From positions 6,433,501 through 6,497,500 of the forward strand of contig JAVTVX010000031.1 in NCBI GenBank assembly GCA_033439265.1: a stretch of DNA of 64,000 bases, in the 5' to 3' direction. This document shows, one piece after another, positions 1-64,000 of the stretch (position 1 is the stretch's first letter; every line of letters begins with the position of its first letter). Below the pieces are notes generated by a model. It was given only the letters and a program-made list of their open reading frames with translations. It did no database searches and was not told where the DNA came from. The DNA comes from Dillenia suffruticosa (Eukaryota > Streptophyta > Magnoliopsida > Dilleniales > Dilleniaceae). The translations under genes and the position numbers were made by a program.

Positions 1-1487
1 AGCAATTTGAATTATTCGATTCCGAGTTTTATAGAGAAACTTATGATATTTTTGCTAAGATTGCGCAAGAGTAAAATTTGAAAATCTGAATTTTTATAGA
101 TATATGGGCTTAAACAAACTAGGATGAATTGGAATTGGGTCTGATCAGATTATATGTTGTTGTCTTAAGAGTAGACGACTATACTATACTCGAGGGGCAA
201 CTCAGTTGAGTCTCGAGATTTTAGGGGAATGGAGTACCCTTCCCATATATGTGAGTGGTTCTTACTGTTGCCATGTAGTCAATAAGTAAAACCATGTTTT
301 ATCATTTTCAAAGCATAATTTGTGAAATGATTGTAAAATGACTTTGTTAAATAACTGGTAACATACTTTGTGATAAATGGAGTGTGCCAAAAATTCTAAA
401 ATATGCATCCATGAATTTTGATGAAACATATATATGTCATATTTTAAATCATAAAATATATTTTAATGATATATGCTATAATATACTATACTGAATTTTC
501 CTGATTTTCCTTGACATGTATGGCACGGTTGGTTTATTGATGATTTTGATATGAAACTAGGTACTCGGGCATTAGTACCTGAATTCCCTTGATCGTAGAT
601 CGGGGATAGTACTTATAGCTGTGATACTATGATATAATAGGCATCGTCCTACGTAGACTCGCCTCGTATGCTATAACAGACCTGTCTCATTATATAGATT
701 GTCGCACGTTTACGATGTCTCGAGACGCAGACACTCCACATGGTTAGGTGGCGTGTATATGATATTATGTTTTGGACTAGCCAAATTGAATTGAAAGGGG
801 AGGACTGAATGGCGTTTTAGTCTAGTACTTGGGGAGGCCCGACGCCAACGCCAAGGTTTTGGGGTTGTTGTTTTTTTGTTTATATACAAAAGACCCCTTG
901 GTGGCTCGTCATTGGTCGAGTTAGACCTTTGCCAAGAATATAATTTGGCATAACCCTATGATTTATGACATGACATTTTGGATTCATATGTTTATACTGG
1001 ATAGAAAACTGTGTTGAAATTGCTATAATTTTGATAATATGTCTTGCATGGATATACATATATATATGACCTTGACACTCCATCCTCACCACACTTATTA
1101 ATTATTTGTCACGGATTTCTCACTCACTGAGTATTTGATTATACTTACCCCTCAATATTTTTAAATCTATTAGAGTTAGTCGTTGGAGATACACGTTGAC
1201 TTATTTCAATGTTGGTAGTATCGGAGACCGTTTACGGTAATTATCTTCCGCTGTATCTTTGAGGATATTAGTTGAGCATGTCGGAATGACTGTGTAAAAC
1301 CAAGAAATTTTTATTTGTAGTATATATATATATTTGAGGACTTTTGTATTTTAAATACTAATAAATATTTGTGATTGAAATATTGATTAGCCTTGTGTTA
1401 CCTTGAGGATACGTGGCGGGGTTGGGCCGGTGTCTGAGGTAACGGGCGACTGTTCACGGCCTCTGGATCATGGATCGTGGTGTGACA
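1..1487 (+). repeat. Ty3/gypsy LTR, 3' part, plus orientation
   Basis: The stretch ends in GGTGTGACA at 1487, the terminus shared by the other gypsy LTRs here (24870, and the minus-strand ends at 2991 and 15325). The last ~100 bases (GTAACGGGCGACTGTTCACGG and following) resemble the reverse complement of 15325-15420. The start lies left of the window. No primer-binding site follows 1487, so this is a solo LTR or the 3' LTR of an element to the left. An AT-rich (TA)n run sits at about 1320-1332. Confidence 0.6.
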
Positions 1488-1936
1488 ACAAGAATTATAA
1501 GAAATAGGACACCAAACTTTTTATAGTTGTTTCACCAAATTTGGTATACTTCCACTCCCAAGTGATCCCTTGGATTTTTCACTATCAGATAATCCTAATA
1601 CAAATCTTGCTTACAGATTCAAGTGGAACATTATAGAGTTTTTTCTCAAACTCTACACTACCTCTTTCTCTCTCTAAAACTCAAATTGGAGATTCTCTCC
1701 AATCTTTACACACTGATACACAAAGAAAGGTGAAGTTGTTACAAATTCAAAGCTAAAACTTCAATGGTAACTAATGTAATCGCAATTAAATATTTTACAA
1801 TTGAACAAAAATTTGTCCCAAGTCGTATTATGTAGCAGAAGCAACCCACAGTAGCAGCATATTTCTTTTGTTCAGATGTTGGGAATTTATAAGCAAGCTT
1901 TTTCAACCTTTGTCCAGGGCTGTCGCTATATGAATC
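1488..1936. other. Non-coding spacer containing a diverged dispersed repeat
   Basis: No gene is visible. About 1515-1740 is recognisably similar to 59236-59460 in the same orientation; the best shared core is GGTATACTTCCACTCCCAAG against GGTGTACGTCCACTCCCAAA, followed by a matching ACTATCA box. I do not recognise the family. Confidence 0.4.
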
Positions 1937-2793
1937 TTAGCCTCTGCTCCTCTTGGAGTTCTGTCCCTGCCCAAATCTAGGCCTCCTCCTTTTGCCTTGC
2001 TGCTCACGGAGTCTGTTCCACTCTTTGATGTTCTGCTCTGCCCTTAATGCCCAGTGTAGAACTCTAGCATATGTATCTTCCTTGGAGACTGTCATCCAGT
2101 CTTTGATGGTGAGATTTAGTCCATGTTCAAACTTGAATCTCATGGTCTCCTCAGTCACCACTAACTCTGGAAAAAATGCCGCTAATCTATGGAACTCAAT
2201 CTCGTACTCCGATACAAAATTCTCCCCTGCTTCAACTCAGGAACTCTCGCCGTTTCATGTCATGGTCGAATATCATGTAATACTGGGAATCAAACTTTCT
2301 CAGAAAGTCATCCCAGGTCAACGACTCATCCGCTCTTTCCTTGACGCTATCCCACCAATCACAGACGTCATCCTATAACAGTCTAACTGCTATTATTAGC
2401 TTGAGTCTATCATCAACTCCCATGTCCACATCGTTTTTGATTCTTTTGAGCCACTTCTTGGCCACAACGAGGTCGTAGGTCCTAGAGAAGGACTCACACC
2501 CTAGACTTCTAGCCTCTCTCGGCAAGGTGGAGACCTCTGTCATCTATCGAGTGGTTGGCATAGTCGTCAGCGTAATAAAGGATGCTAATGCTGTTGGGGT
2601 ACAAGCGGAGTCTCAACCACCAGTGCAGGTGGTGCTCTCATCTAGTCTCGGTGGGTCGTCTACCACCCCATCATCTCCCTAAGTATGGAGAGTGGTTGGG
2701 TACTTCTCCAATAGCAAGGCCCTGAGGTGCATGAAACGAAGATGCGCCCTCGATTGGGGTCTCGATGGTACGCCTTGGTTGTTCTCGGGGATG
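1937..2793 (-). pseudogene. Decayed Ty3/gypsy gag (capsid region)
   Basis: Gag builds the virus-like particle in the cytoplasm. Reading the minus strand from an ATG near 2793 gives a broken Gag: a retrotransposon_gag-type block with CDWWDSVK and SLTWDDFLRKF, then the MRFKFEHGLNLTIKDWMTV segment that is nearly collinear with the gag at 19463-19852 (MRFKFEDDLNLNIRRYMTV), ending in a basic tail (KRRRPRFGQGQNSKRSRG). Several in-frame stops and at least one frame change make it non-functional. It lies just downstream, on the minus strand, of a PBS (2971-2982) and an LTR end (2991), so it is the 5' part of a gypsy element whose pol and 3' LTR are absent. Confidence 0.7.
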
Positions 2794-2970
2794 CATAGTT
2801 CTATGTAAAGGACCACATTTAGTACTTAAGAGTAGAAAAGCAAAGGGTTAGGTGCCAACTTAACCCCTAATAAGGATTGATGTTATAGGACTATAGGAGT
2901 CAAATTATAAATTTTTTAAAAAACATTTTACAAATACTAAAAGCGAATTAGAGTAGATATAGAACCTAGC

Positions 2971-2982
2971 GCTTCGATACCA
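2971..2982 (-). other. Primer-binding site of a minus-strand gypsy element
   Basis: The minus strand reads TGGTATCGAAGC eight bases inside the LTR end. It resembles the initiator-Met tRNA PBS TGGTATCAGAGC found in the other elements, with changes at the AGA core. Confidence 0.6.
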
Positions 2983-2990
2983 TTGAAATC

Positions 2991-5100
2991 TGTCACACCC
3001 CGACCCACAGGTCGAGCATGCGAACAAACCGCCGTGACTCCTCGAGGTACGAGTATGCCCTATTCACACGCTGAGGTAACACAAGGCTAATATTATGACT
3101 AATATCATGACTAATATCATGACCCTGCTCGACATTCTAAGTTAAATTATATAGCGGAAGGTTTGAAGAAGAATATTTTTCAGAAATTTCTTTAAAACAT
3201 TTGCCTCTAATTTATATATAATATATATATGTGCAATCGAATCATAAATAAGGATGAGTATGAATACTTACCTGCTAGCGTCGCTCAGCAAAACTTGTGG
3301 AACAGTACCTCAAAATAAATCAAGTTCAATATAACCTGAAAATTTTTAAATGTGAGAGGGTGAATATAATCCATATATTCAGTGAGTGAGGTGCAAAAAT
3401 TATATAATGACAATAAATGAATTTGTGAGAGTGACAAGTCAAATCATCATTTTCAAATTTATTTTCATTTGCAACATATCGTGTAATTCAAAATAATATG
3501 TATCTTTACCATAATCATGTATTATGGGGGTGTAAGTTGGTAATAAATCATATTCTACCCACAGTTTAGCCTAAGTAGGGTAAAATCTGCAAAAAGGTCA
3601 CCACAATGTCATAAAATGAAACGTACATTTATATATTTTCCTTTTACTTCCCTTGGTGTTGACATGGTTCTCATGGGTACTCGTCTATTGGATCAATTAG
3701 GCAGAGTCAGGGGGCTCAAACCCCTGCTCTTGTGTTACCCCACCAAGTCACCCTATCGGGTAATTGCTCAATACTGTGGTAAGGAGTGCGTTATAGCCAT
3801 TATACACTATTTCATAATCATACACATGAGCCATATGTCATCATTCATAAATTTTTACTCGAAAGGAAAATCATGGCACTATCAAGTCGTAATATCAGGA
3901 TGCAAATTTTCACAGAATTATCATTTCAAGACATGTCACAAACAGCAAAGCATTTCTAAATCCATTTCAAAATTTATTTATAAAAATCATGATCAAACTA
4001 TTTTTTCATTTAAAGTCAGAAATAGTTCATCTCACTCATCTCAACTGGGGAGAGTACGCCACTCCCCTTAACCGTTCTTGTCTCTCGAATGAGTCATCCC
4101 TCATACGAAAACATAACCCTACGTCTATGTTAAACAATATATAATTCATCAATTATTTCAATAATATCATATCATAGGACTATGAATTGAATATGGAAAT
4201 GTTTTTGTTTAAGGTAAAATCTCAAATTCCATACTTAGAAAGATTTCAAATCTAAGTTTCCAAAGTTCAACTATGCGCAGTTTTCAGAAAAACTCCATAT
4301 CTCTCCTGTGTACTCCTCCAATTTAAGTGATTCTTATCTCTAATCGAAGACAGAATATTGATCTTAAATCTTTTAGTTTATACTATTATTAGATTTTCTG
4401 TGTATAATTTTATAAAATTCCTTTTTAATTTCAGTTTCAGCTTTAAAAACTACTTCTGCATAGTTTCAATAAAAATACTATAACTTTCTGCCTATTACTC
4501 CGATTTAAGTGATCTTTTGCTTAAATTAAAGATAAGATAGAGACCAACAACTTTCATGTTTTAAGTTTCTCTAAATTCTGTACGAAAGATATCTTCAAAA
4601 TTTGTACAATGTACTGGTCGCACACAGAGCATGAAAACAGAATGGTTGAATCATGATAAACTCCCAAAAATCACTAAAAACCGATTCCTTCATGAAATGT
4701 TTCATATAATATATCATTTTGAAGCTTATGGAGTTTAGTTTATATGCGAATAAACATTTTAGAATTTTTATTCCTATAAAATGAGATATTATAGTAAGAC
4801 TACACAAAACTCAAATCTAAAATTTAATATTTAGCGTGTTAATATGGATACTAATGTAACTACTCAACAAATGATTTAATATTTGAACAAGTTAAAAACA
4901 TGTTATCTTCGTTGTAAACTCTCTTACTAACAATATATGCCAGTGCTCCCTTTGAATCTTTGAATTTTTTTCTCACCTTAACACCAAAATCAAATCACAA
5001 CACATAAATACAATACTTTATACCTCCATCTTGAAATTAAAATTTCCAACAATACTCTTACCTCTCTAGCTTCATGGTTGAACTCAGTTTTAGAGAGGGA
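2991..5100 (-). repeat. Ty3/gypsy LTR, minus orientation (outer end approximate)
   Basis: The plus strand starts TGTCACACCCCGACC at 2991, the reverse complement of a gypsy LTR end; GTAACACAAGGCTAATA at about 3075-3090 matches the reverse complement of the plus-oriented LTR at ~1385-1410. GTGAGAGGG and GTGAGTGAGG motifs near 3350-3390 are shared with the minus LTRs at 21610 and 28935. The right end is estimated from the ~2.04 kb LTR at 15325-30320; I could not see a terminal motif. Confidence 0.5.
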
Positions 5101-5859
5101 GTCTTCATATTTTGGCCAATGGAGGAGGAATGAAGAAAAAGTAAACTAAATTTCTCAAAACAAGTTTCTTTATAAACCTAGCAAAATATCCTTGACCATT
5201 GCATCATTTCATGTATTATCTCAGTCATCCACTTGTCTTAGCACTCAAACCATACAATTGTTGATTTAAGCAAGCTCCATGCACTCTATTACATGTCGTG
5301 TTGGCCGGCCATGTCAAAGGAGAGAAGCACAATTTAATCCAATTAGCTTTCATATATAAACTTTCATCTAATGAGTTTTATTGATTGTGGAACTATCCTA
5401 TGTGGCCACTAACCAACTTCGTTGCCCTTTTGACCAATCATTTGGCTTCAATTATCCATACTTGAGTAGTTTGTAACTTAGTCCCTCAACTTTCCTTAAT
5501 TATATTTAGACCCTTAACTTTTTACAATTTGTATTTTTTTAGTTCCTATGAAATTTTGTTCGAAATTTCTTAAAAATGTAAAATTTCATTTAGATATCTT
5601 TATTTAAGTGTATAAGCCCTTTTTAGCTATTTTTGACTTTTTTAGGCTTTGCCGACATTTGTCGAGAATGTTTTCGGTTTACCGATAACATTTTTAATTT
5701 TAGCAATTTCGAGGCGAAACCTCAAAATAAATAAGCAGAAAAATTAAAATTTCATTTTAGACATCTCAAAAGAATGTTATATATACAGAACCATGAGAAG
5801 TGGTACATGATATACAGTCACCTGAAATCGGCATTACAACTGACTTTAAGTAGTTAGTT
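5101..5859. other. AT-rich non-coding sequence
   Basis: No ORF, RNA gene or repeat boundary is recognisable. It may include the remainder of the preceding gypsy LTR. Confidence 0.3.
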
Positions 5860-6101
5860 GATTAGGTTAAGTACTAAGGTAGACATGGTTGAATCAAGGT
5901 TCTGTCAGTTGAATGACTTAAGGTTATTTGTCATACTAACCATTTAGATCATATTAATCAATTGAAATACACATCGAGACTCAAGTCTGTCGAATGTTCC
6001 TATAAAGTTCAACTAGTATAGGCAATGTTCCCAATCAGTCGAATGGTTAATCGACTCTGTCGACTATTTTAGATAGTTAGTTTAAGTTGGGTTCTACTAG
6101 G
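5860..6101. repeat. Degenerate TCGAAT/GTTGAAT-rich repeat, left part
   Basis: Short motifs of the type (A/G)GTCGAATG, GTTGAATG and TCGACT recur irregularly. The same pattern resumes at 11193 directly after copia-B1, so the two parts were one tract before insertion; CTAGG at 6097-6101 is one copy of the B1 target-site duplication. Confidence 0.5.
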
Positions 6102-6550
6102 TGTTGAAATATCAAAAAATAGAGCACAAGAAATGAAGAATACTTCTGAATTTTATTGAAGAAGAATGAGAGCATACATGGACAGATTTGAGAGCATTTT
6201 TCTCATAGTTTTTGGAGATACAATGAGGCTCTATTTATAGAGAAAAGGGAAAAATAGCCAGTAGAAAGTGATATTCCCGTTGGAGCTCAAACCCCAAGGA
6301 ATTCCAACAGCTAGTTTTTTGACTGTTGAAATATATGCTACCCAAACTGCCCCTAGCTATTTGGGTTTGCTTCCTAGACTTTTCTCCAAACTTTTGGGCT
6401 TCCTTGGGCCTATTTTTGAATGTATTTTGGGTTGGTTTAGGCTGCCCAAATGGGCCATGCTTGCTGGACAATGCATGCTGATTTTTGGACTTCTAAGTAG
6501 ATGCACTTGGTTGGTGATGAAGATGGGTTAAGTTATCCTTCTTTTCAACA
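6102..6550 (-). repeat. Copia-B1 3' LTR
   Basis: The minus strand begins TGTTGAAAAGAAGG right after the PPT and ends in CAACA at 6102. It holds a TATA box (TATAAATAG, around 6233-6241 on the minus strand) and an AATAAA signal. The last codons of pol run into it as far as 6493. Confidence 0.93.
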
Positions 6551-9500
6551 CTCCCCCTCAAGTTGGGTGCGTAGATATCGATAGTGCCCAACTTGTTCAT
6601 GATTTCTTGAAGATGCATTGCAGTTCCCCATTTTGTGAAGATATCAGCTAGTTGTTCTTTTCCTTTGATGTAGGGAGTGGCTATAAGCTTTTCTTCCACC
6701 TTTTGTCGAATGAAGTGACAATCAACTTCTATGTGTTTAGTCCTTTCATGGAAGACCGGATTGGATGCAATATGAATTGCCGATTGATTGTCACAATGCA
6801 AGTTGATTGGTGTAGAAACATTGAACCCTAATTCCTCTACTAGAGCCTTCAACCATACAATCTCACTGGCTGCTGACGCCATTGCTCTATACTCAGCCTC
6901 TGCACTCGATCTTGACACCACATGTTGTTTTTTGCTCTTCCATGCTACCAAGTTGCCTCCTACGAACATGCAGTACCCGGTGGTAGATCTTCTATCCTTT
7001 GAATCGCTCGCCCAATCTGCATCGCAAAAGCCTTCAATTTGGGAGCTTCCATTGTTCTTCATCCAAATACCTAGTCCTGGTGATTTCTTGATGTAGTGAA
7101 GGATGCGCTCAACTGCTCTCCAATGACCCATCTTTGGAGAATGCATATGTTGACTAATTTGGCTCACGGCAAAGGCTATGTCTGGCCTAGTGATGGTGAG
7201 GTAGATCAGTCGTCCTACAAGTTTTTGATATCTCTCTATGTCCTCAAGTGGCTCCTCATCATCTACTAGAGGTCCAGTGGTGACAATAGGGCTACAAGCT
7301 GGCTTTCCTCCTAGCTTTCCTGTTTCCTGCAAAAGATCAAGTGTATATTTCCTTTGGGATAGAATTAACCCATTATTACAATAGGCTAACTCAATTCCTA
7401 GGAAATACTTTAGTCTCCCTAAATCTTTAATTTCAAACCTAGAACTCAAGAAATTTCTAACTGTATCTATTAAATGCATGTCATTTCCAGTAATGACGAT
7501 ATCATCTACGTAAACTAAGGCTATCACTATTTTATCATTGTTTTTTCTAATGAAAACAGAAGAGTCGCTATGGCATTTAACAAATCCACTACTAAGGAAA
7601 GCATGGCTTAATTTTGCATACCATGCCCTTGGGGATTGCTTCAGCCCGTAGATAACCTTGCGTAGTTTGCACACGTTTCCTCCTTGTTGTTGGAACCCTT
7701 GAGGAAGTTGCATGTACACTTCTTCTTCGAGATCTCCTTGAAGGAACGCGTTTGCTACATCCATTTGAAACATGCTCCATCCATGGTTCACCGCAAGAGA
7801 CATCAAGACCCTAATTGTATTCATTTTGGCAACGGGTGCGTATGTCTCTTTGTAATCTATCCCATATGCTTGAGTGAATCCTTTAGCCACAAGTCTTGCC
7901 TTAAACCTTTCAATTGATCCATCACTTTTATATTTGATTTTGTATACCCATTTGCATCCGACGGCTCGCTTGCTCTTTGGAAGAGAGGTGACTTCCCATG
8001 TACCGTTCTTGGTCAATGCATCTAGCTCTTCCTTCATTGCCTTTCTCCACCTTGGGTCCTTGGATGCTTCATCATATGTCCTAGGCTCCTGTTCTTTATC
8101 TATGCCACTCAAAAAATTTTGGTGGCTCAAAGAAACATGTGAGATGGTATAATAATTAGAAATCGGATGTGATGTTACCTTGGAGTTATAGTAAACTCTA
8201 CGGTTAATCCATTCCGAACGGGGAACCCTAAGCCTCGTGGATCACCTAAGGTGAGGAGGTGGTGCATCCAAATCTCCCTCTACATGCTCGGATTCTTCCT
8301 CTTCGGTTTCTTGATCTCCCCCTGAAGTGTGGGCTGCCTCCTCTTCTATGGAGTTTGATCCTTCTTCTTCATTATTTTGAGATTGCTCATTAGTCTCTTG
8401 GGAGATTCCTTCTGCAATTGGTGGAGATGATTGATTCGGGAGAAGTAAGAAATTCCACGTGCTTGGAGTGCTCTCTTCTTCTGATGATTGATGTTCTTCA
8501 TTATCTACAAAAAAGGACTCATTCTCCACAAATATCACATCCTTAGATGTGTATGTTTGGTTAGTTTTAGGGTCATAACATCTATACCCCTTTTCAAAGG
8601 AAGCATACCCCAAAAATATGCACTTTCTACCCTTATGATCTAACTTATCCCTCATGTGTGCTGGAATATGAATGTAACATACACAACCGAATGTTCTAAG
8701 ATGAGATATCTTAGGTTTTCTATCTAGTAGGGCTTCTAAGGGTGACTTGCCATCCAGGACTTGAGATGGGATAAGGTTTATTAGGTGGACAGCGGTTTTT
8801 ATTCCATCACACCAAAATTTCTTAGGCACATTTGCATGAAACATCATAGCTCTAGTTATTTCTAATATGTGCCTATTTTTCCTTTCGGCCACCCCATTTT
8901 GTTGAGGTGTGTACACACAAGACATTTGATGTATAATGCCATTCTCTCTAAGGTAGTTTTCAAATGTCAAACTAGTGAATTCTCCACCATGGTCCGTCCT
9001 TAGAATTTTAATGTTAGCATTGTAAAGTTTGGTCACATATCTCTCATAGCTTTTAAAGGCTTCAAAAGCTTGATCTTTGGTATTCAAAAGGTAGACCCAA
9101 GTGTACCTAGTTTTTTGGTCTACAAAAGTAATGAAATACTTGTAGCCTAAATGAGATTTGATAGGTGAAGTCCACAAATCCGAATGAACTAAATCAAAAG
9201 CATCTTTATAAATTGTTTTTGAATTGGGATACATTGATCGGGTTTCCTTTCCCAGAATACAAGCTTCACAATGTCTATCTTCAATATTAATACTTGGAAA
9301 TAGACGCTTTAAAGCTTGGTCACTAGGATGCCCAAAACGTTTATGCCAAAGAGATGCATCTTCTTTGATATGAGCTACGAGTGCATGATGCTTTTGATCC
9401 AAAAAATATAGATCCCCTCTTCTAGAACCCTTGCCAATCAATTGATTTGACTTGAGGTCCTGAAAAATAACAGTGTTTGGGTCAAAAAACAACTCTACAC

Positions 9501-9609
9501 CCTTGATCCTTAGTGACTTTGCTAATGGACAAAAGATTTGAAGTGAGTTGGGGAACAAATAAAGCATTTGATGTTTTTCCAAAAAGTTCAATTTCCCCAA
9601 TTTGCTCAA
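6493..9609 (-). pseudogene. Copia-B1 pol: GAG-pre-integrase, integrase, RT, RNase H (interrupted)
   Basis: The downstream half of the polyprotein. Order seen: GAG-pre-integrase zinc region (LWHKRFGHP ... HCEACILGKETR), integrase core with HSDLWTS, RTDHGGEF and QQNGVAERKNRH (D, D, E), an acidic linker, then reverse transcriptase from [16 protein letters not shown] with the active site YVDDI, and RNase H with CDADWASD, SSAEAEYRAMA and CDNQSAIHIA. The frame differs from gag-protease by one base (overlap 9482-9609). At 8242-8244 the codon CGA found in B2 is TGA in B1, a CpG-type transition that cuts pol between integrase and RT; the frame then continues open to 6493, with its last residues inside the 3' LTR. 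Confidence 0.9.
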
Positions 9610-10744
9610 CTTTCAAATCTTGCCCATTGGCAACACGGACTATCTTATGGTTAGGGAGTTTTTTAAAATGCTTGATTTTTCTTCTATCCCTTACCATATG
9701 ATGGTCCGTTCCCGAATCAATGAGAAAATCTTCGAAATTGAAAGAGGATAAAGTGTTTTGATTTTTACCATTGGAGGGAGCAAGTTGTTGAAACTTCTTG
9801 GAGATGTCATTGAGTTGACTTTGAAGAGCAGCAAAATCAGCCATGGTAGGTCCTTGAAGCTTGGTGTGAAGTACATTATGCTGCTCGGAAAGTTGCTCCC
9901 TTGGTTTGAAGGTCTTGGGCTTTAAATGAGGATGAAGGTTCCAACACTTCTCCTTCGTATGTCCTCTTTTCTTGCAATGGGTGCATACATCAATTTTCTT
10001 TGGAACTTGATGTGCTTTGGCAGCCATGTGCTCTTCAACGGTAGCCATGTGACCTTGAGCTTCAAGTCTAAGTTTGGAATTTTCTTCCAAACGCATGCTA
10101 ACTTCCGTTCGTTGGATCATATTTTGCACTTCTCCAAATGAAGGAAATTCCTTCATTCGGAGAATTTCTTGTCTAAGAAGAGAGTAGGAATCATCTAGAC
10201 CCATGAGAAGACCAAAGATTTTATCTTCTTCTTTCCTCTTTTGGAGGACTTTGAGATCTATGGAATCCGGACGGAGAGTGGAGAGCTCATTCCAAGTATC
10301 CGTATATTCCCCAAAATATTGAGGAAGTGATTTCCCTTCCTTTTTGATGTTTGAAATTTGTCGTTTGAGCTCAAAAATTCTGCCAAGGTTAGATTCTTGG
10401 CCATAAAGAGAAAACATTGTGTCCCATATTAGTTTTGCATTGGGAGCACAAGTCACCATAGCTTTGTGTGTTTCATCCATGGAATTGAGTAAAAGAAAAA
10501 ACACATGATTGTCCCTCTTCTTCCATTCTCTGTAGGAAGAATCCACCTCTTCAAGTGGTTGATCAAGTATGTGACCCTCCAAGTTGTGAAGTTCCAGCAC
10601 CCTTCTCATCAAGGCTGCCCATTGATAATAATTTCCTCCTCTTAATTGAATGGAGGATATATTTTGAAATTGGGTAAGGTTGATGGAAGGTGGAAGGTCA
10701 CCCAACCTTGAAGAGGAAGGGATCGAAGTTTGCTCTGATACCAT
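9482..10744 (-). CDS. Copia-B1 gag and protease
   Basis: A 420-residue ORF. The N-terminal half is the copia Gag capsid-like (UBN2-type) domain (YYQWAALMRRVLEL, ESNLGRIFELKRQI), followed by a CCHC knuckle (C-X2-C-X4-H-X4-C, CTHCKKRGHTKEKC) that binds RNA, then the aspartic protease with LIDSGTDHHM and the LLSISKV segment. The start codon uses the last A of the LTR plus the first bases of the PBS, so residues 2-5 (VSEQ) are encoded by the PBS. The ORF ends at TGA inside a T-run, where B2 ends identically. The protease domain itself is complete. Confidence 0.88.
   Translation of the reverse strand: MVSEQTSIPSSSRLGDLPPSINLTQFQNISSIQLRGGNYYQWAALMRRVLELHNLEGHILDQPLEEVDSSYREWKKRDNHVFFLLLNSMDETHKAMVTCAPNAKLIWDTMFSLYGQESNLGRIFELKRQISNIKKEGKSLPQYFGEYTDTWNELSTLRPDSIDLKVLQKRKEEDKIFGLLMGLDDSYSLLRQEILRMKEFPSFGEVQNMIQRTEVSMRLEENSKLRLEAQGHMATVEEHMAAKAHQVPKKIDVCTHCKKRGHTKEKCWNLHPHLKPKTFKPREQLSEQHNVLHTKLQGPTMADFAALQSQLNDISKKFQQLAPSNGKNQNTLSSFNFEDFLIDSGTDHHMVRDRRKIKHFKKLPNHKIVRVANGQDLKVEQIGEIELFGKTSNALFVPQLTSNLLSISKVTKDQGCRVVF
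10732..10743 (-). other. Copia-B1 primer-binding site
   Basis: The minus strand is TGGTATCAGAGC, complementary to the 3' end of plant initiator-Met tRNA, with no gap from the LTR terminus. It also encodes the second to fifth Gag residues. Confidence 0.9.
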
Positions 10745-11192
10745 GTTGAAATATCAAAAAATAGAGCACAAGAAATGAAGAATACTTCTGAATTTTATTG
10801 AAGAAGAATGAGAGCATACATGGACAGATTTGAGAGCATTTTTCTCATAGTTTTTGGAGATACAATGAGGCTCTATTTATAGAGAAAAGGGAAAAATAGC
10901 CAGTAGAAAGTGATATTCCCGTTGGAGCTCAAACCCCAAGGAATTCCAACAGCTAGTTTTTTGACTGTTGAAATATATGCTGCCCAAACTGCCCCTAGCT
11001 ATTTGGGTTTGCTTCCTAGACTTTTCTCCAAACTTTTGGGCTTCCTTGGGCCTATTTTTGAATGTATTTTGGGTTGGTTTAGGCTGCCCAAATGGGCCAT
11101 GCTTGCTGGACAATGCATGCTGATTTTTGGACTTCTAAGTAGATGCATTTGGTTGGTGATGAAGATGGGTTAAGTTATCCTTCTTTTCAACA
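10744..11192 (-). repeat. Copia-B1 5' LTR
   Basis: Same 449 bp LTR as 6102-6550, with about two differences (for example GCTGCCC here against GCTACCC there). On the element strand it carries several GCCCA/TGGGC motifs, a CCAACGGGA box, a TATA box, and an R/U5 with AATAAA. Confidence 0.93.
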
Positions 11193-11990
11193 CTAGGTTT
11201 ACCTTTATTCCACTGAGATAAGAGTTTCTAACTTTGTCTTCAGTGCCAGTCAAATGGTTTTCAAGATTGGTCGAATGTTTTCTGAAGATTTGCCTAAATA
11301 TCTATTCAACTGTCTATTTAGCTTGGTTAGTCGAATGATTTCTTGATGTCTGCTTAAGTGTTCATTCGAACCTCTGTGGACTAGTTGAATACTACAGTCC
11401 TATTCGACTGAGGGAATATTTCAGTTGAAGCCTTTAAGTGCTAATGTTTCTATTGGTCAAAAGCTTACATAGATCAATCGAATTATAAAATGAGTTTTAA
11501 GGATCTGAATCATTCGAATAACTTTTTAAGTATTCAAGCCAAGTTACGAGTCTACTCATGAGTTTGGAATGCTAAAGTTAGGTTGTGACTCAAATTGGTC
11601 AAATGACTAAGCAAGTTGGTTGAATAATCTGCTTAACCTAGATTTGAATTTGTTGAATGACTGAACAAATCGGTTGAATAATTTGTTTGACTCAAGTTTG
11701 GATTGATTGAATGACTAAGAGGTAATTCGACTATTTAGAACTTGTCTTAAAGTTCACTATCTAAGTCAGTTGAATAGCTCGATTAAACAGTTGAATGGTT
11801 TATAGTTTAAGTACTTGATTCAGTCAACTGATTTCTTTAGTATTCGACTTGATTATTTATCTATTTAATTTTGGTCAAATTTCAAGATTCCTCATTCGAC
11901 TAATTTCTATGTTTTCTTAAGGAATTGGTCAGCTAAAACCTATATTGGTCGAATGGTTCAGTTCATGATTGATTCCAAACTTTGCAGACT
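11193..11990. repeat. Degenerate TCGAAT/GTTGAAT-rich repeat, right part
   Basis: After the second CTAGG the tract continues with many irregularly spaced GTCGAATG, GTTGAATG and ATTCGACT motifs (for example 11268, 11327, 11600-11720, 11770). The units are too diverged to fix a period by eye. No coding potential. Confidence 0.5.
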
Positions 11991-13366
11991 AAGTCTTTGG
12001 GATGTTTTACTTATCGTCAAAACCTAAATATGCCAACAAATATAATCTAATTACATTTGAACAATATTGAATTTGAATGATTAAAGTACAAGTTGCAGCA
12101 ACAACAAAGAAAGAAAGAGGACCACCCTCATGATCGACATGCAATGCTTACTTTCGCTAACAAAAATTGGGAAGTGGGAAAAACAAATATATGAGTTGGA
12201 AATTGTAGAGAAAGAAAGCGATAGATGACAGCAAGGTACTTCTTCTCTCTTATTTTCTTCTCCACTTTGATTTCCCTGCTCTTCTCACCACCAAGTCAAA
12301 ATATGCCGAAAATCAAACGTTTTCGACCACCTATTGCATATACGACTTGGCAATTCCTCCTGGTCTTAGATGGAGAAACTTCACCACCTTCCAAAAAACT
12401 CTTCAATACAAGGTAAAGATCCCCCTAAGCCAAATGCAGAACTATGGAACATCAATAGAGTCCATCATGACAAGGGATTCCCAAACATTATGATAGAACC
12501 TTGTGTCAATAGTTCTGTAACTATTGGAACCTTGTATCGACAAATACATTATGATCTTAAAAAGATTTTATTGTTCAAAACCCATCACAACAATCGTTTT
12601 CCAAAACATTATACCCAAATATTTTCAACTCAAAAACCAAATCTCCATCTCATGAAGTAAGCAAAAATTTGTACATCGAACATCAAACACCTACCTCAAT
12701 ACCATCATAATAAAGCCTTTACGAACTAGACATAGTATCAATAACAATAGAATACACGTTTAACATGGCTACTGGCATGTGAAGTGGCACGCTTCATATC
12801 TAAAGAAACATGTGCATGGAAAATACTTGATTTCCATGTCCCTTCAATTTCCCGATGCATACACCCTTATCTACTTCTCATTTACTTACTACAGTAAATG
12901 AATTCATTATCCTTTACAACATGTCACTTCATGAAAACCATGACCGTGCCCTATCAATAACATAACTTTTTTAAGTCTACTCCTCATGTCCTTTCTACAA
13001 AATGACATCAGGAGTAGCACACAAGTGATGGTACATGGCCTGAAGGCCTATTAGCAAAAAGACAAAGTCCACATACCACGAAAGGGTTTTTTTTGGACTT
13101 CCTGGCCATCATCCCTCTTGGTCAAACTTGCCCTCGGTGATTCTCCACCTCGTTTAAGTAACTCTATCGTTTTCCCATCTCACGATCAAGCTTCCTCTCG
13201 GTTAAGCATCTTCTCGACGCTCGAAACTCTTACTTACCAAATCAAGATAATGGTCATCTTAAATTCAAACCTCTAATGATCTTGGAGGCAACTCTTCCTG
13301 TTAAGGTAGGAAATCTTGTGTCAACTTGAACTTTCCTTCGGTGATAAGATTACAAATCATTTAGGG
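11991..13366. other. Unique-looking spacer with one weak exon-like ORF
   Basis: Mostly AT-rich. One ORF at 12225-12416 (63 codons, plus) starts with a hydrophobic signal-peptide-like stretch (MTARYFFSLIFFSTLISLLF) and ends beside a splice-donor-like CAAG/GTAAAG at about 12412. I do not recognise the product, and the ORF may be chance. Nothing else is supported. Confidence 0.25.
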
Positions 13367-13382
13367 ATAGTTAATTTCAACT

Positions 13383-13564
13383 ACTAAACTTTTTTGAGTT
13401 GAGTGATCAAGGGCACTCTACCCTCTTAATCAGATGTCTCGAATTCGAGTTTTGGAAATAGGGGAAAATGATTCGGAAGAGGTAATCTCTAAAATGGGCC
13501 CTACATTGCTCAAACCGAACGAGTCGGGAAAAGTCTAGATACCGGTGCTAAAAACAAAAAAAAA
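13383..13564 (+). mobile_element. tRNA-derived SINE with 16-bp target duplication
   Basis: A ~180 bp element with an A-box-like TGATCAAGGGC (about 13404-13414), a B-box-like AATTCGAGTT (13442-13451) and an A-rich 3' tail (13551-13565), as in plant tRNA-related SINEs transcribed by RNA polymerase III and mobilised by LINE reverse transcriptase. It is flanked by ATAGTTAATTTCAACT (13367-13382) and ATAGTTGATTTCAACT (13565-13580), a duplication with one mismatch. The CTCTTAATCAGATGTCTCGAATTC segment is typical of a tRNA-like 5' region. Family not named. Confidence 0.72.
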
Positions 13565-13898
13565 ATAGTTGATTTCAACTTTTGTAATCTTCAAGAATCC
13601 TTCTACAAGAAAACTAAAGTTCTTATACCCTTGAACAAGGACCTACCATGTAGGGATTTGTTATATATACTTTGCAAGGACGATTGCCCAAGTACGGGCT
13701 CTAACCTAGCAACATACATACACGAGGCAACTATCTGTGCTCTTTAGTCTATTTATACTTTTCAAAACTACTCTTTTTGACTTAAGCGTCAGAGTCTCCA
13801 CCACTAGAGTACCCTCCAGTGGTCTTTTGTGGATTCTATTCATTACCGTGAGCCAAACTCTTCATTGACACCTTGTTCTGATTAGGTCAGTTAAGTGG

Positions 13899-14419
13899 TT
13901 ATCTGTTAAGTCTAAACCCACATCCAACAGTTCTAAACCAAGTTTCTTTAAAATTATACAACCAAAAAAATCCACCATATTCCATGAAAATTTCACCATC
14001 CTTAGTTAACCATTATAGATTTCCACAAACATAAAAATATTTCTCTAATAATGCAATGTTAACCAACTTTTGCCAAGACTTCCTTTCTCCCTACTCCATC
14101 ATCACCCAAACATCAGCATGAGTACTTTGGAAATTATGAAACATACAAAGACAATCTCCTAAAATCCCTACATTTGAATTGAAACAAGTGGCATAATGAT
14201 AAGGCAGTAGCACCATTTGACATGTCTCCCTCATCAAATCAAGAGAAACAATCAAGGGAGTATCGAAATTAGATAACATCTTTTGTTACAAGAAAATTAG
14301 GATGTCCATCAACAAATTTCCCGACTACATCACAAGGAACCCCAAAGGGCAAATCCCGAATCCTCCTCCATGAATTGGATCTCAAACTAGAAACCATAAA
14401 TTGGGTCTCATTTCCACTG
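13899..14419 (-). pseudogene. F-box-associated interaction domain pseudogene
   Basis: F-box proteins are substrate receptors of SCF ubiquitin ligases; the C-terminal F-box-associated (FBA) domain binds the substrate. The minus strand from 14419 reads SSLRSNSWRRIRDLPFGVP, GKFVDGHPNFLV, then after a one-base frame change near 14280 LIVSLDLMRETCQMVLLP, GILGDCLCMFHNFQSTHADVWVMME, and after a stop SWQKLVNI ... LTKDGEIF ... WLYNFKETWFRTVG. This is the characteristic FBA order. No F-box motif lies upstream; similarity stops at an AG-like boundary at about 14419. At least two stops and one frameshift make it dead. Confidence 0.65.
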
Positions 14420-14548
14420 TTTAAAATAGAGTTACATAAAATGTTAGTTAATAGTTAATTTACTTAGTTAAAAGGGTTAATTAATGGTCATTAGTTAACA
14501 AAATAGTTAACTAAACTAGTATATAAATATTAACCCTAATATGCTAAC

Positions 14549-14619
14549 GAGTTGTAACTCAACTGTCACCATTATTTTTCTCCTAGAGATCTCGAGTTCG
14601 AAATTCAAAAAAAAAAAAA
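14549..14619 (+). repeat. Possible tRNA-related SINE fragment with poly-A
   Basis: GTTGTAACTCAACTGTC resembles a tRNA-type A box region, and GTTCGAAATTC at 14596-14606 resembles a B box, followed at once by a 13-base A run. I see no target duplication, so this is tentative. Confidence 0.3.
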
Positions 14620-15324
14620 GAAAAACATTACCCCCAATATATATATATTTTATTATTAAAAATGGAATAAACCTTTCTTCTTTTTCTATCATGGTAACTC
14701 TGACTCCAAGTTTTAGGGTTCTTCATTGTGAATATTTCATTCCCAATTTTTCTCATCAATTTTTTTTTATTTTCTCTTTTTTTTCTTTTCTTCATCCTTT
14801 GCTTTGTGATCTAATTATCCCTCTCTCACTCTCTCTGTACATCTTTTGAAGGTTTTTAAACAAACTAACAAATAATTTTTCTCATGTAAAAATTTTCGGA
14901 TCTAAATTGGGTTAGAATCACTTATCTCTTTCCAACGGTTGGATATTCTAAACCAAAAGGATATAACAAAATTGGATCACCTTTTATTATTTACAATCCA
15001 AATGCCTTGGTAGTGAAATGATCAACAAATCTTCAAAACCCTTTTTCTTTACTTCCAATGTGGGAAGATTAACTTTTCACTTTCTCAATCTTGTGCATAT
15101 ACTAAAAAATGCACTTTTCTTCATTCACTGTTTTTTGTTTATTTAAGTTCACGAGCATGCACGAAAAAAACAACATGGAAGAAAGTGTGTTTTTTTACCA
15201 ACAAAAGGGGAGATAGTTATATAGGAAGTTGAGGGGTGGTTTAACACAAAAAACCACTCCTTAACTTCTCTCCCATTTAAAATTCAAATTAAATAGGACT
15301 TGAGTCTTGAGTCTTGTGTCTACT
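14620..15324. other. AT-rich spacer ending at a gypsy insertion site
   Basis: No gene is recognisable. The last ~40 bases continue on the far side of the gypsy LTR at 30321: CTACT at 15320-15324 pairs with CTACC at 30321-30325 as a target-site duplication. Confidence 0.4.
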
Positions 15325-15767
15325 TGTCACGCCTCAAACCGGAGTGGTGAACAGCCGCCCGTTATTTGGGATGTTGACTTTCTATAACCAAACAAGCAAA
15401 ACCTCCCCATAAATTGGAAGTCTATCAAATACCATATATCGACTTATCACATATCTATATACATAGGATAGTCCGGCCAAAATCAATAATCTCCTCAGAT
15501 CATCCAATCCCTGTCAACCATGCAGGATAATGTAAGGCTAACAATAGTCCTACACCAGATCTTTACTGCCATGCCCCCATCAAAGGCATGAACAGTCGCC
15601 AGTTAACCCTCCCGTGTTTTAGAGATGGCACCGAGCGAACCTAGAGGATACTTCAAGAACATGACACATTTCTCAAAGTAAATGTTCACAATAGTACAGA
15701 TCATGCCTCAATGTAATAAAATAGAGTTGAGAGTTTCAATAAAATACACATAATTTTACATACAGCC

Positions 15768-16223
15768 TGTTAAAAATAAGGGAGAAGATGAAGATAAGTC
15801 TCAAGGTATTCAACTTGAAAATATGATAATGTCATAAACATTGGGCCTTTTATTTTTTAATGTTCAGAATTTGGCAACATATTTATGACCCAAAATACAT
15901 TCAAAAACAAGCCCAATGAAGCCCAAAAGTATGGAGAAAAGTCTAAGAGGTAAACCCAAATAGCTAGGGGCAGTTTGGGCAATGTATATTCCAACAGTCC
16001 AAAAACTAGCTGTTGGAATTCCTTGGGGTTTGAGCCCCAACGGGAATATTGACTTTGTTCTCTCTCTACTGGCTATTTTTCTCCCTTTGCCTATAAATAG
16101 AGCTATTGCTCTCCTTGTAAAATTAAGAGGAAGATAATCTCTCTTCCTTTGTATCATTCTACTACATCAATAAAAACCAGAAGTTTATTAGATTTCTCTC
16201 TCTTCTTAGTCAAAAATCCAACA
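15768..16223 (+). repeat. Copia-A1 5' LTR
   Basis: 456 bp from TGTTAAAAATAAGGG to AAATCCAACA, with the TATA box CTATAAATAG at 16091-16100 and AATAAA in U5. Its right neighbour is not a PBS but gypsy integrase sequence. Confidence 0.9.
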
Positions 16224-16853
16224 CTCTCTGACTGACCATCAGTCTAGGGGTGGTATACTGTGCTGAAACTCAGTCTAGTACCCAACGCTTCATGTGGTCT
16301 GAGCCAAAACCTAGATGTAAATCTAGGATCTCTATCTGACACTATTGACACAGGTACTCCATGAAGTCTAACAATAGTGTCGATATAGAGACGTGGCCAA
16401 CACTTCTAAACAGAAATCGACACGAATAGCAGTGAAGTGCGCAGACTTCGTAAGTCTATCTACAATCACCCATACGGCGTCATGCTGTGCTGAAGTTCAA
16501 GGCTGTCCCATCATAAAATCCATTGTGATGTGTTCCCACTTCCACTTAAGAATGGGGAGGGGATGCAAAGTACCTGCGGGTCGTTGATGCTCGACCTTCA
16601 CCTGATGGCAAACCAAGCATCGAGCAACAAACTCTGCGATCTCCCTTTTTATCCTGGGCCACCAATAACTATCTCAAATAATCTGATACATTTTCGGGCC
16701 GCTCGGATGCAAAGCATTAGCGGAGGAATGAGTCTCCTCAAGAATAGCCCTACGAAGATCGCTATCGATGGGAATGCAAACCCGCTCCCTGTATACAACT
16801 AGTCTATCATCGCGGACTCGGAAGTCTTTACTGCTGATCTTCTCAAGAATACT
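16224..16853 (-). pseudogene. Gypsy integrase, truncated after the catalytic Glu
   Basis: Integrase joins retrotransposon cDNA to the chromosome. On the minus strand an H2C2 zinc region is visible (LHPSGPKMY ... SYWWPRIKREI ... CLVCHQVKVEH), then the core with [30 protein letters not shown], and finally TDGQSER at the very edge (16224-16240), that is the D, D and E of the active site. Stops interrupt the frame. Everything C-terminal (GPY/F region and any chromodomain), the PPT and the 3' LTR are gone, because the sequence abuts the copia-A1 LTR. Confidence 0.8.
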
Positions 16854-18373
16854 CTAGAGCTCCTTATCTGACCCCTGAAGCTCTTTAATGCGATCAACCA
16901 AAGTTGGCCTCATCTCAAATCGAGCTAGTAGTGCTCCTTGATCATCACTAGTCAAACTGACTCTGAGTGTATGGAGTCCCATCAAGAAAGAGAGGTAAGC
17001 ACTCTCTGTCGTAGTAAAGGGAGAAGATGAGGATGATAACTTTCGGCTCAATGCATCTGCCACCACATTTGCCTTTCCCGGATGATAATCAATGATAAGG
17101 TTGTTGTCTTTCAATAACTCCAACCATCTCCTCTGTCTAAGGTTCAACTCCCACTGGGTGAACAAGTACTTTAGACTTTTGTGATCCGTGAATACCCTAT
17201 AAGTCACCCCATATAAGTAATGTCACCATATTTTCAAGGCAAAGATTATGGCGGCCAACTCAAGATCGTACGTTGGATAGTTCAATTCATTCTTCTTAAA
17301 TAGCAGAGAAGTATATGCAATGACCCGACCATCTTGCATTTGTACATAACCCAATCCTTGTCGGCTGGCATCATTATACGCTACATACTCCCGACTAATA
17401 GTAAGAAGGCTAAGATCAGTGCAGATGTCAATCGTTGTTTGAGTTCCTGAAAGCTCACCTCACAACGATCATCCCATAGGAATTTGGCATCCTTTCGTGT
17501 CAACCTAGATAGTAGGGTGGCAATCTGGGAGAATCCTTCTACAAACCGCCGATAATATCCTGCAAGATCAAGGAAATTCCAGATTTCAGTCACCGTCTGT
17601 GGCTGCTCCCACCTCAGAATGGCTTCAACCTTTTGTGGATCGATAAAGATACCTTCTGCAGAAACTATGTGCCCTAAAAAACCAATCTGCTACAACCAAA
17701 ATTTATACTTGGTGAATTTGGCATACAACCGTCTATCGCGAAGGATCTGCAAAATAACCCGAAGGTGCTAAGCATGCTCCTCATCACTCCTTGAATAGAC
17801 TAGAATGTCATCAATGAATACAATGATGAATCAATCTAGAAAATCATGGAAAACCTGATTTATCAAATCCATAAAGGCGGCTAGTGCATTGGTCAGCCCA
17901 AACGGCATAACCAAGAACTCAAAGTGTCCATATTAGGTACAGAAAGCAATCTTTGACACATCGTCAGCTCTAATCCGTAATTGGTGGTAACTTGATGGGA
18001 GATCTATCTTTGAGAAAATCCTAGCACCTTGCAGTTGATCAAACAAATTATCAATACGAGGCAATGGATATCGGTTCTTGATAATGACTTTGTTCAACTG
18101 CTGATAATCCACACAAAGTCGGAGGGTACCGTCCTTCTTTTTCACAAATAGTACTAGTAGACCCTAAGGTAAAGTGCTCGGACGGATAAACCCTTTATCC
18201 AACAATTCTTGCAATTGAATTTTGAGCTCTTTTAGCTTGGCTGGTGCCATTCTATACGACAGGAGAGAGATAGGAGTGGTTCCTGGAGCCAAATCAATCT
18301 CAAAATCGAACTCCCAAATTGGTGGTAATCCGGGTAGCTCCTCAAGGAATACATCGGGAAACTCCTGTATCAC
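16854..18373 (-). pseudogene. Gypsy reverse transcriptase and RNase H
   Basis: RT starts with the conserved lead [14 protein letters not shown] and [13 protein letters not shown], then [41 protein letters not shown], and the catalytic FIDDILVYS (about 17794-17820). The connection shows LDLAGYYRRFVEGFS. RNase H ends in [21 protein letters not shown] and VVADALSRK (16854-17207). Stops at about 18161, 17931, 17690 and 17215 break the frame, so it is non-functional. Motif wording is that of plant gypsy elements of the chromovirus Tekay/Del type, which is an inference. Confidence 0.85.
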
Positions 18374-18394
18374 TGGAACCTCATCAAGTCTCGG

Positions 18395-18889
18395 TTATTC
18401 TATGGTGGTATCAATCACATGAGCCAGGTATGCTGTGCATCCTTGACATATCATTCGTCTGGTTTCCATCACTGATACTACACAGCAAGGTAGTATCCGT
18501 CTCTTACCCACAAATGTCAACGGTGGCCCTTCAGACCTCCGAAACTCTGTTTCCTTGGTGAAACAATCCTTGGAAACCCTATGAGTACTCAACCAATCCA
18601 TCCTTAGGATAGCATCAAAATCTATCATGTCGATAGGAATCAAGTCTGCTTCTAACACTGTCCCCTCGATCATGGCATCGCTCCCTCTATATACGGAATC
18701 TCTAAACATTTGCTCACCAAGAGGAGTGATAACCAATAGCTCATCTTCTGAGGACGATAACGGCCAACTCGACAGTTGAGCGAAGTGAGCTCTCATATAA
18801 GAAAAGTTCAATCCGGTATCTATAAGAACACGGGCATCGGCTCCAAATATTTTCATAGTACCTGGATGTGAGAGACTTAAAATAATCAA
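18395..18889 (-). pseudogene. Gypsy aspartic protease
   Basis: Retropepsin-like domain that would cut the polyprotein. ARVLIDTGLNFSY holds the D-T-G active site, although the usual A-T-H-S following it reads L-N-F-S; FDAILRMDWLSTHR is the conserved second half (usually GMDWL). The frame is open for 164 codons but is separated by stops from gag and RT. Confidence 0.75.
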
Positions 18890-18908
18890 TCGAAAGTACT
18901 CAAAAGAT

Positions 18909-18932
18909 GGATATATATATATATATATATCA
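18909..18932. repeat. (TA)n microsatellite
   Basis: Uninterrupted AT dinucleotides between gypsy protease and gag. Similar runs are at 1320, 20790, 21425, 31113, 46208 and 46531. Confidence 0.7.
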
Positions 18933-19199
18933 CAATAGTTAAGCCTCTGGGGCTTTAACTAGTCATGTCCATACATGTCACTATGAGATACATGATTTCA
19001 AAAAGGGAAATCAAAACAGCTAAACCTCTAGAGCTTTAGCTAGAAGTAGATATACATAACTATCATGGTACTCATGATCTCAAAAAGAAAGAAATGGTAC
19101 ATAAACTCCTAAATAGAAGGATTTACTAGAGGATTACCCATGATTATATCTGGGTTTGCCTGACTATCCTCCTGAGTCATAGCATACACCCGGGCCTAT

Positions 19200-20577
19200 G
19201 CTCTTACCTACTGCCATGAAGGTCCTGGTACAATGTCGCTCCCGATTGCAGTCCGTAGAGCAGTGTGTACTGAAGGTGCATGTGCTCCCTGCTGTCCTAC
19301 CCACGGACTACTCTGATGACTCGAAGTCATTTGACCTCCAAGTCCTAAATCAGGACATGAACTCTTGATGTGTCTTGGCTTCCCACAGTGGAAGCAAGTA
19401 ATAGGTGTCCTGCAGGCTCCCAGAGGGTGGTGCCTGCCACATCTGCAGCAAAAAAAGGGCTGCTAAGCAATAGTCTGGCTCGTGGCACTAGGGGCTGCTG
19501 CTACAAACCCCTGTGGACGTGGTCCTTGTCCAAAGTGTACCGGGATAAAGCGAAAGGGGCCTCTGTGAAAGCCTGAAGTCCTACCCTTCTTCGTGCTCTG
19601 ACCTGACTGTGCCCCAGTCCTCTTCTTTCTCTGCTCTCTACTCTCCCTTTGCCTACCCTCAGTGTGGAGAATCTTTTTCACACAGTATGCTGAGTCAACT
19701 ATCTCCACGAGGGAGAAATTAGGAGTGACTGTCATGTACCTTCTAATATTCAAGTTGAGGTCGTCCTCAAACTTGAATCTCATTTGCTTCGGTGTAGCTA
19801 AGTTGGGGACAAAAGCAGTTAATCGTCTCAGTTCTGCCTCGTACTCAGCCACTGACCTAGTCCCCTATTGCAAGTGAAGGAACTTCGTCCTCTTGCAATC
19901 CTGCTAAAACTCAGAGAAGTATCTATGGTTAAACTCCCTCAGGAAGTCATCCCACCGTAGTAGCTTAGTAGCGTCATTACTAATAGCCTCAAACCAAGTG
20001 AGGCATCTCCGTCTAGTAGCCTCTCTACTACCTGTAGCCTATACTCGTCACCCAACCCCAAGTTTGTCAAGATCCTACGGGTCCGGTTAGTCTAGTGTTT
20101 TGCTGCTGTAGCATCACCAGATCCTGCAAAGTCCGTGTATCCCAACTGTCGAGCTTCTTTGATTAGATGTGTCATCTCGTGGATGCGTCTAAGTGTGGAG
20201 GAAGTAGAGTCATTCGGACCAGAGACTAAAGAAGGACCTGCCACTGGTGGAGGATCCGGAGCCACAACTATAGGTACTGCTGGAGGAATAGGCACTGCTG
20301 TAGGAGTCGGCATTGCCGTCAGTGGTGGTGGGGTTGGCATCTGAACCCTGTGGGAGGTATACCACTCATACACCTGCCTAAACGCCTCGAGTAATGGTGG
20401 TGGAACCTCGGCTGTAGTAGCCGGCAGAGTAGGTGCTGCAGGGGGCACCCGTGAAGAAGAAGCAGCCTCAGGCACTCCAAGGGTCTCAGGTTCCCTCTGA
20501 GGGTTAGGCACTTGAGGAGTCTCAGGTGGAGCAAGTCTAGCTTCGCGTCCCGCGATTTTACCGCGTCTAGGCGGCAT
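19200..20577 (-). pseudogene. Gypsy gag with CCHC knuckle
   Basis: The likely start is MPPRRGK at 20577, eight codons inside the longer open frame; MPPRRG is common at the start of plant Tekay/Del-type Gag. A proline-rich region follows, then the capsid region (MAEYEAELRRLTAFVPNLA, MRFKFEDDLNLNIRRYMTV) and one CCHC knuckle CFHCGKPRHIKSSC at about 19351-19396. Several stops and frame changes lie between the 20092-20577 and 19463-19852 blocks. Homologous to the gag at 1937-2793. Confidence 0.75.
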
Positions 20578-20889
20578 AATTCTGCTAAGGGAGATTTTCA
20601 TTAGATATAATTCTAGAGTTTAGCATGATTTAAGGATTAGGTTTAGTTATGTAGTAACTAACCCCCTAAAATGAATAAAGTCTTTGGTTTAAAAATCAAT
20701 AGAAAATGACATATTAGGTTAGATACGAATCGTATCTAACCCCTAAAATGAATTGAACTCATAAACCTGAAACCATATGGTATGCAGGGATATATATATA
20801 TATGACTGTATGAAACTCTCATGCATTGATTACTTTAGACATGTTCATGCTTGGGAAACGATTTACGTAGACATAAGGCTCTTAACTAA
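20578..20889 (-). other. Gypsy 5' leader
   Basis: Untranslated leader between PBS and gag. Its segment AGAGTTTCATACAGTCAT (minus strand, about 20800-20817) matches the plus-strand leader at about 24960-24978, showing that the two flanking gypsy halves belong to one family. A (TA)n run lies at 20790-20802. Confidence 0.5.
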
Positions 20890-20902
20890 GAGCTTGATAC
20901 CA
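20890..20902 (-). other. Gypsy primer-binding site, minus strand
   Basis: The minus strand reads TGGTATCAAGCTC, a degraded initiator-Met PBS, eight bases inside the LTR end at 20910. Confidence 0.65.
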
Positions 20903-20909
20903 ACCGAAC

Positions 20910-22670
20910 TATCATGTCCCGGTCCTCGATCCAAGGCGTAAGCAGTCGCCACGCTATCCCGGATGCTGACATTAAATTCTCACCCATCAACAAACAAACG
21001 GACAGAACCTCCCCATAATTCGGAGGTCCATCCTATTTCAAAATCTCGTCAATCAATAACATATCAATATATAATGGTCAACCTGGCAAATCATCAATAC
21101 AACCAACCAATCCACATCCTTGTCAACATCCAAAAATAATAAAAGGCTAATCCAGTCCTATCCACAGACCTCTACTGCCATGCCCCCATCAAAGGTATGA
21201 ATAGTTACCGGTCACCCCTCCTGTGATTTAGAGGTGGCACCGTGCGAACGTAATAGACAATCCTAGACATCATACATTTTCCAAAGTGATTGAACACAAT
21301 AGTACAATCATACCTCAATGCAATACAATGAAATAAGAGTTACAATAATATGTATAATTCTTTACATACAGTCATCCATTTTATATACATATACAATGGT
21401 CTATTTACAATCCCAAATATACAAATATATATATATATATATCATCCCATATCTTTAAACACAATCCTGCGGAAGAATGCTTAACACCATACCCAGGTCC
21501 GATGTCTCTAACAAAACCTTGTATGTTGCTTTGTCGCAATGCGTCCTACTATAGCTATCTCTGTGGAACAGAAAGTAAGGGGTGAGTATTATGGGGAATA
21601 CTCAGCAAGTGAGAGGGTATATATAAGTGTGTTCAATGTGTTGGTGAAAAATAGAGTGTCAAAATGATTCAATAGATTCATAAGTCCGTATAATATATGA
21701 AAACAATACATAATGAACAATTCATCATAAATCATTCTTTTTCATACATTTCAAATACATATGCATCCATATCAACCGAATCACACAATTATAGAGCATG
21801 CCATAATCAATTCTTTGCAAAGGTCGACCACGACCAATGGCAGGCGCATCGGGGGTTTTTATATACAAAGTTAGAAAATACTCTCCACCCCAACATTGGC
21901 GACAGAGCTCATCAGGTGTTAGACTAGGGCGTTACCTAGTCCTCCCCTTTTCAGGTTCAACCCAACTAGTATTGTGTCGAGTCCCAATATCATATATGAC
22001 GTTTGGGGATACGTCTTGCAGAAGCGTATTCAGGCACAATTGGTGCCTCTGCAAATGCCCTTCGTAGATACGGCATACCCAACTCATAGGTGTATCTCAT
22101 AAATCATATCATCATGGCATGCATAAAGGCCCTCGGCCGATAACATAATATCATCATAATATACGTGTCATGCCAACATTTACTAAATCATATCAAACAC
22201 TTCTCATAATTGATTTCATAAAATCATACGCATATCGATGCAATGGCACGTTTTTCATTTCGCAAATCATTTAGATGCATATTTCACAATAAAATCATGC
22301 TGTGGACATTCCAATGATTCACAAAACATTTCACAAATCCATTCAAAAAATCATAGCACACGATCATAATTCATGTTTGCATTGAAAAGCATTTTAAAAC
22401 ATGTCATGCTTGCACACGATCATAATTCATACTTGCATTAAAGTGAATTTAGCATGTATAAACCACACGGTATCAATTTTGCACGCGTGGGTTTCATTTT
22501 GACTCGGTAGGGTAAATTCTTATCCTATTGAGTGAGTTTTGGCAAATTTCTCAAAATCTCATTTTTGACTTGTGAAAATCATTAGTTAGCCTAAATTTGG
22601 CAACTTGGCAAAATTTCAACAATTTCACACGAGTATATTTTGATTTCGTTTGGTAGGAGCTTCTTTCTCG
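20910..22670 (-). repeat. Gypsy 5' LTR, minus orientation (right end approximate)
   Basis: Collinear with the solo LTR: the start (TGTCCCGG) matches 15325, CATGCCCCCATCAAAGG at 21180 matches 15572, the ACTCACC-like R region at 21580-21620 matches 28913, and the AGTGAATTTAGCATGTATA block at 22442-22460 matches 30094-30112. Similarity fades after about 22600, so the U3 start is not fixed. Confidence 0.6.
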
Positions 22671-22900
22671 CCCCCGGCGAGTAGTCATCAAGCACTCTCG
22701 AGCAAACGATGTGGTTTTACCCAAATTCAAGTTTCTTTGGCCAGACCGCTAGCCCGCAAACCCACCACCCAACGACAGCCCGCAAGCCTGCCACGGCCCG
22801 CGAGCCTATGACCAGCCATCTCCTTCAAGAGCTCACCTGCAGTACCCACAGAAACCCTAGGTTGCGGCTTCTTCATTGCAGGTAACAGCTATGTTGGTTG
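22671..22900. other. Locally GC-rich junction between opposing gypsy LTRs
   Basis: It contains three spaced GCCCGC-A/G-A/C-type units (GCCCGCAAACCC, GCCCGCAAGCCT, GCCCGCGAGCCT at about 22751-22808), in contrast to the AT-rich surroundings. No gene is supported. It probably belongs to one of the LTR U3 regions. Confidence 0.3.
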
Positions 22901-24870
22901 TAGTCCTAGGGTTGGATATTTAGAATTTGAGTTAGTTGCTAATATTGTTCAAATTTAAAAATATTACAGGTTTTAAACCAATTCGATGGGAGAACGAAAG
23001 CTTGGTCTGAGATTTGCAAAACCCTTGGTGAGAGAGAGATACAATCACTTAAACGTTTGAAATAAATTTTATTGAATTTAGGTTGAAATTAGAATCGGAA
23101 ACTGTATAAATGTTCTGAAATATGTTAAATTCGAAGAAAATTAAAAAAATGAGAAATATTAGAAATTTGATCATTTGTGAGCCAAATGATTCGAAATTTA
23201 TAAAACGGGAATATAGAAAGGAGATAGTGTAAATTAAGATTGTATTAATTAGGAAAGAAAATGGAAAATCCGTTAATAGGCTACTATCTGATGTTAAATT
23301 GTGATGATCTAATTGGATTGATCTTTTTCGAGATTCGAGGAGTCAAAGTTGATAATTTTTGAAAATAGGGAATGAAATGTGAGTGGGACCCTAATCTCTT
23401 GTATGAAATAGTGAAACCTGATTTTTTCATATTTTTAATAAAATATACTTTTGATATGCATTGTCTCACATATGGAATTGAAATTCAAATCTATTTTGTA
23501 ATTATTGGAGTGTCGTATTTATGTTTTCTACGATTATGCATCCATGTTTGGAATGAAATAAAATTGTGCCACGATTTGAAAAATGGAATGTTTTCTATTC
23601 TACCATTGCATTGGTTTGTTAAATTTAAATGATTTCGACGTAATATATTGACATACAGATTTGAATTGTTTTATGGGTATGATGAGATGATTTGGCTATG
23701 TTGGTTGGATGCCTACTAGTCTGAGATGATATGATGATATGACATTATTTGATTGATTCCGTTGCTACGAAGGGCGTTTGTAGAGGCACCAAGTTGCCCG
23801 GATATACTTTTGCAAGAGGTATCCGCAAATGTCATTTTTCTAATGGCAATAGGCACAGCCGGTTAAACCCAAGTAAGGGGGAGGATGTATGGGACGCCAC
23901 CGTCAAGCACCGGGCAGGATCCTATACACTATGATGAGCTAGTCCCAGCGAACTCATGGCCAACGTCAGGGTAAAGAGCGACTTTTGCACTTTATGTATA
24001 ATAAAATCCCCGATATTCCTGTTCTTGGTCACGGTTGACCTTTACAAAATCTTTTCGGCTTGCTCTATGATCTACTGGATTTTAAAGGGATGCATATATG
24101 TATGTTAACGTGTGAATGATTAAATGAGTTCATTTTGGCGAACATATAATGATATTATATGATACTCCGATGTTTACCTTCACTATTAGTACTTGAGATT
24201 AATCCCCACACTCACTGGATATCTTCCCTGATATTCACTCCTCTTCTTTCCCTCCTCAGATAGGATTATTGTGTTAGAGCGATGCTCGGCTCTTGAGGAA
24301 TTTGTAGCTCGTTGGCAGATTTGAGAGTTTTTCGACGGTGAGATTTAAATTAAGTTGAGATATGAGCTCCGTACTTTATTTTCGACCCTGTGAGGGCTTG
24401 ACCTTGAGGCCCGTAATTGACCGTGTATTTATTATGGGATTGACTGTATAATTTATGTATATTTATTTGCGAAACTCTCATATTTCATTTGGATTGAGGC
24501 AAATTGTAGTGTTTGAATGTCAACTTGGGAAAATTGGTTGTAAATTATATAAAACTTAGGCCCGCTCTGTGTGGTGGCTGCTTATGCTCTAGTTGGGTAT
24601 GACAGTAGAGGTCTGTGGCTAGAATTGTTGGAAATTTACTTAGCTTGGCATTTTTTTAGATGTTTGCTGTGGTTGATGGGTTGTTGTGAGGCCGGGATAG
24701 CTATTTTATTTTATTTACAGGATGATTTTAAATTATACAGGGCTAAAGAGGTTTATTTGTATATGGGAGACCTCCGATTTATGAGGTGGTTCTGTCCAAT
24801 TTTCTATAAAAATACAGCCGGTATTCAGGGTAATGGAAGACTGCTTACAACCCCGGTTCGGGACGTGACA
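22901..24870 (+). repeat. Gypsy 5' LTR, plus orientation (left end approximate)
   Basis: Ends CGGGACGTGACA at 24870, followed after seven bases by a perfect PBS. CCACACTCACTGGATATC at about 24207 is the equivalent of the CTCACTCACTGAGTATTT region at ~1120 in the other plus LTR. The start was not located. Confidence 0.6.
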
Positions 24871-24877
24871 GTTCTAT

Positions 24878-24889
24878 TGGTATCAGAGC
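24878..24889 (+). other. Gypsy primer-binding site, plus strand
   Basis: TGGTATCAGAGC, an exact match to the PBS used by the copia elements here, seven bases after the LTR end. Confidence 0.8.
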
Positions 24890-25105
24890 ATCTAGATTAG
24901 AGAAAAGATAGTAATAAAAGTACTCCCAAGTACGTTTAAAAGTCCTCAATACAATAGAAAGTTTCATACAGTCATTTAAAGTCTTTGTACACAGTCATAG
25001 GCATAAAAGATCATTTATTGGAAAGGGTATGATATGTGATGCTTACATTCCACGATTCTACAATCTAATACCTTCATTCATAACTCAAATTCTATTTTTA
25101 AAGTA
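24890..25105 (+). other. Truncated gypsy leader
   Basis: It continues the plus-oriented gypsy element for ~216 bases (shared AGTTTCATACAGTCAT) and is cut at 25105/25106, where copia-A1 protease sequence starts (TTGTGATCACCATATGG). Confidence 0.55.
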
Positions 25106-28100
25106 TTGTGATCACCATATGGTCAAAGATAAGCAAAATTTTCAGAATCTTGAACCTCTCCTAGAACCTAAAATGGTTAAAGTTGCGAATGGACATAATT
25201 TCAAAATTAAGCAAATTGGGGATGTTGAAATATTTGGAAGAAAATCAAAGGCTTTATATGTTCCTCAATTTACCTCTAATCTTATGTCCATTGGACAAGT
25301 CACTAAGGACTTAAATTGCAAAGCTATTTTTGACCCTCATTCTGTTGTTTTTCAGAATTTGGACACGAATCAATTGATTGGTAGTGGTTCTATGCAAGAT
25401 AACTTGTATTTTTGGAAACAAGATAGTTTTGTATTTTCCGCAATCCGAGAGGAAAGTTACCTCCTTTGGCATGCTAGATTAGGTCATCCTTCTATGCAAG
25501 CTCTGAAATGCCTATTCCCATCAAAAAATTGTAGTGATAGACATTGTGAAGCATGCATTTTTGGAAAGGAAACCCGAATGTATTATCCTATTTCTGAAAC
25601 TCAATATAAAAAGCCTTTTGATCTTGTTCACTCGGATGTATGGACTTCACCTATGATATCTAGAAGGGGATTTAAGTATTTTATCTCATTTATAGATCAT
25701 AAGTCTAGGTATACATGGGTGTATATGCTAAGATCAAAAGACCAAGTTTATGAAGCCTTCAAGTCCTTTTACAAGTATATTATAAAACAATATGAGGCCA
25801 ACATTAAAATTCTTAGGACAGATAATGGTGGGGAATATATGAGCACCAATTTCAAAAATTTCATTGAGGAGAATGGAATTATTCATCAAACTAGTTGTCC
25901 CTACACTCCCCAACAAAATGGAGTTGCCGAACGCAAAAATAGACATCTCCTAGAAATAGCTAGAACTATCATGTTCTTTGCTAATATGCCTAAGCGTTTT
26001 TGGAGTGATGCGGTTAGTACCGCAGCTCATTTAATAAATCGTCTTCCAACTAGAGTTCTCCATGGAAAATCTCCATTAGAGTTGCTTAGAAAAGACAAAC
26101 CAAACCTCTCTCACCTTAGAGTTTTTGGGTGTATTTGTTATGTTCATATTCCTAGGCAGTTTAGAGATAAGTTAGATATCAAAGGAAGGAAATGTGTTTT
26201 TATTGGGTACGCTTCATTCCAAAAAGAATATATTTGTTTTGAACCTGACTCTAACAAGGTATACACATCGAAAGATGTGATATTTGTAGAAAATGAATTC
26301 TTTTTTGCAGGAGAAAAAAATGAAGAAAATTCATCAAGCAATGACTTGCGAATCTTCTGCGATGTTCCCATAAATCCTCCTCTGGTTCCTCAAGAATCCA
26401 ATGAAGAGAATTCACTTTCAGGGGGAGAAAACGAAGAGGGAGGAGTGGATGAGTCTGAAAATGAAGAGAACTCTTCCGAAGAAAGAGAAGAAGGCGAGGG
26501 ATTACCTACATTAGGAGAATCCGGAGACGAAACTAGACTGCCCTCTCCGCTGGCTCCTCCACTTCGACGTTCCACCAGATTGAGGCTTCCTCCCTCAGAG
26601 TGGATCAACAGAAGAGTTTATTACAATTCTAAGGTAACTCACTATCCTATTTCAAATTACTATTGTGTATCTAATACTTCCTCAAGCCATCAAGGGTTCT
26701 TGAGTGGCATTGACTCATCACAGGAACCTAAGGATTTTGATGAGGCAAATACCAAACCCGAATGGAGACAAGCTATGCTTGAAGAACTAGATGCATTGAA
26801 TAAAAATGGGACGTGGGAGATTACTACTCTCCCTAAGGGAAGAAAGGCTGTCGGGTGTAAATGGGTGTTCAAAATCAAGTATAAAAGTGATGGATCCATT
26901 GAACGCTACAAGGCAAGACTTGTAGCCAAAGGATTCACACAAACTTATGGAGAAGACTACACTGAGACTTTTGCCCCTGTTGCCAAAATGAAAACGATAA
27001 GGGTTTTGATGTCAATTGCAACCAATGGAGAATGGCCAATGTATCAAATGGACGTGAAGAATGCTTTCCTTCAAGGGGACTTAGACGAAGAAATCTACAT
27101 GCAAATTCCCCAAGGGCTAGATGAGGATTCAAACATCAAGGTGTGTCGTCTTAAAAAAGCAATCTATGGGTTAAAACAATCTCCTCGTGCCTGGTATGCA
27201 AAATTAAGTTCAGCACTTCTTGGTAATAACTTTAAGAAATCCATTAGTGATTCCTCCATGTTTACTAAAGTTAACAATGAAGAAATCACTATTGTTCTTA
27301 TTTATGTAGATGATATAGTTATTACAGGAAGTGATATGAATGGTATTGATCAAGTTAGAAATTTCCTTAAATCTACTTTTGAGATTAAAGATTTGGGAAA
27401 ACTAAAGTATTTCTTAGGAATAGAGCTTGCCTATTCTCATAAGGGGCTAGTTCTATGCCAAAGGAAATATGTACTTGACCTTTTGCAGGAAACTGGAAAG
27501 GTAGGAGCTAAACCAGCAGCAACTCCTATATCCATAGCAGAACGAGCACAAGGTGATGAAGAAATGTTCCAGGATATTCCTAGATATCAAAGACTTGTGG
27601 GGAGGCTCATCTACCTCACCATTACAAGACCAGATATCACCTATGCCGTCAGCTTAATCAGTCAACGGATGCATGCTCCAAGGATTCAAGATTGGAAGGC
27701 AGCAGAAAGAATTCTCAAGTATTTAAAAAGCTCACCAGGAAGGGGAATTCTTATGAAAAACAACCACAGCATGGAGATTTATGGCTACTGTGATGCAGAT
27801 TGGGCTGGGGATGTCACGGACAGGAGATCCACCACCGGCTACTGCATGTTCGTGGGAGGAAATCTTGTAACATGGAAAAGCAAGAAACAATCTGTTGTAT
27901 CCAGATCAAGCGCTGAGGCTGAATACAGAGCAATGGCAGCGGCTACAAGCGAAATAGTTTGGCTAAAGGCATTACTTGAGGAGATGGGATTTCCTACTAT
28001 CGCTCCTATTCTTCTACATTGCGATAATCAAGCAGCTCTTCATATCGCTGCCAATCCAGTATTTCATGAAAGAACGAAGCACATTGAGGTTGATTGTCAT

Positions 28101-28334
28101 TTTGTTCGAGAAAAATTAGAAAACAAGACAATTTCAACCTCATATGTTAGAAGTGAAGACCAGCTAGCTGACATTTTCACTAAGGCAACAACTGAGAAAC
28201 ATCTTCAGCACATCCTTAGCAAGTTAGGGTCCATAGACATCTATGCACCTAACTTGAGGGGGAGTGTTAAAAATAAGGGAGAAGATGAAGATAAGTCTCA
28301 AGGTATTCAACTTGAAAATATGATAATGTCATAA
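25106..28334 (+). pseudogene. Copia-A1 pol, 5' truncated
   Basis: Open in one frame from within protease to the stop inside the 3' LTR. Present: protease remainder (CDHHMVKDK onward, the D-S-G lost), GAG-pre-integrase (LLWHARLGHPS, HCEACIFGKETR), integrase (HSDVWTS, RTDNGGEY, QQNGVAERKNRH), RT ([26 protein letters not shown]) and RNase H (YCDADWAGD, SSAEAEYRAMA, CDNQAALHIA). The open frame to the left (25029-25105) is gypsy leader read by chance. All catalytic residues of integrase, RT and RNase H appear intact, but there is no gag, PBS or working protease. Confidence 0.9.
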
Positions 28335-28720
28335 ACATTGGGCCTTTTATTTTTTAATGTTCAGAATTTGGCAACATATTTATGACCCAAAATACATTCA
28401 AAAACAAGCCCAATGAAGCCCAAAAGTATGGAGAAAAGTCTAAGAGGTAAACCCAAATAGCTAGGGGCAGTTTGGGCAATGTATATTCCAACAGTCCAAA
28501 AACTAGCTGTTCGAATTCCTTGGGGCTTGAGCCCCAACGGGAATATTGACTTTGTTCTCTCTCTACTGGCTATTTTTCTCCCTTTGCCTATAAATAGAGC
28601 TATTGCTCTCCTTGTAAAATTAAGAGGAAGATAATCTCTCTTCCTTTATATCATTCTACTACATCAATAAAAACCAGAAGTTTATTAGATTTCTCTCTCT
28701 TCTTAGTCAAAAATCCAACA
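28265..28720 (+). repeat. Copia-A1 3' LTR
   Basis: 456 bp directly after the PPT AACTTGAGGGGGAG. It differs from the 5' LTR at about three sites (GCTGTTCGAATT, GGGGCTTGAG, CCTTTATATC). CAGCC follows. Confidence 0.93.
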
Positions 28721-30320
28721 CAGCCATCCTTTTTTATACACAATGGTCTGTCTACAATCCCAATTCATAAATATACAATTTTATTGGCAAATCCTTCCCA
28801 ATATCATATCAAGTACCTAATCAACAGCCTTAATCTCTAACAAAAGCCTCGTGTGCTTATAACTCTCAACATATCCCACTATAGTTGTCTCTGTACACAA
28901 TGGGAAATGAGGGGTGAGTATCAAGGAAGATACCCAATAAGTGAGAGGGTATATATCATGTATTTAATATGTCGGTGAAAAATAGAGTATCAAAGTTCTC
29001 AATAATTCCACATATTCTACGAAATCGTGTATAATACTCAATTTATCATAAATCATTCTTTTTACATACATTTCAAACATATATGCATCAATGTCATCAA
29101 ATCATGCTAGAATAGAATGTGCCAAGATCAGTCCTGGCAAGGGTCGACCGCGACCAATGACAGTCGCATTGGGGGTTTTGTATGCAATAGGTTAGAAAAG
29201 CTCTCTGCCTTTGTGCAGAAAATGTTATGACCAAAACATCACAGCATGGTCAGAATTTCTTACCTCTTTGAAGCTTTTAGTTTCTCTCTAGATCCACTTG
29301 GTTAGGGTTCTCCTTTCCTCCCAATTTTTGGATATGTTATACTTTGGTTTGTGAGTAATGAATTTATGTAAAAATATTTGGGTGTTGTTGTAGGAAACAT
29401 TTGGGTTTCCTACCTTGAACTCATGGTTTTGGAGAAGAGAATTGAGAGCATTTTCTTGGCTTCTTTGGATTTGTTTGGTCACACAAAGTGCAATCCCTCT
29501 TTGTCTCCCATGTTGGCCCCTCTTTAGTGTGTTGCCATTCACAATTCTAAAGGGGCAAATCCATGGTTAAGTCAATTTCTAACCTTAGTTAAGTTTAATT
29601 AAATTAACTCTAATTGAATTTTACCATTGTTAATTAACTAGGGTTAGTTTCTTCCAATCATGTAGTGTCACTTATCAAGACCATACAAAATCTAATAAAG
29701 TAAATTCACACACTTCAAGAGCATTAATTGCTTGTCTTTTATGCCTATCCACTTGTTAACACACGATTCGAGGTCCGTCAAAGTTATTATTCACATCAAA
29801 AATATAAAATCGCATACGGGACCCATGTTTTCATGCTGAGTCCAATGCCATTGGTTTCGCATTAATTTGAGGTCGTTTGACCTCGACCTCGAAATGCATG
29901 AAATCTCACTATGGACTCCCTTTTACGTGTAGATTTCAAAAATATAGGTCTTGGGTGGAAACGATACCGTTTGCTCAGACAAATTTCAATTCTATCAAAA
30001 ATTAGGGTTTCTCGGGCAAAAATTTTAGAGTACCGAGCATTTTTGTGCTATGGCTTAAATTTTACTTTCACTCCTTGACCCTTCACTTTTAAAGTGAATT
30101 TAGCATGTATATATCTCATGGTATCAAATTTGCACGTGTGGTTTTCATTTTGTTTTAGTAACAAAGATTTTTGCTCTTGGTGATTTAGCCGTACAATTTT
30201 TCGAGCAATTTTCAAAATAGAAAAATTTCTTAGTGAATTTTGGGCCATCAAAACATGATCAATATCATATATACATTGAGGAGAGTACAATATGAAAGAT
30301 ACCGAAGTTTCGGTGTGACA

Positions 30321-31434
30321 CTACCCACATAGGCAAACCCACACCCATTTCCAATATCTCCCACTTACACATGAAGGCTAGATTCACACGTAGTGTGCTT
30401 ATTACATTTGAACACCAATTTCATACAGGCAAGAGCATCTGTGACCTACGAGAATACCATTGATCTGAGTTAACATATAGTTGTTTATACACCGGTTAAG
30501 GATATATAGTTGTTTACCATTAATGCAGTGACGAAGACATACGCTCAACCTCAATCATGTATTCACAATTACATCTTTAAATACTAAGTCATAGATATAA
30601 TTGACCGGTCTTTGAATACAAAGCAATATGTCAGTTAAAAACAGTTTTTCTTTCATACTACTAACTTTCAACTTTATCTTAGTTGCTTTCCTAGACATGT
30701 ACCGCCAAACCAAGTTAACCATGATTTCTTGGTGACATGATAAAGTAGCAGTACCAAGATAAAATCTCAAGCGACAGACAAAAGTTTTAAGGGTATAAAT
30801 TGAGGTTAAATATGAACCTTCAAGTTTCACACAATGAGATGAAAAGTGATGCACCATCTCATTATTCATATGGTCAAATAAGCACATGTGGTATGAAACA
30901 CATGCTACAATACTCTTTCTTCCCATCTGAAAGCATATGTCTTCTTTTTCTAAAATTAATGCATTGTACAGGTTTTAATCCAAATGTACACAACACTTGA
31001 TCTGAGTTTTCTTTCTTATAAGTCCACAAAAATATCTCACAACATCAAGGAAAAACTCACACGTTACTATTAGACAAACTCAATAGATTATGGGGAATCT
31101 ATTTTGATTACCATATATATATATATATATATATTCAATCGGTAATCTCATCTTAGTACTTAACTAAGGCAGCTTTTATATATTAATCCACCATAAATTA
31201 ACATTGTCTCATCTTTACATATCATACAGACATTAGAAGCGATTACTTGTGTGAGATAGCCAATCTTAAAACTTATCTAACATACTTTTAACCGTAGACA
31301 CAAAAATTTTGGACACAAAAAATAAAATTCAAATGTCAATAAATATGAGCGTTACATCATATATGCTCTGTATATGAATGCAATTATAATCACAGTACTG
31401 TCATTATCCACGCAACCCAAGAAACCTAACATGT
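30321..31434 (-). repeat. Probable 3' end and LTR start of decayed copia D
   Basis: On the minus strand AAGTGGGAGATATTGGAAAT (about 30343-30362) looks like a copia PPT followed by an LTR start. Otherwise AT-rich with a (TA)n run at 31113-31133 and no open gene. Confidence 0.35.
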
Positions 31435-34400
31435 TACACAAATATATCTTTAGGTGCTGGTTTTGTAAAAGGATCAGCAATCGTTAAATGCGTAAGCATA
31501 TACTTCAGTGTTGTTTTCCTCTTTTCAATCATATCTCTAACAAGATTGATCTTTGTATCAGCAAAGTTTACTTCCATCATAAAAAGAGATATACAAGTTT
31601 GTTTCTTCTTACTTTATTATATAGCACTATCATTAAGCAAGCAAATATAACCAGAGGTTAATTTTCTCTCACTTAAATCACATCCCTAATCAATATTTAT
31701 GTATCATTTCAATACTAAATCATTTCCTTAATAACGAAGGAAATAATTTGTAGTTCAGTTCAACTATCTCAATATTCTATGTACATTATTCAAATCACTT
31801 TTCTCTATATTGGATAGATACCTGTTGACCAAACTCATAGTATGACAAATGTTTGAATGAGTACACATCATAGCACACTTCAATCTCCTAATTGTGCTAA
31901 TATATTATACTCTGGACATTTGATTTATTTATCAGAAGTTTTAAAGTATTGCAACGCTTGAACTATCGCCTTTAGTCATAGGAGTATTAATGAGTTTGTA
32001 GTTTTCAAATTTGCATCATTCCAGAACTTTTATAATATGCGACTCTTGAGATAATCTCAATAATCTTTTGGAATAATTTTTATGGGTTTTAATTCTCAAT
32101 CTATCTCAAACCATATCATTGATCTCAATATTGGAAGATAATCATTTCAAAATTTGAAAGATATACTTCTTATCACTTCTGGCTAACTATATGTCTTCGA
32201 TATATAGGAATAAAATTACAAACTTATTGTCAGACTTCTCAACATAGACACAATGGTTGAGACCATAAATTGATCTACTTAATTTACATACTTTGTTTTC
32301 CTGGCATTTTATTGACAAAACCCTATGGTTGCTCCATATTGAGTTCTTCCTCAAGTTGTCCACTGAGAAAGGCAGCCTTCACATCCATATGACATAATTC
32401 TAAATTCAAATTGCCACTATTAGCAACAATATGCAAAAGGAGGTAAATCTCACTATTGGGAAAAATGTTTTCTTATTATCAAGACTATTTTAGAGATTGT
32501 AATCTAATGCTACAAGTTGAGCATTATACCTCTCAGTAGTTCCATCTGCCCTACACTTTGTTTTGAGAACCTAATTATTCCTAATAACCTGGTGCACCAG
32601 CAGAGGTTCAACCAATTCCTTAAATATAATTGGATCTCATTAACTCTAACTCTTCTTCCATTGCCTTTTCCATTTATCCTTGACAGGAATAGATAAAGGC
32701 TCATCTATGTTTTAAACTTTTCTTCATCTTCTGGAGAAACAATAAATACATATCCTCTAATCTCAAAATAACAATTAGGCACATTTTTTTAGTACTTTTC
32801 TGAGTTTGTAACTCAGTTATATCATTAGAATTTAAATCTCTTCCACCGGAATCAATATCATTCCAATGATCCATTATAAACAAAGTCATCCTTGAATTAA
32901 CTAATTCAAATAAAGGCTCTATGTGATTCATATCACTTTTGTTAGGAAATTCATTCTCCAAAAATGTAACATCCATGATCCCATATTTGCTAAAGTACAA
33001 TCTTCTCATTTACCAACAAACACTTAACTTTTAGAGCTGTCGAAATATCTTATAAAACTACTCCTTCATTTACAGGGATCCACTTTTCCAAACTTATTGA
33101 AAGTCTTAAATACAGACGGCCAATCCCAAGGTTTGAAATTATTCAGACTCGGCTTTCTATTAGTCCAAAATTCATATAATGTTAATGGTACTAATTTTGA
33201 AGACGTTATATTAAAAATATAACCCACAATTAATAAGACATCTCCATAAAGGGAAATTGATAAATTAATCTGCATCATCATGGATCTTGTCATATCCAAC
33301 AATGTCATATTCGTTCTTACTACGATACCACTTTACAGAGATGTATAAGAAATGGTCAAATGTCAGATTATGTCTCTTTCATTACATAGATCCTTAATTC
33401 AATCTGATAAATATTTACGCCATCTATTCATTTGATTCTTTAACTTGCTCATATAACATCTAAGATACTCAAATATTTCTGACTTCCGAAAAATCAAAAA
33501 ACACGACCAAATCGCGTGAACTCATCTATGAACGTAATAAAACACAAAATTTCATGTTTTCTTATCTTCATACTTATTGAACTACAAATGTCCGAATGGA
33601 CTAATAGCAATAGAATTCAGCCCAAATGGCATTTCCAAATGGCTTTCTCATCATTTTACTGACATGACAATGTTCAACTTAATAGTTAAACATTCCAGCA
33701 CAATGTAAAATTATAAAACCATTTACAGACTACATGTCATTCACATACAAATTCACCTTATATTTCTGAAAATTCAAAATATAGTCCTATTTCAAAAAAC
33801 AAAAAAAACAAGAACAGATATTAAATTTTATCGAATTTCTTAACACGCGGAGAATATCATGCACAATGAGAGTTTGGTCACTTTGTAAGTTCAATTTACA
33901 AATGCCAACTACTCTAACCTCCATTCTTGCATTGTTCCCACATAGCTCAATCTCCTACCTAATGGCACTCAATGAAAAATTAACAAATTTCTGTTAGTCT
34001 GTTCTCATATCTAGAGTTGTTTTTTTAGTAATCTATCTTCATTCTCCTTTACTTTCTTACTTTTGTTCTGGTCCCTTTCACACTTAGAGTCCGAAACTCT
34101 CCTTGGAACTAAACTCTGCAACAAAAGTATCTGTTGTAGATATTGCAGCACCAAGCCACTTATCCTTAAACTTAATGTGGCGAGCAACTTTTGAGAAAAT
34201 CTTCACATTGTCATTGTGAATCAAACTAACTTTTAGGTGCTCCCACTTAGTAGGAAGTGATCGGATCCAGGCTTGAATTTTCTGTTTATCAGAGAGGACA
34301 TGACCAGTTGACTCCCATCTCTCTAATCATGATAAACATGACCCTTAATTACTGTTTGATACTGTAGCCACCATGCTAGTATCAAACTTTATAGTCATTT

Positions 34401-34745
34401 ATTTAAGATGAGTTACTGGTACCTCTATATTTATTCTTGATGTACACCCAGTCGTCATGTGCAGTCATATGTTGCTCATACTCGTGAATCATATTATCAA
34501 TCACAGAGCTAACTAGGGTTGTATAAGCAGTGGAATCTATGCTTTTCCATGTATGGTAAGTATCTTGTTCTCTCTTTTGCAGAACAGCATTTCCCATACC
34601 AAGGTCCTATATGATATGCACGATACCTTCCAAGATATCTTGTTCTTTCAACATATATCACATTTTATGGTGTTATATCTCATAATCATCTCTATTCAAT
34701 TCGCTACCACTATTCAAGTCTACAAATAGGGAACTTTGATACTAT
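31435..34745 (-). pseudogene. Old Ty1/copia element D, gag-pol, heavily decayed
   Basis: A minus-strand polyprotein riddled with stops. In order: Gag fragment with TYHTWKSIDSTAYTTLVSSV (34403-34597); integrase C-terminal part MTRSMMMQINLSISLYGDVL, LYEFWTNRKPSLNNFKP (33066-33308); linker VTFLENEFP (about 32950); RT with CHMDVKAAFLSGQLEEEL (about 32380) and a mutated active site YIEDI in place of YVDDI; RNase H tail FADTKINLVRDMIEKRKTTL and ADPFTKPAPKDIF (31441-31600). A degraded PBS-like AGTATCAAAG is at about 34735. Far older than A, B or C. Confidence 0.75.
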
Positions 34746-35790
34746 GGTTTGAGTTTCTAAGAGAGTAGACACTTATAGTAATACTCATATCATATACATA
34801 ATTTTGTACTTCAAAATTAACATTCATGACAGATCAACGTTATGAATAGAATCGAAAGTTCACTAAATTCCCAACATCATCTATGGTTCTAATGCATCAC
34901 CATCCCAAATTTAATTTAAAATTACAAAATTCAATAGATTTTAGGTGAGAATTACTCAAATTCTTCTGACAAAAAAAATCTCTCATTTAAATACACAAAA
35001 TATTTGAATAATATTACAATTTTGGATGAGAATTACTCAAATTCTACAGATCCAAAATTTTCATTTAAATACACAAAGTATTTAAATACCCTAGTTTTTT
35101 TTACATGTATAATCATATGAAAAATAACAAATATTTTTAATCATATTCTCAATAGAAATTTTATATATAAAAAAAAACTAAAAGGTTTCTTATATATGAT
35201 CATGTTTCAAACAAATAACTATAGTGTACAAAAGAAAATATACAAATTTATTATTTCAATTTACAATATTTTCAGTTGAATAATCACATTCATCAACCCC
35301 TTGAATTGTGTATCCCTAGGAGAAAAATCTCCTTATAATACGTGGGCTAGTGCTATTTATACTATGAGATAGCTTTTCCTTCATTTAGATCTTTAGATTT
35401 TTGGGTTCTCTCTGCATTCATCTTATCTACCACACTAACTCAATTAAAAGTTAGAAAATTTCTTAAAATATATACATTATCCTCCTAAAAAAGATGACAT
35501 AATTTAAGAAATTTCAGATGAGTAAATATGAGATAAGTCTATCTTATAAATCAAAATTGGATTCAATATCATCAAACGCTTTTGAATTTCTTAATACTCT
35601 AACTCTCACCCAGAGAACTCCAACATTCCATTCGAATATCATCATTAATCTTGAAAATGCGAATAATATTATATTAGACACACAGCTATCCATAATATTA
35701 TAATAAATCTCAAAATATTTATTTTAAAAATATTTGCTCAAATTTCAAACAATTATATGTTAGAAAAACTAATTTTCAAATATAAATAAA
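34746..35790 (-). repeat. Probable 5' LTR region of copia D
   Basis: AT-rich, upstream of the PBS-like site on the minus strand, with a minus-strand TATAAATAG at 35353-35361. No terminal repeats could be fixed; the right edge is where truncated A2 begins. Confidence 0.35.
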
Positions 35791-36038
35791 TGGGCAATGT
35801 ATATTCCAACAGTCCAAAAACTAGCTGTTGGAATTTCTTGGGGTTTGAGCCCCAACGGGAATATTGACTTTGTTCTCTCTCTACTGGCTATTTTTCTCCC
35901 TTTGCTTATAAATAGAGCTATTGCTCTCCATGTAAATTTAAGAGGAAGATAATCTCTCTTCCTTTGTATCATTCTACTACATCAATAAAAACCAGAAGTT
36001 TATTAGATTTCTCTCTCTTCTTAGTCAAAAATCCAACA
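35791..36038 (+). repeat. Copia-A2 5' LTR, lacking first 208 bases
   Basis: It matches the last 248 bases of the A-family LTR from TGGGCAATG to AATCCAACA. The TATA box (CTTATAAATAG) and AATAAA remain. Confidence 0.9.
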
Positions 36039-36841
36039 TGGTATCGGAGCAAACATCGACTCCGGGGTTGGGAAATTCTCTTCCTCAAATCTCTTCCTTT
36101 CAAATCCAACTTTTCTCCCAAATTATTCTAAACTCAACCAATTACTTCCAATGGGCTAGTCATATCAGAAGATCTCTCAATGGAGCAAAACTTCTGTCTT
36201 TCATTACAAAAGATCCTATGGATCGGCTAGACCCACGATTTGATGAATGGAAGGAGCTGGATGATCAAGTGTTCCTATTGCTAACAAGCTCCATGGATCA
36301 AGCACACAAAAATATGGTAATGTGCTGTCCGAGTTCCAAATCCTTATGGAAGCAAATGTATGGGTTATATGGTCAGGAATCAAACTTGAGCAGAATATTT
36401 GAAATACAAAAAAGGATTGCGACCATCCAAATGGAGGAGAAATCAATTACACAATTGTTCGGAGAACACGAGGACTTGTGGAATGAGCTCAACACATTGA
36501 GACCTCTCACAAGTGATATAAAAGTGCTGCAAAAGAGACAAGATGAAGACAAGGTGTTTTCATTGCTCTCATCACTCAATGAGTCATTTGTACAACTTCG
36601 ACAGGAAATTCTTCGAATGAAAGAATTTCCATCATACCAAGAGACTCGATTTATGATTCAAAGAGCTGCAGCTTCTCAAAGGCTTGAGGAAAGCAATCAG
36701 TCCAAAAGTGAAGTTCATGGGTTCTCCACAAAGCAGAATGAGCAAGCTGTAAATAAGGCTCATCAGGGAATAAAAAAAGGTGTGTTCTCATTGCAAAAAG
36801 TTGGGACATACCAAGGATGGTTGCTGGTTTCTTCATCCTAA
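36038..36841 (+). pseudogene. Copia-A2 gag, frameshifted
   Basis: Gag-like capsid region starting MVSEQTSTPG from the LTR/PBS junction ATG (PBS here TGGTATCGGAGC, one base off). FQWASHIRRSLNGAKL, ESNLSRIFEIQKRI and SYQETRFMIQRA match A3. At about 36772-36778 there are seven A's against six in A3, so the frame is lost just before the CCHC knuckle and runs to an early stop. Confidence 0.88.
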
Positions 36842-39800
36842 CCTTAAACCTGAGTTCATCAAGAAAAAAGAGCAAGAGAGGAGGGAGCAAAATGCTCAAC
36901 CAGCTGCAAACAAAACAAATCTGACATCTCAAAAATTAGGAAAATCCTCCTCAGGTACTTGCTCTAACTCATCTGTTACTTCTTCAAAATGGTTGATAGA
37001 TTCAGGTTGTGATCACCATATGGTCAAAGATAAGCAAAATTTTCAGAATCTTGAACCTCTCCTAGAACCTAAAATGGTTAAAGTTGCGAATGGACATAAT
37101 TTCAAAATTAAGCAAATTGGGGATGTTGAAATATTTGGAAGAAAATCAAAGGCCTTATATGTTCCTCAATTTACCTCTAATCTTATGTCCATTGGACAAG
37201 TCACTAAGGACTTAAATTGCAAAGCTATTTTTGACCCTCATTCTGTTGTTTTTCAGAATTTGGAGACGAATCAAGTGATTGGTAGTGGTTCTATGCAAGA
37301 TAACTTGTATTTTTGGAAACAAGATAGTTTTGTATTTTCCGCAATCCGAGAGGAAAGTTACCTCCTTTGGCATGCTAGATTAGGTCATCCTTCTATGCAA
37401 GCTTTGAAATGCCTATTCCCATCAAAAAATTGTAGTGATAGACATTGTGAAGCATGCATTTTTGGAAAGGAAACCCGAATGTATTATCCTATTTCTGAAA
37501 CTCAATATAAAAAGCCTTTTAATCTTGTTCACTCGGATGTATGGACTTCACCTATGATATCTAGAAGGGGATTTAAGTATTTTATCTCATTTATAGATCA
37601 TAAGTCTAGGTATACATGGGTGTATATGCTAAGATCAAAAGACCAAGTTTATGAAGCCTTCAAGTTCTTTTACAAGTATATTATAAAACAATATGAGGCC
37701 AACATTAAAATTCTTAGGACAGATAATGGTGGGGAATATATGAGCACTAATTTCAAAAATTTCATTGAGGAGAATGGAATTATTCATCAAACTAGTTGTC
37801 CCTACACTCCCCAACAAAATGGAGTTGCCGAACGCAAAAATAGACATCTCCTAGAAATAGCTAGAACTATCATGTTCTTTGCTAATATGCCTAAGCGTTT
37901 TTGGAGTGATGCGGTTAGTACCGCAGCTCATTTAATAAATCGTCTTCCAACTAGAGTTCTCCATGGAAAATCTCCATTAGAGTTGCTTAGAAAAGACAAA
38001 CCAAACCTCTCTCACCTTAGAGTTTTTGGGTGTATTTGTTATGTTCATATTCCTAGGCAGTTTAGAGATAAGTTAGATATCAAAGGAAGGAAATGTGTTT
38101 TTATTGGGTACGCTTCATTCCAAAAAGGATATATTTGTTTTGAACCTGACTCTAACAAGGTATACACATCGAAAGATGTGATATTTGTAGAAAATGAATT
38201 CTTTTTTGCAGGAGAAAAAAATGAAGAAAATTCATCAAGCAATGACTTGCGAATCTTCTGCGATGTTCCCATAAATCCTCCTCTGGTTCCTCAAGAATCC
38301 AATGTAGAGAATTCACTTTCAGGGGGAGAAAACGAAGAGGGAGGAGTGGATGAGTCTGAAAATGAAGAGAACTCTTCCGAAGAAAGAGAAGAAGGCGAGG
38401 GATTACCTACCTTAGGAGAATCCGGAGACGAAACTAGACTGCCCTCTCCGCTGGCTCCTCCACTTCGACGTTCCACCAGATTGAGGCTTCCTCCCTCAGA
38501 GTGGATCAACAGAAGAGTTTATTACAATTCTAAGGTAACTCACTATCCTATTTCAAATTACTATTGTGTATCTAACACTTCCTCAAGCCATCAAGGGTTC
38601 TTGAGTGGCATTGACTCATCACAGGAACCTAAGGCTTTTGATGAGGCAAATACCAAACCCGAATGGAGACAAGCTATGCTTGAAGAACTAGATGCATTGA
38701 ATAAAAATGGGACGTGGGAGATTACTACTCTCCCTAAGGGAAGAAAGGTTGTCGGGTGTAAATGGGTGTTCAAAATCAAGTATAAAAGTGATGGATCCAC
38801 TGAACGCTACAAGGCAAGACTTGTAGCCAAAGGATTCACACAAACTTATGGAGAAGACTACACTGAGACTTTTGCCCCTGTTGCCAAAATGAAAACGATA
38901 AGGGTTTTGATGTCAATTGCAACCAATGGAGAATGGCCAATGTATCAAATGGACGTGAAGAATGCTTTCCTTCAAGGGGACTTAGACGAAGAAATCTACA
39001 TGCAAATTCCCCAAGGGCTAGATGAGGATTCAAACATCAAGGTGTGTCGTCTTAAAAAAGCAATCTATGGGTTAAAACAATCTCCTCGTGCCTGGTATGC
39101 AAAATTAAGTTCAGCACTTCTTGGTAATAACTTTAAGAAATCCATTAGTGATTCCTCCATGTTTACTAAAGTTAACAATGACGAAATCACTATTGTTCTT
39201 ATTGACGTAGATGATATAGTTATTACAGGAAATGATATGAATGGTATTGATCAAGTTAGAAATTTTCTTAAATCTACTTTTGAGATTAAAGATTTGGGAA
39301 AACTAAAGTATTTCTTAGGAATAGAGCTTGCCTATTCTCATAAGGGGCTAGTTCTATGCCAAAGGAAATATGTACTTGACCTTTTGCAGGAAACTGGAAA
39401 GGTAGGAGCTAAACTAGCAGCAACTCCTATATCCATAGCAGAACGAGCACAAGGTGATGAAGAAATGTTTCAGAATATTCCTAGATATCAAAGACTTGTG
39501 GGGAGGCTCATCTACCTCACCATTACAAGACCAGATATCACTTATGCCGTCAGCTTAATCAGCCAACGGATGCATGCTCCAAGGATTCAAGATTGGAAGG
39601 CAGCAGAAAGAATTCTCAAGTATTTAAAAAGCTCACCAGGAAGGGGAATTCTTATGAAAAACAACCACAGCATGGAGATTTATGGCTACTGTGATGCAGA
39701 TTGGGCTGGGGATGTCACAGACAGGAGATCCACCACCGGCTACTGCATGTTCGTGGGAGGAAATCTTGTAACATGGAAAAGCAAGAAACAATCTGTTGTA

Positions 39801-40235
39801 TCCAGATCAAGCGCTGAGGCTGAATACAGAGCAATGGCAGCGGCTACAAGCGAAATAGTTTGGCTAAAGGCATTACTTGAGGAGATGGGATTTCCTACTA
39901 TCGCTCCTATTCTTCTACATTGCGATAATCAAGCAGCTCTTCATATCGCTGCCAATCCAGTATTTCATGAAAGAACGAAGCACATTGAGGTTGATTGTCA
40001 TTTTGTTCGAGAAAAATTAGAAAACAAGACAATTTCAACCTCATATGTTAGAAGTGAAGACCAGCTAGCTGACATTTTCACTAAGGCAACAACTGAGAAA
40101 CATTTTCAGCACATCCTTAGCAAGTTAGGGTCCATAGACATCTATGCACCTAACTTGAGGGGGAGTGTTAAAAATAAGGGAGAAGATGAAGATAAGTCTC
40201 AAGGTATTCAACTTGAAAATATGATAATGTCATAA
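36780..40235 (+). pseudogene. Copia-A2 protease-integrase-RT-RNase H
   Basis: An 1151-codon open frame holding the knuckle CSHCKKLGHTKDGC, protease WLIDSGCDHHM, integrase (HSDVWTS, RTDNGGEY, QQNGVAERKNRH), RT and RNase H, ending in the 3' LTR. The RT active site reads DVDDI: A1 and A3 have YVDDI (TATGTAGATGAT), while here the codon is GAC. The Tyr before the two catalytic Asp is conserved in reverse transcriptases, so the enzyme is probably dead. The frame relative to gag is shifted. Confidence 0.9.
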
Positions 40236-40505
40236 ACATTGGGCCTTTTATTTTTTAATGTTCAGAATTTGGCAACATATTTATGACCCAAAATACATTC
40301 AAAAACAAGCCCAATGAAGCCCAAAAATATGGAGAAAAGTCTAAGAGGTAAACCCAAATAGCTAGGGGCAGTTTGGGCAATATATATTCCAACAGTCCAA
40401 AAACTAGCTGTTGGAATTCCTTGGGGTTTGAGCCCCAACGGGAATATTGACTTTGTTCTCTCTCTACTGGCTATTTTTCTCCCTTTGCTTATAAATAGAG
40501 CTATT
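40166..40505 (+). repeat. Copia-A2 3' LTR, first part
   Basis: Starts TGTTAAAAATAAGG after the PPT and is interrupted 340 bases in, just downstream of its TATA box, at CTATT (40501-40505), the B2 target site. Confidence 0.93.
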
Positions 40506-40954
40506 TGTTGAAAAGAATGATAACTTAACCCATCTTCATCACCAACCAAGTGCATCTACTTAGAAGTCCAAAAATCAGCATGCATTGTCCAGCAAGCATG
40601 GCCCATTTGGGCAGCCTAAACCAACCCAAAATACATTCAAAAATAGGCCCAAGGAAGCCCAAAAGTTTGGAGAAAAGTCTAGGAAGCAAACCCAAATAGC
40701 TAGGGGCAGTTTGGGCAGCATATATTTCAACAGTCAAAAAACTAGCTGTTGGAATTCCTTGGGGTTTGAGCTCCAACGAGAATATCACTTTCTACTGACT
40801 ATTTTTCCCTTTTCTCTATAAATAGAGCCTCATTGTATCTCCAAAAACTATGAGAAAAATGCTCTCAAATCTGTCCATGTATGCTCTCATTCTTCTTCAA
40901 TAAAATTCAGAAGTATTCTTCATTTCTTGTGCTCTATTTTTTGATATTTCAACA
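40506..40954 (+). repeat. Copia-B2 5' LTR
   Basis: TGTTGAAAAGAATG to TTTCAACA. GCCCA/TGGGC motifs lie at about 40595-40720, a CCAACGAGA box (CCAACGGGA in the 3' LTR) before the TATA box CTCTATAAATAGAG, and AATAAA in U5. Confidence 0.93.
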
Positions 40955-42216
40955 TGGTATCAGAGCAAACTTCGATCCCTTCCTCTTCAAAGTTGGGTGA
41001 CTTTCCACCTTCCATCAACCTTACCCAATTTCAAAATATATCCTCCATTCAATTAAGAGGAGGAAATTATTATCAATGGGCAGCCTTGATGAGAAGGGTG
41101 CTGGAACTTCACAACTTGGAGGGTCACATACTTGATCAACCACTTGAAGAGGTGGATTCTTCCTACAGAGAATGGAAGAAGAGGGACAATCATGTGTTTT
41201 TTCTTCTACTCAATTCCATGGATGAAACACACAAAGCTATGGTGACTTGTGCTCCCAATGCAAAACTAATATGGGACACAATGTTTTCTCTTTATGGCCA
41301 AGAATCTAACCTTGGCAGAATTTTTGAGCTCAAACGACAAATTTCAAACATCAAAAAGGAAGGGAAATCACTTCCTCAATATTTTGGGGAATATACGGAT
41401 ACTTGGAATGAGCTCTCCACTCTCCGTCCGGATTCCATAGATCTCAAAGTCCTCCAAAAGAGGAAAGAAGAAGATAAAATCTTTGGTCTTCTCATGGGTC
41501 TAGATGATTCCTACTCTCTTCTTAGACAAGAAATTCTCCGAATGAAGGAATTTCCTTCATTTGGAGAAGTGCAAAATATGATCCAACGAACGGAAGTTAG
41601 CATGCGTTTGGAAGAAAATTCCAAACTTAGACTTGAAGCTCAAGGTCACATGGCTACCGTTGAAGAGCACATGGCTGCCAAAGCACATCAAGTTCCAAAG
41701 AAAATTGATGTATGCACCCATTGCAAGAAAAGAGGACATACGAAGGAGAAGTGTTGGAACCTTCATCCTCATTTAAAGCCCAAGACCTTCAAACCAAGGG
41801 AGCAACTTTCCGAGCAGCATATTGTACTTCACACCAAGCTTCAAGGACCTACCATGGCTGATTTTGCTGCTCTTCAAAGTCAACTCAATGACATCTCCAA
41901 GAAGTTTCAACAACTTGCTCCCTCCAATGGTAAAAATCAAAACACTTTATCCTCTTTCAATTTCGAAGATTTTCTCATTGATTCGGGAACGGACCATCAT
42001 ATGGTAAGGGATAGAAGAAAAATCAAGCATTTTAAAAAACTCCCTAACCATAAGATAGTCCGTGTTGCCAATGGGCAAGATTTGAAAGTTGAGCAAATTG
42101 GGGAAATTGAACTTTTTGGAAGAACATCAAATGCTTTATTTGTTCCCCAACTCACTTCAAATCTTTTGTCCATTAGCAAAGTCACTAAGGATCAAGGGTG
42201 TAGAGTTGTTTTTTGA
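40954..42216 (+). CDS. Copia-B2 gag and protease
   Basis: 420 residues, the same build as B1: capsid region (YYQWAALMRRVLEL, ESNLGRIFELKRQI), CCHC knuckle CTHCKKRGHTKEKC, protease LIDSGTDHHM (DSG at 41980-41988). The ATG spans the LTR end and the PBS. It ends at TGA directly after TTT; the pol frame lies one base further on (+1), overlapping from 42089. The same end in B1 means the break predates the split of the two copies or is used on purpose. Confidence 0.88.
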   Translation: MVSEQTSIPSSSKLGDFPPSINLTQFQNISSIQLRGGNYYQWAALMRRVLELHNLEGHILDQPLEEVDSSYREWKKRDNHVFFLLLNSMDETHKAMVTCAPNAKLIWDTMFSLYGQESNLGRIFELKRQISNIKKEGKSLPQYFGEYTDTWNELSTLRPDSIDLKVLQKRKEEDKIFGLLMGLDDSYSLLRQEILRMKEFPSFGEVQNMIQRTEVSMRLEENSKLRLEAQGHMATVEEHMAAKAHQVPKKIDVCTHCKKRGHTKEKCWNLHPHLKPKTFKPREQLSEQHIVLHTKLQGPTMADFAALQSQLNDISKKFQQLAPSNGKNQNTLSSFNFEDFLIDSGTDHHMVRDRRKIKHFKKLPNHKIVRVANGQDLKVEQIGEIELFGRTSNALFVPQLTSNLLSISKVTKDQGCRVVF

Positions 42217-45205
42217 CCCAAACACTGTTATTTTTCAGGACCTCAAGTCGAATCAATTGATTGGCAAGGGTTCTAGAAGAGGGGATCTATATTTTTTGGA
42301 TCAAAAGCATCATGCACTCGTAGCTCATATCAAAGAAGATGCATCTCTTTGGCATAAACGTTTTGGGCATCCTAGTCACCAAGCTTTAAAGCGTCTATTT
42401 CCAAGTATTAATATTGAAGATAGACATTGTGAAGCTTGTATTCTGGGAAAGGAAACCCGATCAATGTATCCCAATTCAAAAACAATTTATAAAGATGCTT
42501 TTGATTTAGTTCATTCGGATTTGTGGACTTCACCTATCAAATCTCATTTAGGCTACAAGTATTTCATTACTTTTGCAGACCAAAAAACTAGGTACACTTG
42601 GGTCTACCTTTTGAATACCAAAGATCAAGCTTTTGAAGCCTTTAAAAGCTATGAGAGATATGTGACCAAACTTTACAATGCTAACATTAAAATTCTAAGG
42701 ACGGACCATGGTGGAGAATTCACTAGTTTGACATTTGAAAACTATCTTAGAGAGAATGGCATTATACATCAAATGTCTTGTGTGTACACACCTCAACAAA
42801 ATGGGGTGGCCGAAAGGAAAAATAGGCACATATTAGAAATAACTAGAGCTATGATGTTTCATGCAAATGTGCCTAAGAAATTTTGGTGTGATGGAATAAA
42901 AACCGCTGTCCACCTAATAAACCTTATCCCATCTCAAGTCCTGGATGGCAAGTCACCCTTAGAAGCCCTACTAGATAGAAAACCTAAGATATCTCATCTT
43001 AGAACATTCGGTTGTGTATGTTACATTCATATTCCAGCACACATGAGGGATAAGTTAGATCATAAAGGTAGAAAGTGCATATTTTTGGGGTATGCTTCCT
43101 TTGAAAAGGGGTATAGATGTTATGACCCTAAAACTAACCAAACATACACATCTAAGGATGTGATATTTGTGGAGAATGAGTCCTTTTTTGTAGATAATGA
43201 AGAACATCAATCATCAGAAGAAGAGAGCACTCCAAGCACGTGGAATTTCTTACTTCTCCCGAATCAATCATCTCCACCAATTGCAGAAGGAATCTCCCAA
43301 GAGACTAATGAGCAATCTCAAAATAATGAAGAAGAAGGATCAAACTCCATAGAAGAGGAGGCAGCCCACACTTCAGGGGGAGATCAAGAAACCGAAGAGG
43401 AAGAATCTGAGCATGTAGAGGGAGATTTGGATGCACCACCTCCTCACCTTAGGCGATCCACGAGGCTTAGGGTTCCCCGTTCGGAATGGATTAACCGTAG
43501 AGTTTACTATAACTCCAAGGTAACATCACATCCGATTTCTAATTATTATACCATCTCACATGTTTCTTTGAGCCACCAAAATTTTTTGAGTGGCATAGAT
43601 AAAGAACAGGAGTCTAGGACATATGATGAAGCATCCAAGGACCCAAGGTGGAGAAAGGCAATGAAGGAAGAACTAGATGCATTGACCAAGAACGGTACAT
43701 GGGAAGTCACCTCTCTTCCAAAGAGCAAGCGAGCCGTCGGATGCAAATGGGTATACAAAATCAAATATAAAAGTGATGGATCAATTGAAAGGTTTAAGGC
43801 AAGACTTGTGGCTAAAGGATTCACTCAAGCATATGGGATAGATTACAAAGAGACATACGCACCCGTTGCCAAAATGAATACAATTAGGGTCTTGATGTCT
43901 CTTGCGGTGAACCATGGATGGAGCATGTTTCAAATGGATGTAGCAAACGCGTTCCTTCAAGGAGATCTCGAAGAAGAAGTGTACATGCAACTTCCTCAAG
44001 GGTTCCAACAACAAGGAGGAAACGTGTGCAAACTACGCAAGGCTCTCTACGGGCTGAAGCAATCCCCAAGGGCATGGTATGCAAAATTAAGTCATGCTTT
44101 CCTTAGTAGTGGATTTGTTAAATGCCATAGCGACTCTTCTGTTTTCATTAGAAAAAACAATGATAAAATAGTGATAGCCTTAGTTTACGTAGATGATATC
44201 ATCATTACTGGAAATGACATGCATTTAATAGATATAGTTAGAAATTTCTTGAGTTCTAGGTTTGAAATTAAAGATTTAGGGAGACTAAAATATTTCCTAG
44301 GAATTGAGTTAGCCTATTGTAATAATGGGTTAATTCTATCCCAAAGGAAATATGCACTTGATCTTTTGCAGGAAACAGGAAAGCTAGGAGGAAAGCCAGC
44401 TTGTAGCCCTATTGTCACCACTGGACCTCTAGTAGATGATGAGGAGCCACTTGAGGACATAGAGAGATATCAAAGACTTGTAGGACGACTGATCTACCTC
44501 ACCATCACTAGGCCAGACATAGCCTTTGCCGTGAGCCAAATTAGTCAACATATGCATTCTCCAAAGATGGGTCATTGGAGAGCAGTTGAGCGCATCCTTC
44601 ACTACATCAAGAAATCACCAGGACTAGGTATTTGGATGAAGAACAATGGAAGCTCCCAAATTGAAGGCTTTTGCGATGCAGATTGGGCGAGCGATTCAAA
44701 GGATAGAAGATCTACCGCCGGGTACTGCATGTTCGTAGGAGGCAACTTGGTAGCATGGAAGAACAAAAAACAACATGTGGTGTCAAGATCGAGTGCAGAA
44801 GCTGAGTATAGAGCAATGGCGTCAGCAGCCAGTGAGATTGTATGGTTGAAGGCTCTTGTAGAGGAATTAGGGTTCAATGTTTCTACACCAATCAACTTGC
44901 ATTGTGACAATCAATCGGCAATTCATATTGCATCCAATCCGGTCTTCCATGAAAGGACTAAACACATAGAAGTTGATTGTCACTTCATTCGACAAAAGGT
45001 GGAAGAAAAGCTTATAGCCACTCCCTACATCAAAGGAAAAGAGCAACTAGCTAATATCTTCACAAAAGGGGGAACTGCAATGCATCTTCAAGAAATCATG
45101 AACAAGTTGGGCACTATCGATATCTACGCACCCAACTTGAGGGGGAGTGTTGAAAAGAATGATAACTTAACCCATCTTCATCACCAACCAAGTGCATCTA
45201 CTTAG
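42089..45205 (+). CDS. Copia-B2 integrase-RT-RNase H frame
   Basis: The real coding part probably begins near 42215 (FDPNTVIFQDL); codons before that are overlap in the other frame. Domains: GAG-pre-integrase (LWHKRFGHPS, HCEACILGKETR), integrase (HSDLWTS, RTDHGGEF, QQNGVAERKNRH), acidic linker, RT ([26 protein letters not shown]), RNase H (CDADWASD, SSAEAEYRAMA, CDNQSAIHIA). Ends 58 bases inside the 3' LTR. No stop interrupts it. Near the end the usual ADIFTK reads ANIFTK. It needs a +1 frame change to be made as Gag-Pol. Confidence 0.9.
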   Translation: MSKLGKLNFLEEHQMLYLFPNSLQIFCPLAKSLRIKGVELFFDPNTVIFQDLKSNQLIGKGSRRGDLYFLDQKHHALVAHIKEDASLWHKRFGHPSHQALKRLFPSINIEDRHCEACILGKETRSMYPNSKTIYKDAFDLVHSDLWTSPIKSHLGYKYFITFADQKTRYTWVYLLNTKDQAFEAFKSYERYVTKLYNANIKILRTDHGGEFTSLTFENYLRENGIIHQMSCVYTPQQNGVAERKNRHILEITRAMMFHANVPKKFWCDGIKTAVHLINLIPSQVLDGKSPLEALLDRKPKISHLRTFGCVCYIHIPAHMRDKLDHKGRKCIFLGYASFEKGYRCYDPKTNQTYTSKDVIFVENESFFVDNEEHQSSEEESTPSTWNFLLLPNQSSPPIAEGISQETNEQSQNNEEEGSNSIEEEAAHTSGGDQETEEEESEHVEGDLDAPPPHLRRSTRLRVPRSEWINRRVYYNSKVTSHPISNYYTISHVSLSHQNFLSGIDKEQESRTYDEASKDPRWRKAMKEELDALTKNGTWEVTSLPKSKRAVGCKWVYKIKYKSDGSIERFKARLVAKGFTQAYGIDYKETYAPVAKMNTIRVLMSLAVNHGWSMFQMDVANAFLQGDLEEEVYMQLPQGFQQQGGNVCKLRKALYGLKQSPRAWYAKLSHAFLSSGFVKCHSDSSVFIRKNNDKIVIALVYVDDIIITGNDMHLIDIVRNFLSSRFEIKDLGRLKYFLGIELAYCNNGLILSQRKYALDLLQETGKLGGKPACSPIVTTGPLVDDEEPLEDIERYQRLVGRLIYLTITRPDIAFAVSQISQHMHSPKMGHWRAVERILHYIKKSPGLGIWMKNNGSSQIEGFCDADWASDSKDRRSTAGYCMFVGGNLVAWKNKKQHVVSRSSAEAEYRAMASAASEIVWLKALVEELGFNVSTPINLHCDNQSAIHIASNPVFHERTKHIEVDCHFIRQKVEEKLIATPYIKGKEQLANIFTKGGTAMHLQEIMNKLGTIDIYAPNLRGSVEKNDNLTHLHHQPSAST

Positions 45206-45596
45206 AAGTCCAAAAATCAGCATGCATTGTCCAGCAAGCATGGCCCATTTGGGCAGCCTAAACCAACCCAAAATACATTCAAAAATAGGCCCAAGGAAGC
45301 CCAAAAGTTTGGAGAAAAGTCTAGGAAGCAAACGCAAATAGCTAGGGGCAGTTTGGGCAGCATATATTTCAACAGTAAAAAAACTAGCTGTTGGAATTCC
45401 TTGGGGTTTGAGCTCCAACGGGAATATCACTTTCTACTGACTATTTTTCCTTTTTCTCTATAAATAGAGCCTCATTGTATCTCCAAAAACTATGAGAAAA
45501 ATGCTCTCAAATCTGTCCATGTATGCTCTCATTCTTCTTCAATAAAATTCAGAAGTATTCTTCATTTCTTGTGCTCTATTTTTTGATATTTCAACA
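45148..45596 (+). repeat. Copia-B2 3' LTR
   Basis: 449 bp, differing from the 5' LTR at AAACGCAAAT, ACAGTAAAAA, CCAACGGGAA and TTTTTCCTTT. Followed by CTATT. Confidence 0.93.
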
Positions 45597-45601
45597 CTAT
45601 T

Positions 45602-45717
45602 GCTCTCCTTGTAAATTTAAGAGGAAGATAATCTCTCTTCCTTTGTATCATTCTACTACATCAATAAAAACCAGAAGTTTATTAGATTTCTCTCTCTTCT
45701 TAGTCAAAAATCCAACA
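45602..45717 (+). repeat. Copia-A2 3' LTR, second part
   Basis: It resumes with GCTCTCCTTG after the second CTATT and ends AATCCAACA, completing the 456 bp A-type LTR. Confidence 0.92.
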
Positions 45718-46190
45718 AGAGATCCCAAATAAAAGATAGCCTACTATGTTTCTTACCTCCCAAGAAAAGATAACCATCGGTTTCTTTTTTAAGAATAAAT
45801 TTAAGAGTTTCTGAATTCAACTACGAAGAGTTCTCTTGATTACCAGTGGTATGCCCAACAACCATATCTGTTAAAAGTTCTTGCACATGACGCTCTAGAC
45901 ATTCACTAGAATGTGCACGATCAACTTGTTAGCAGCAGGTTGCTTTGACTCCTCAATATCAACCAATGACTCGCTATGAAAATTCCAATTTGTATAACAT
46001 AAAGAAAGCCCATTTTTGACAATATGATCCACAACAATGTCTTGTTTATGATATGAACAAGTAATTACACCATCTCTTGAAGATTTCAGAGCAATCTCTA
46101 AGAAGTTAGCAATTCCTTGCAGAAACCTTGGATTAAGTGTGGAGTCTTTTTCTATGTCTTGTTTATAAAACCAAAAAGGTCTACAAATAT
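45718..46190 (-). pseudogene. CACTA (En/Spm-like) transposase N-terminal fragment
   Basis: On the minus strand: DSTLNPRFLQGIANFLEIALK, DGVITCSYHKQDIVVDHIVKNG, CYTNWNFHSES, which follows the plan of the plant transposase-associated domain found at the start of CACTA TNPD-type proteins (although the usual CPC..C reads CSYHKQ). After a stop and frame changes it continues with ECLERHVQELLTDM and ETDGYLFLGGKKHSRLSFIWDLL, the latter resembling the conserved P-L-Y-P-G-C-x-K-x-S-x-L-S-F segment. It is cut by the A2 LTR at 45717. Assignment from motif memory; no search was run. Confidence 0.5.
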
Positions 46191-46920
46191 CTCCAAAAAA
46201 ATGCCTTATGTATATATATATATATATTTTTTGAAAGAAAAGTAATCCAAAATTGCATTATCCAGAATCAATCCAAACATGCAATCAACAAATAGATACA
46301 GCTTGTGCGGTGATAAATTGAATCACAGGATATGAGAAAAATTGAACACACATTATTTCTTATTGCACGGAGAAAAGGGAGGACCCTTACCTGATATTTG
46401 CAAGTCTGCAACTTCTTCCTTTGATACTTGTGAGAAAGGGAGAGGGCAAGTATGAGAAATCATTCGTAGGTTAAAAGGAAAAAGGATTGGTTTTCTATTT
46501 CTTTTTTGACAAATAAGGTTTTGTCTTTTATATATATATATATATTTTTTTTTCTATATGAACCAATATCTAGAATCATATTCTGACTAAATCGATTCAA
46601 TCACTTGTCAAATTCATTTTAGGGAAAACTTTCTTAGCGTAGTTTTTTTTCATTTCCAAATTTCAAATTTAGGACTTGATTAAAAGAATTAACACTTTTA
46701 CTCAGTAGGTCGATAGTCTGTTAATTTTATACATTATTCAATTGAGAAAATATCATATAACACAAGAATTTTAAAAAACAAGAAACTTCAAAACCATATT
46801 TTCTTAAAAAAAAACCTTTAGCTTTTAGTTTTCTTTTTTTTTTTAATCACATTAGCATCACAATACTTATTTAACCATTTATAACATGTGATAGTTATAT
46901 ATATATAAATATGTATACAC
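46191..46920. other. AT-rich spacer upstream of the CACTA fragment
   Basis: It contains (TA)n runs at 46208-46226 and 46531-46544. On the minus strand TATCAG/GTAAGGG at about 46391-46404 resembles a splice donor, possibly of an untranslated first exon of the CACTA gene. TACAC at 46916-46920 is the C1 target site. Confidence 0.35.
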
Positions 46921-47055
46921 TGTTGAAATAAAGCACAATTAGGGCATATGGTTGTCCCAATCCAGTAAACTTTGTGCTCTTAGAACAAGACCCAAATGTA
47001 AAGTAAAAAGGGAGGCAATGTAATGGGCCCTAAATGGATCTAGCCCACGGGTTTC

Positions 47056-47080
47056 GGGCTGGGCCCTTCGGGCCCAGCCC
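47056..47080 (+). promoter_or_regulatory. GC-rich hairpin in C1 U3
   Basis: GGGCTGGGCCC (47056-47066), loop TTC, GGGCCCAGCCC (47070-47080): 11-base perfect arms. The arms contain TGGGCC/GGCCCA, the plant site II (GCCCR) motif bound by TCP factors. Repeated in the 3' LTR at +4617. Confidence 0.6.
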
Positions 47081-47107
47081 GGGCCAGCAGAATTGGGGGC
47101 CAAAGGC

Positions 47108-47141
47108 CCCCAACGGCTAGTAAAAGAACTAGCCGTTGGGG
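47108..47141 (+). promoter_or_regulatory. MSA-like perfect palindrome 1 in C1 U3
   Basis: CCCCAACGGCTAGT (47108-47121), loop AAAAGA, ACTAGCCGTTGGGG (47128-47141). Each arm contains CCCAACGGCTA, an exact fit to the M-phase-specific activator consensus YCYAACGGYYA recognised by MYB3R factors. The 3' LTR copy is at 51725-51758. Confidence 0.65.
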
Positions 47142-47145
47142 ACTG

Positions 47146-47175
47146 CCCAACGGCTAGTTCTTACTAGCCGTTGGG
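47146..47175 (+). promoter_or_regulatory. MSA-like perfect palindrome 2 in C1 U3
   Basis: CCCAACGGCTAGT (47146-47158), loop TCTT, ACTAGCCGTTGGG (47163-47175), again two MSA matches in opposite orientation. A further near match, TCCAACGGATA, starts at 47177. The 3' LTR copy is at 51763-51792. Confidence 0.65.
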
Positions 47176-47249
47176 TCCAACGGATAGAGAGGGCAATGCC
47201 CTCTCTCCCCCTCTCATTTTCTCCTCTCTCAACTCTCTTTCTCTTCTTC

Positions 47250-47257
47250 TATAAATA
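47250..47257 (+). promoter_or_regulatory. C1 TATA box
   Basis: TATAAATA following a CT-rich stretch, about 75 bases downstream of the palindromes. It is the expected core promoter for genomic RNA starting around 47280. Confidence 0.7.
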
Positions 47258-47386
47258 GGGCAGCTAGTTGCTTTTAAAAGGTATGAAAAAAATGCCTTCA
47301 ACCTCTTGTATGCTCTCTTTGAAACATCAATAAAGTACTTGAAGTTCTTATTCATTTCTCATTGCTTGCTTCTTTGGAATTTCATC

Positions 47387-50300
47387 ATGGTATCAGAGCA
47401 GGCATTCATTCCTTCCTCATCTAACCTTGGTAATCCACCACCACAAATTAGCACCTCAATGTTCACTTCCACTCTTTTAGATGCTTCAAATTACAACGCA
47501 TGGCAAGACACCATCAAGAGGTCTCTAAACTTCTTCAATCTCGAAAACCACATATTTGAAGACCCTCTTGATGATGCTGATCCGTCTTACAAAGCATGGA
47601 AAAAGAGAGATGATCAAGTGGTGGTGCTCTTACAAATGTCTTTAGACAAAACCCACAAAGCAATGGTCACTTGTATTCCCAATGCCAAAACTTTGTGGGA
47701 TCAAATGCATGCTCTTTATGCTCAAGAAACCAACACCGGTAGAGTATTCGAATTGAAAAAGAAAATCTTCTACATTCAAAAAGGAGGAAAGACCCTACCC
47801 GAATATTTTGGGGAATATAGGGATCTTTGGAATGAGCTTAATGTTTTGAGGCCTCCAACCTCAAATCTCAAAACCATCCTTCAAAGGAATGATGAAGACA
47901 TGACCTTTGGTCTCCTAATGGGTCTTGGAGAAGAGTATGCACCTATACGTCAAGAAATTCTTAGAATGAAGATTTTTCCTTCATTCCAAGAAGTTCAATT
48001 CATGGTGCAAAGAGCTGAAACAAGCATGAAGCTTGAAGAATCATCCAAGCCCAAAACCGAAGCTCAAGCATTCAAATCTGTCCAAGAAGAGCATCCAGCC
48101 AACAAAGCTCAAAATTTCACCAAAAGAGATTTTTGCTCCCATTGTAAGAAACCTGGTCATAGAAAGGAGAAATGTTGGCATCTCCATCCCCATTTGCGGC
48201 CAAAATACAACAAAAGGGAAGGTGACCAAATGGCAAATGTCCAACATGTTTCTCAAGTTGCTGCCCTAGAAAGCAGAATGGAGGAAATGCAAAAGGAGAT
48301 GAAAAAGCTCGTTGGCCAGATTACTTTGCATTCTGGTAATCTCTTAAATACATCTCATTCATGGCTTATTGATTCTGGTTGTGATAATCATATGGTAAAA
48401 GATAAGAGCAAAATTAAAAGACTCATTCCTCTCACTGATTCTAGGATTGTTAAGGTAGCTAATGGTGAGAAATTAAGAGTTGATCATCTAGGTGAAATTG
48501 AGTTATTTGGCAAGAAAACTAAAGCTCTATATGTGCCTAAATTTAATTCTAATCTTTTATCCATTGGAAAGATAACCAAAGAACAAAATTGCAAAGTTAC
48601 ATTTGATCCTAATGAAGTTGTTTTTCAGGACCTCAAAACGAATCATTTGATTGGCAAGGGGTCTAGGAGGCACAACCTATACTACTTGGATCAAGAAAAC
48701 GGAGCTTTTGCTGCCCAAAGTCAAATGCATTCATTATGGCATGCTCGTCTAGGTCATCTTGGGGACTTAGCTTTGAAACGTCTATTTTCAAATCTAGTAG
48801 TAGAAAATAGGCATTGCAAAGCTTGTGTTCTTGGAAAACAAACTAGAGTGTATTATCCCATTTCAAATACTATATATGAGAATGCATTTGAACTTGTTCA
48901 TTCTGATGTTTGGACCTCACCCATAGCATCTCATAATGGTTTTAAATACTTTGTGACATTTATTGATCACAAAACTAGATATACTTGGGTATACCTATTG
49001 GTAACCAAATCTGAGGTTTTTGAAGCCCTTAAGAGCTATTATAGATATGTCACCAAACAATTCAATGCCAACATCAAAATCATTAGGTCTGACCATGGGG
49101 GGGAGTATACTAGTCATGCATTCGAAAACTTCTTAGATGAAAAGGGGATCATGCACCAAAAATCATGTGTCTACACTCCACAACAAAATGGAGTTGCTGA
49201 AAGGAAAAATAGGCACTTGTTAGAAACAGCTAGGGCCATGATGTTTCATTCTAATGTGCCTAAAAAATTTTGGAGTGAGGCAATAAAAACCGCTACCCAT
49301 CTCATTAATCTTATGCCCACTCAAGTTCTAGGAGGTAAATCCCCATTAGAGCTACTCTTAGGAAGAAAACCTAATATCTCTCATCTTAGAGTCTTTGGAT
49401 GCTTATGCTATGTCCATGTACCTGAAAATTTCAGAAACAAGTTAGAGGAAAGGGGGAGAAAATGTGTGTTCTTAGGATACTCAACATTTGAAAAAGGATA
49501 TAAATGTTATGATCCACTAACCAAAAAACTATACACATCCAAGGATGTGATATTTGTAGAAAGAGAATCTTATTTTTCAGGAAAAGAAGATCAAGATCAA
49601 GATGGAAAAGGAGAAGCTCAAGATCTATGGAACATTATTCTCCCAAGTATCAATCATCCCTCTCATCCGAATATTGAACAAGAACCAGCTCCTAATGTTC
49701 ATGAAGATCCGGCTCAAGAAGATCCCTCACCATCTCATTCTGATCAAGAAACCATTCAAGAACAAGGGGGAGATGATTCGGAGCAAGAGCTGGCCATAGA
49801 ACAAGAGGAACAAATCATAGATGAACCACCTCTTCCTCTTCGTAGATCAACAAGGCTTAGGCTTCCTCCCTCCGAATGGATCAACAAAAGAGTCTTCTAT
49901 AACTCTAAAGTAACTTCTCATCCCATTTCCAAATATTATTCAATTGCTAATACTTCTTGCAGCCATCAAAGATTCATTCGGAACATAGATCTTCATGAAG
50001 AGCCAAGATCTTTTGAAGAAGCTAAAAACCAACCTCAGTGGGTGCAAGCTATGAAGGATGAGTTGGAAGCTTTAGCAAAAAATGGAACATGGGAAATAAC
50101 ATCACTTCCAAAAGGGAAAAAAGCCGTAGGGTGCAAGTGGGTCTACAAAATCAAACACAAAAGTGATGGGAGTCTTGACAAATACAAGGCAAGATTAGTT
50201 GCCAAGGGTTTTACTCAAGCTTATGGAGTAGACTACAAGGAAACATTTGCTCCCGTGGCAAAAATGAATACCATTCGTGTACTCTTATCCCTTGCTGCCA

Positions 50301-51559
50301 ACTACTCTCTACCTCTATTTCAAATGGATGTTGCAAATGCCTTTCTTCAAGGGGACTTAGAAGAAGAGGTGTATATGGAGGTTCCTCCGGGTTTCTCTCA
50401 TCAAGACAACAAAGTTTGCAAATTAAAGAAAGCCATCTATGGACTTAAACAATCACCAAGAGCTTGGTATGCCAAACTTAGTTCTACTCTTCTTGATCAT
50501 GACTTTAAGAAATGCACTAGTGACTCATCTCTTTTTGTTAAGAAACTAAAAGATAAATTCATTATAGTCCTAGTATATGTAGATGATATAATCATAACCG
50601 GAAATGACTTGAACTTAATTAATCAAGTTAGGAAATTTCTCCAAACAAAGTTTGAGATTAAGGACTTAGGGAAACTAAAGTACTTTCTAGGGATAGAACT
50701 TGCCTATTGTCCAAATGGGTTTGTTCTATCACAAAGAAAGTATGTGCTTGATCTTTTGCAGGAAACTGGAAAGTTAGGTGTCAAGCCCGCATGTAGTCCG
50801 ATCAGCACTTCTTGTGGCCTTAAAGATGAAGACGAAGAGTTTGAGGATGAACAGAGATACCAAAGGCTTGTAGGGAGACTAATCTATCTCACTATAACAA
50901 GGCCCGATATCTCCTTTGCTGTGGGACAAGTTAGCCAACATATGCACAAGCCAAAAAGAAAGCATTGGAGAGCCACCGAAAGAATACTTCACTACCTAAA
51001 GGGCACACCCGGCATGGGAATTTGGATGAAGAAAAATTGCAGCTCACAAATCATAGGGTATTGTGATGCGGATTGGGCCGGAGATTCTGAAGATAGAAGA
51101 TCAACTACAGGATATTGCATGTTTGTTGGAGGAAATCTAGTAGCTTGGAAAAGCAAAAAACAACATGTGGTGTCAAGATCAAGTGCTGAAGCGGAGTATA
51201 GAGCAATGGCAGCCGCAACAAGTGAAATAGTTTGGTTAAGGGCTCTAATTGAAGAGCTAGGGTTCATAGTTCCAACTCCAATTCAACTCTATTGTGACAA
51301 CCAATCGGCAATTCATATAGCCTCAAATCCGGTGTTTCATGAAAGAACAAAACATATTGAGGTAGATTGTCACTTTGTGAGACAAAAGATTGAAGACAAG
51401 CTCATCATTCCTAGCTTTACAAGAAGTGATCTTCAAGTTGCTGACATCTTTACAAAACCGGGAACCGCCAATCACATTCACAAGAATATGGGCAAGTTAG
51501 GTGTTATAGACATATACACACCCAACTTGAGGGGGAGTGTTGAAATAAAGCACAATTAG
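47387..51559 (+). CDS. Copia-C1 gag-pol polyprotein, intact
   Basis: 1390 residues. The start is the ATG made by the last A of the LTR and the first bases of the PBS (MVSEQ); the open frame extends 27 codons further up but has no ATG there and lies inside the LTR. Domains: Gag capsid region (residues ~25-230), CCHC knuckle CSHCKKPGHRKEKC (~245), protease WLIDSGCDNHM (~325), GAG-pre-integrase (LWHARLGHLG, HCKACVLGKQTR), integrase with HSDVWTS, RSDHGGEYT and QQNGVAERKNRH, acidic linker, RT with [16 protein letters not shown] and YVDDIIITGN, RNase H with YCDADWAGD, SSAEAEYRAMA and CDNQSAIHIA. The last seven codons lie in the 3' LTR. No break or lost catalytic residue is seen. Confidence 0.95.
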   Translation: MVSEQAFIPSSSNLGNPPPQISTSMFTSTLLDASNYNAWQDTIKRSLNFFNLENHIFEDPLDDADPSYKAWKKRDDQVVVLLQMSLDKTHKAMVTCIPNAKTLWDQMHALYAQETNTGRVFELKKKIFYIQKGGKTLPEYFGEYRDLWNELNVLRPPTSNLKTILQRNDEDMTFGLLMGLGEEYAPIRQEILRMKIFPSFQEVQFMVQRAETSMKLEESSKPKTEAQAFKSVQEEHPANKAQNFTKRDFCSHCKKPGHRKEKCWHLHPHLRPKYNKREGDQMANVQHVSQVAALESRMEEMQKEMKKLVGQITLHSGNLLNTSHSWLIDSGCDNHMVKDKSKIKRLIPLTDSRIVKVANGEKLRVDHLGEIELFGKKTKALYVPKFNSNLLSIGKITKEQNCKVTFDPNEVVFQDLKTNHLIGKGSRRHNLYYLDQENGAFAAQSQMHSLWHARLGHLGDLALKRLFSNLVVENRHCKACVLGKQTRVYYPISNTIYENAFELVHSDVWTSPIASHNGFKYFVTFIDHKTRYTWVYLLVTKSEVFEALKSYYRYVTKQFNANIKIIRSDHGGEYTSHAFENFLDEKGIMHQKSCVYTPQQNGVAERKNRHLLETARAMMFHSNVPKKFWSEAIKTATHLINLMPTQVLGGKSPLELLLGRKPNISHLRVFGCLCYVHVPENFRNKLEERGRKCVFLGYSTFEKGYKCYDPLTKKLYTSKDVIFVERESYFSGKEDQDQDGKGEAQDLWNIILPSINHPSHPNIEQEPAPNVHEDPAQEDPSPSHSDQETIQEQGGDDSEQELAIEQEEQIIDEPPLPLRRSTRLRLPPSEWINKRVFYNSKVTSHPISKYYSIANTSCSHQRFIRNIDLHEEPRSFEEAKNQPQWVQAMKDELEALAKNGTWEITSLPKGKKAVGCKWVYKIKHKSDGSLDKYKARLVAKGFTQAYGVDYKETFAPVAKMNTIRVLLSLAANYSLPLFQMDVANAFLQGDLEEEVYMEVPPGFSHQDNKVCKLKKAIYGLKQSPRAWYAKLSSTLLDHDFKKCTSDSSLFVKKLKDKFIIVLVYVDDIIITGNDLNLINQVRKFLQTKFEIKDLGKLKYFLGIELAYCPNGFVLSQRKYVLDLLQETGKLGVKPACSPISTSCGLKDEDEEFEDEQRYQRLVGRLIYLTITRPDISFAVGQVSQHMHKPKRKHWRATERILHYLKGTPGMGIWMKKNCSSQIIGYCDADWAGDSEDRRSTTGYCMFVGGNLVAWKSKKQHVVSRSSAEAEYRAMAAATSEIVWLRALIEELGFIVPTPIQLYCDNQSAIHIASNPVFHERTKHIEVDCHFVRQKIEDKLIIPSFTRSDLQVADIFTKPGTANHIHKNMGKLGVIDIYTPNLRGSVEIKHN
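47388..47399 (+). other. C1 primer-binding site
   Basis: TGGTATCAGAGC, complementary to initiator-Met tRNA, abutting the LTR. Confidence 0.9.
51524..51537 (+). other. C1 polypurine tract
   Basis: AACTTGAGGGGGAG directly before the 3' LTR; the same 14 bases precede the 3' LTRs of the A and B elements. It also encodes residues of the polyprotein C-terminus (NLRGS). Confidence 0.85.
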
Positions 51560-52004
51560 GGCATATGGTTGTCCCAATCCAGTAAACTTTGTGCTCTTAG
51601 AACAAGACCCAAATGTAAAGTAAAAAGGGAGGCAATGTAATGGGCCCTAAATGGATCTAGCCCACGGGTTTCGGGCTGGGCCCTTCGGGCCCAGCCCGGG
51701 CCAGCAGAATTGGGGGCCAAAGGCCCCCAACGGCTAGTAAAAGAACTAGCCGTTGGGGACTGCCCAACGGCTAGTTCTTACTAGCCGTTGGGTCCAACGG
51801 ATAGAGAGGGCAATGCCCTCTCTCCCCCTCTCATTTTCTCCTCTCTCAACTCTCTTTCTCTTCTTCTATAAATAGGGCAGCTAGTTGCTTTTAAAAGGTA
51901 TGAAAAAAATGCCTTCAACCTCTTGTATGCTCTCTTTGAAACATCAATAAAGTACTTGAAGTTCTTATTCATTTCTCATTGCTTGCTTCTTTGGAATTTC
52001 ATCA
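51538..52004 (+). repeat. Copia-C1 3' LTR
   Basis: 467 bp, the same as 46921-47387 in a line-by-line reading. TACAC follows. Confidence 0.95.
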
Positions 52005-52050
52005 TACACATATATCTATTAATCTTTTCTATATTCTATACCTAATATAG

Positions 52051-52273
52051 GAGAAAATTGAGCAACATTTGAGTTTACAAGAGCAAAATGAAGATCTAGA
52101 TGGTATTGCTTCTTTGGAAGGAGATGTGTTTTTCTAATGTATTGGGTCGTGCTCATAGGATGGGTTTTGGAGTGACTTCAAAAATTTTCACCAAGCCAAA
52201 TATTGAACTCATAAATGAAAATTAGGAAATAAAAAAGATTCTTAAAGAGAAATATGCTGCTTTAGAAAGTTAA
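52051..52273 (+). pseudogene. CACTA-type transposase C-terminal fragment
   Basis: After an acceptor-like CTAATATAG the plus strand reads EKIEQHLSLQEQNEDLD, then in a shifted frame FSNVLGRAHRMGFGVTSKIF and, past a stop, EIKKILKEKYAALES. The VLGRxHxxGxGFGVTxxKI wording resembles the plant transposase (Ptta/En/Spm) domain, followed by a coiled coil. One frameshift and one stop. It lies across C1 from the minus-strand CACTA fragment at 45718-46190. Confidence 0.4.
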
Positions 52274-53159
52274 TGCTAGCAAGTTTTGTTACCAAACATT
52301 TTTTTTTAACCGGTCCAGCATTCGATTATCTAACTAATTAAGTTCGAATATTGTGGAGCACAATTTAAAACTTGATTTTCCCGATACCTGTTTTCTATTT
52401 GTAAGACTCATCTTGATTAAAAGAGTTTAGTATCTTATTACTAACATCACATGACGTTAGTGTTTTTACCAAATGTTTTGGCATTAACGATTTGGATTAT
52501 AATAATAAGGTATGATTAAAATTCATATGAAACATATATATTATTTTTATTTTTTTGGGGAGTATTATTTTCACTGTTAATTATATTTGGCCAATAAATG
52601 TTAACTACTTCTTTATATTTAAGTATCAAGATATTGAGAGAAGCTATATTTCATATATTTTCTTATGACTTAGATGTTTAATTAAGTCATTGTATTAATT
52701 ATTTTTTCCTTTTCTTTTCGGATATTATCATTGAAAGATGTGCTTTACATGAGTAATATCTTGGTTCTATGTGTTCTGCGAGTACCGGCACATAAGTGAT
52801 ACCTACATCCTATTCACTTAGCATGCGCCTCATGAGCTACAACACCACTTCAGTACATACTATCTTAGCTTTAATACCTGATAAGGGTTTTAACACCCTC
52901 TCTCATTTACAATGTTCTTAAATGATTGCTTAAGGCTCCAGTCACTCTCTCTATACGCATGATCAAAATGGTGAAAGAAGGAACACAATGATAACTAGTA
53001 ACAACCTTCTTCATTCATACAAAAACAACATCAAAGGGGGACGAGAATTATACAGAAGTCTAGGGGACGAGGGACACATCAGAACGCATCAAGAGAAGAG
53101 AAAATACAAGCATAGAAATAAAAACCAAGGCACTGGAGACTAAGAAGGAAGGAGATTCT
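52274..53159. other. AT-rich non-coding stretch
   Basis: No gene or repeat boundary is recognised; long AT-rich tracts. Confidence 0.3.
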
Positions 53160-54096
53160 TTTGCTACAAAGATTCAAAGTAGGCTTGAAGAGTGGTGACG
53201 CGAGAGCTTGCATCAACTAGAGCTTCAACCCGAGGAACAATAGCAAAACCTAAACCTTGCCCTTTAAAGCTAGCACCATCAACACCTGCAAACATGGTCC
53301 CCCTAAGCTTCACCTAGCAGAAAGCTTCCTCAGCCCACTGAAGCTTTGCAAGATCTCCTGTTAGCTATGCCAATGGTCTGCGATCACCTTTACAAACTAC
53401 TCTCCGAGGTCAACTAGCCTTTGTTGTGCTATAATATGAGACTCTTTTACTAGTCCCTCGACAACTTGTGGTCTTGCCTCTTTCTCTCTCACTTCAGCCT
53501 CTAACATCTCATACTCACCAAGAGCCTCGTCACATTGACAAAATGTAGACTCTAGGTTAGCCTTCAGATACTCCATCTATTTACCTTTACCTTTAAAAGT
53601 AGCATTTGTTGCCCTCTTTTCTTTGATTTCTCTCTCCCTTTGGGCCAAAGCAGCACAAACCTAGGACATCTTCTCATCCTGTTGACCCAATTGATGCTTT
53701 AAGTGTCCCACCAACTGATTCCTCTTTAGCCATTGAAATTCAGCCATAGCAGTGACCTACACCGAACGTATTTAATTACACAAACCATAAATGAAACCTT
53801 AAACCAAAGTTCATCCTGAGAGAAAAAATCTACCTAAATTCCAAGAGCTATTAAGGTCTCATCCCCTACTCCATAGACAGACCTTTTAGCTCTAACTAGA
53901 GGCGATAGTAGTCTAGCATGTCGACAAACTTCCTTGCTTCCATAATATCCATGTAGCCGAAGTGATTATACCTAGCGCTTATTGCAAATATGCCTCTTTC
54001 CCTCAAATCCTTCTTATTGTCGAAAGACCAAACCAAAATAGGAGGAGAAAGGACCATTTGGTCGAGCATAACTCCATTGCCCTTTCTGATATTCAA
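53160..54096 (-). pseudogene. Decayed coiled-coil protein of unknown family
   Basis: The minus strand reads RGIFAISARYNHFGYMDIMEA and RKFVDMLDYYRL (53896-54096), then after stops EFQWLKRNQLVGHLKHQLG (about 53740), AALAQREREIKEKRAT, and MEYLKANLESTFCQCDEAL with EYEMLEAEVREKEARPQVVE and LVKESHIIAQQRLVDLGE, rich in Glu, Lys, Arg and Leu as in a coiled coil, and further down FKGQGLGFAIVPRVEALVDA in another frame. At least four stops and frame changes. Sense-strand coherence over ~900 bases argues for a former gene or element protein; I do not recognise which. Confidence 0.4.
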
Positions 54097-54108
54097 CTAG
54101 AGGGGGTG

Positions 54109-54564
54109 TGTTAAAAATAAGGGAGAAGATGAAGATAAGTCTCAAGGTATTCAACTTGAAAATATGATAATGTCATAAACATTGGGCCTTTTATTTTTTA
54201 ATGTTCAGAATTTGGCAACATATTTATGACCCAAAATACATTCAAAAACAAGCCCAATGAAGCCCAAAAGTATGGAGAAAAGTCTAAGAGGTAAACCCAA
54301 ATAGCTAGGGGCAGTTTGGGCAATGTATATTCCAACAGTCCAAAAACTAGCTGTTGGAATTCCTTGGGGTTTGAGCCCCAACGGGAATATTGACTTTGTT
54401 CTCTCTCTACTGGCTATTTTTCTCCCTTTGCCTATAAATAGAGCTATTGCTCTCCTTGTAAAATTAAGAGGAAGATAATCTCTCTTCCTTTGTATCATTC
54501 TACTACATCAATAAAAACCAGAAGTTTATTAGATTTCTCTCTCTTCTTAGTCAAAAATCCAACA
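54109..54564 (+). repeat. Copia-A3 5' LTR
   Basis: TGTTAAAAATAAGG to AATCCAACA, with TGGGC/GCCCA motifs, a CCCCAACGGGAAT box, CTATAAATAGAG and AATAAA. Confidence 0.95.
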
Positions 54565-57500
54565 TGGTATCAGAGCAAACATCGACTCCGGGGTTGGGAA
54601 ATTCTCTTCCTCAAATCTCTTCCTTTCAAATCCAACTTTTCTCCCAAATTATTCTAAGCTCAACCAATTACTTCCAATGGGCTAGTCATATCAGAAGATC
54701 TCTCAATGGAGCAAAACTTCTGTCTTTCATTACAAAAGATCCTATGGATCGGCTAGACCCACGATTTGATGAATGGAAGGAGCTGGATGATCAAGTGTTC
54801 CTATTGCTAACAAGCTCCATGGATCAAGCACACAAAAATATGGTAATGTGCTGTCCGAGTTCCAAATCCTTATGGGAGCAAATGTATGGGTTATATGGTC
54901 AGGAATCAAACTTGAGCAGAATATTTGAAATACAAAAAAGGATTGCGGCCATCCAAATGGAGGAGAAATCAATTACACAATTGTTCGGAGAACACGAGGA
55001 CTTGTGGAATGAGCTTAACACATTGAGACCTCTCACAAGTGATATAAAAGTGCTGCAAAAGAGACAAGATGAAGACAAGGTGTTTTCATTGCTCTCATCA
55101 CTCAATGAGTCATTTGTACAACTTCGACAGGAAATTCTTCGAATGAAAGAATTTCCATCATACCAAGAGACTCGATTTATGATTCAAAGAGCTGCAGCTT
55201 CTCAAAGGCTTGAAGAAAGCAATCAGTCCAAAAGTGAAGTTCATGGGTTCTCCACAAAGCAGAATGAGCAAGCTGCAAATAAGGCTCATCAGGGAATAAA
55301 AAAGGTGTGTTCTCATTGCAAAAAGTTGGGACATACCAAGGATGGTTGCTGGTTTCTTCATCCTAACCTTAAACCTGAGTTCATCAAGAAAAAAGAGCAA
55401 GAGAGGAGGGAGCAAAATGCTCAACCAGCTGCAAACAAAGCAAATCTGACATCTCAAAAATTAGGAAAATCCTCCTCAGGTACTTGCTCTAACTCATCTG
55501 TTACTTCTTCAAAATGGTTGATAGATTCAGGTTGTGATCAACATATGGTCAAAGATAAGCAAAATTTTCAGAATCTTGAACCTCTCCTAGAACCTAAAAT
55601 GGTTAAAGTTGCGAATGGACATAATTTCAAAATTAAGCAAATTGGGGATGTTGAAATATTTGGAAGAAAATCAAAGGCCTTATATGTTCCTCAATTTACC
55701 TCTAATCTTATGTCCATTGGACAAGTCACTAAGGACTTAAATTGCAAAGCTATTTTTGACCCTCATTCTGTTGTTTTTCAGAATTTGGAGACGAATCAAG
55801 TGATTGGTAGTGGTTCTATGCAAGATAACTTGTATTTTTGGAAACAAGATAGTTTTGTATTTTCCGCAATCCGAGAGGAAAGTTACCTCCTTTGGCATGC
55901 TAGATTAGGTCATCCTTCTATGCAAGCTCTGAAATGCCTATTCCCATCAAAAAATTGTAGTGATAGACATTGTGAAGCATGCATTTTTGGAAAGGAAACC
56001 CGAATGTATTATCCTATTTCTGAAACTCAATATAAAAAGCCTTTTGATCTTGTTCACTCGGATGTATGGACTTCACCTATGATATCTAGAAGGGGATTTA
56101 AGTATTTTATCTCATTTATAGATCATAAGTCTAGGTATACATGGGTGTATATGCTAAGATCAAAAGACCAAGTTTATGAAGCCTTCAAGTCCTTTTACAA
56201 GTATATTATAAAACAATATGAGGCCAACATTAAAATTCTTAGGACAGATAATGGTGGGGAATATATGAGCACCAATTTCAAAAATTTCATTGAGGAGAAT
56301 GGAATTATTCATCAAACTAGTTGTCCCTACACTCCCCAACAAAATGGAGTTGCCGAACGCAAAAATAGACATCTCCTAGAAATAGCTAGAACTATCATGT
56401 TCTTTGCTAATATGCCTAAGCGTTTTTGGAGTGATGCGGTTAGTACCGCAGCTCATTTAATAAATCGTCTTCCAACTAGAGTTCTCCATGGAAAATCTCC
56501 ATTAGAGTTGCTTAGAAAAGACAAACCAAACCTCTCTCACCATAGAGTTTTTGGGTGTATTTGTTATGTTCATATTCCTAGGCAGTTTAGAGATAAGTTA
56601 GATATCAAAGGAAGGAAATGTGTTTTTATTGGGTACGCTTCATTCCAAAAAGGATATATTTGTTTTGAACCTGACTCTAACAAGGTATACACATTGAAAG
56701 ATGTGATATTTGTAGAAAATGAATTCTTTTTTGCAGGAGAAAAAAATGAAGAAAATTCATCAAGCAATGACTTGCGAATCTTCTGCGATGTTCCCATAAA
56801 TCCTCCTCTGGTTCCTCAAGAATCCAATGAAGAAAATTCACTTTCAGGGGGAGAAAATGAAGAGGGAGGAGTGGATGAGTCTGAAAATGAAGAGAACTCT
56901 TCCGAAGAAAGAGAAGAAGGCGAGGGATTACCTACCTTAGGAGAATCCGGAGACGAAACTAGACTGCCCTCTCTGCTGGCTCCTCCACTTCGACGTTCCA
57001 CCAGATTGAGGCTTCCTCCCTCAGAGTGGATCAACAGAAGAGTTTATTACAATTCTAAGGTAACTCACTATCCTATTTCAAATTACTATTGTGTATCTAA
57101 TACTTCCTCAAGCCATCAAGGGTTCTTGAGTGGCATTGACTCATCACAGGAACCTAAGGATTTTGATGAGGCAAATATCAAACCCGAATGGAGACAAGCT
57201 ATGCTTGAAGAACTAGATGCATTGAATAAAAATGGGACGTGGGAGATTACTACTCTCCCTAAGGGAAGAAAGGCTGTCGGGTGTAAATGGGTGTTCAAAA
57301 TCAAGTATAAAAGTGATGGATCCATTGAACGCTACAAGGCAAGACTTGTAGCCAAAGGATTCACACAAACTTATGGAGAAGACTACACTGAGACTTTTGC
57401 CCCTGTTGCCAAAATGAAAACGATAAGGGTTTTGATGTCAATTGCAACCAATGGAGAATGGCCAATGTATCAAATGGACGTGAAGAATGCTTTCCTTCAA

Positions 57501-58760
57501 GGGGACTTAGACGAAGAAATCTACATGCAAATTCCCCAAGGGCTAGATGAGGATTCAAACATCAAGGTGTGTCGTCTTAAAAAAGCAATCTATGGGTTAA
57601 AACAATCTCCTCGTGCCTGGTATGCAAGATTAAGTTCAGCACTTCTTGGTAATAACTTTAAGAAATCCATTAGTGATTCCTCCATGTTTACTAAAGTTAA
57701 CAATGAAGAAATCACTATTGTTCTTATTTATGTAGATGATATAGTTATTACAGGAAGTGATATGAATGGTATTGATCAAGTTAGAAATTTCCTTAAATCT
57801 ACTTTTGAGATTAAAGATTTGGGAAAACTAAAGTATTTCTTAGGAATAGAGCTTGCCTATTCTCATAAGGGGCTAGTTCTATGCCAAAGGAAATATGTAC
57901 TTGACCTTTTGCAGGAAACTGGAAAGGTAGGAGCTAAACCTGCAGCAACTCCTATATCCATAGCAGAACGAGCACAAGGTGATGAAGAAATGTTCCAGGA
58001 TATTCCTAGATATCAAAGACTTGTGGGGAGGCTCATCTACCTCACCATTACAAGACCAGATATCACCTATGCCGTCAGCTTAATCAGTCAACGGATGCAT
58101 GCTCCAAGGATTCAAGATTGGAAGGCAGCAGAAAGAATTCTCAAGTATTTAAAAAGCTCACCAGGAAGGGGAATTCTTATGAAAAACAACCACAGCATGG
58201 AGATTTATGGCTACTGTGATGCAGATTGGGCTGGGGATGTCACGGACAGGAGATCCACCACCGGCTACTGCATGTTCGTGGGAGGAAATCTTGTAACATG
58301 GAAAAGCAAGAAACAATCTGTTGTATCCAGATCAAGCGCTGAGGCTGAATACAGAGCAATGGCAGCGGCTACAAGCGAAATAGTTTGGCTAAAGGCATTA
58401 CTTGAGGAGATGGGATTTCCTACTATCGCTCCTATTCTTCTACATTACGATAATCAAGCAGCTCTTCATATCGCAGCCAATCCAATATTTCATGAAAGAA
58501 CGAAACACATTGAGGTTGATTGTCATTTTGTTCGAGAAAAATTAGAAAACAAGACAATTTCAACCTCATATGTTAGAAGTGAAGACCAGCTAGCTGACAT
58601 TTTCACTAAGGCAACAACTGAGAAACATCTTCAGCACATCCTTAGCAAGTTAGGGTCCATAGACATCTATGCACCTAACTTGAGGGGGAGTGTTAAAAAT
58701 AAGCGAGAAGATGAAGATAAGTCTCAAGGTATTCAACTTGAAAATATGATAATGTCATAA
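54564..58760 (+). CDS. Copia-A3 gag-pol polyprotein, intact frame
   Basis: 1398 residues from the LTR/PBS-spanning ATG. Gag capsid region (FQWASHIRRSLNGAKL, ESNLSRIFEIQKRI), CCHC knuckle CSHCKKLGHTKDGC (~residue 251), protease WLIDSGCDQHM (~318), GAG-pre-integrase (LLWHARLGHPS, HCEACIFGKETR), integrase (HSDVWTS, RTDNGGEY, QQNGVAERKNRH), acidic linker, RT ([26 protein letters not shown]), RNase H (YCDADWAGD, SSAEAEYRAMA). Substitutions against A1/A2: DQHM for DHHM, LSHHRVF for LSHLRVF, and HYDNQA for HCDNQA next to a catalytic Asp of RNase H. Whether these harm activity is unknown. The last 23 codons lie in the 3' LTR. Confidence 0.95.
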   Translation: MVSEQTSTPGLGNSLPQISSFQIQLFSQIILSSTNYFQWASHIRRSLNGAKLLSFITKDPMDRLDPRFDEWKELDDQVFLLLTSSMDQAHKNMVMCCPSSKSLWEQMYGLYGQESNLSRIFEIQKRIAAIQMEEKSITQLFGEHEDLWNELNTLRPLTSDIKVLQKRQDEDKVFSLLSSLNESFVQLRQEILRMKEFPSYQETRFMIQRAAASQRLEESNQSKSEVHGFSTKQNEQAANKAHQGIKKVCSHCKKLGHTKDGCWFLHPNLKPEFIKKKEQERREQNAQPAANKANLTSQKLGKSSSGTCSNSSVTSSKWLIDSGCDQHMVKDKQNFQNLEPLLEPKMVKVANGHNFKIKQIGDVEIFGRKSKALYVPQFTSNLMSIGQVTKDLNCKAIFDPHSVVFQNLETNQVIGSGSMQDNLYFWKQDSFVFSAIREESYLLWHARLGHPSMQALKCLFPSKNCSDRHCEACIFGKETRMYYPISETQYKKPFDLVHSDVWTSPMISRRGFKYFISFIDHKSRYTWVYMLRSKDQVYEAFKSFYKYIIKQYEANIKILRTDNGGEYMSTNFKNFIEENGIIHQTSCPYTPQQNGVAERKNRHLLEIARTIMFFANMPKRFWSDAVSTAAHLINRLPTRVLHGKSPLELLRKDKPNLSHHRVFGCICYVHIPRQFRDKLDIKGRKCVFIGYASFQKGYICFEPDSNKVYTLKDVIFVENEFFFAGEKNEENSSSNDLRIFCDVPINPPLVPQESNEENSLSGGENEEGGVDESENEENSSEEREEGEGLPTLGESGDETRLPSLLAPPLRRSTRLRLPPSEWINRRVYYNSKVTHYPISNYYCVSNTSSSHQGFLSGIDSSQEPKDFDEANIKPEWRQAMLEELDALNKNGTWEITTLPKGRKAVGCKWVFKIKYKSDGSIERYKARLVAKGFTQTYGEDYTETFAPVAKMKTIRVLMSIATNGEWPMYQMDVKNAFLQGDLDEEIYMQIPQGLDEDSNIKVCRLKKAIYGLKQSPRAWYARLSSALLGNNFKKSISDSSMFTKVNNEEITIVLIYVDDIVITGSDMNGIDQVRNFLKSTFEIKDLGKLKYFLGIELAYSHKGLVLCQRKYVLDLLQETGKVGAKPAATPISIAERAQGDEEMFQDIPRYQRLVGRLIYLTITRPDITYAVSLISQRMHAPRIQDWKAAERILKYLKSSPGRGILMKNNHSMEIYGYCDADWAGDVTDRRSTTGYCMFVGGNLVTWKSKKQSVVSRSSAEAEYRAMAAATSEIVWLKALLEEMGFPTIAPILLHYDNQAALHIAANPIFHERTKHIEVDCHFVREKLENKTISTSYVRSEDQLADIFTKATTEKHLQHILSKLGSIDIYAPNLRGSVKNKREDEDKSQGIQLENMIMS

Positions 58761-59146
58761 ACATTGGGCCTTTTATTTTTTAATGTTTAGAATTTGGCAA
58801 CATATTTATGACCCAAAATACATTCAAAAACAAGCCCAATGAAGCCCAAAAGTATGGAGAAAAGTCTAAGAGGTAAACCCAAATAGCTAGGGGCAGTTTG
58901 GGCAATGTATATTCCAACAGTCCAAAAACTAGCTGTTGGAATTCCTTGGGGTTTGAGCCCCAACGGGAATATTGACTTTGTTCTCTCTCTACTGGTTATT
59001 TTTCTCCCTTTGCCTATAAATAGAGCTATTGCTCTCCTTGTAAAATTAAGAGGAAGATAATCTCTCTTCCTTTGTATCATTCTACTACATCAATAAAAAC
59101 CAGAAGTTTATTAGATTTCTCTCTCTTCTTAGTCAAAAATCCAACA
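58691..59146 (+). repeat. Copia-A3 3' LTR
   Basis: 456 bp after the PPT, ending AATCCAACA, followed by GGGTG. Confidence 0.95.
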
Positions 59147-59151
59147 GGGTG

Positions 59152-59929
59152 TATAATTGAATATAGATATTTTTCAAAATTTTTTGTAATTAAGAAGCTT
59201 ACAACTGAGTTGCTTGAAAATCAAAACAGAAAAGTAAAAAATACATAAGACTTTTTACATTGGTCCCGTCAAACTAGGTGTACGTCCACTCCCAAATTCT
59301 TCCTAAATTTTTTACTATCAAATCAATGATATAAATTTGATTGCAGGTTTAAATTAAACATTTACAATGTTTCTTCTCAATACCATTTTCGCAACCGTAC
59401 ATATAAATTGGTTTTCTCTTACACTAGACTCAAAGCAGTGACACACTTTTTGGTCTTTTGAATACTCAGTATAAAAGAGAAGGGAATGTCAAAGATGAGA
59501 GGCTTTTATCCTCAAATTTGAAAAAATTAAATTCAACCTTAATATACTCGAAAAGAATAATGAAATAAGAATAGAGTATAAAGAACAATCAACGTAAGGA
59601 ATGAAATTGTTCAGAAAATTAATCGAGCATCTCTAGTCTTCAATTCTCTTCTCTGGTATTTATTGTGGTATTGAAAAGATCCGTTGAAGGGTTGTTGATG
59701 CTGAATATTGATCGTTAATGTCCATCAATTAATGCTCTACAACATTACCCATTTTTCACGCTGAATCTTCATTCTTTTATTGGTGCTACTTTCTAGTTAA
59801 TCAATGAAATTTTGTTTTTGTGGCATTTGAATGTTAACTTTGATCGAAATAGAAATATTCAGAGATTCAGAAAAAGAAGATAGCCATTGGGTTCAAATAT
59901 ATTTCGAAAATATGTTTTCTGAAAACTTT
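59152..59929. other. Spacer with a diverged dispersed repeat
   Basis: 59236-59460 is similar to 1515-1740. The remainder is AT-rich without recognisable genes. Confidence 0.4.
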
Positions 59930-60586
59930 AGGTCGACAAGACTAAATAAACATCAACCTAAATTCAAAAATTCGGTATTATGTTCTTGACTAATCAAGTC
60001 AACAAGAGAGTATAGAGGTCGACAAGGCAATGTACCAAATTAAATAGGTAGACATGGAGACTTAAATTGGTCGATATGTTCTGATATGTTAACATGATTC
60101 CCATGGACATCGACATGTCTTTACTTTTGAATCAATATCTAGGTTGACAAGTACTATTTTCACATTGACACAATCCTGTGTATATATAAAATTTATGGAC
60201 TTATTCTAAAAAATTCATCGATGTGTGATTTCAAGGGGTTAACTGACATCAGTCAACATGTTCAGTATATACATTGATATACCACTATACTGATAAAAAT
60301 GGGTGGATCTATCTTCTAAAATTGGTCAATGTGTTAGGTGTATCAACAAGGTCAATGTTCACTTACTGCGTGTAATATCTAAGCAACACCTTACATCTGG
60401 TCGACATATTCCAGGTTCACATTAATATGTTTTTGTGCTAACTTAAAATTGGTGGACATGTCTTTTAAAATAGGTCAATGTGTTCTTCATGTCGATAAAA
60501 TCAACAAGCAAGTCGTTGTGTATTTTTTAAGAGACAAAGGAATCAGGTCGAGTAGTTATCGGGCATGTCCATCTCTTTAAACTTTT
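59930..60586. repeat. Degenerate GTCGACA/GTCAACAAG-rich repeat
   Basis: Irregular repeats of GGTCGACATG, GGTCGACAAG, GTCAACAAG and GGTCAATGTG through the stretch, similar in character to 5860-6101 plus 11193-11990. It ends where the B3 LTR starts. Confidence 0.45.
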
Positions 60587-61035
60587 TGTTGAAAAGAAGG
60601 AGAACTTAACCCATCTTCATCACCAACCAAGTGCATCTACTTAGAAGTCCAAAAATCAGAATGCATTGTCCAGCAAGCATGGCCCATTTGGGCAGCCTAA
60701 ACCAACCCAAAATACATTCAAAAATAGGCCCAAGGAAGCCCAAAAGTTTGGAGAAAAGTCTAGGAAGCAAACCCAAATAGCTAAGGGCAGTTTGGGCAGC
60801 ATATATTTCAACAGTCAAAAAACTAGCTGTTGGAATTCCTTGGGGTTTGAGCTCCAACGGGAATATCACTTTCTACTGGCTATTTTTCCCTTTTCTCTAT
60901 AAATAGAGCCTCATTGTATCTCCAAAAACTATGAGAAAAATGCTCTCAAATCTGTCCATGTATGCTCTCATTCTTCTTCAATAAAATTCAGAAGTATTCT
61001 TCATTTCTTGTGCTCTATTTTTTGATATTTCAACA
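60587..61035 (+). repeat. Copia-B3 5' LTR, plus
   Basis: 449 bp B-type LTR, TATA box CTCTATAAATAGAG at 60895-60908, pointing into the inverted repeat. Confidence 0.93.
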
Positions 61036-61719
61036 TGGTATCAGAGCAAACTTCGATCCCTTCCTCTTCAAGGTTGGGTGACCTTCCACCTTCCATCAAC
61101 CTTACCCAATTTCAAAATATATCCTCCATTCAATTAAGAGGAGGAAATTATTATCAATGGGCAGCCTTGATGAGAAGGGTGCTGGAACTTCACAACTTGG
61201 AGGGTCACATACTTGATCAACCACTTGAAGAGGTGGATTCTTCCTACAGAGAATGGAAGAAGAGGGACAATCATGTGTTTTTTCTTCTACTCAATTCCAT
61301 GGATGAAACACACAAAGCTATGGTGACTTGTGCTCCCAATGCAAAACTAATATGGGACACAATGTTTTCTCTTTATGGCCAAGAATCTAACCTTGGCAGA
61401 ATTTTTGAGCTCAAACGACAAATTTCAAACATCAAAAAGGAAGGGAAATCACTTCCTCAATATTTTGGGGAATATACGGATACTTGGAATGAGCTCTCCA
61501 CTCTCCGTCCGGATTCCATAGATCTCAAAGTCCTCCAAAAGAGGAAAGAAGAAGATAAAATCTTTGGTCTTCTCATGGGTCTAGATGATTCCTACTCTCT
61601 TCTTAGACAAGAAATTCTCGAATGAAGGAATTTCCTTCATTTGGAGAAGTGCAAAATATGATCCAACGAACGGAAGTTAGCATGCGTTTGGAAGAAAATT
61701 CCAAACTTAGACTTGAAGC
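61035..61719 (+). pseudogene. Copia-B3 gag, left (sense) arm, frameshifted
   Basis: The same Gag N-terminal region as B1/B2 (MVSEQTSIPSS, ESNLGRIFELKRQI). Near 61619 one C is missing (ATTCTCGAATG against ATTCTCCGAATG), which ends the frame at 61625. Match to B2 stops at 61719 within the codons for KLRLEA, before the zinc knuckle. Confidence 0.88.
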
Positions 61720-61730
61720 AAGTTCCTTTC

Positions 61731-62764
61731 CCCGAATCAATGAGAAAATCTTCGAAATTGAAAGAGGATAAAGTGTTTTGATTTTTACCATTGGAGGGAG
61801 CAAGTTGTTGAAACTTCTTGGAGATGTCATTGAGTTGACTTTGAAGAGCAGCAAAATCAGCCATGGTAGGTCCTTGAAGCTTGGTGTGAAGTACATTATG
61901 CTGCTCGGAAAGTTGCTCCCTTGGTTTGAAGGTCTTGGGCTTTAAATGAGGATGAAGGTTCCAACACTTCTCCTTCGTATGTCCTCTTTTCTTGCAATTG
62001 GTGCATACATCAATTTTCTTTGGAACTTGATGTGCTTTGGCAGCCATGTGCTCTTCAACGGTAGCCATGTGACCTTGAGCTTCAAGTCTAAGTTTGGAAT
62101 TTTCTTCCAAACGCATGCTAACTTCCGTTCGTTGAATCATATTTTGCACTTCTCCAAATGAAGGAAATTCCTTCATTCGGAGAATTTCTTGTCTAAGAAG
62201 AGAGTAGGAATCATCTAGACCCATGAGAAGACCAAAGATTTTATCTTCTTCTTTCCTCTTTTGGAGGACTTTGAGATCTATGGAATCCGGACGGAGAGTG
62301 GAGAGCTCATTCCAAGTATCCGTATATTCCCCAAAATATTGAGGAAGTGATTTCCCTTCCTTTTTGATGTTTGAAATTTGTCGTTTGAGCTCAAAAATTC
62401 TGCCAAGGTTAGATTCTTGGCCATAAAGAGAAAACATTGTGTCCCATATTAGTTTTGCATTGGGAGCACAAGTCACCATAGCTTTGTGTGTTTCATCCAT
62501 GGAATTGAGTAAAAGAAAAAACACATGATTGTCCCTCTTCTTCCATTCTCTGTAGGAAGAATCCACCTCTTCAAGTGGTTGATCAAGTATGTGACCCTCC
62601 AAGTTGTGAAGTTCCAGCACCCTTCTCATCAAGGCTGCCCATTGATAATAATTTCCTCCTCTTAATTGAATGGAGGATATATTTTGAAATTGGGTAAGGT
62701 TGATGGAAGGTGGAAGGTCACCCAACCTTGAAGAGGAAGGGATCGAAGTTTGCTCTGATACCAT
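61731..62764 (-). pseudogene. Copia-B3 gag with protease start, inverted (antisense) arm
   Basis: On the minus strand an open Gag frame from the LTR/PBS ATG at 62764 through the CCHC knuckle (here CTNCKKRGHTKEKC) to the protease D-S-G, where B sequence ends at 61731. The open frame runs on to 61637 through junction bases into the antisense of the left arm. Gag itself is unbroken; protease is cut right after its active-site triad. Confidence 0.85.
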
Positions 62765-63160
62765 GTTGAAATATCAAAAAATAGAGCACAAGAAATGAAG
62801 CTCTATTTATAGAGATTTGAGAGCATTTTTCTCATAGTTTTTGGAGATACAATGAGGCTCTATTTATAGAGAAAAGGGAAAAATAGCCAGTAGAAAGTGA
62901 TATTCCCGTTGTAGCTCAAACCCCAAGGAATTCCAACAGCTAGTTTTTTGACTGTTGAAATATGTGCTGCCCAAACTGCCCCTAGCTTTTTGGGTTTGCT
63001 TCCTAGACTTTTCTCCAAACTTTTGGGCTTCCTTGGGCCTATTTTTGAATGTATTTTGGGTTGGTTTAGGCTGCCCAAATGGGCCATGCTTGCTGGACAA
63101 TGCATGCTGATTTTTGGACTTCTAAGTAGATGCACTTGGTTGGTGATGAAGATGGGTTAA
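62764..63160 (-). repeat. Copia-B3 inverted LTR, altered and truncated
   Basis: Minus-oriented B LTR. Its first ~22 bases (TGTTGAAAAGAAGG...) are missing at 63160, and in R/U5 a stretch is replaced by a second copy of CTCTATTTATAGAG (62801-62814), the LTR's own TATA segment, whose normal copy is at 62858-62871. The promoter faces the left arm. Confidence 0.85.
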
Positions 63161-63163
63161 TAT

Positions 63164-64000
63164 CACATCTAAGGATGTGATATTTGTGGAGAATGAGTCC
63201 TTTTTTGTAGATAATGAAGAACATCAATCATCAGAAGAAGAGAGCACTCCAAGCACGTGGAATTTCTTACTTCTCCCGAATCAATCATCTCCACCAATTG
63301 CAGAAGGAATCTCCCAAGAGACTAATGAGCAATCTCAAAATAATGAAGAAGAAGGATCAAACTCCATAGAAGAGGAGGCAGCCCACACTTCAGGGGGAGA
63401 TCAAGAAACCGAAGAGGAAGAATCCGAGCATGTAGAGGGAGATTTGGATGCACCACCTCCTCACCTTAGGCGATCCACGAGGCTTAGGGTTCCCCGTTCG
63501 GAATGGATTAACCGTAGAGTTTACTATAACTCCAAGGTAACATCACATCCGATTTCTAATTATTATACCATCTCACATGTTTCTTTGAGCCACCAAAATT
63601 ATTTGAGTGGCATAGATAAAGAACAGGAACCTAGGACATATGATGAAGCATCCAAGGACCCAAGGTGGAGAAAGGCAATGAAGGAAGAACTAGATGCATT
63701 GACCAAGAATGGTACATGGGAAGTCACCTCTCTTCCAAAGAGTAAGCGAGCCGTCGGATGCAAATGGGTATACAAAATCAAATATAAAAGTGATGGATCA
63801 ATTGAAAGGTTTAAGGCAAGACTTGTGGCTAAAGGATTCACTCAAGCATGGGATAGATTACAAAGAGACATACGCACCCGTTGCCAAAATGAATACAATT
63901 AGGGTCTTGATGTCTCTTGCGGTGAACCATGGATGGAGCATGTTTCAAATGGATGTAGCAAACGCGTTCCTTCAAGGAGATCTCGAAGAAGAAGTGTACA
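63164..64000 (+). pseudogene. Copia-B3 pol (linker and RT), frameshifted, partial
   Basis: It starts at the [14 protein letters not shown] linker, continues through the acidic region and [11 protein letters not shown] into RT ([16 protein letters not shown]). Near 63848 two bases present in B2 (GCATATGGG) are absent (GCATGGG), ending the frame at 63902. B-type sequence continues out of frame to the end of the window (NAFLQGDLEEEVY region). Confidence 0.88.

Follow-up and report, generated by a model that had tools for sequence, protein, structure and literature searches.

A reversed LTR-gag fragment inside a Ty1/copia element forms a potential hairpin-RNA locus in Dillenia suffruticosa

How plants first recognize a new retrotransposon family is an open question, and hairpins made from nested or rearranged copies have been proposed as a trigger (PMC11624286). 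The locus described here is a defined, natural, single-locus case of such a proposed trigger, and it raises the question of whether the structure is real, how it arose, and whether it could silence the family to which it belongs. It lies in a 64,000-nt stretch (C31:6433501-6497500 of the 596 Mb, 37-contig assembled genome), which we call the window; the window contains no N. The original prediction described the locus as an inverted repeat of LTR and gag sequence that might act as a hairpin-RNA silencer.

The host of the structure, S, is an element of a Ty1/copia family (family B), an assignment based on the copia gag, the RVT_2 domain, LTRs with TG...CA ends, a 5-bp TSD, and a PBS after the LTR. 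The PBS is presumably of the tRNA-Met type. Two full-length copies of family B are found in the window: B1 (6102-11192, minus strand; TSD CCTAG) and B2 (40506-45596, plus strand; TSD CTATT). S begins with a complete 5' LTR of 449 nt (TGTTG...CAACA; 60587-61035, plus strand), which carries a TATA-like box from 60895 and is preceded by the TSD CTTTT (60582-60586), whose partner follows the 3' LTR, beyond the window. The 5' part of gag (61036-61719, plus strand) starts with the PBS TGGTATCAGAGC and contains the Retrotran_gag_2 domain (PF14223). An antisense piece (which we call A; 61731-63165) follows, and the pol of S resumes at 63164 with the start of RVT_2, continuing on the plus strand to the window edge at 64000 and on to 64201. 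Pfam searches detected the copia gag domain (PF14223) on both arms of the structure and the start of RVT_2 (PF07727) after the insert. In B2 coordinates, 60587-61719 corresponds to 40506-41639 (sense LTR and gag), 61731-63165 to 41987-40518 (antisense gag/protease into LTR), and the sequence from 63164 to 43147 onward (sense pol), and S has lost 1507 nt (B2 41640-43146). The gag of S has a private 1-nt deletion near 61619, with its reading frame stopping at 61625, and the pol frame is broken by a 2-nt deletion relative to B1 and B2.

Beyond the window, S is interrupted after 64201 by an element, C (64202-69272; TSD TAGTT), whose LTRs differ at 1 of 459 positions, and its 3' LTR is interrupted from 70426 by another, D (TSD CCCAA), whose LTRs differ at 3 of 442 aligned bases. 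The sequence places both insertions later than that of S. We call C and D copia-like solely because their interiors match the B2 interior at ~67-73%. S ends at 75641 (window numbering), and the next five bases, CTTTT, repeat those that stand immediately before 60587; S thus has both of its ends and a TSD. Between its two LTRs, 8/449 positions differ, compared with 2/449 in B1 and 4/449 in B2.

A is a 1.43-kb antisense piece of a second B copy. Its inner part (61731-62763, minus strand) comprises gag, a zinc-knuckle region (identified by eye), and the start of protease, and the remainder (62764-63165, minus strand) is an LTR that is complete at its inner end but short by 12-18 nt at its outer end, with a TATA-like box from 62858. 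Within this LTR, 48 nt that include AATAAA have given way to a 15-nt duplicate of the TATA box (62800-62814). The junction with the gag of S, J1, contains 11 nt of filler (61720-61730). A match of 10 nt links the filler to B pol in the orientation of A, but it is weak, being reached by 105 of 2000 shuffles. At the other junction, J2 (63164), A and the resumed pol overlap by 2 nt. A thus has a single LTR with an incomplete outer end and no TSD, rather than the two complete LTRs and TSD of an intact insertion. We also considered a mobile hairpin subfamily, or an LTR subfamily carrying the 48-to-15-nt swap. Three pattern searches of the 596 Mb genome, with up to three mismatches allowed, found J1, J2, and the swap at one place each, and the composite of S and A is therefore not a mobile subfamily.

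On the minus strand, an open reading frame at 61637-62773 would encode a 378-aa truncated Gag that includes ~31 chimeric residues past the junction. A truncated Gag might in principle interfere with capsids, by analogy with Ty1 p22. A scan of viral contigs with the gag of A found no relative, a plasmid search gave no match, and the window contains no Rfam match at the gathering threshold and no tRNA.

The sense (60606-61719) and antisense (62079-63160) arms contain a block of 621 nt with 100% complementarity and two further blocks, of 348 and 101 nt, both at 99%, which bears out the original prediction of near-identical inverted arms of ~1.1 kb. Aligned as a whole, the arms are 96% identical with 34 gap columns; once the swap block and the outermost columns of the alignment are set aside, 7 substitutions among 1057 sites and a single 1-nt indel separate them. 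This complementarity cannot be due to chance. The window contains five inverted pairs whose arms are 100 nt or longer and lie no more than 8 kb apart, and three of them belong to this structure; the other two are 162-nt LTR matches at 90-92%. The limits of the arms need some revision. The sense arm does consist of LTR and gag, but 60606 marks the end of the match to A, whereas the LTR of S begins at 60587. The antisense arm is likewise present, but rather than ending at 63160, A extends to about 63165, with a gap of 2 nt, and shares 2 nt with the resumed pol. The distance of 359 nt between the arms is correct, but the intervening sequence is not a separate spacer or loop: most of it (61731-62078) is antisense gag/protease of A, the rest being filler, and its partner in S disappeared with the 1507-nt deletion. 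The LTR TATA boxes do point inward, as had been claimed: the TATA-like CTCTATAAATAGAG starts at 60895 (plus strand), and its reverse complement is at 62858 (minus strand). There are three such boxes in all, including the second copy in the LTR of A from 62800.

Because a piece of the same family lies backwards in S, any RNA that passed through both would fold into a long hairpin. Transcription starts ~30 nt after a TATA box, and we modeled a transcript with an assumed start at 60930 and an end at 62840. The predicted minimum free energy was -1502 kcal/mol, compared with -536 (B2) and -547 (B1) kcal/mol for controls of equal length, and 743 of 879 pairs joined the two arms, in line with the expected duplex of 0.7-0.8 kb. 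The arms share 644 21-mers; exact copies of all 644 are present in B1 and of 612 in B2. For the 629 shared 24-mers, the counts are 629 and 594. In the neighboring element at 54095-59150, we found one shared 21-mer and 0/629 24-mers. The exact match to the full-length copies B1 and B2 that the original prediction expected is thus supported. The locus is real as assembled and, in the fold model, hairpin competent.

The two arms have different relatives. The U5-gag portion of A agrees at 1069/1069 positions with a copy of the family on C8 (11,323,809-11,324,868), and the gag of S, apart from its own 1-nt deletion, shows 0 substitutions relative to the B copies L002 and L004. Position 701 of B is C in S but T in A, and each base recurs in other B copies. 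S and A are, as judged from these bases, two separate B haplotypes, and the C8 identity together with the family polymorphism at 701 indicates that A was not copied from S. When compared with B1 and B2 alone, A and S have private substitutions at the same rate (5/1412 and 13/3583, ~0.36% in both), but this equality was not upheld when A was compared with its best matches among more copies (2 private substitutions in 1413 nt); two of the copies compared, L006 and L020, are B1 itself.

How, then, did a reversed piece of one B copy come to lie in another? The explanation that we regard as probable is that a reversed 5' fragment of B replaced part of S in a break-repair type of event, and that hairpin RNA would be made only when the B promoter is on. 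A 1507-nt stretch of gag-pol would have been lost from S, inserted as a copia B element; double-strand break repair would most likely have captured a 1.43-kb LTR-gag-protease fragment, from B cDNA or genomic DNA, in reverse; and two end-joined junctions would have formed at the captured fragment. The locus shows the host deletion, short filler, and 2-nt overlap of a captured insertion, and a study of plant break repair describes insertions accompanied by deletions, 2-7-bp microhomology, short filler, and one insert of opposite polarity (PMC3289645). The inserts reported there were 80-677 bp, whereas A is a 1.43-kb piece of a retrotransposon.

The lack of LTR-end nucleotides and of a TSD in A fits the capture of a fragment during break repair, but it also fits a nested insertion that was clipped later: a complete B element would have inserted antisense into S and then been trimmed by two deletions. 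A clean antisense self-nest of B does exist at C10 4.82 Mb (L015), which speaks for such a history. Nesting, however, requires two extra deletions (one of the outer LTR end, and one of part of S plus ~3.6 kb of the nested copy), and it has to account for the missing TSD; we consider it a credible but lesser candidate. Break repair and clipped nesting would be told apart solely by the form of the joins. A third route, aberrant reverse transcription between two copackaged B RNAs to yield a rearranged cDNA that integrated as S, would explain the presence of two B haplotypes in one element that has both ends and a TSD. We think it rather unlikely, as an inversion would not be a simple product of template switching and the genome pattern searches found no sister copy of the composite.

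An assembly artifact has to be weighed because the region is rich in repeats and the structure is known here from an assembled contig alone. However, the arms belong to different haplotypes, and the joins, one with filler and the other with a 2-nt overlap, each have a sequence of their own and are not set in shared repeat sequence, so misassembly is very unlikely; the window, moreover, contains no N. Finally, a recent fold-back (snap-back) duplication of the 5' end of S would produce near-identical inverted arms, but it is ruled out for practical purposes by the other B copies that carry the base of A where A differs from S and by the 1069-nt identity with the C8 copy.

Whether the locus acts, or has acted, is a question separate from its origin. 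Under the preferred break-repair reading, with the B promoter on, RNA from the LTR of S would read through R-U5-gag and then into the antisense copy, folding into a duplex of ~0.74 kb, and RNA from the LTR of A would do likewise in the opposite direction. The duplex would be a substrate for Dicer-like enzymes, yielding siRNAs of 21-24 nt with matches in other B copies. Since both arms are driven by the promoter of the target family itself, hairpin RNA would be made only while family B is active, and, the promoter being shared, the locus would shut down once B LTRs were methylated. Such self-silencing of the LTR promoters, which would inactivate the hairpin, counts against the functional part of the explanation, and we expect the locus to be mostly silent today.

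Two mutually exclusive readings of its present state were considered. According to the one toward which the balance tips slightly, the locus is an inert relic, methylated, untranscribed, and inverted by happenstance, and any siRNAs are ordinary Pol IV background. The broken gag and pol frames of S, the two later insertions in it, and the restriction to a single locus in the genome are in keeping with a relic, as is the packing of the listed B copies into a small number of possibly heterochromatic regions on each contig. However, both LTRs have kept their TATA motifs and closely match other copies, and the loss of coding ability is no bar to the formation of an RNA hairpin. According to the other reading, the locus is an active natural silencer, similar to Mu killer (Muk), whose hairpin would repress family B in trans through its siRNAs. 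The predicted duplex is exact, long, and family specific, and precedents are offered by Muk (PMC3440606), the self-nesting of EVD (PMC11624286), and maize 22-nt hairpin siRNAs (PMC11390486). On the other side, any silencing did not prevent the spread of B: the genome has 231 places with the PBS pattern of the family, and of the 42 listed matches to the arm of S, 40 have an identity of 99-100%. In addition, the promoters of the hairpin are its own targets and would be methylated along with the family, a point that the original prediction did not weigh, and the gag siRNAs of EVD arise from ordinary transcripts via RDR6, with no hairpin (PMC11624286). By modeling and analogy, a silencing role for the candidate hairpin is plausible, but we think an active silencer unlikely. 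In a more specific version, which arises because the hairpin shares its LTR promoter with 200-odd relatives, the locus would act as a self-calibrating brake on a copia family that is clustered by region and possibly centromeric. If it were true, the hairpin would be made exactly when the family escapes, would resilence it in trans, and would then switch itself off; we regard this as a long shot.

Architectures of this class are already in print, in reports on antisense self-nesting of EVD (PMC11624286) and Mu killer (PMC3440606). The original prediction named Muk as the model. The analogy is a fair one, as the arms of Muk likewise include TIRA, the promoter region of its target (PMC3440606), but the self-nest of EVD is the closer precedent. 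In Arabidopsis, EVD (ATCOPIA93) was nested antisense in itself in rdr6-EVD #5, and an LTR hairpin or convergent dsRNA was proposed; the authors left siRNA production from the self-nested locus untested (PMC11624286). At both loci, a copia element lies antisense in a member of its own family, the LTR promoters converge, an LTR hairpin could form, and a role in silencing is proposed, and at our locus the host S has its own LTRs and TSD (CTTTT). They differ in that the incoming EVD copy has 5' and 3' LTRs and a TSD, according to the legend, whereas A has one LTR and no TSD; in that the LTRs of EVD lie 2562 and 1942 bp apart, whereas the gag arms of S and A are 359 nt apart; and in that EVD nesting was described in one plant of an experimental line (PMC11624286), whereas S and A are in an assembled genome, at a site that has lost 1.5 kb.

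Like Muk, the S/A structure is a single-locus, partial inverted duplication of the promoter end and 5' coding part of a transposon (~1.3 kb of mudrA in Muk and 1.1 kb here; PMC3440606), and its arms match full-length family members exactly at siRNA length (as counted in B1 and B2). Muk, however, derives from a DNA transposon, lies between the host genes amy4 and acm1, and is a dominant silencer (PMC3440606), whereas the S/A structure is known here from sequence alone and no host gene is known as its driver. In silenced Muk plants, antisense transcripts were described from a promoter inside Muk, and in plants that failed to silence, sense read-through (PMC3440606); even Muk is therefore not settled as a simple long hairpin. 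The maize loci that produce 22-nt hairpin siRNAs, including Tpd1, also have a long natural hairpin RNA as the siRNA precursor, but they are expressed, and the Tpd1 siRNAs are Dcl2 dependent and target a host lipase gene (PMC11390486). Our literature search, in which subscription papers were mostly outside the scope, found nothing on template-switched LTR elements or on long-hairpin plant retrotransposons. Because the arm variants are haplotype specific and each junction was found at one place in the genome, RNA and siRNAs from the S/A locus should be distinguishable from those of the ~230 related places.

We surveyed the neighbors of family B copies at 136 places, merged from 100 listed of the 231 PBS places and 100 listed of 170 gag-pattern places. 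One neighboring pair faced inward within 5 kb (on C10, 4764 bp apart, the clean nest), and the next inward pairs were 7603, 7957, and 9583 bp apart. The corresponding PBS-to-PBS distance for S and A is ~1.7 kb, and C31 was not among the places listed; a tighter inward pair beyond the 136 listed places is possible. The C10 locus (G000:C10:4817501-4827500) consists of one B element inserted whole and antisense into another, and the nest is clean, with both LTRs and a TSD (GGAAC), unlike A. Two hairpins are possible there, one with LTR arms of 402 nt lying 1005 nt apart and one with gag arms of 533 nt lying 597 nt apart, and the same genome thus offers a clean nested comparison for the S/A locus.

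Among 100 listed of the 231 places, B mostly occupied a single narrow region on each contig (for example, C1 8.89-9.09, C2 8.83-9.13, and C20 15.30-15.41 Mb). The listed places were spread more widely on C11, C18, C19, and C24, fell into at least two regions on each of C10, C12, and C15, and included an outlier at C2 1.74 Mb. From this distribution, B could be a centromere-concentrated copia family. In B1 (9482-10753) and B2 (40945-42216), a 423-aa gag-protease frame differs from the pol frame, the open frames overlap by 131 nt, and the interiors of the two copies show no indel relative to each other; frameshifting and a shared frame change are alternative explanations. The elements at 47255-51559 and 54468-58760, unlike B1 and B2, each have one long frame. 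On C15, two B elements lie back to back (L017, G000:C15:20298501-20308000), with inverted arms of 2310 and 768 nt at 99% and promoters facing outward. Farther along the same contig (G000:C15:20563315-20596556), four gag matches occur in mirror order (+,+,-,-) with an equal spacing of 3480 bp on each side, which suggests a palindrome of more than 33 kb, either real or an assembly artifact.
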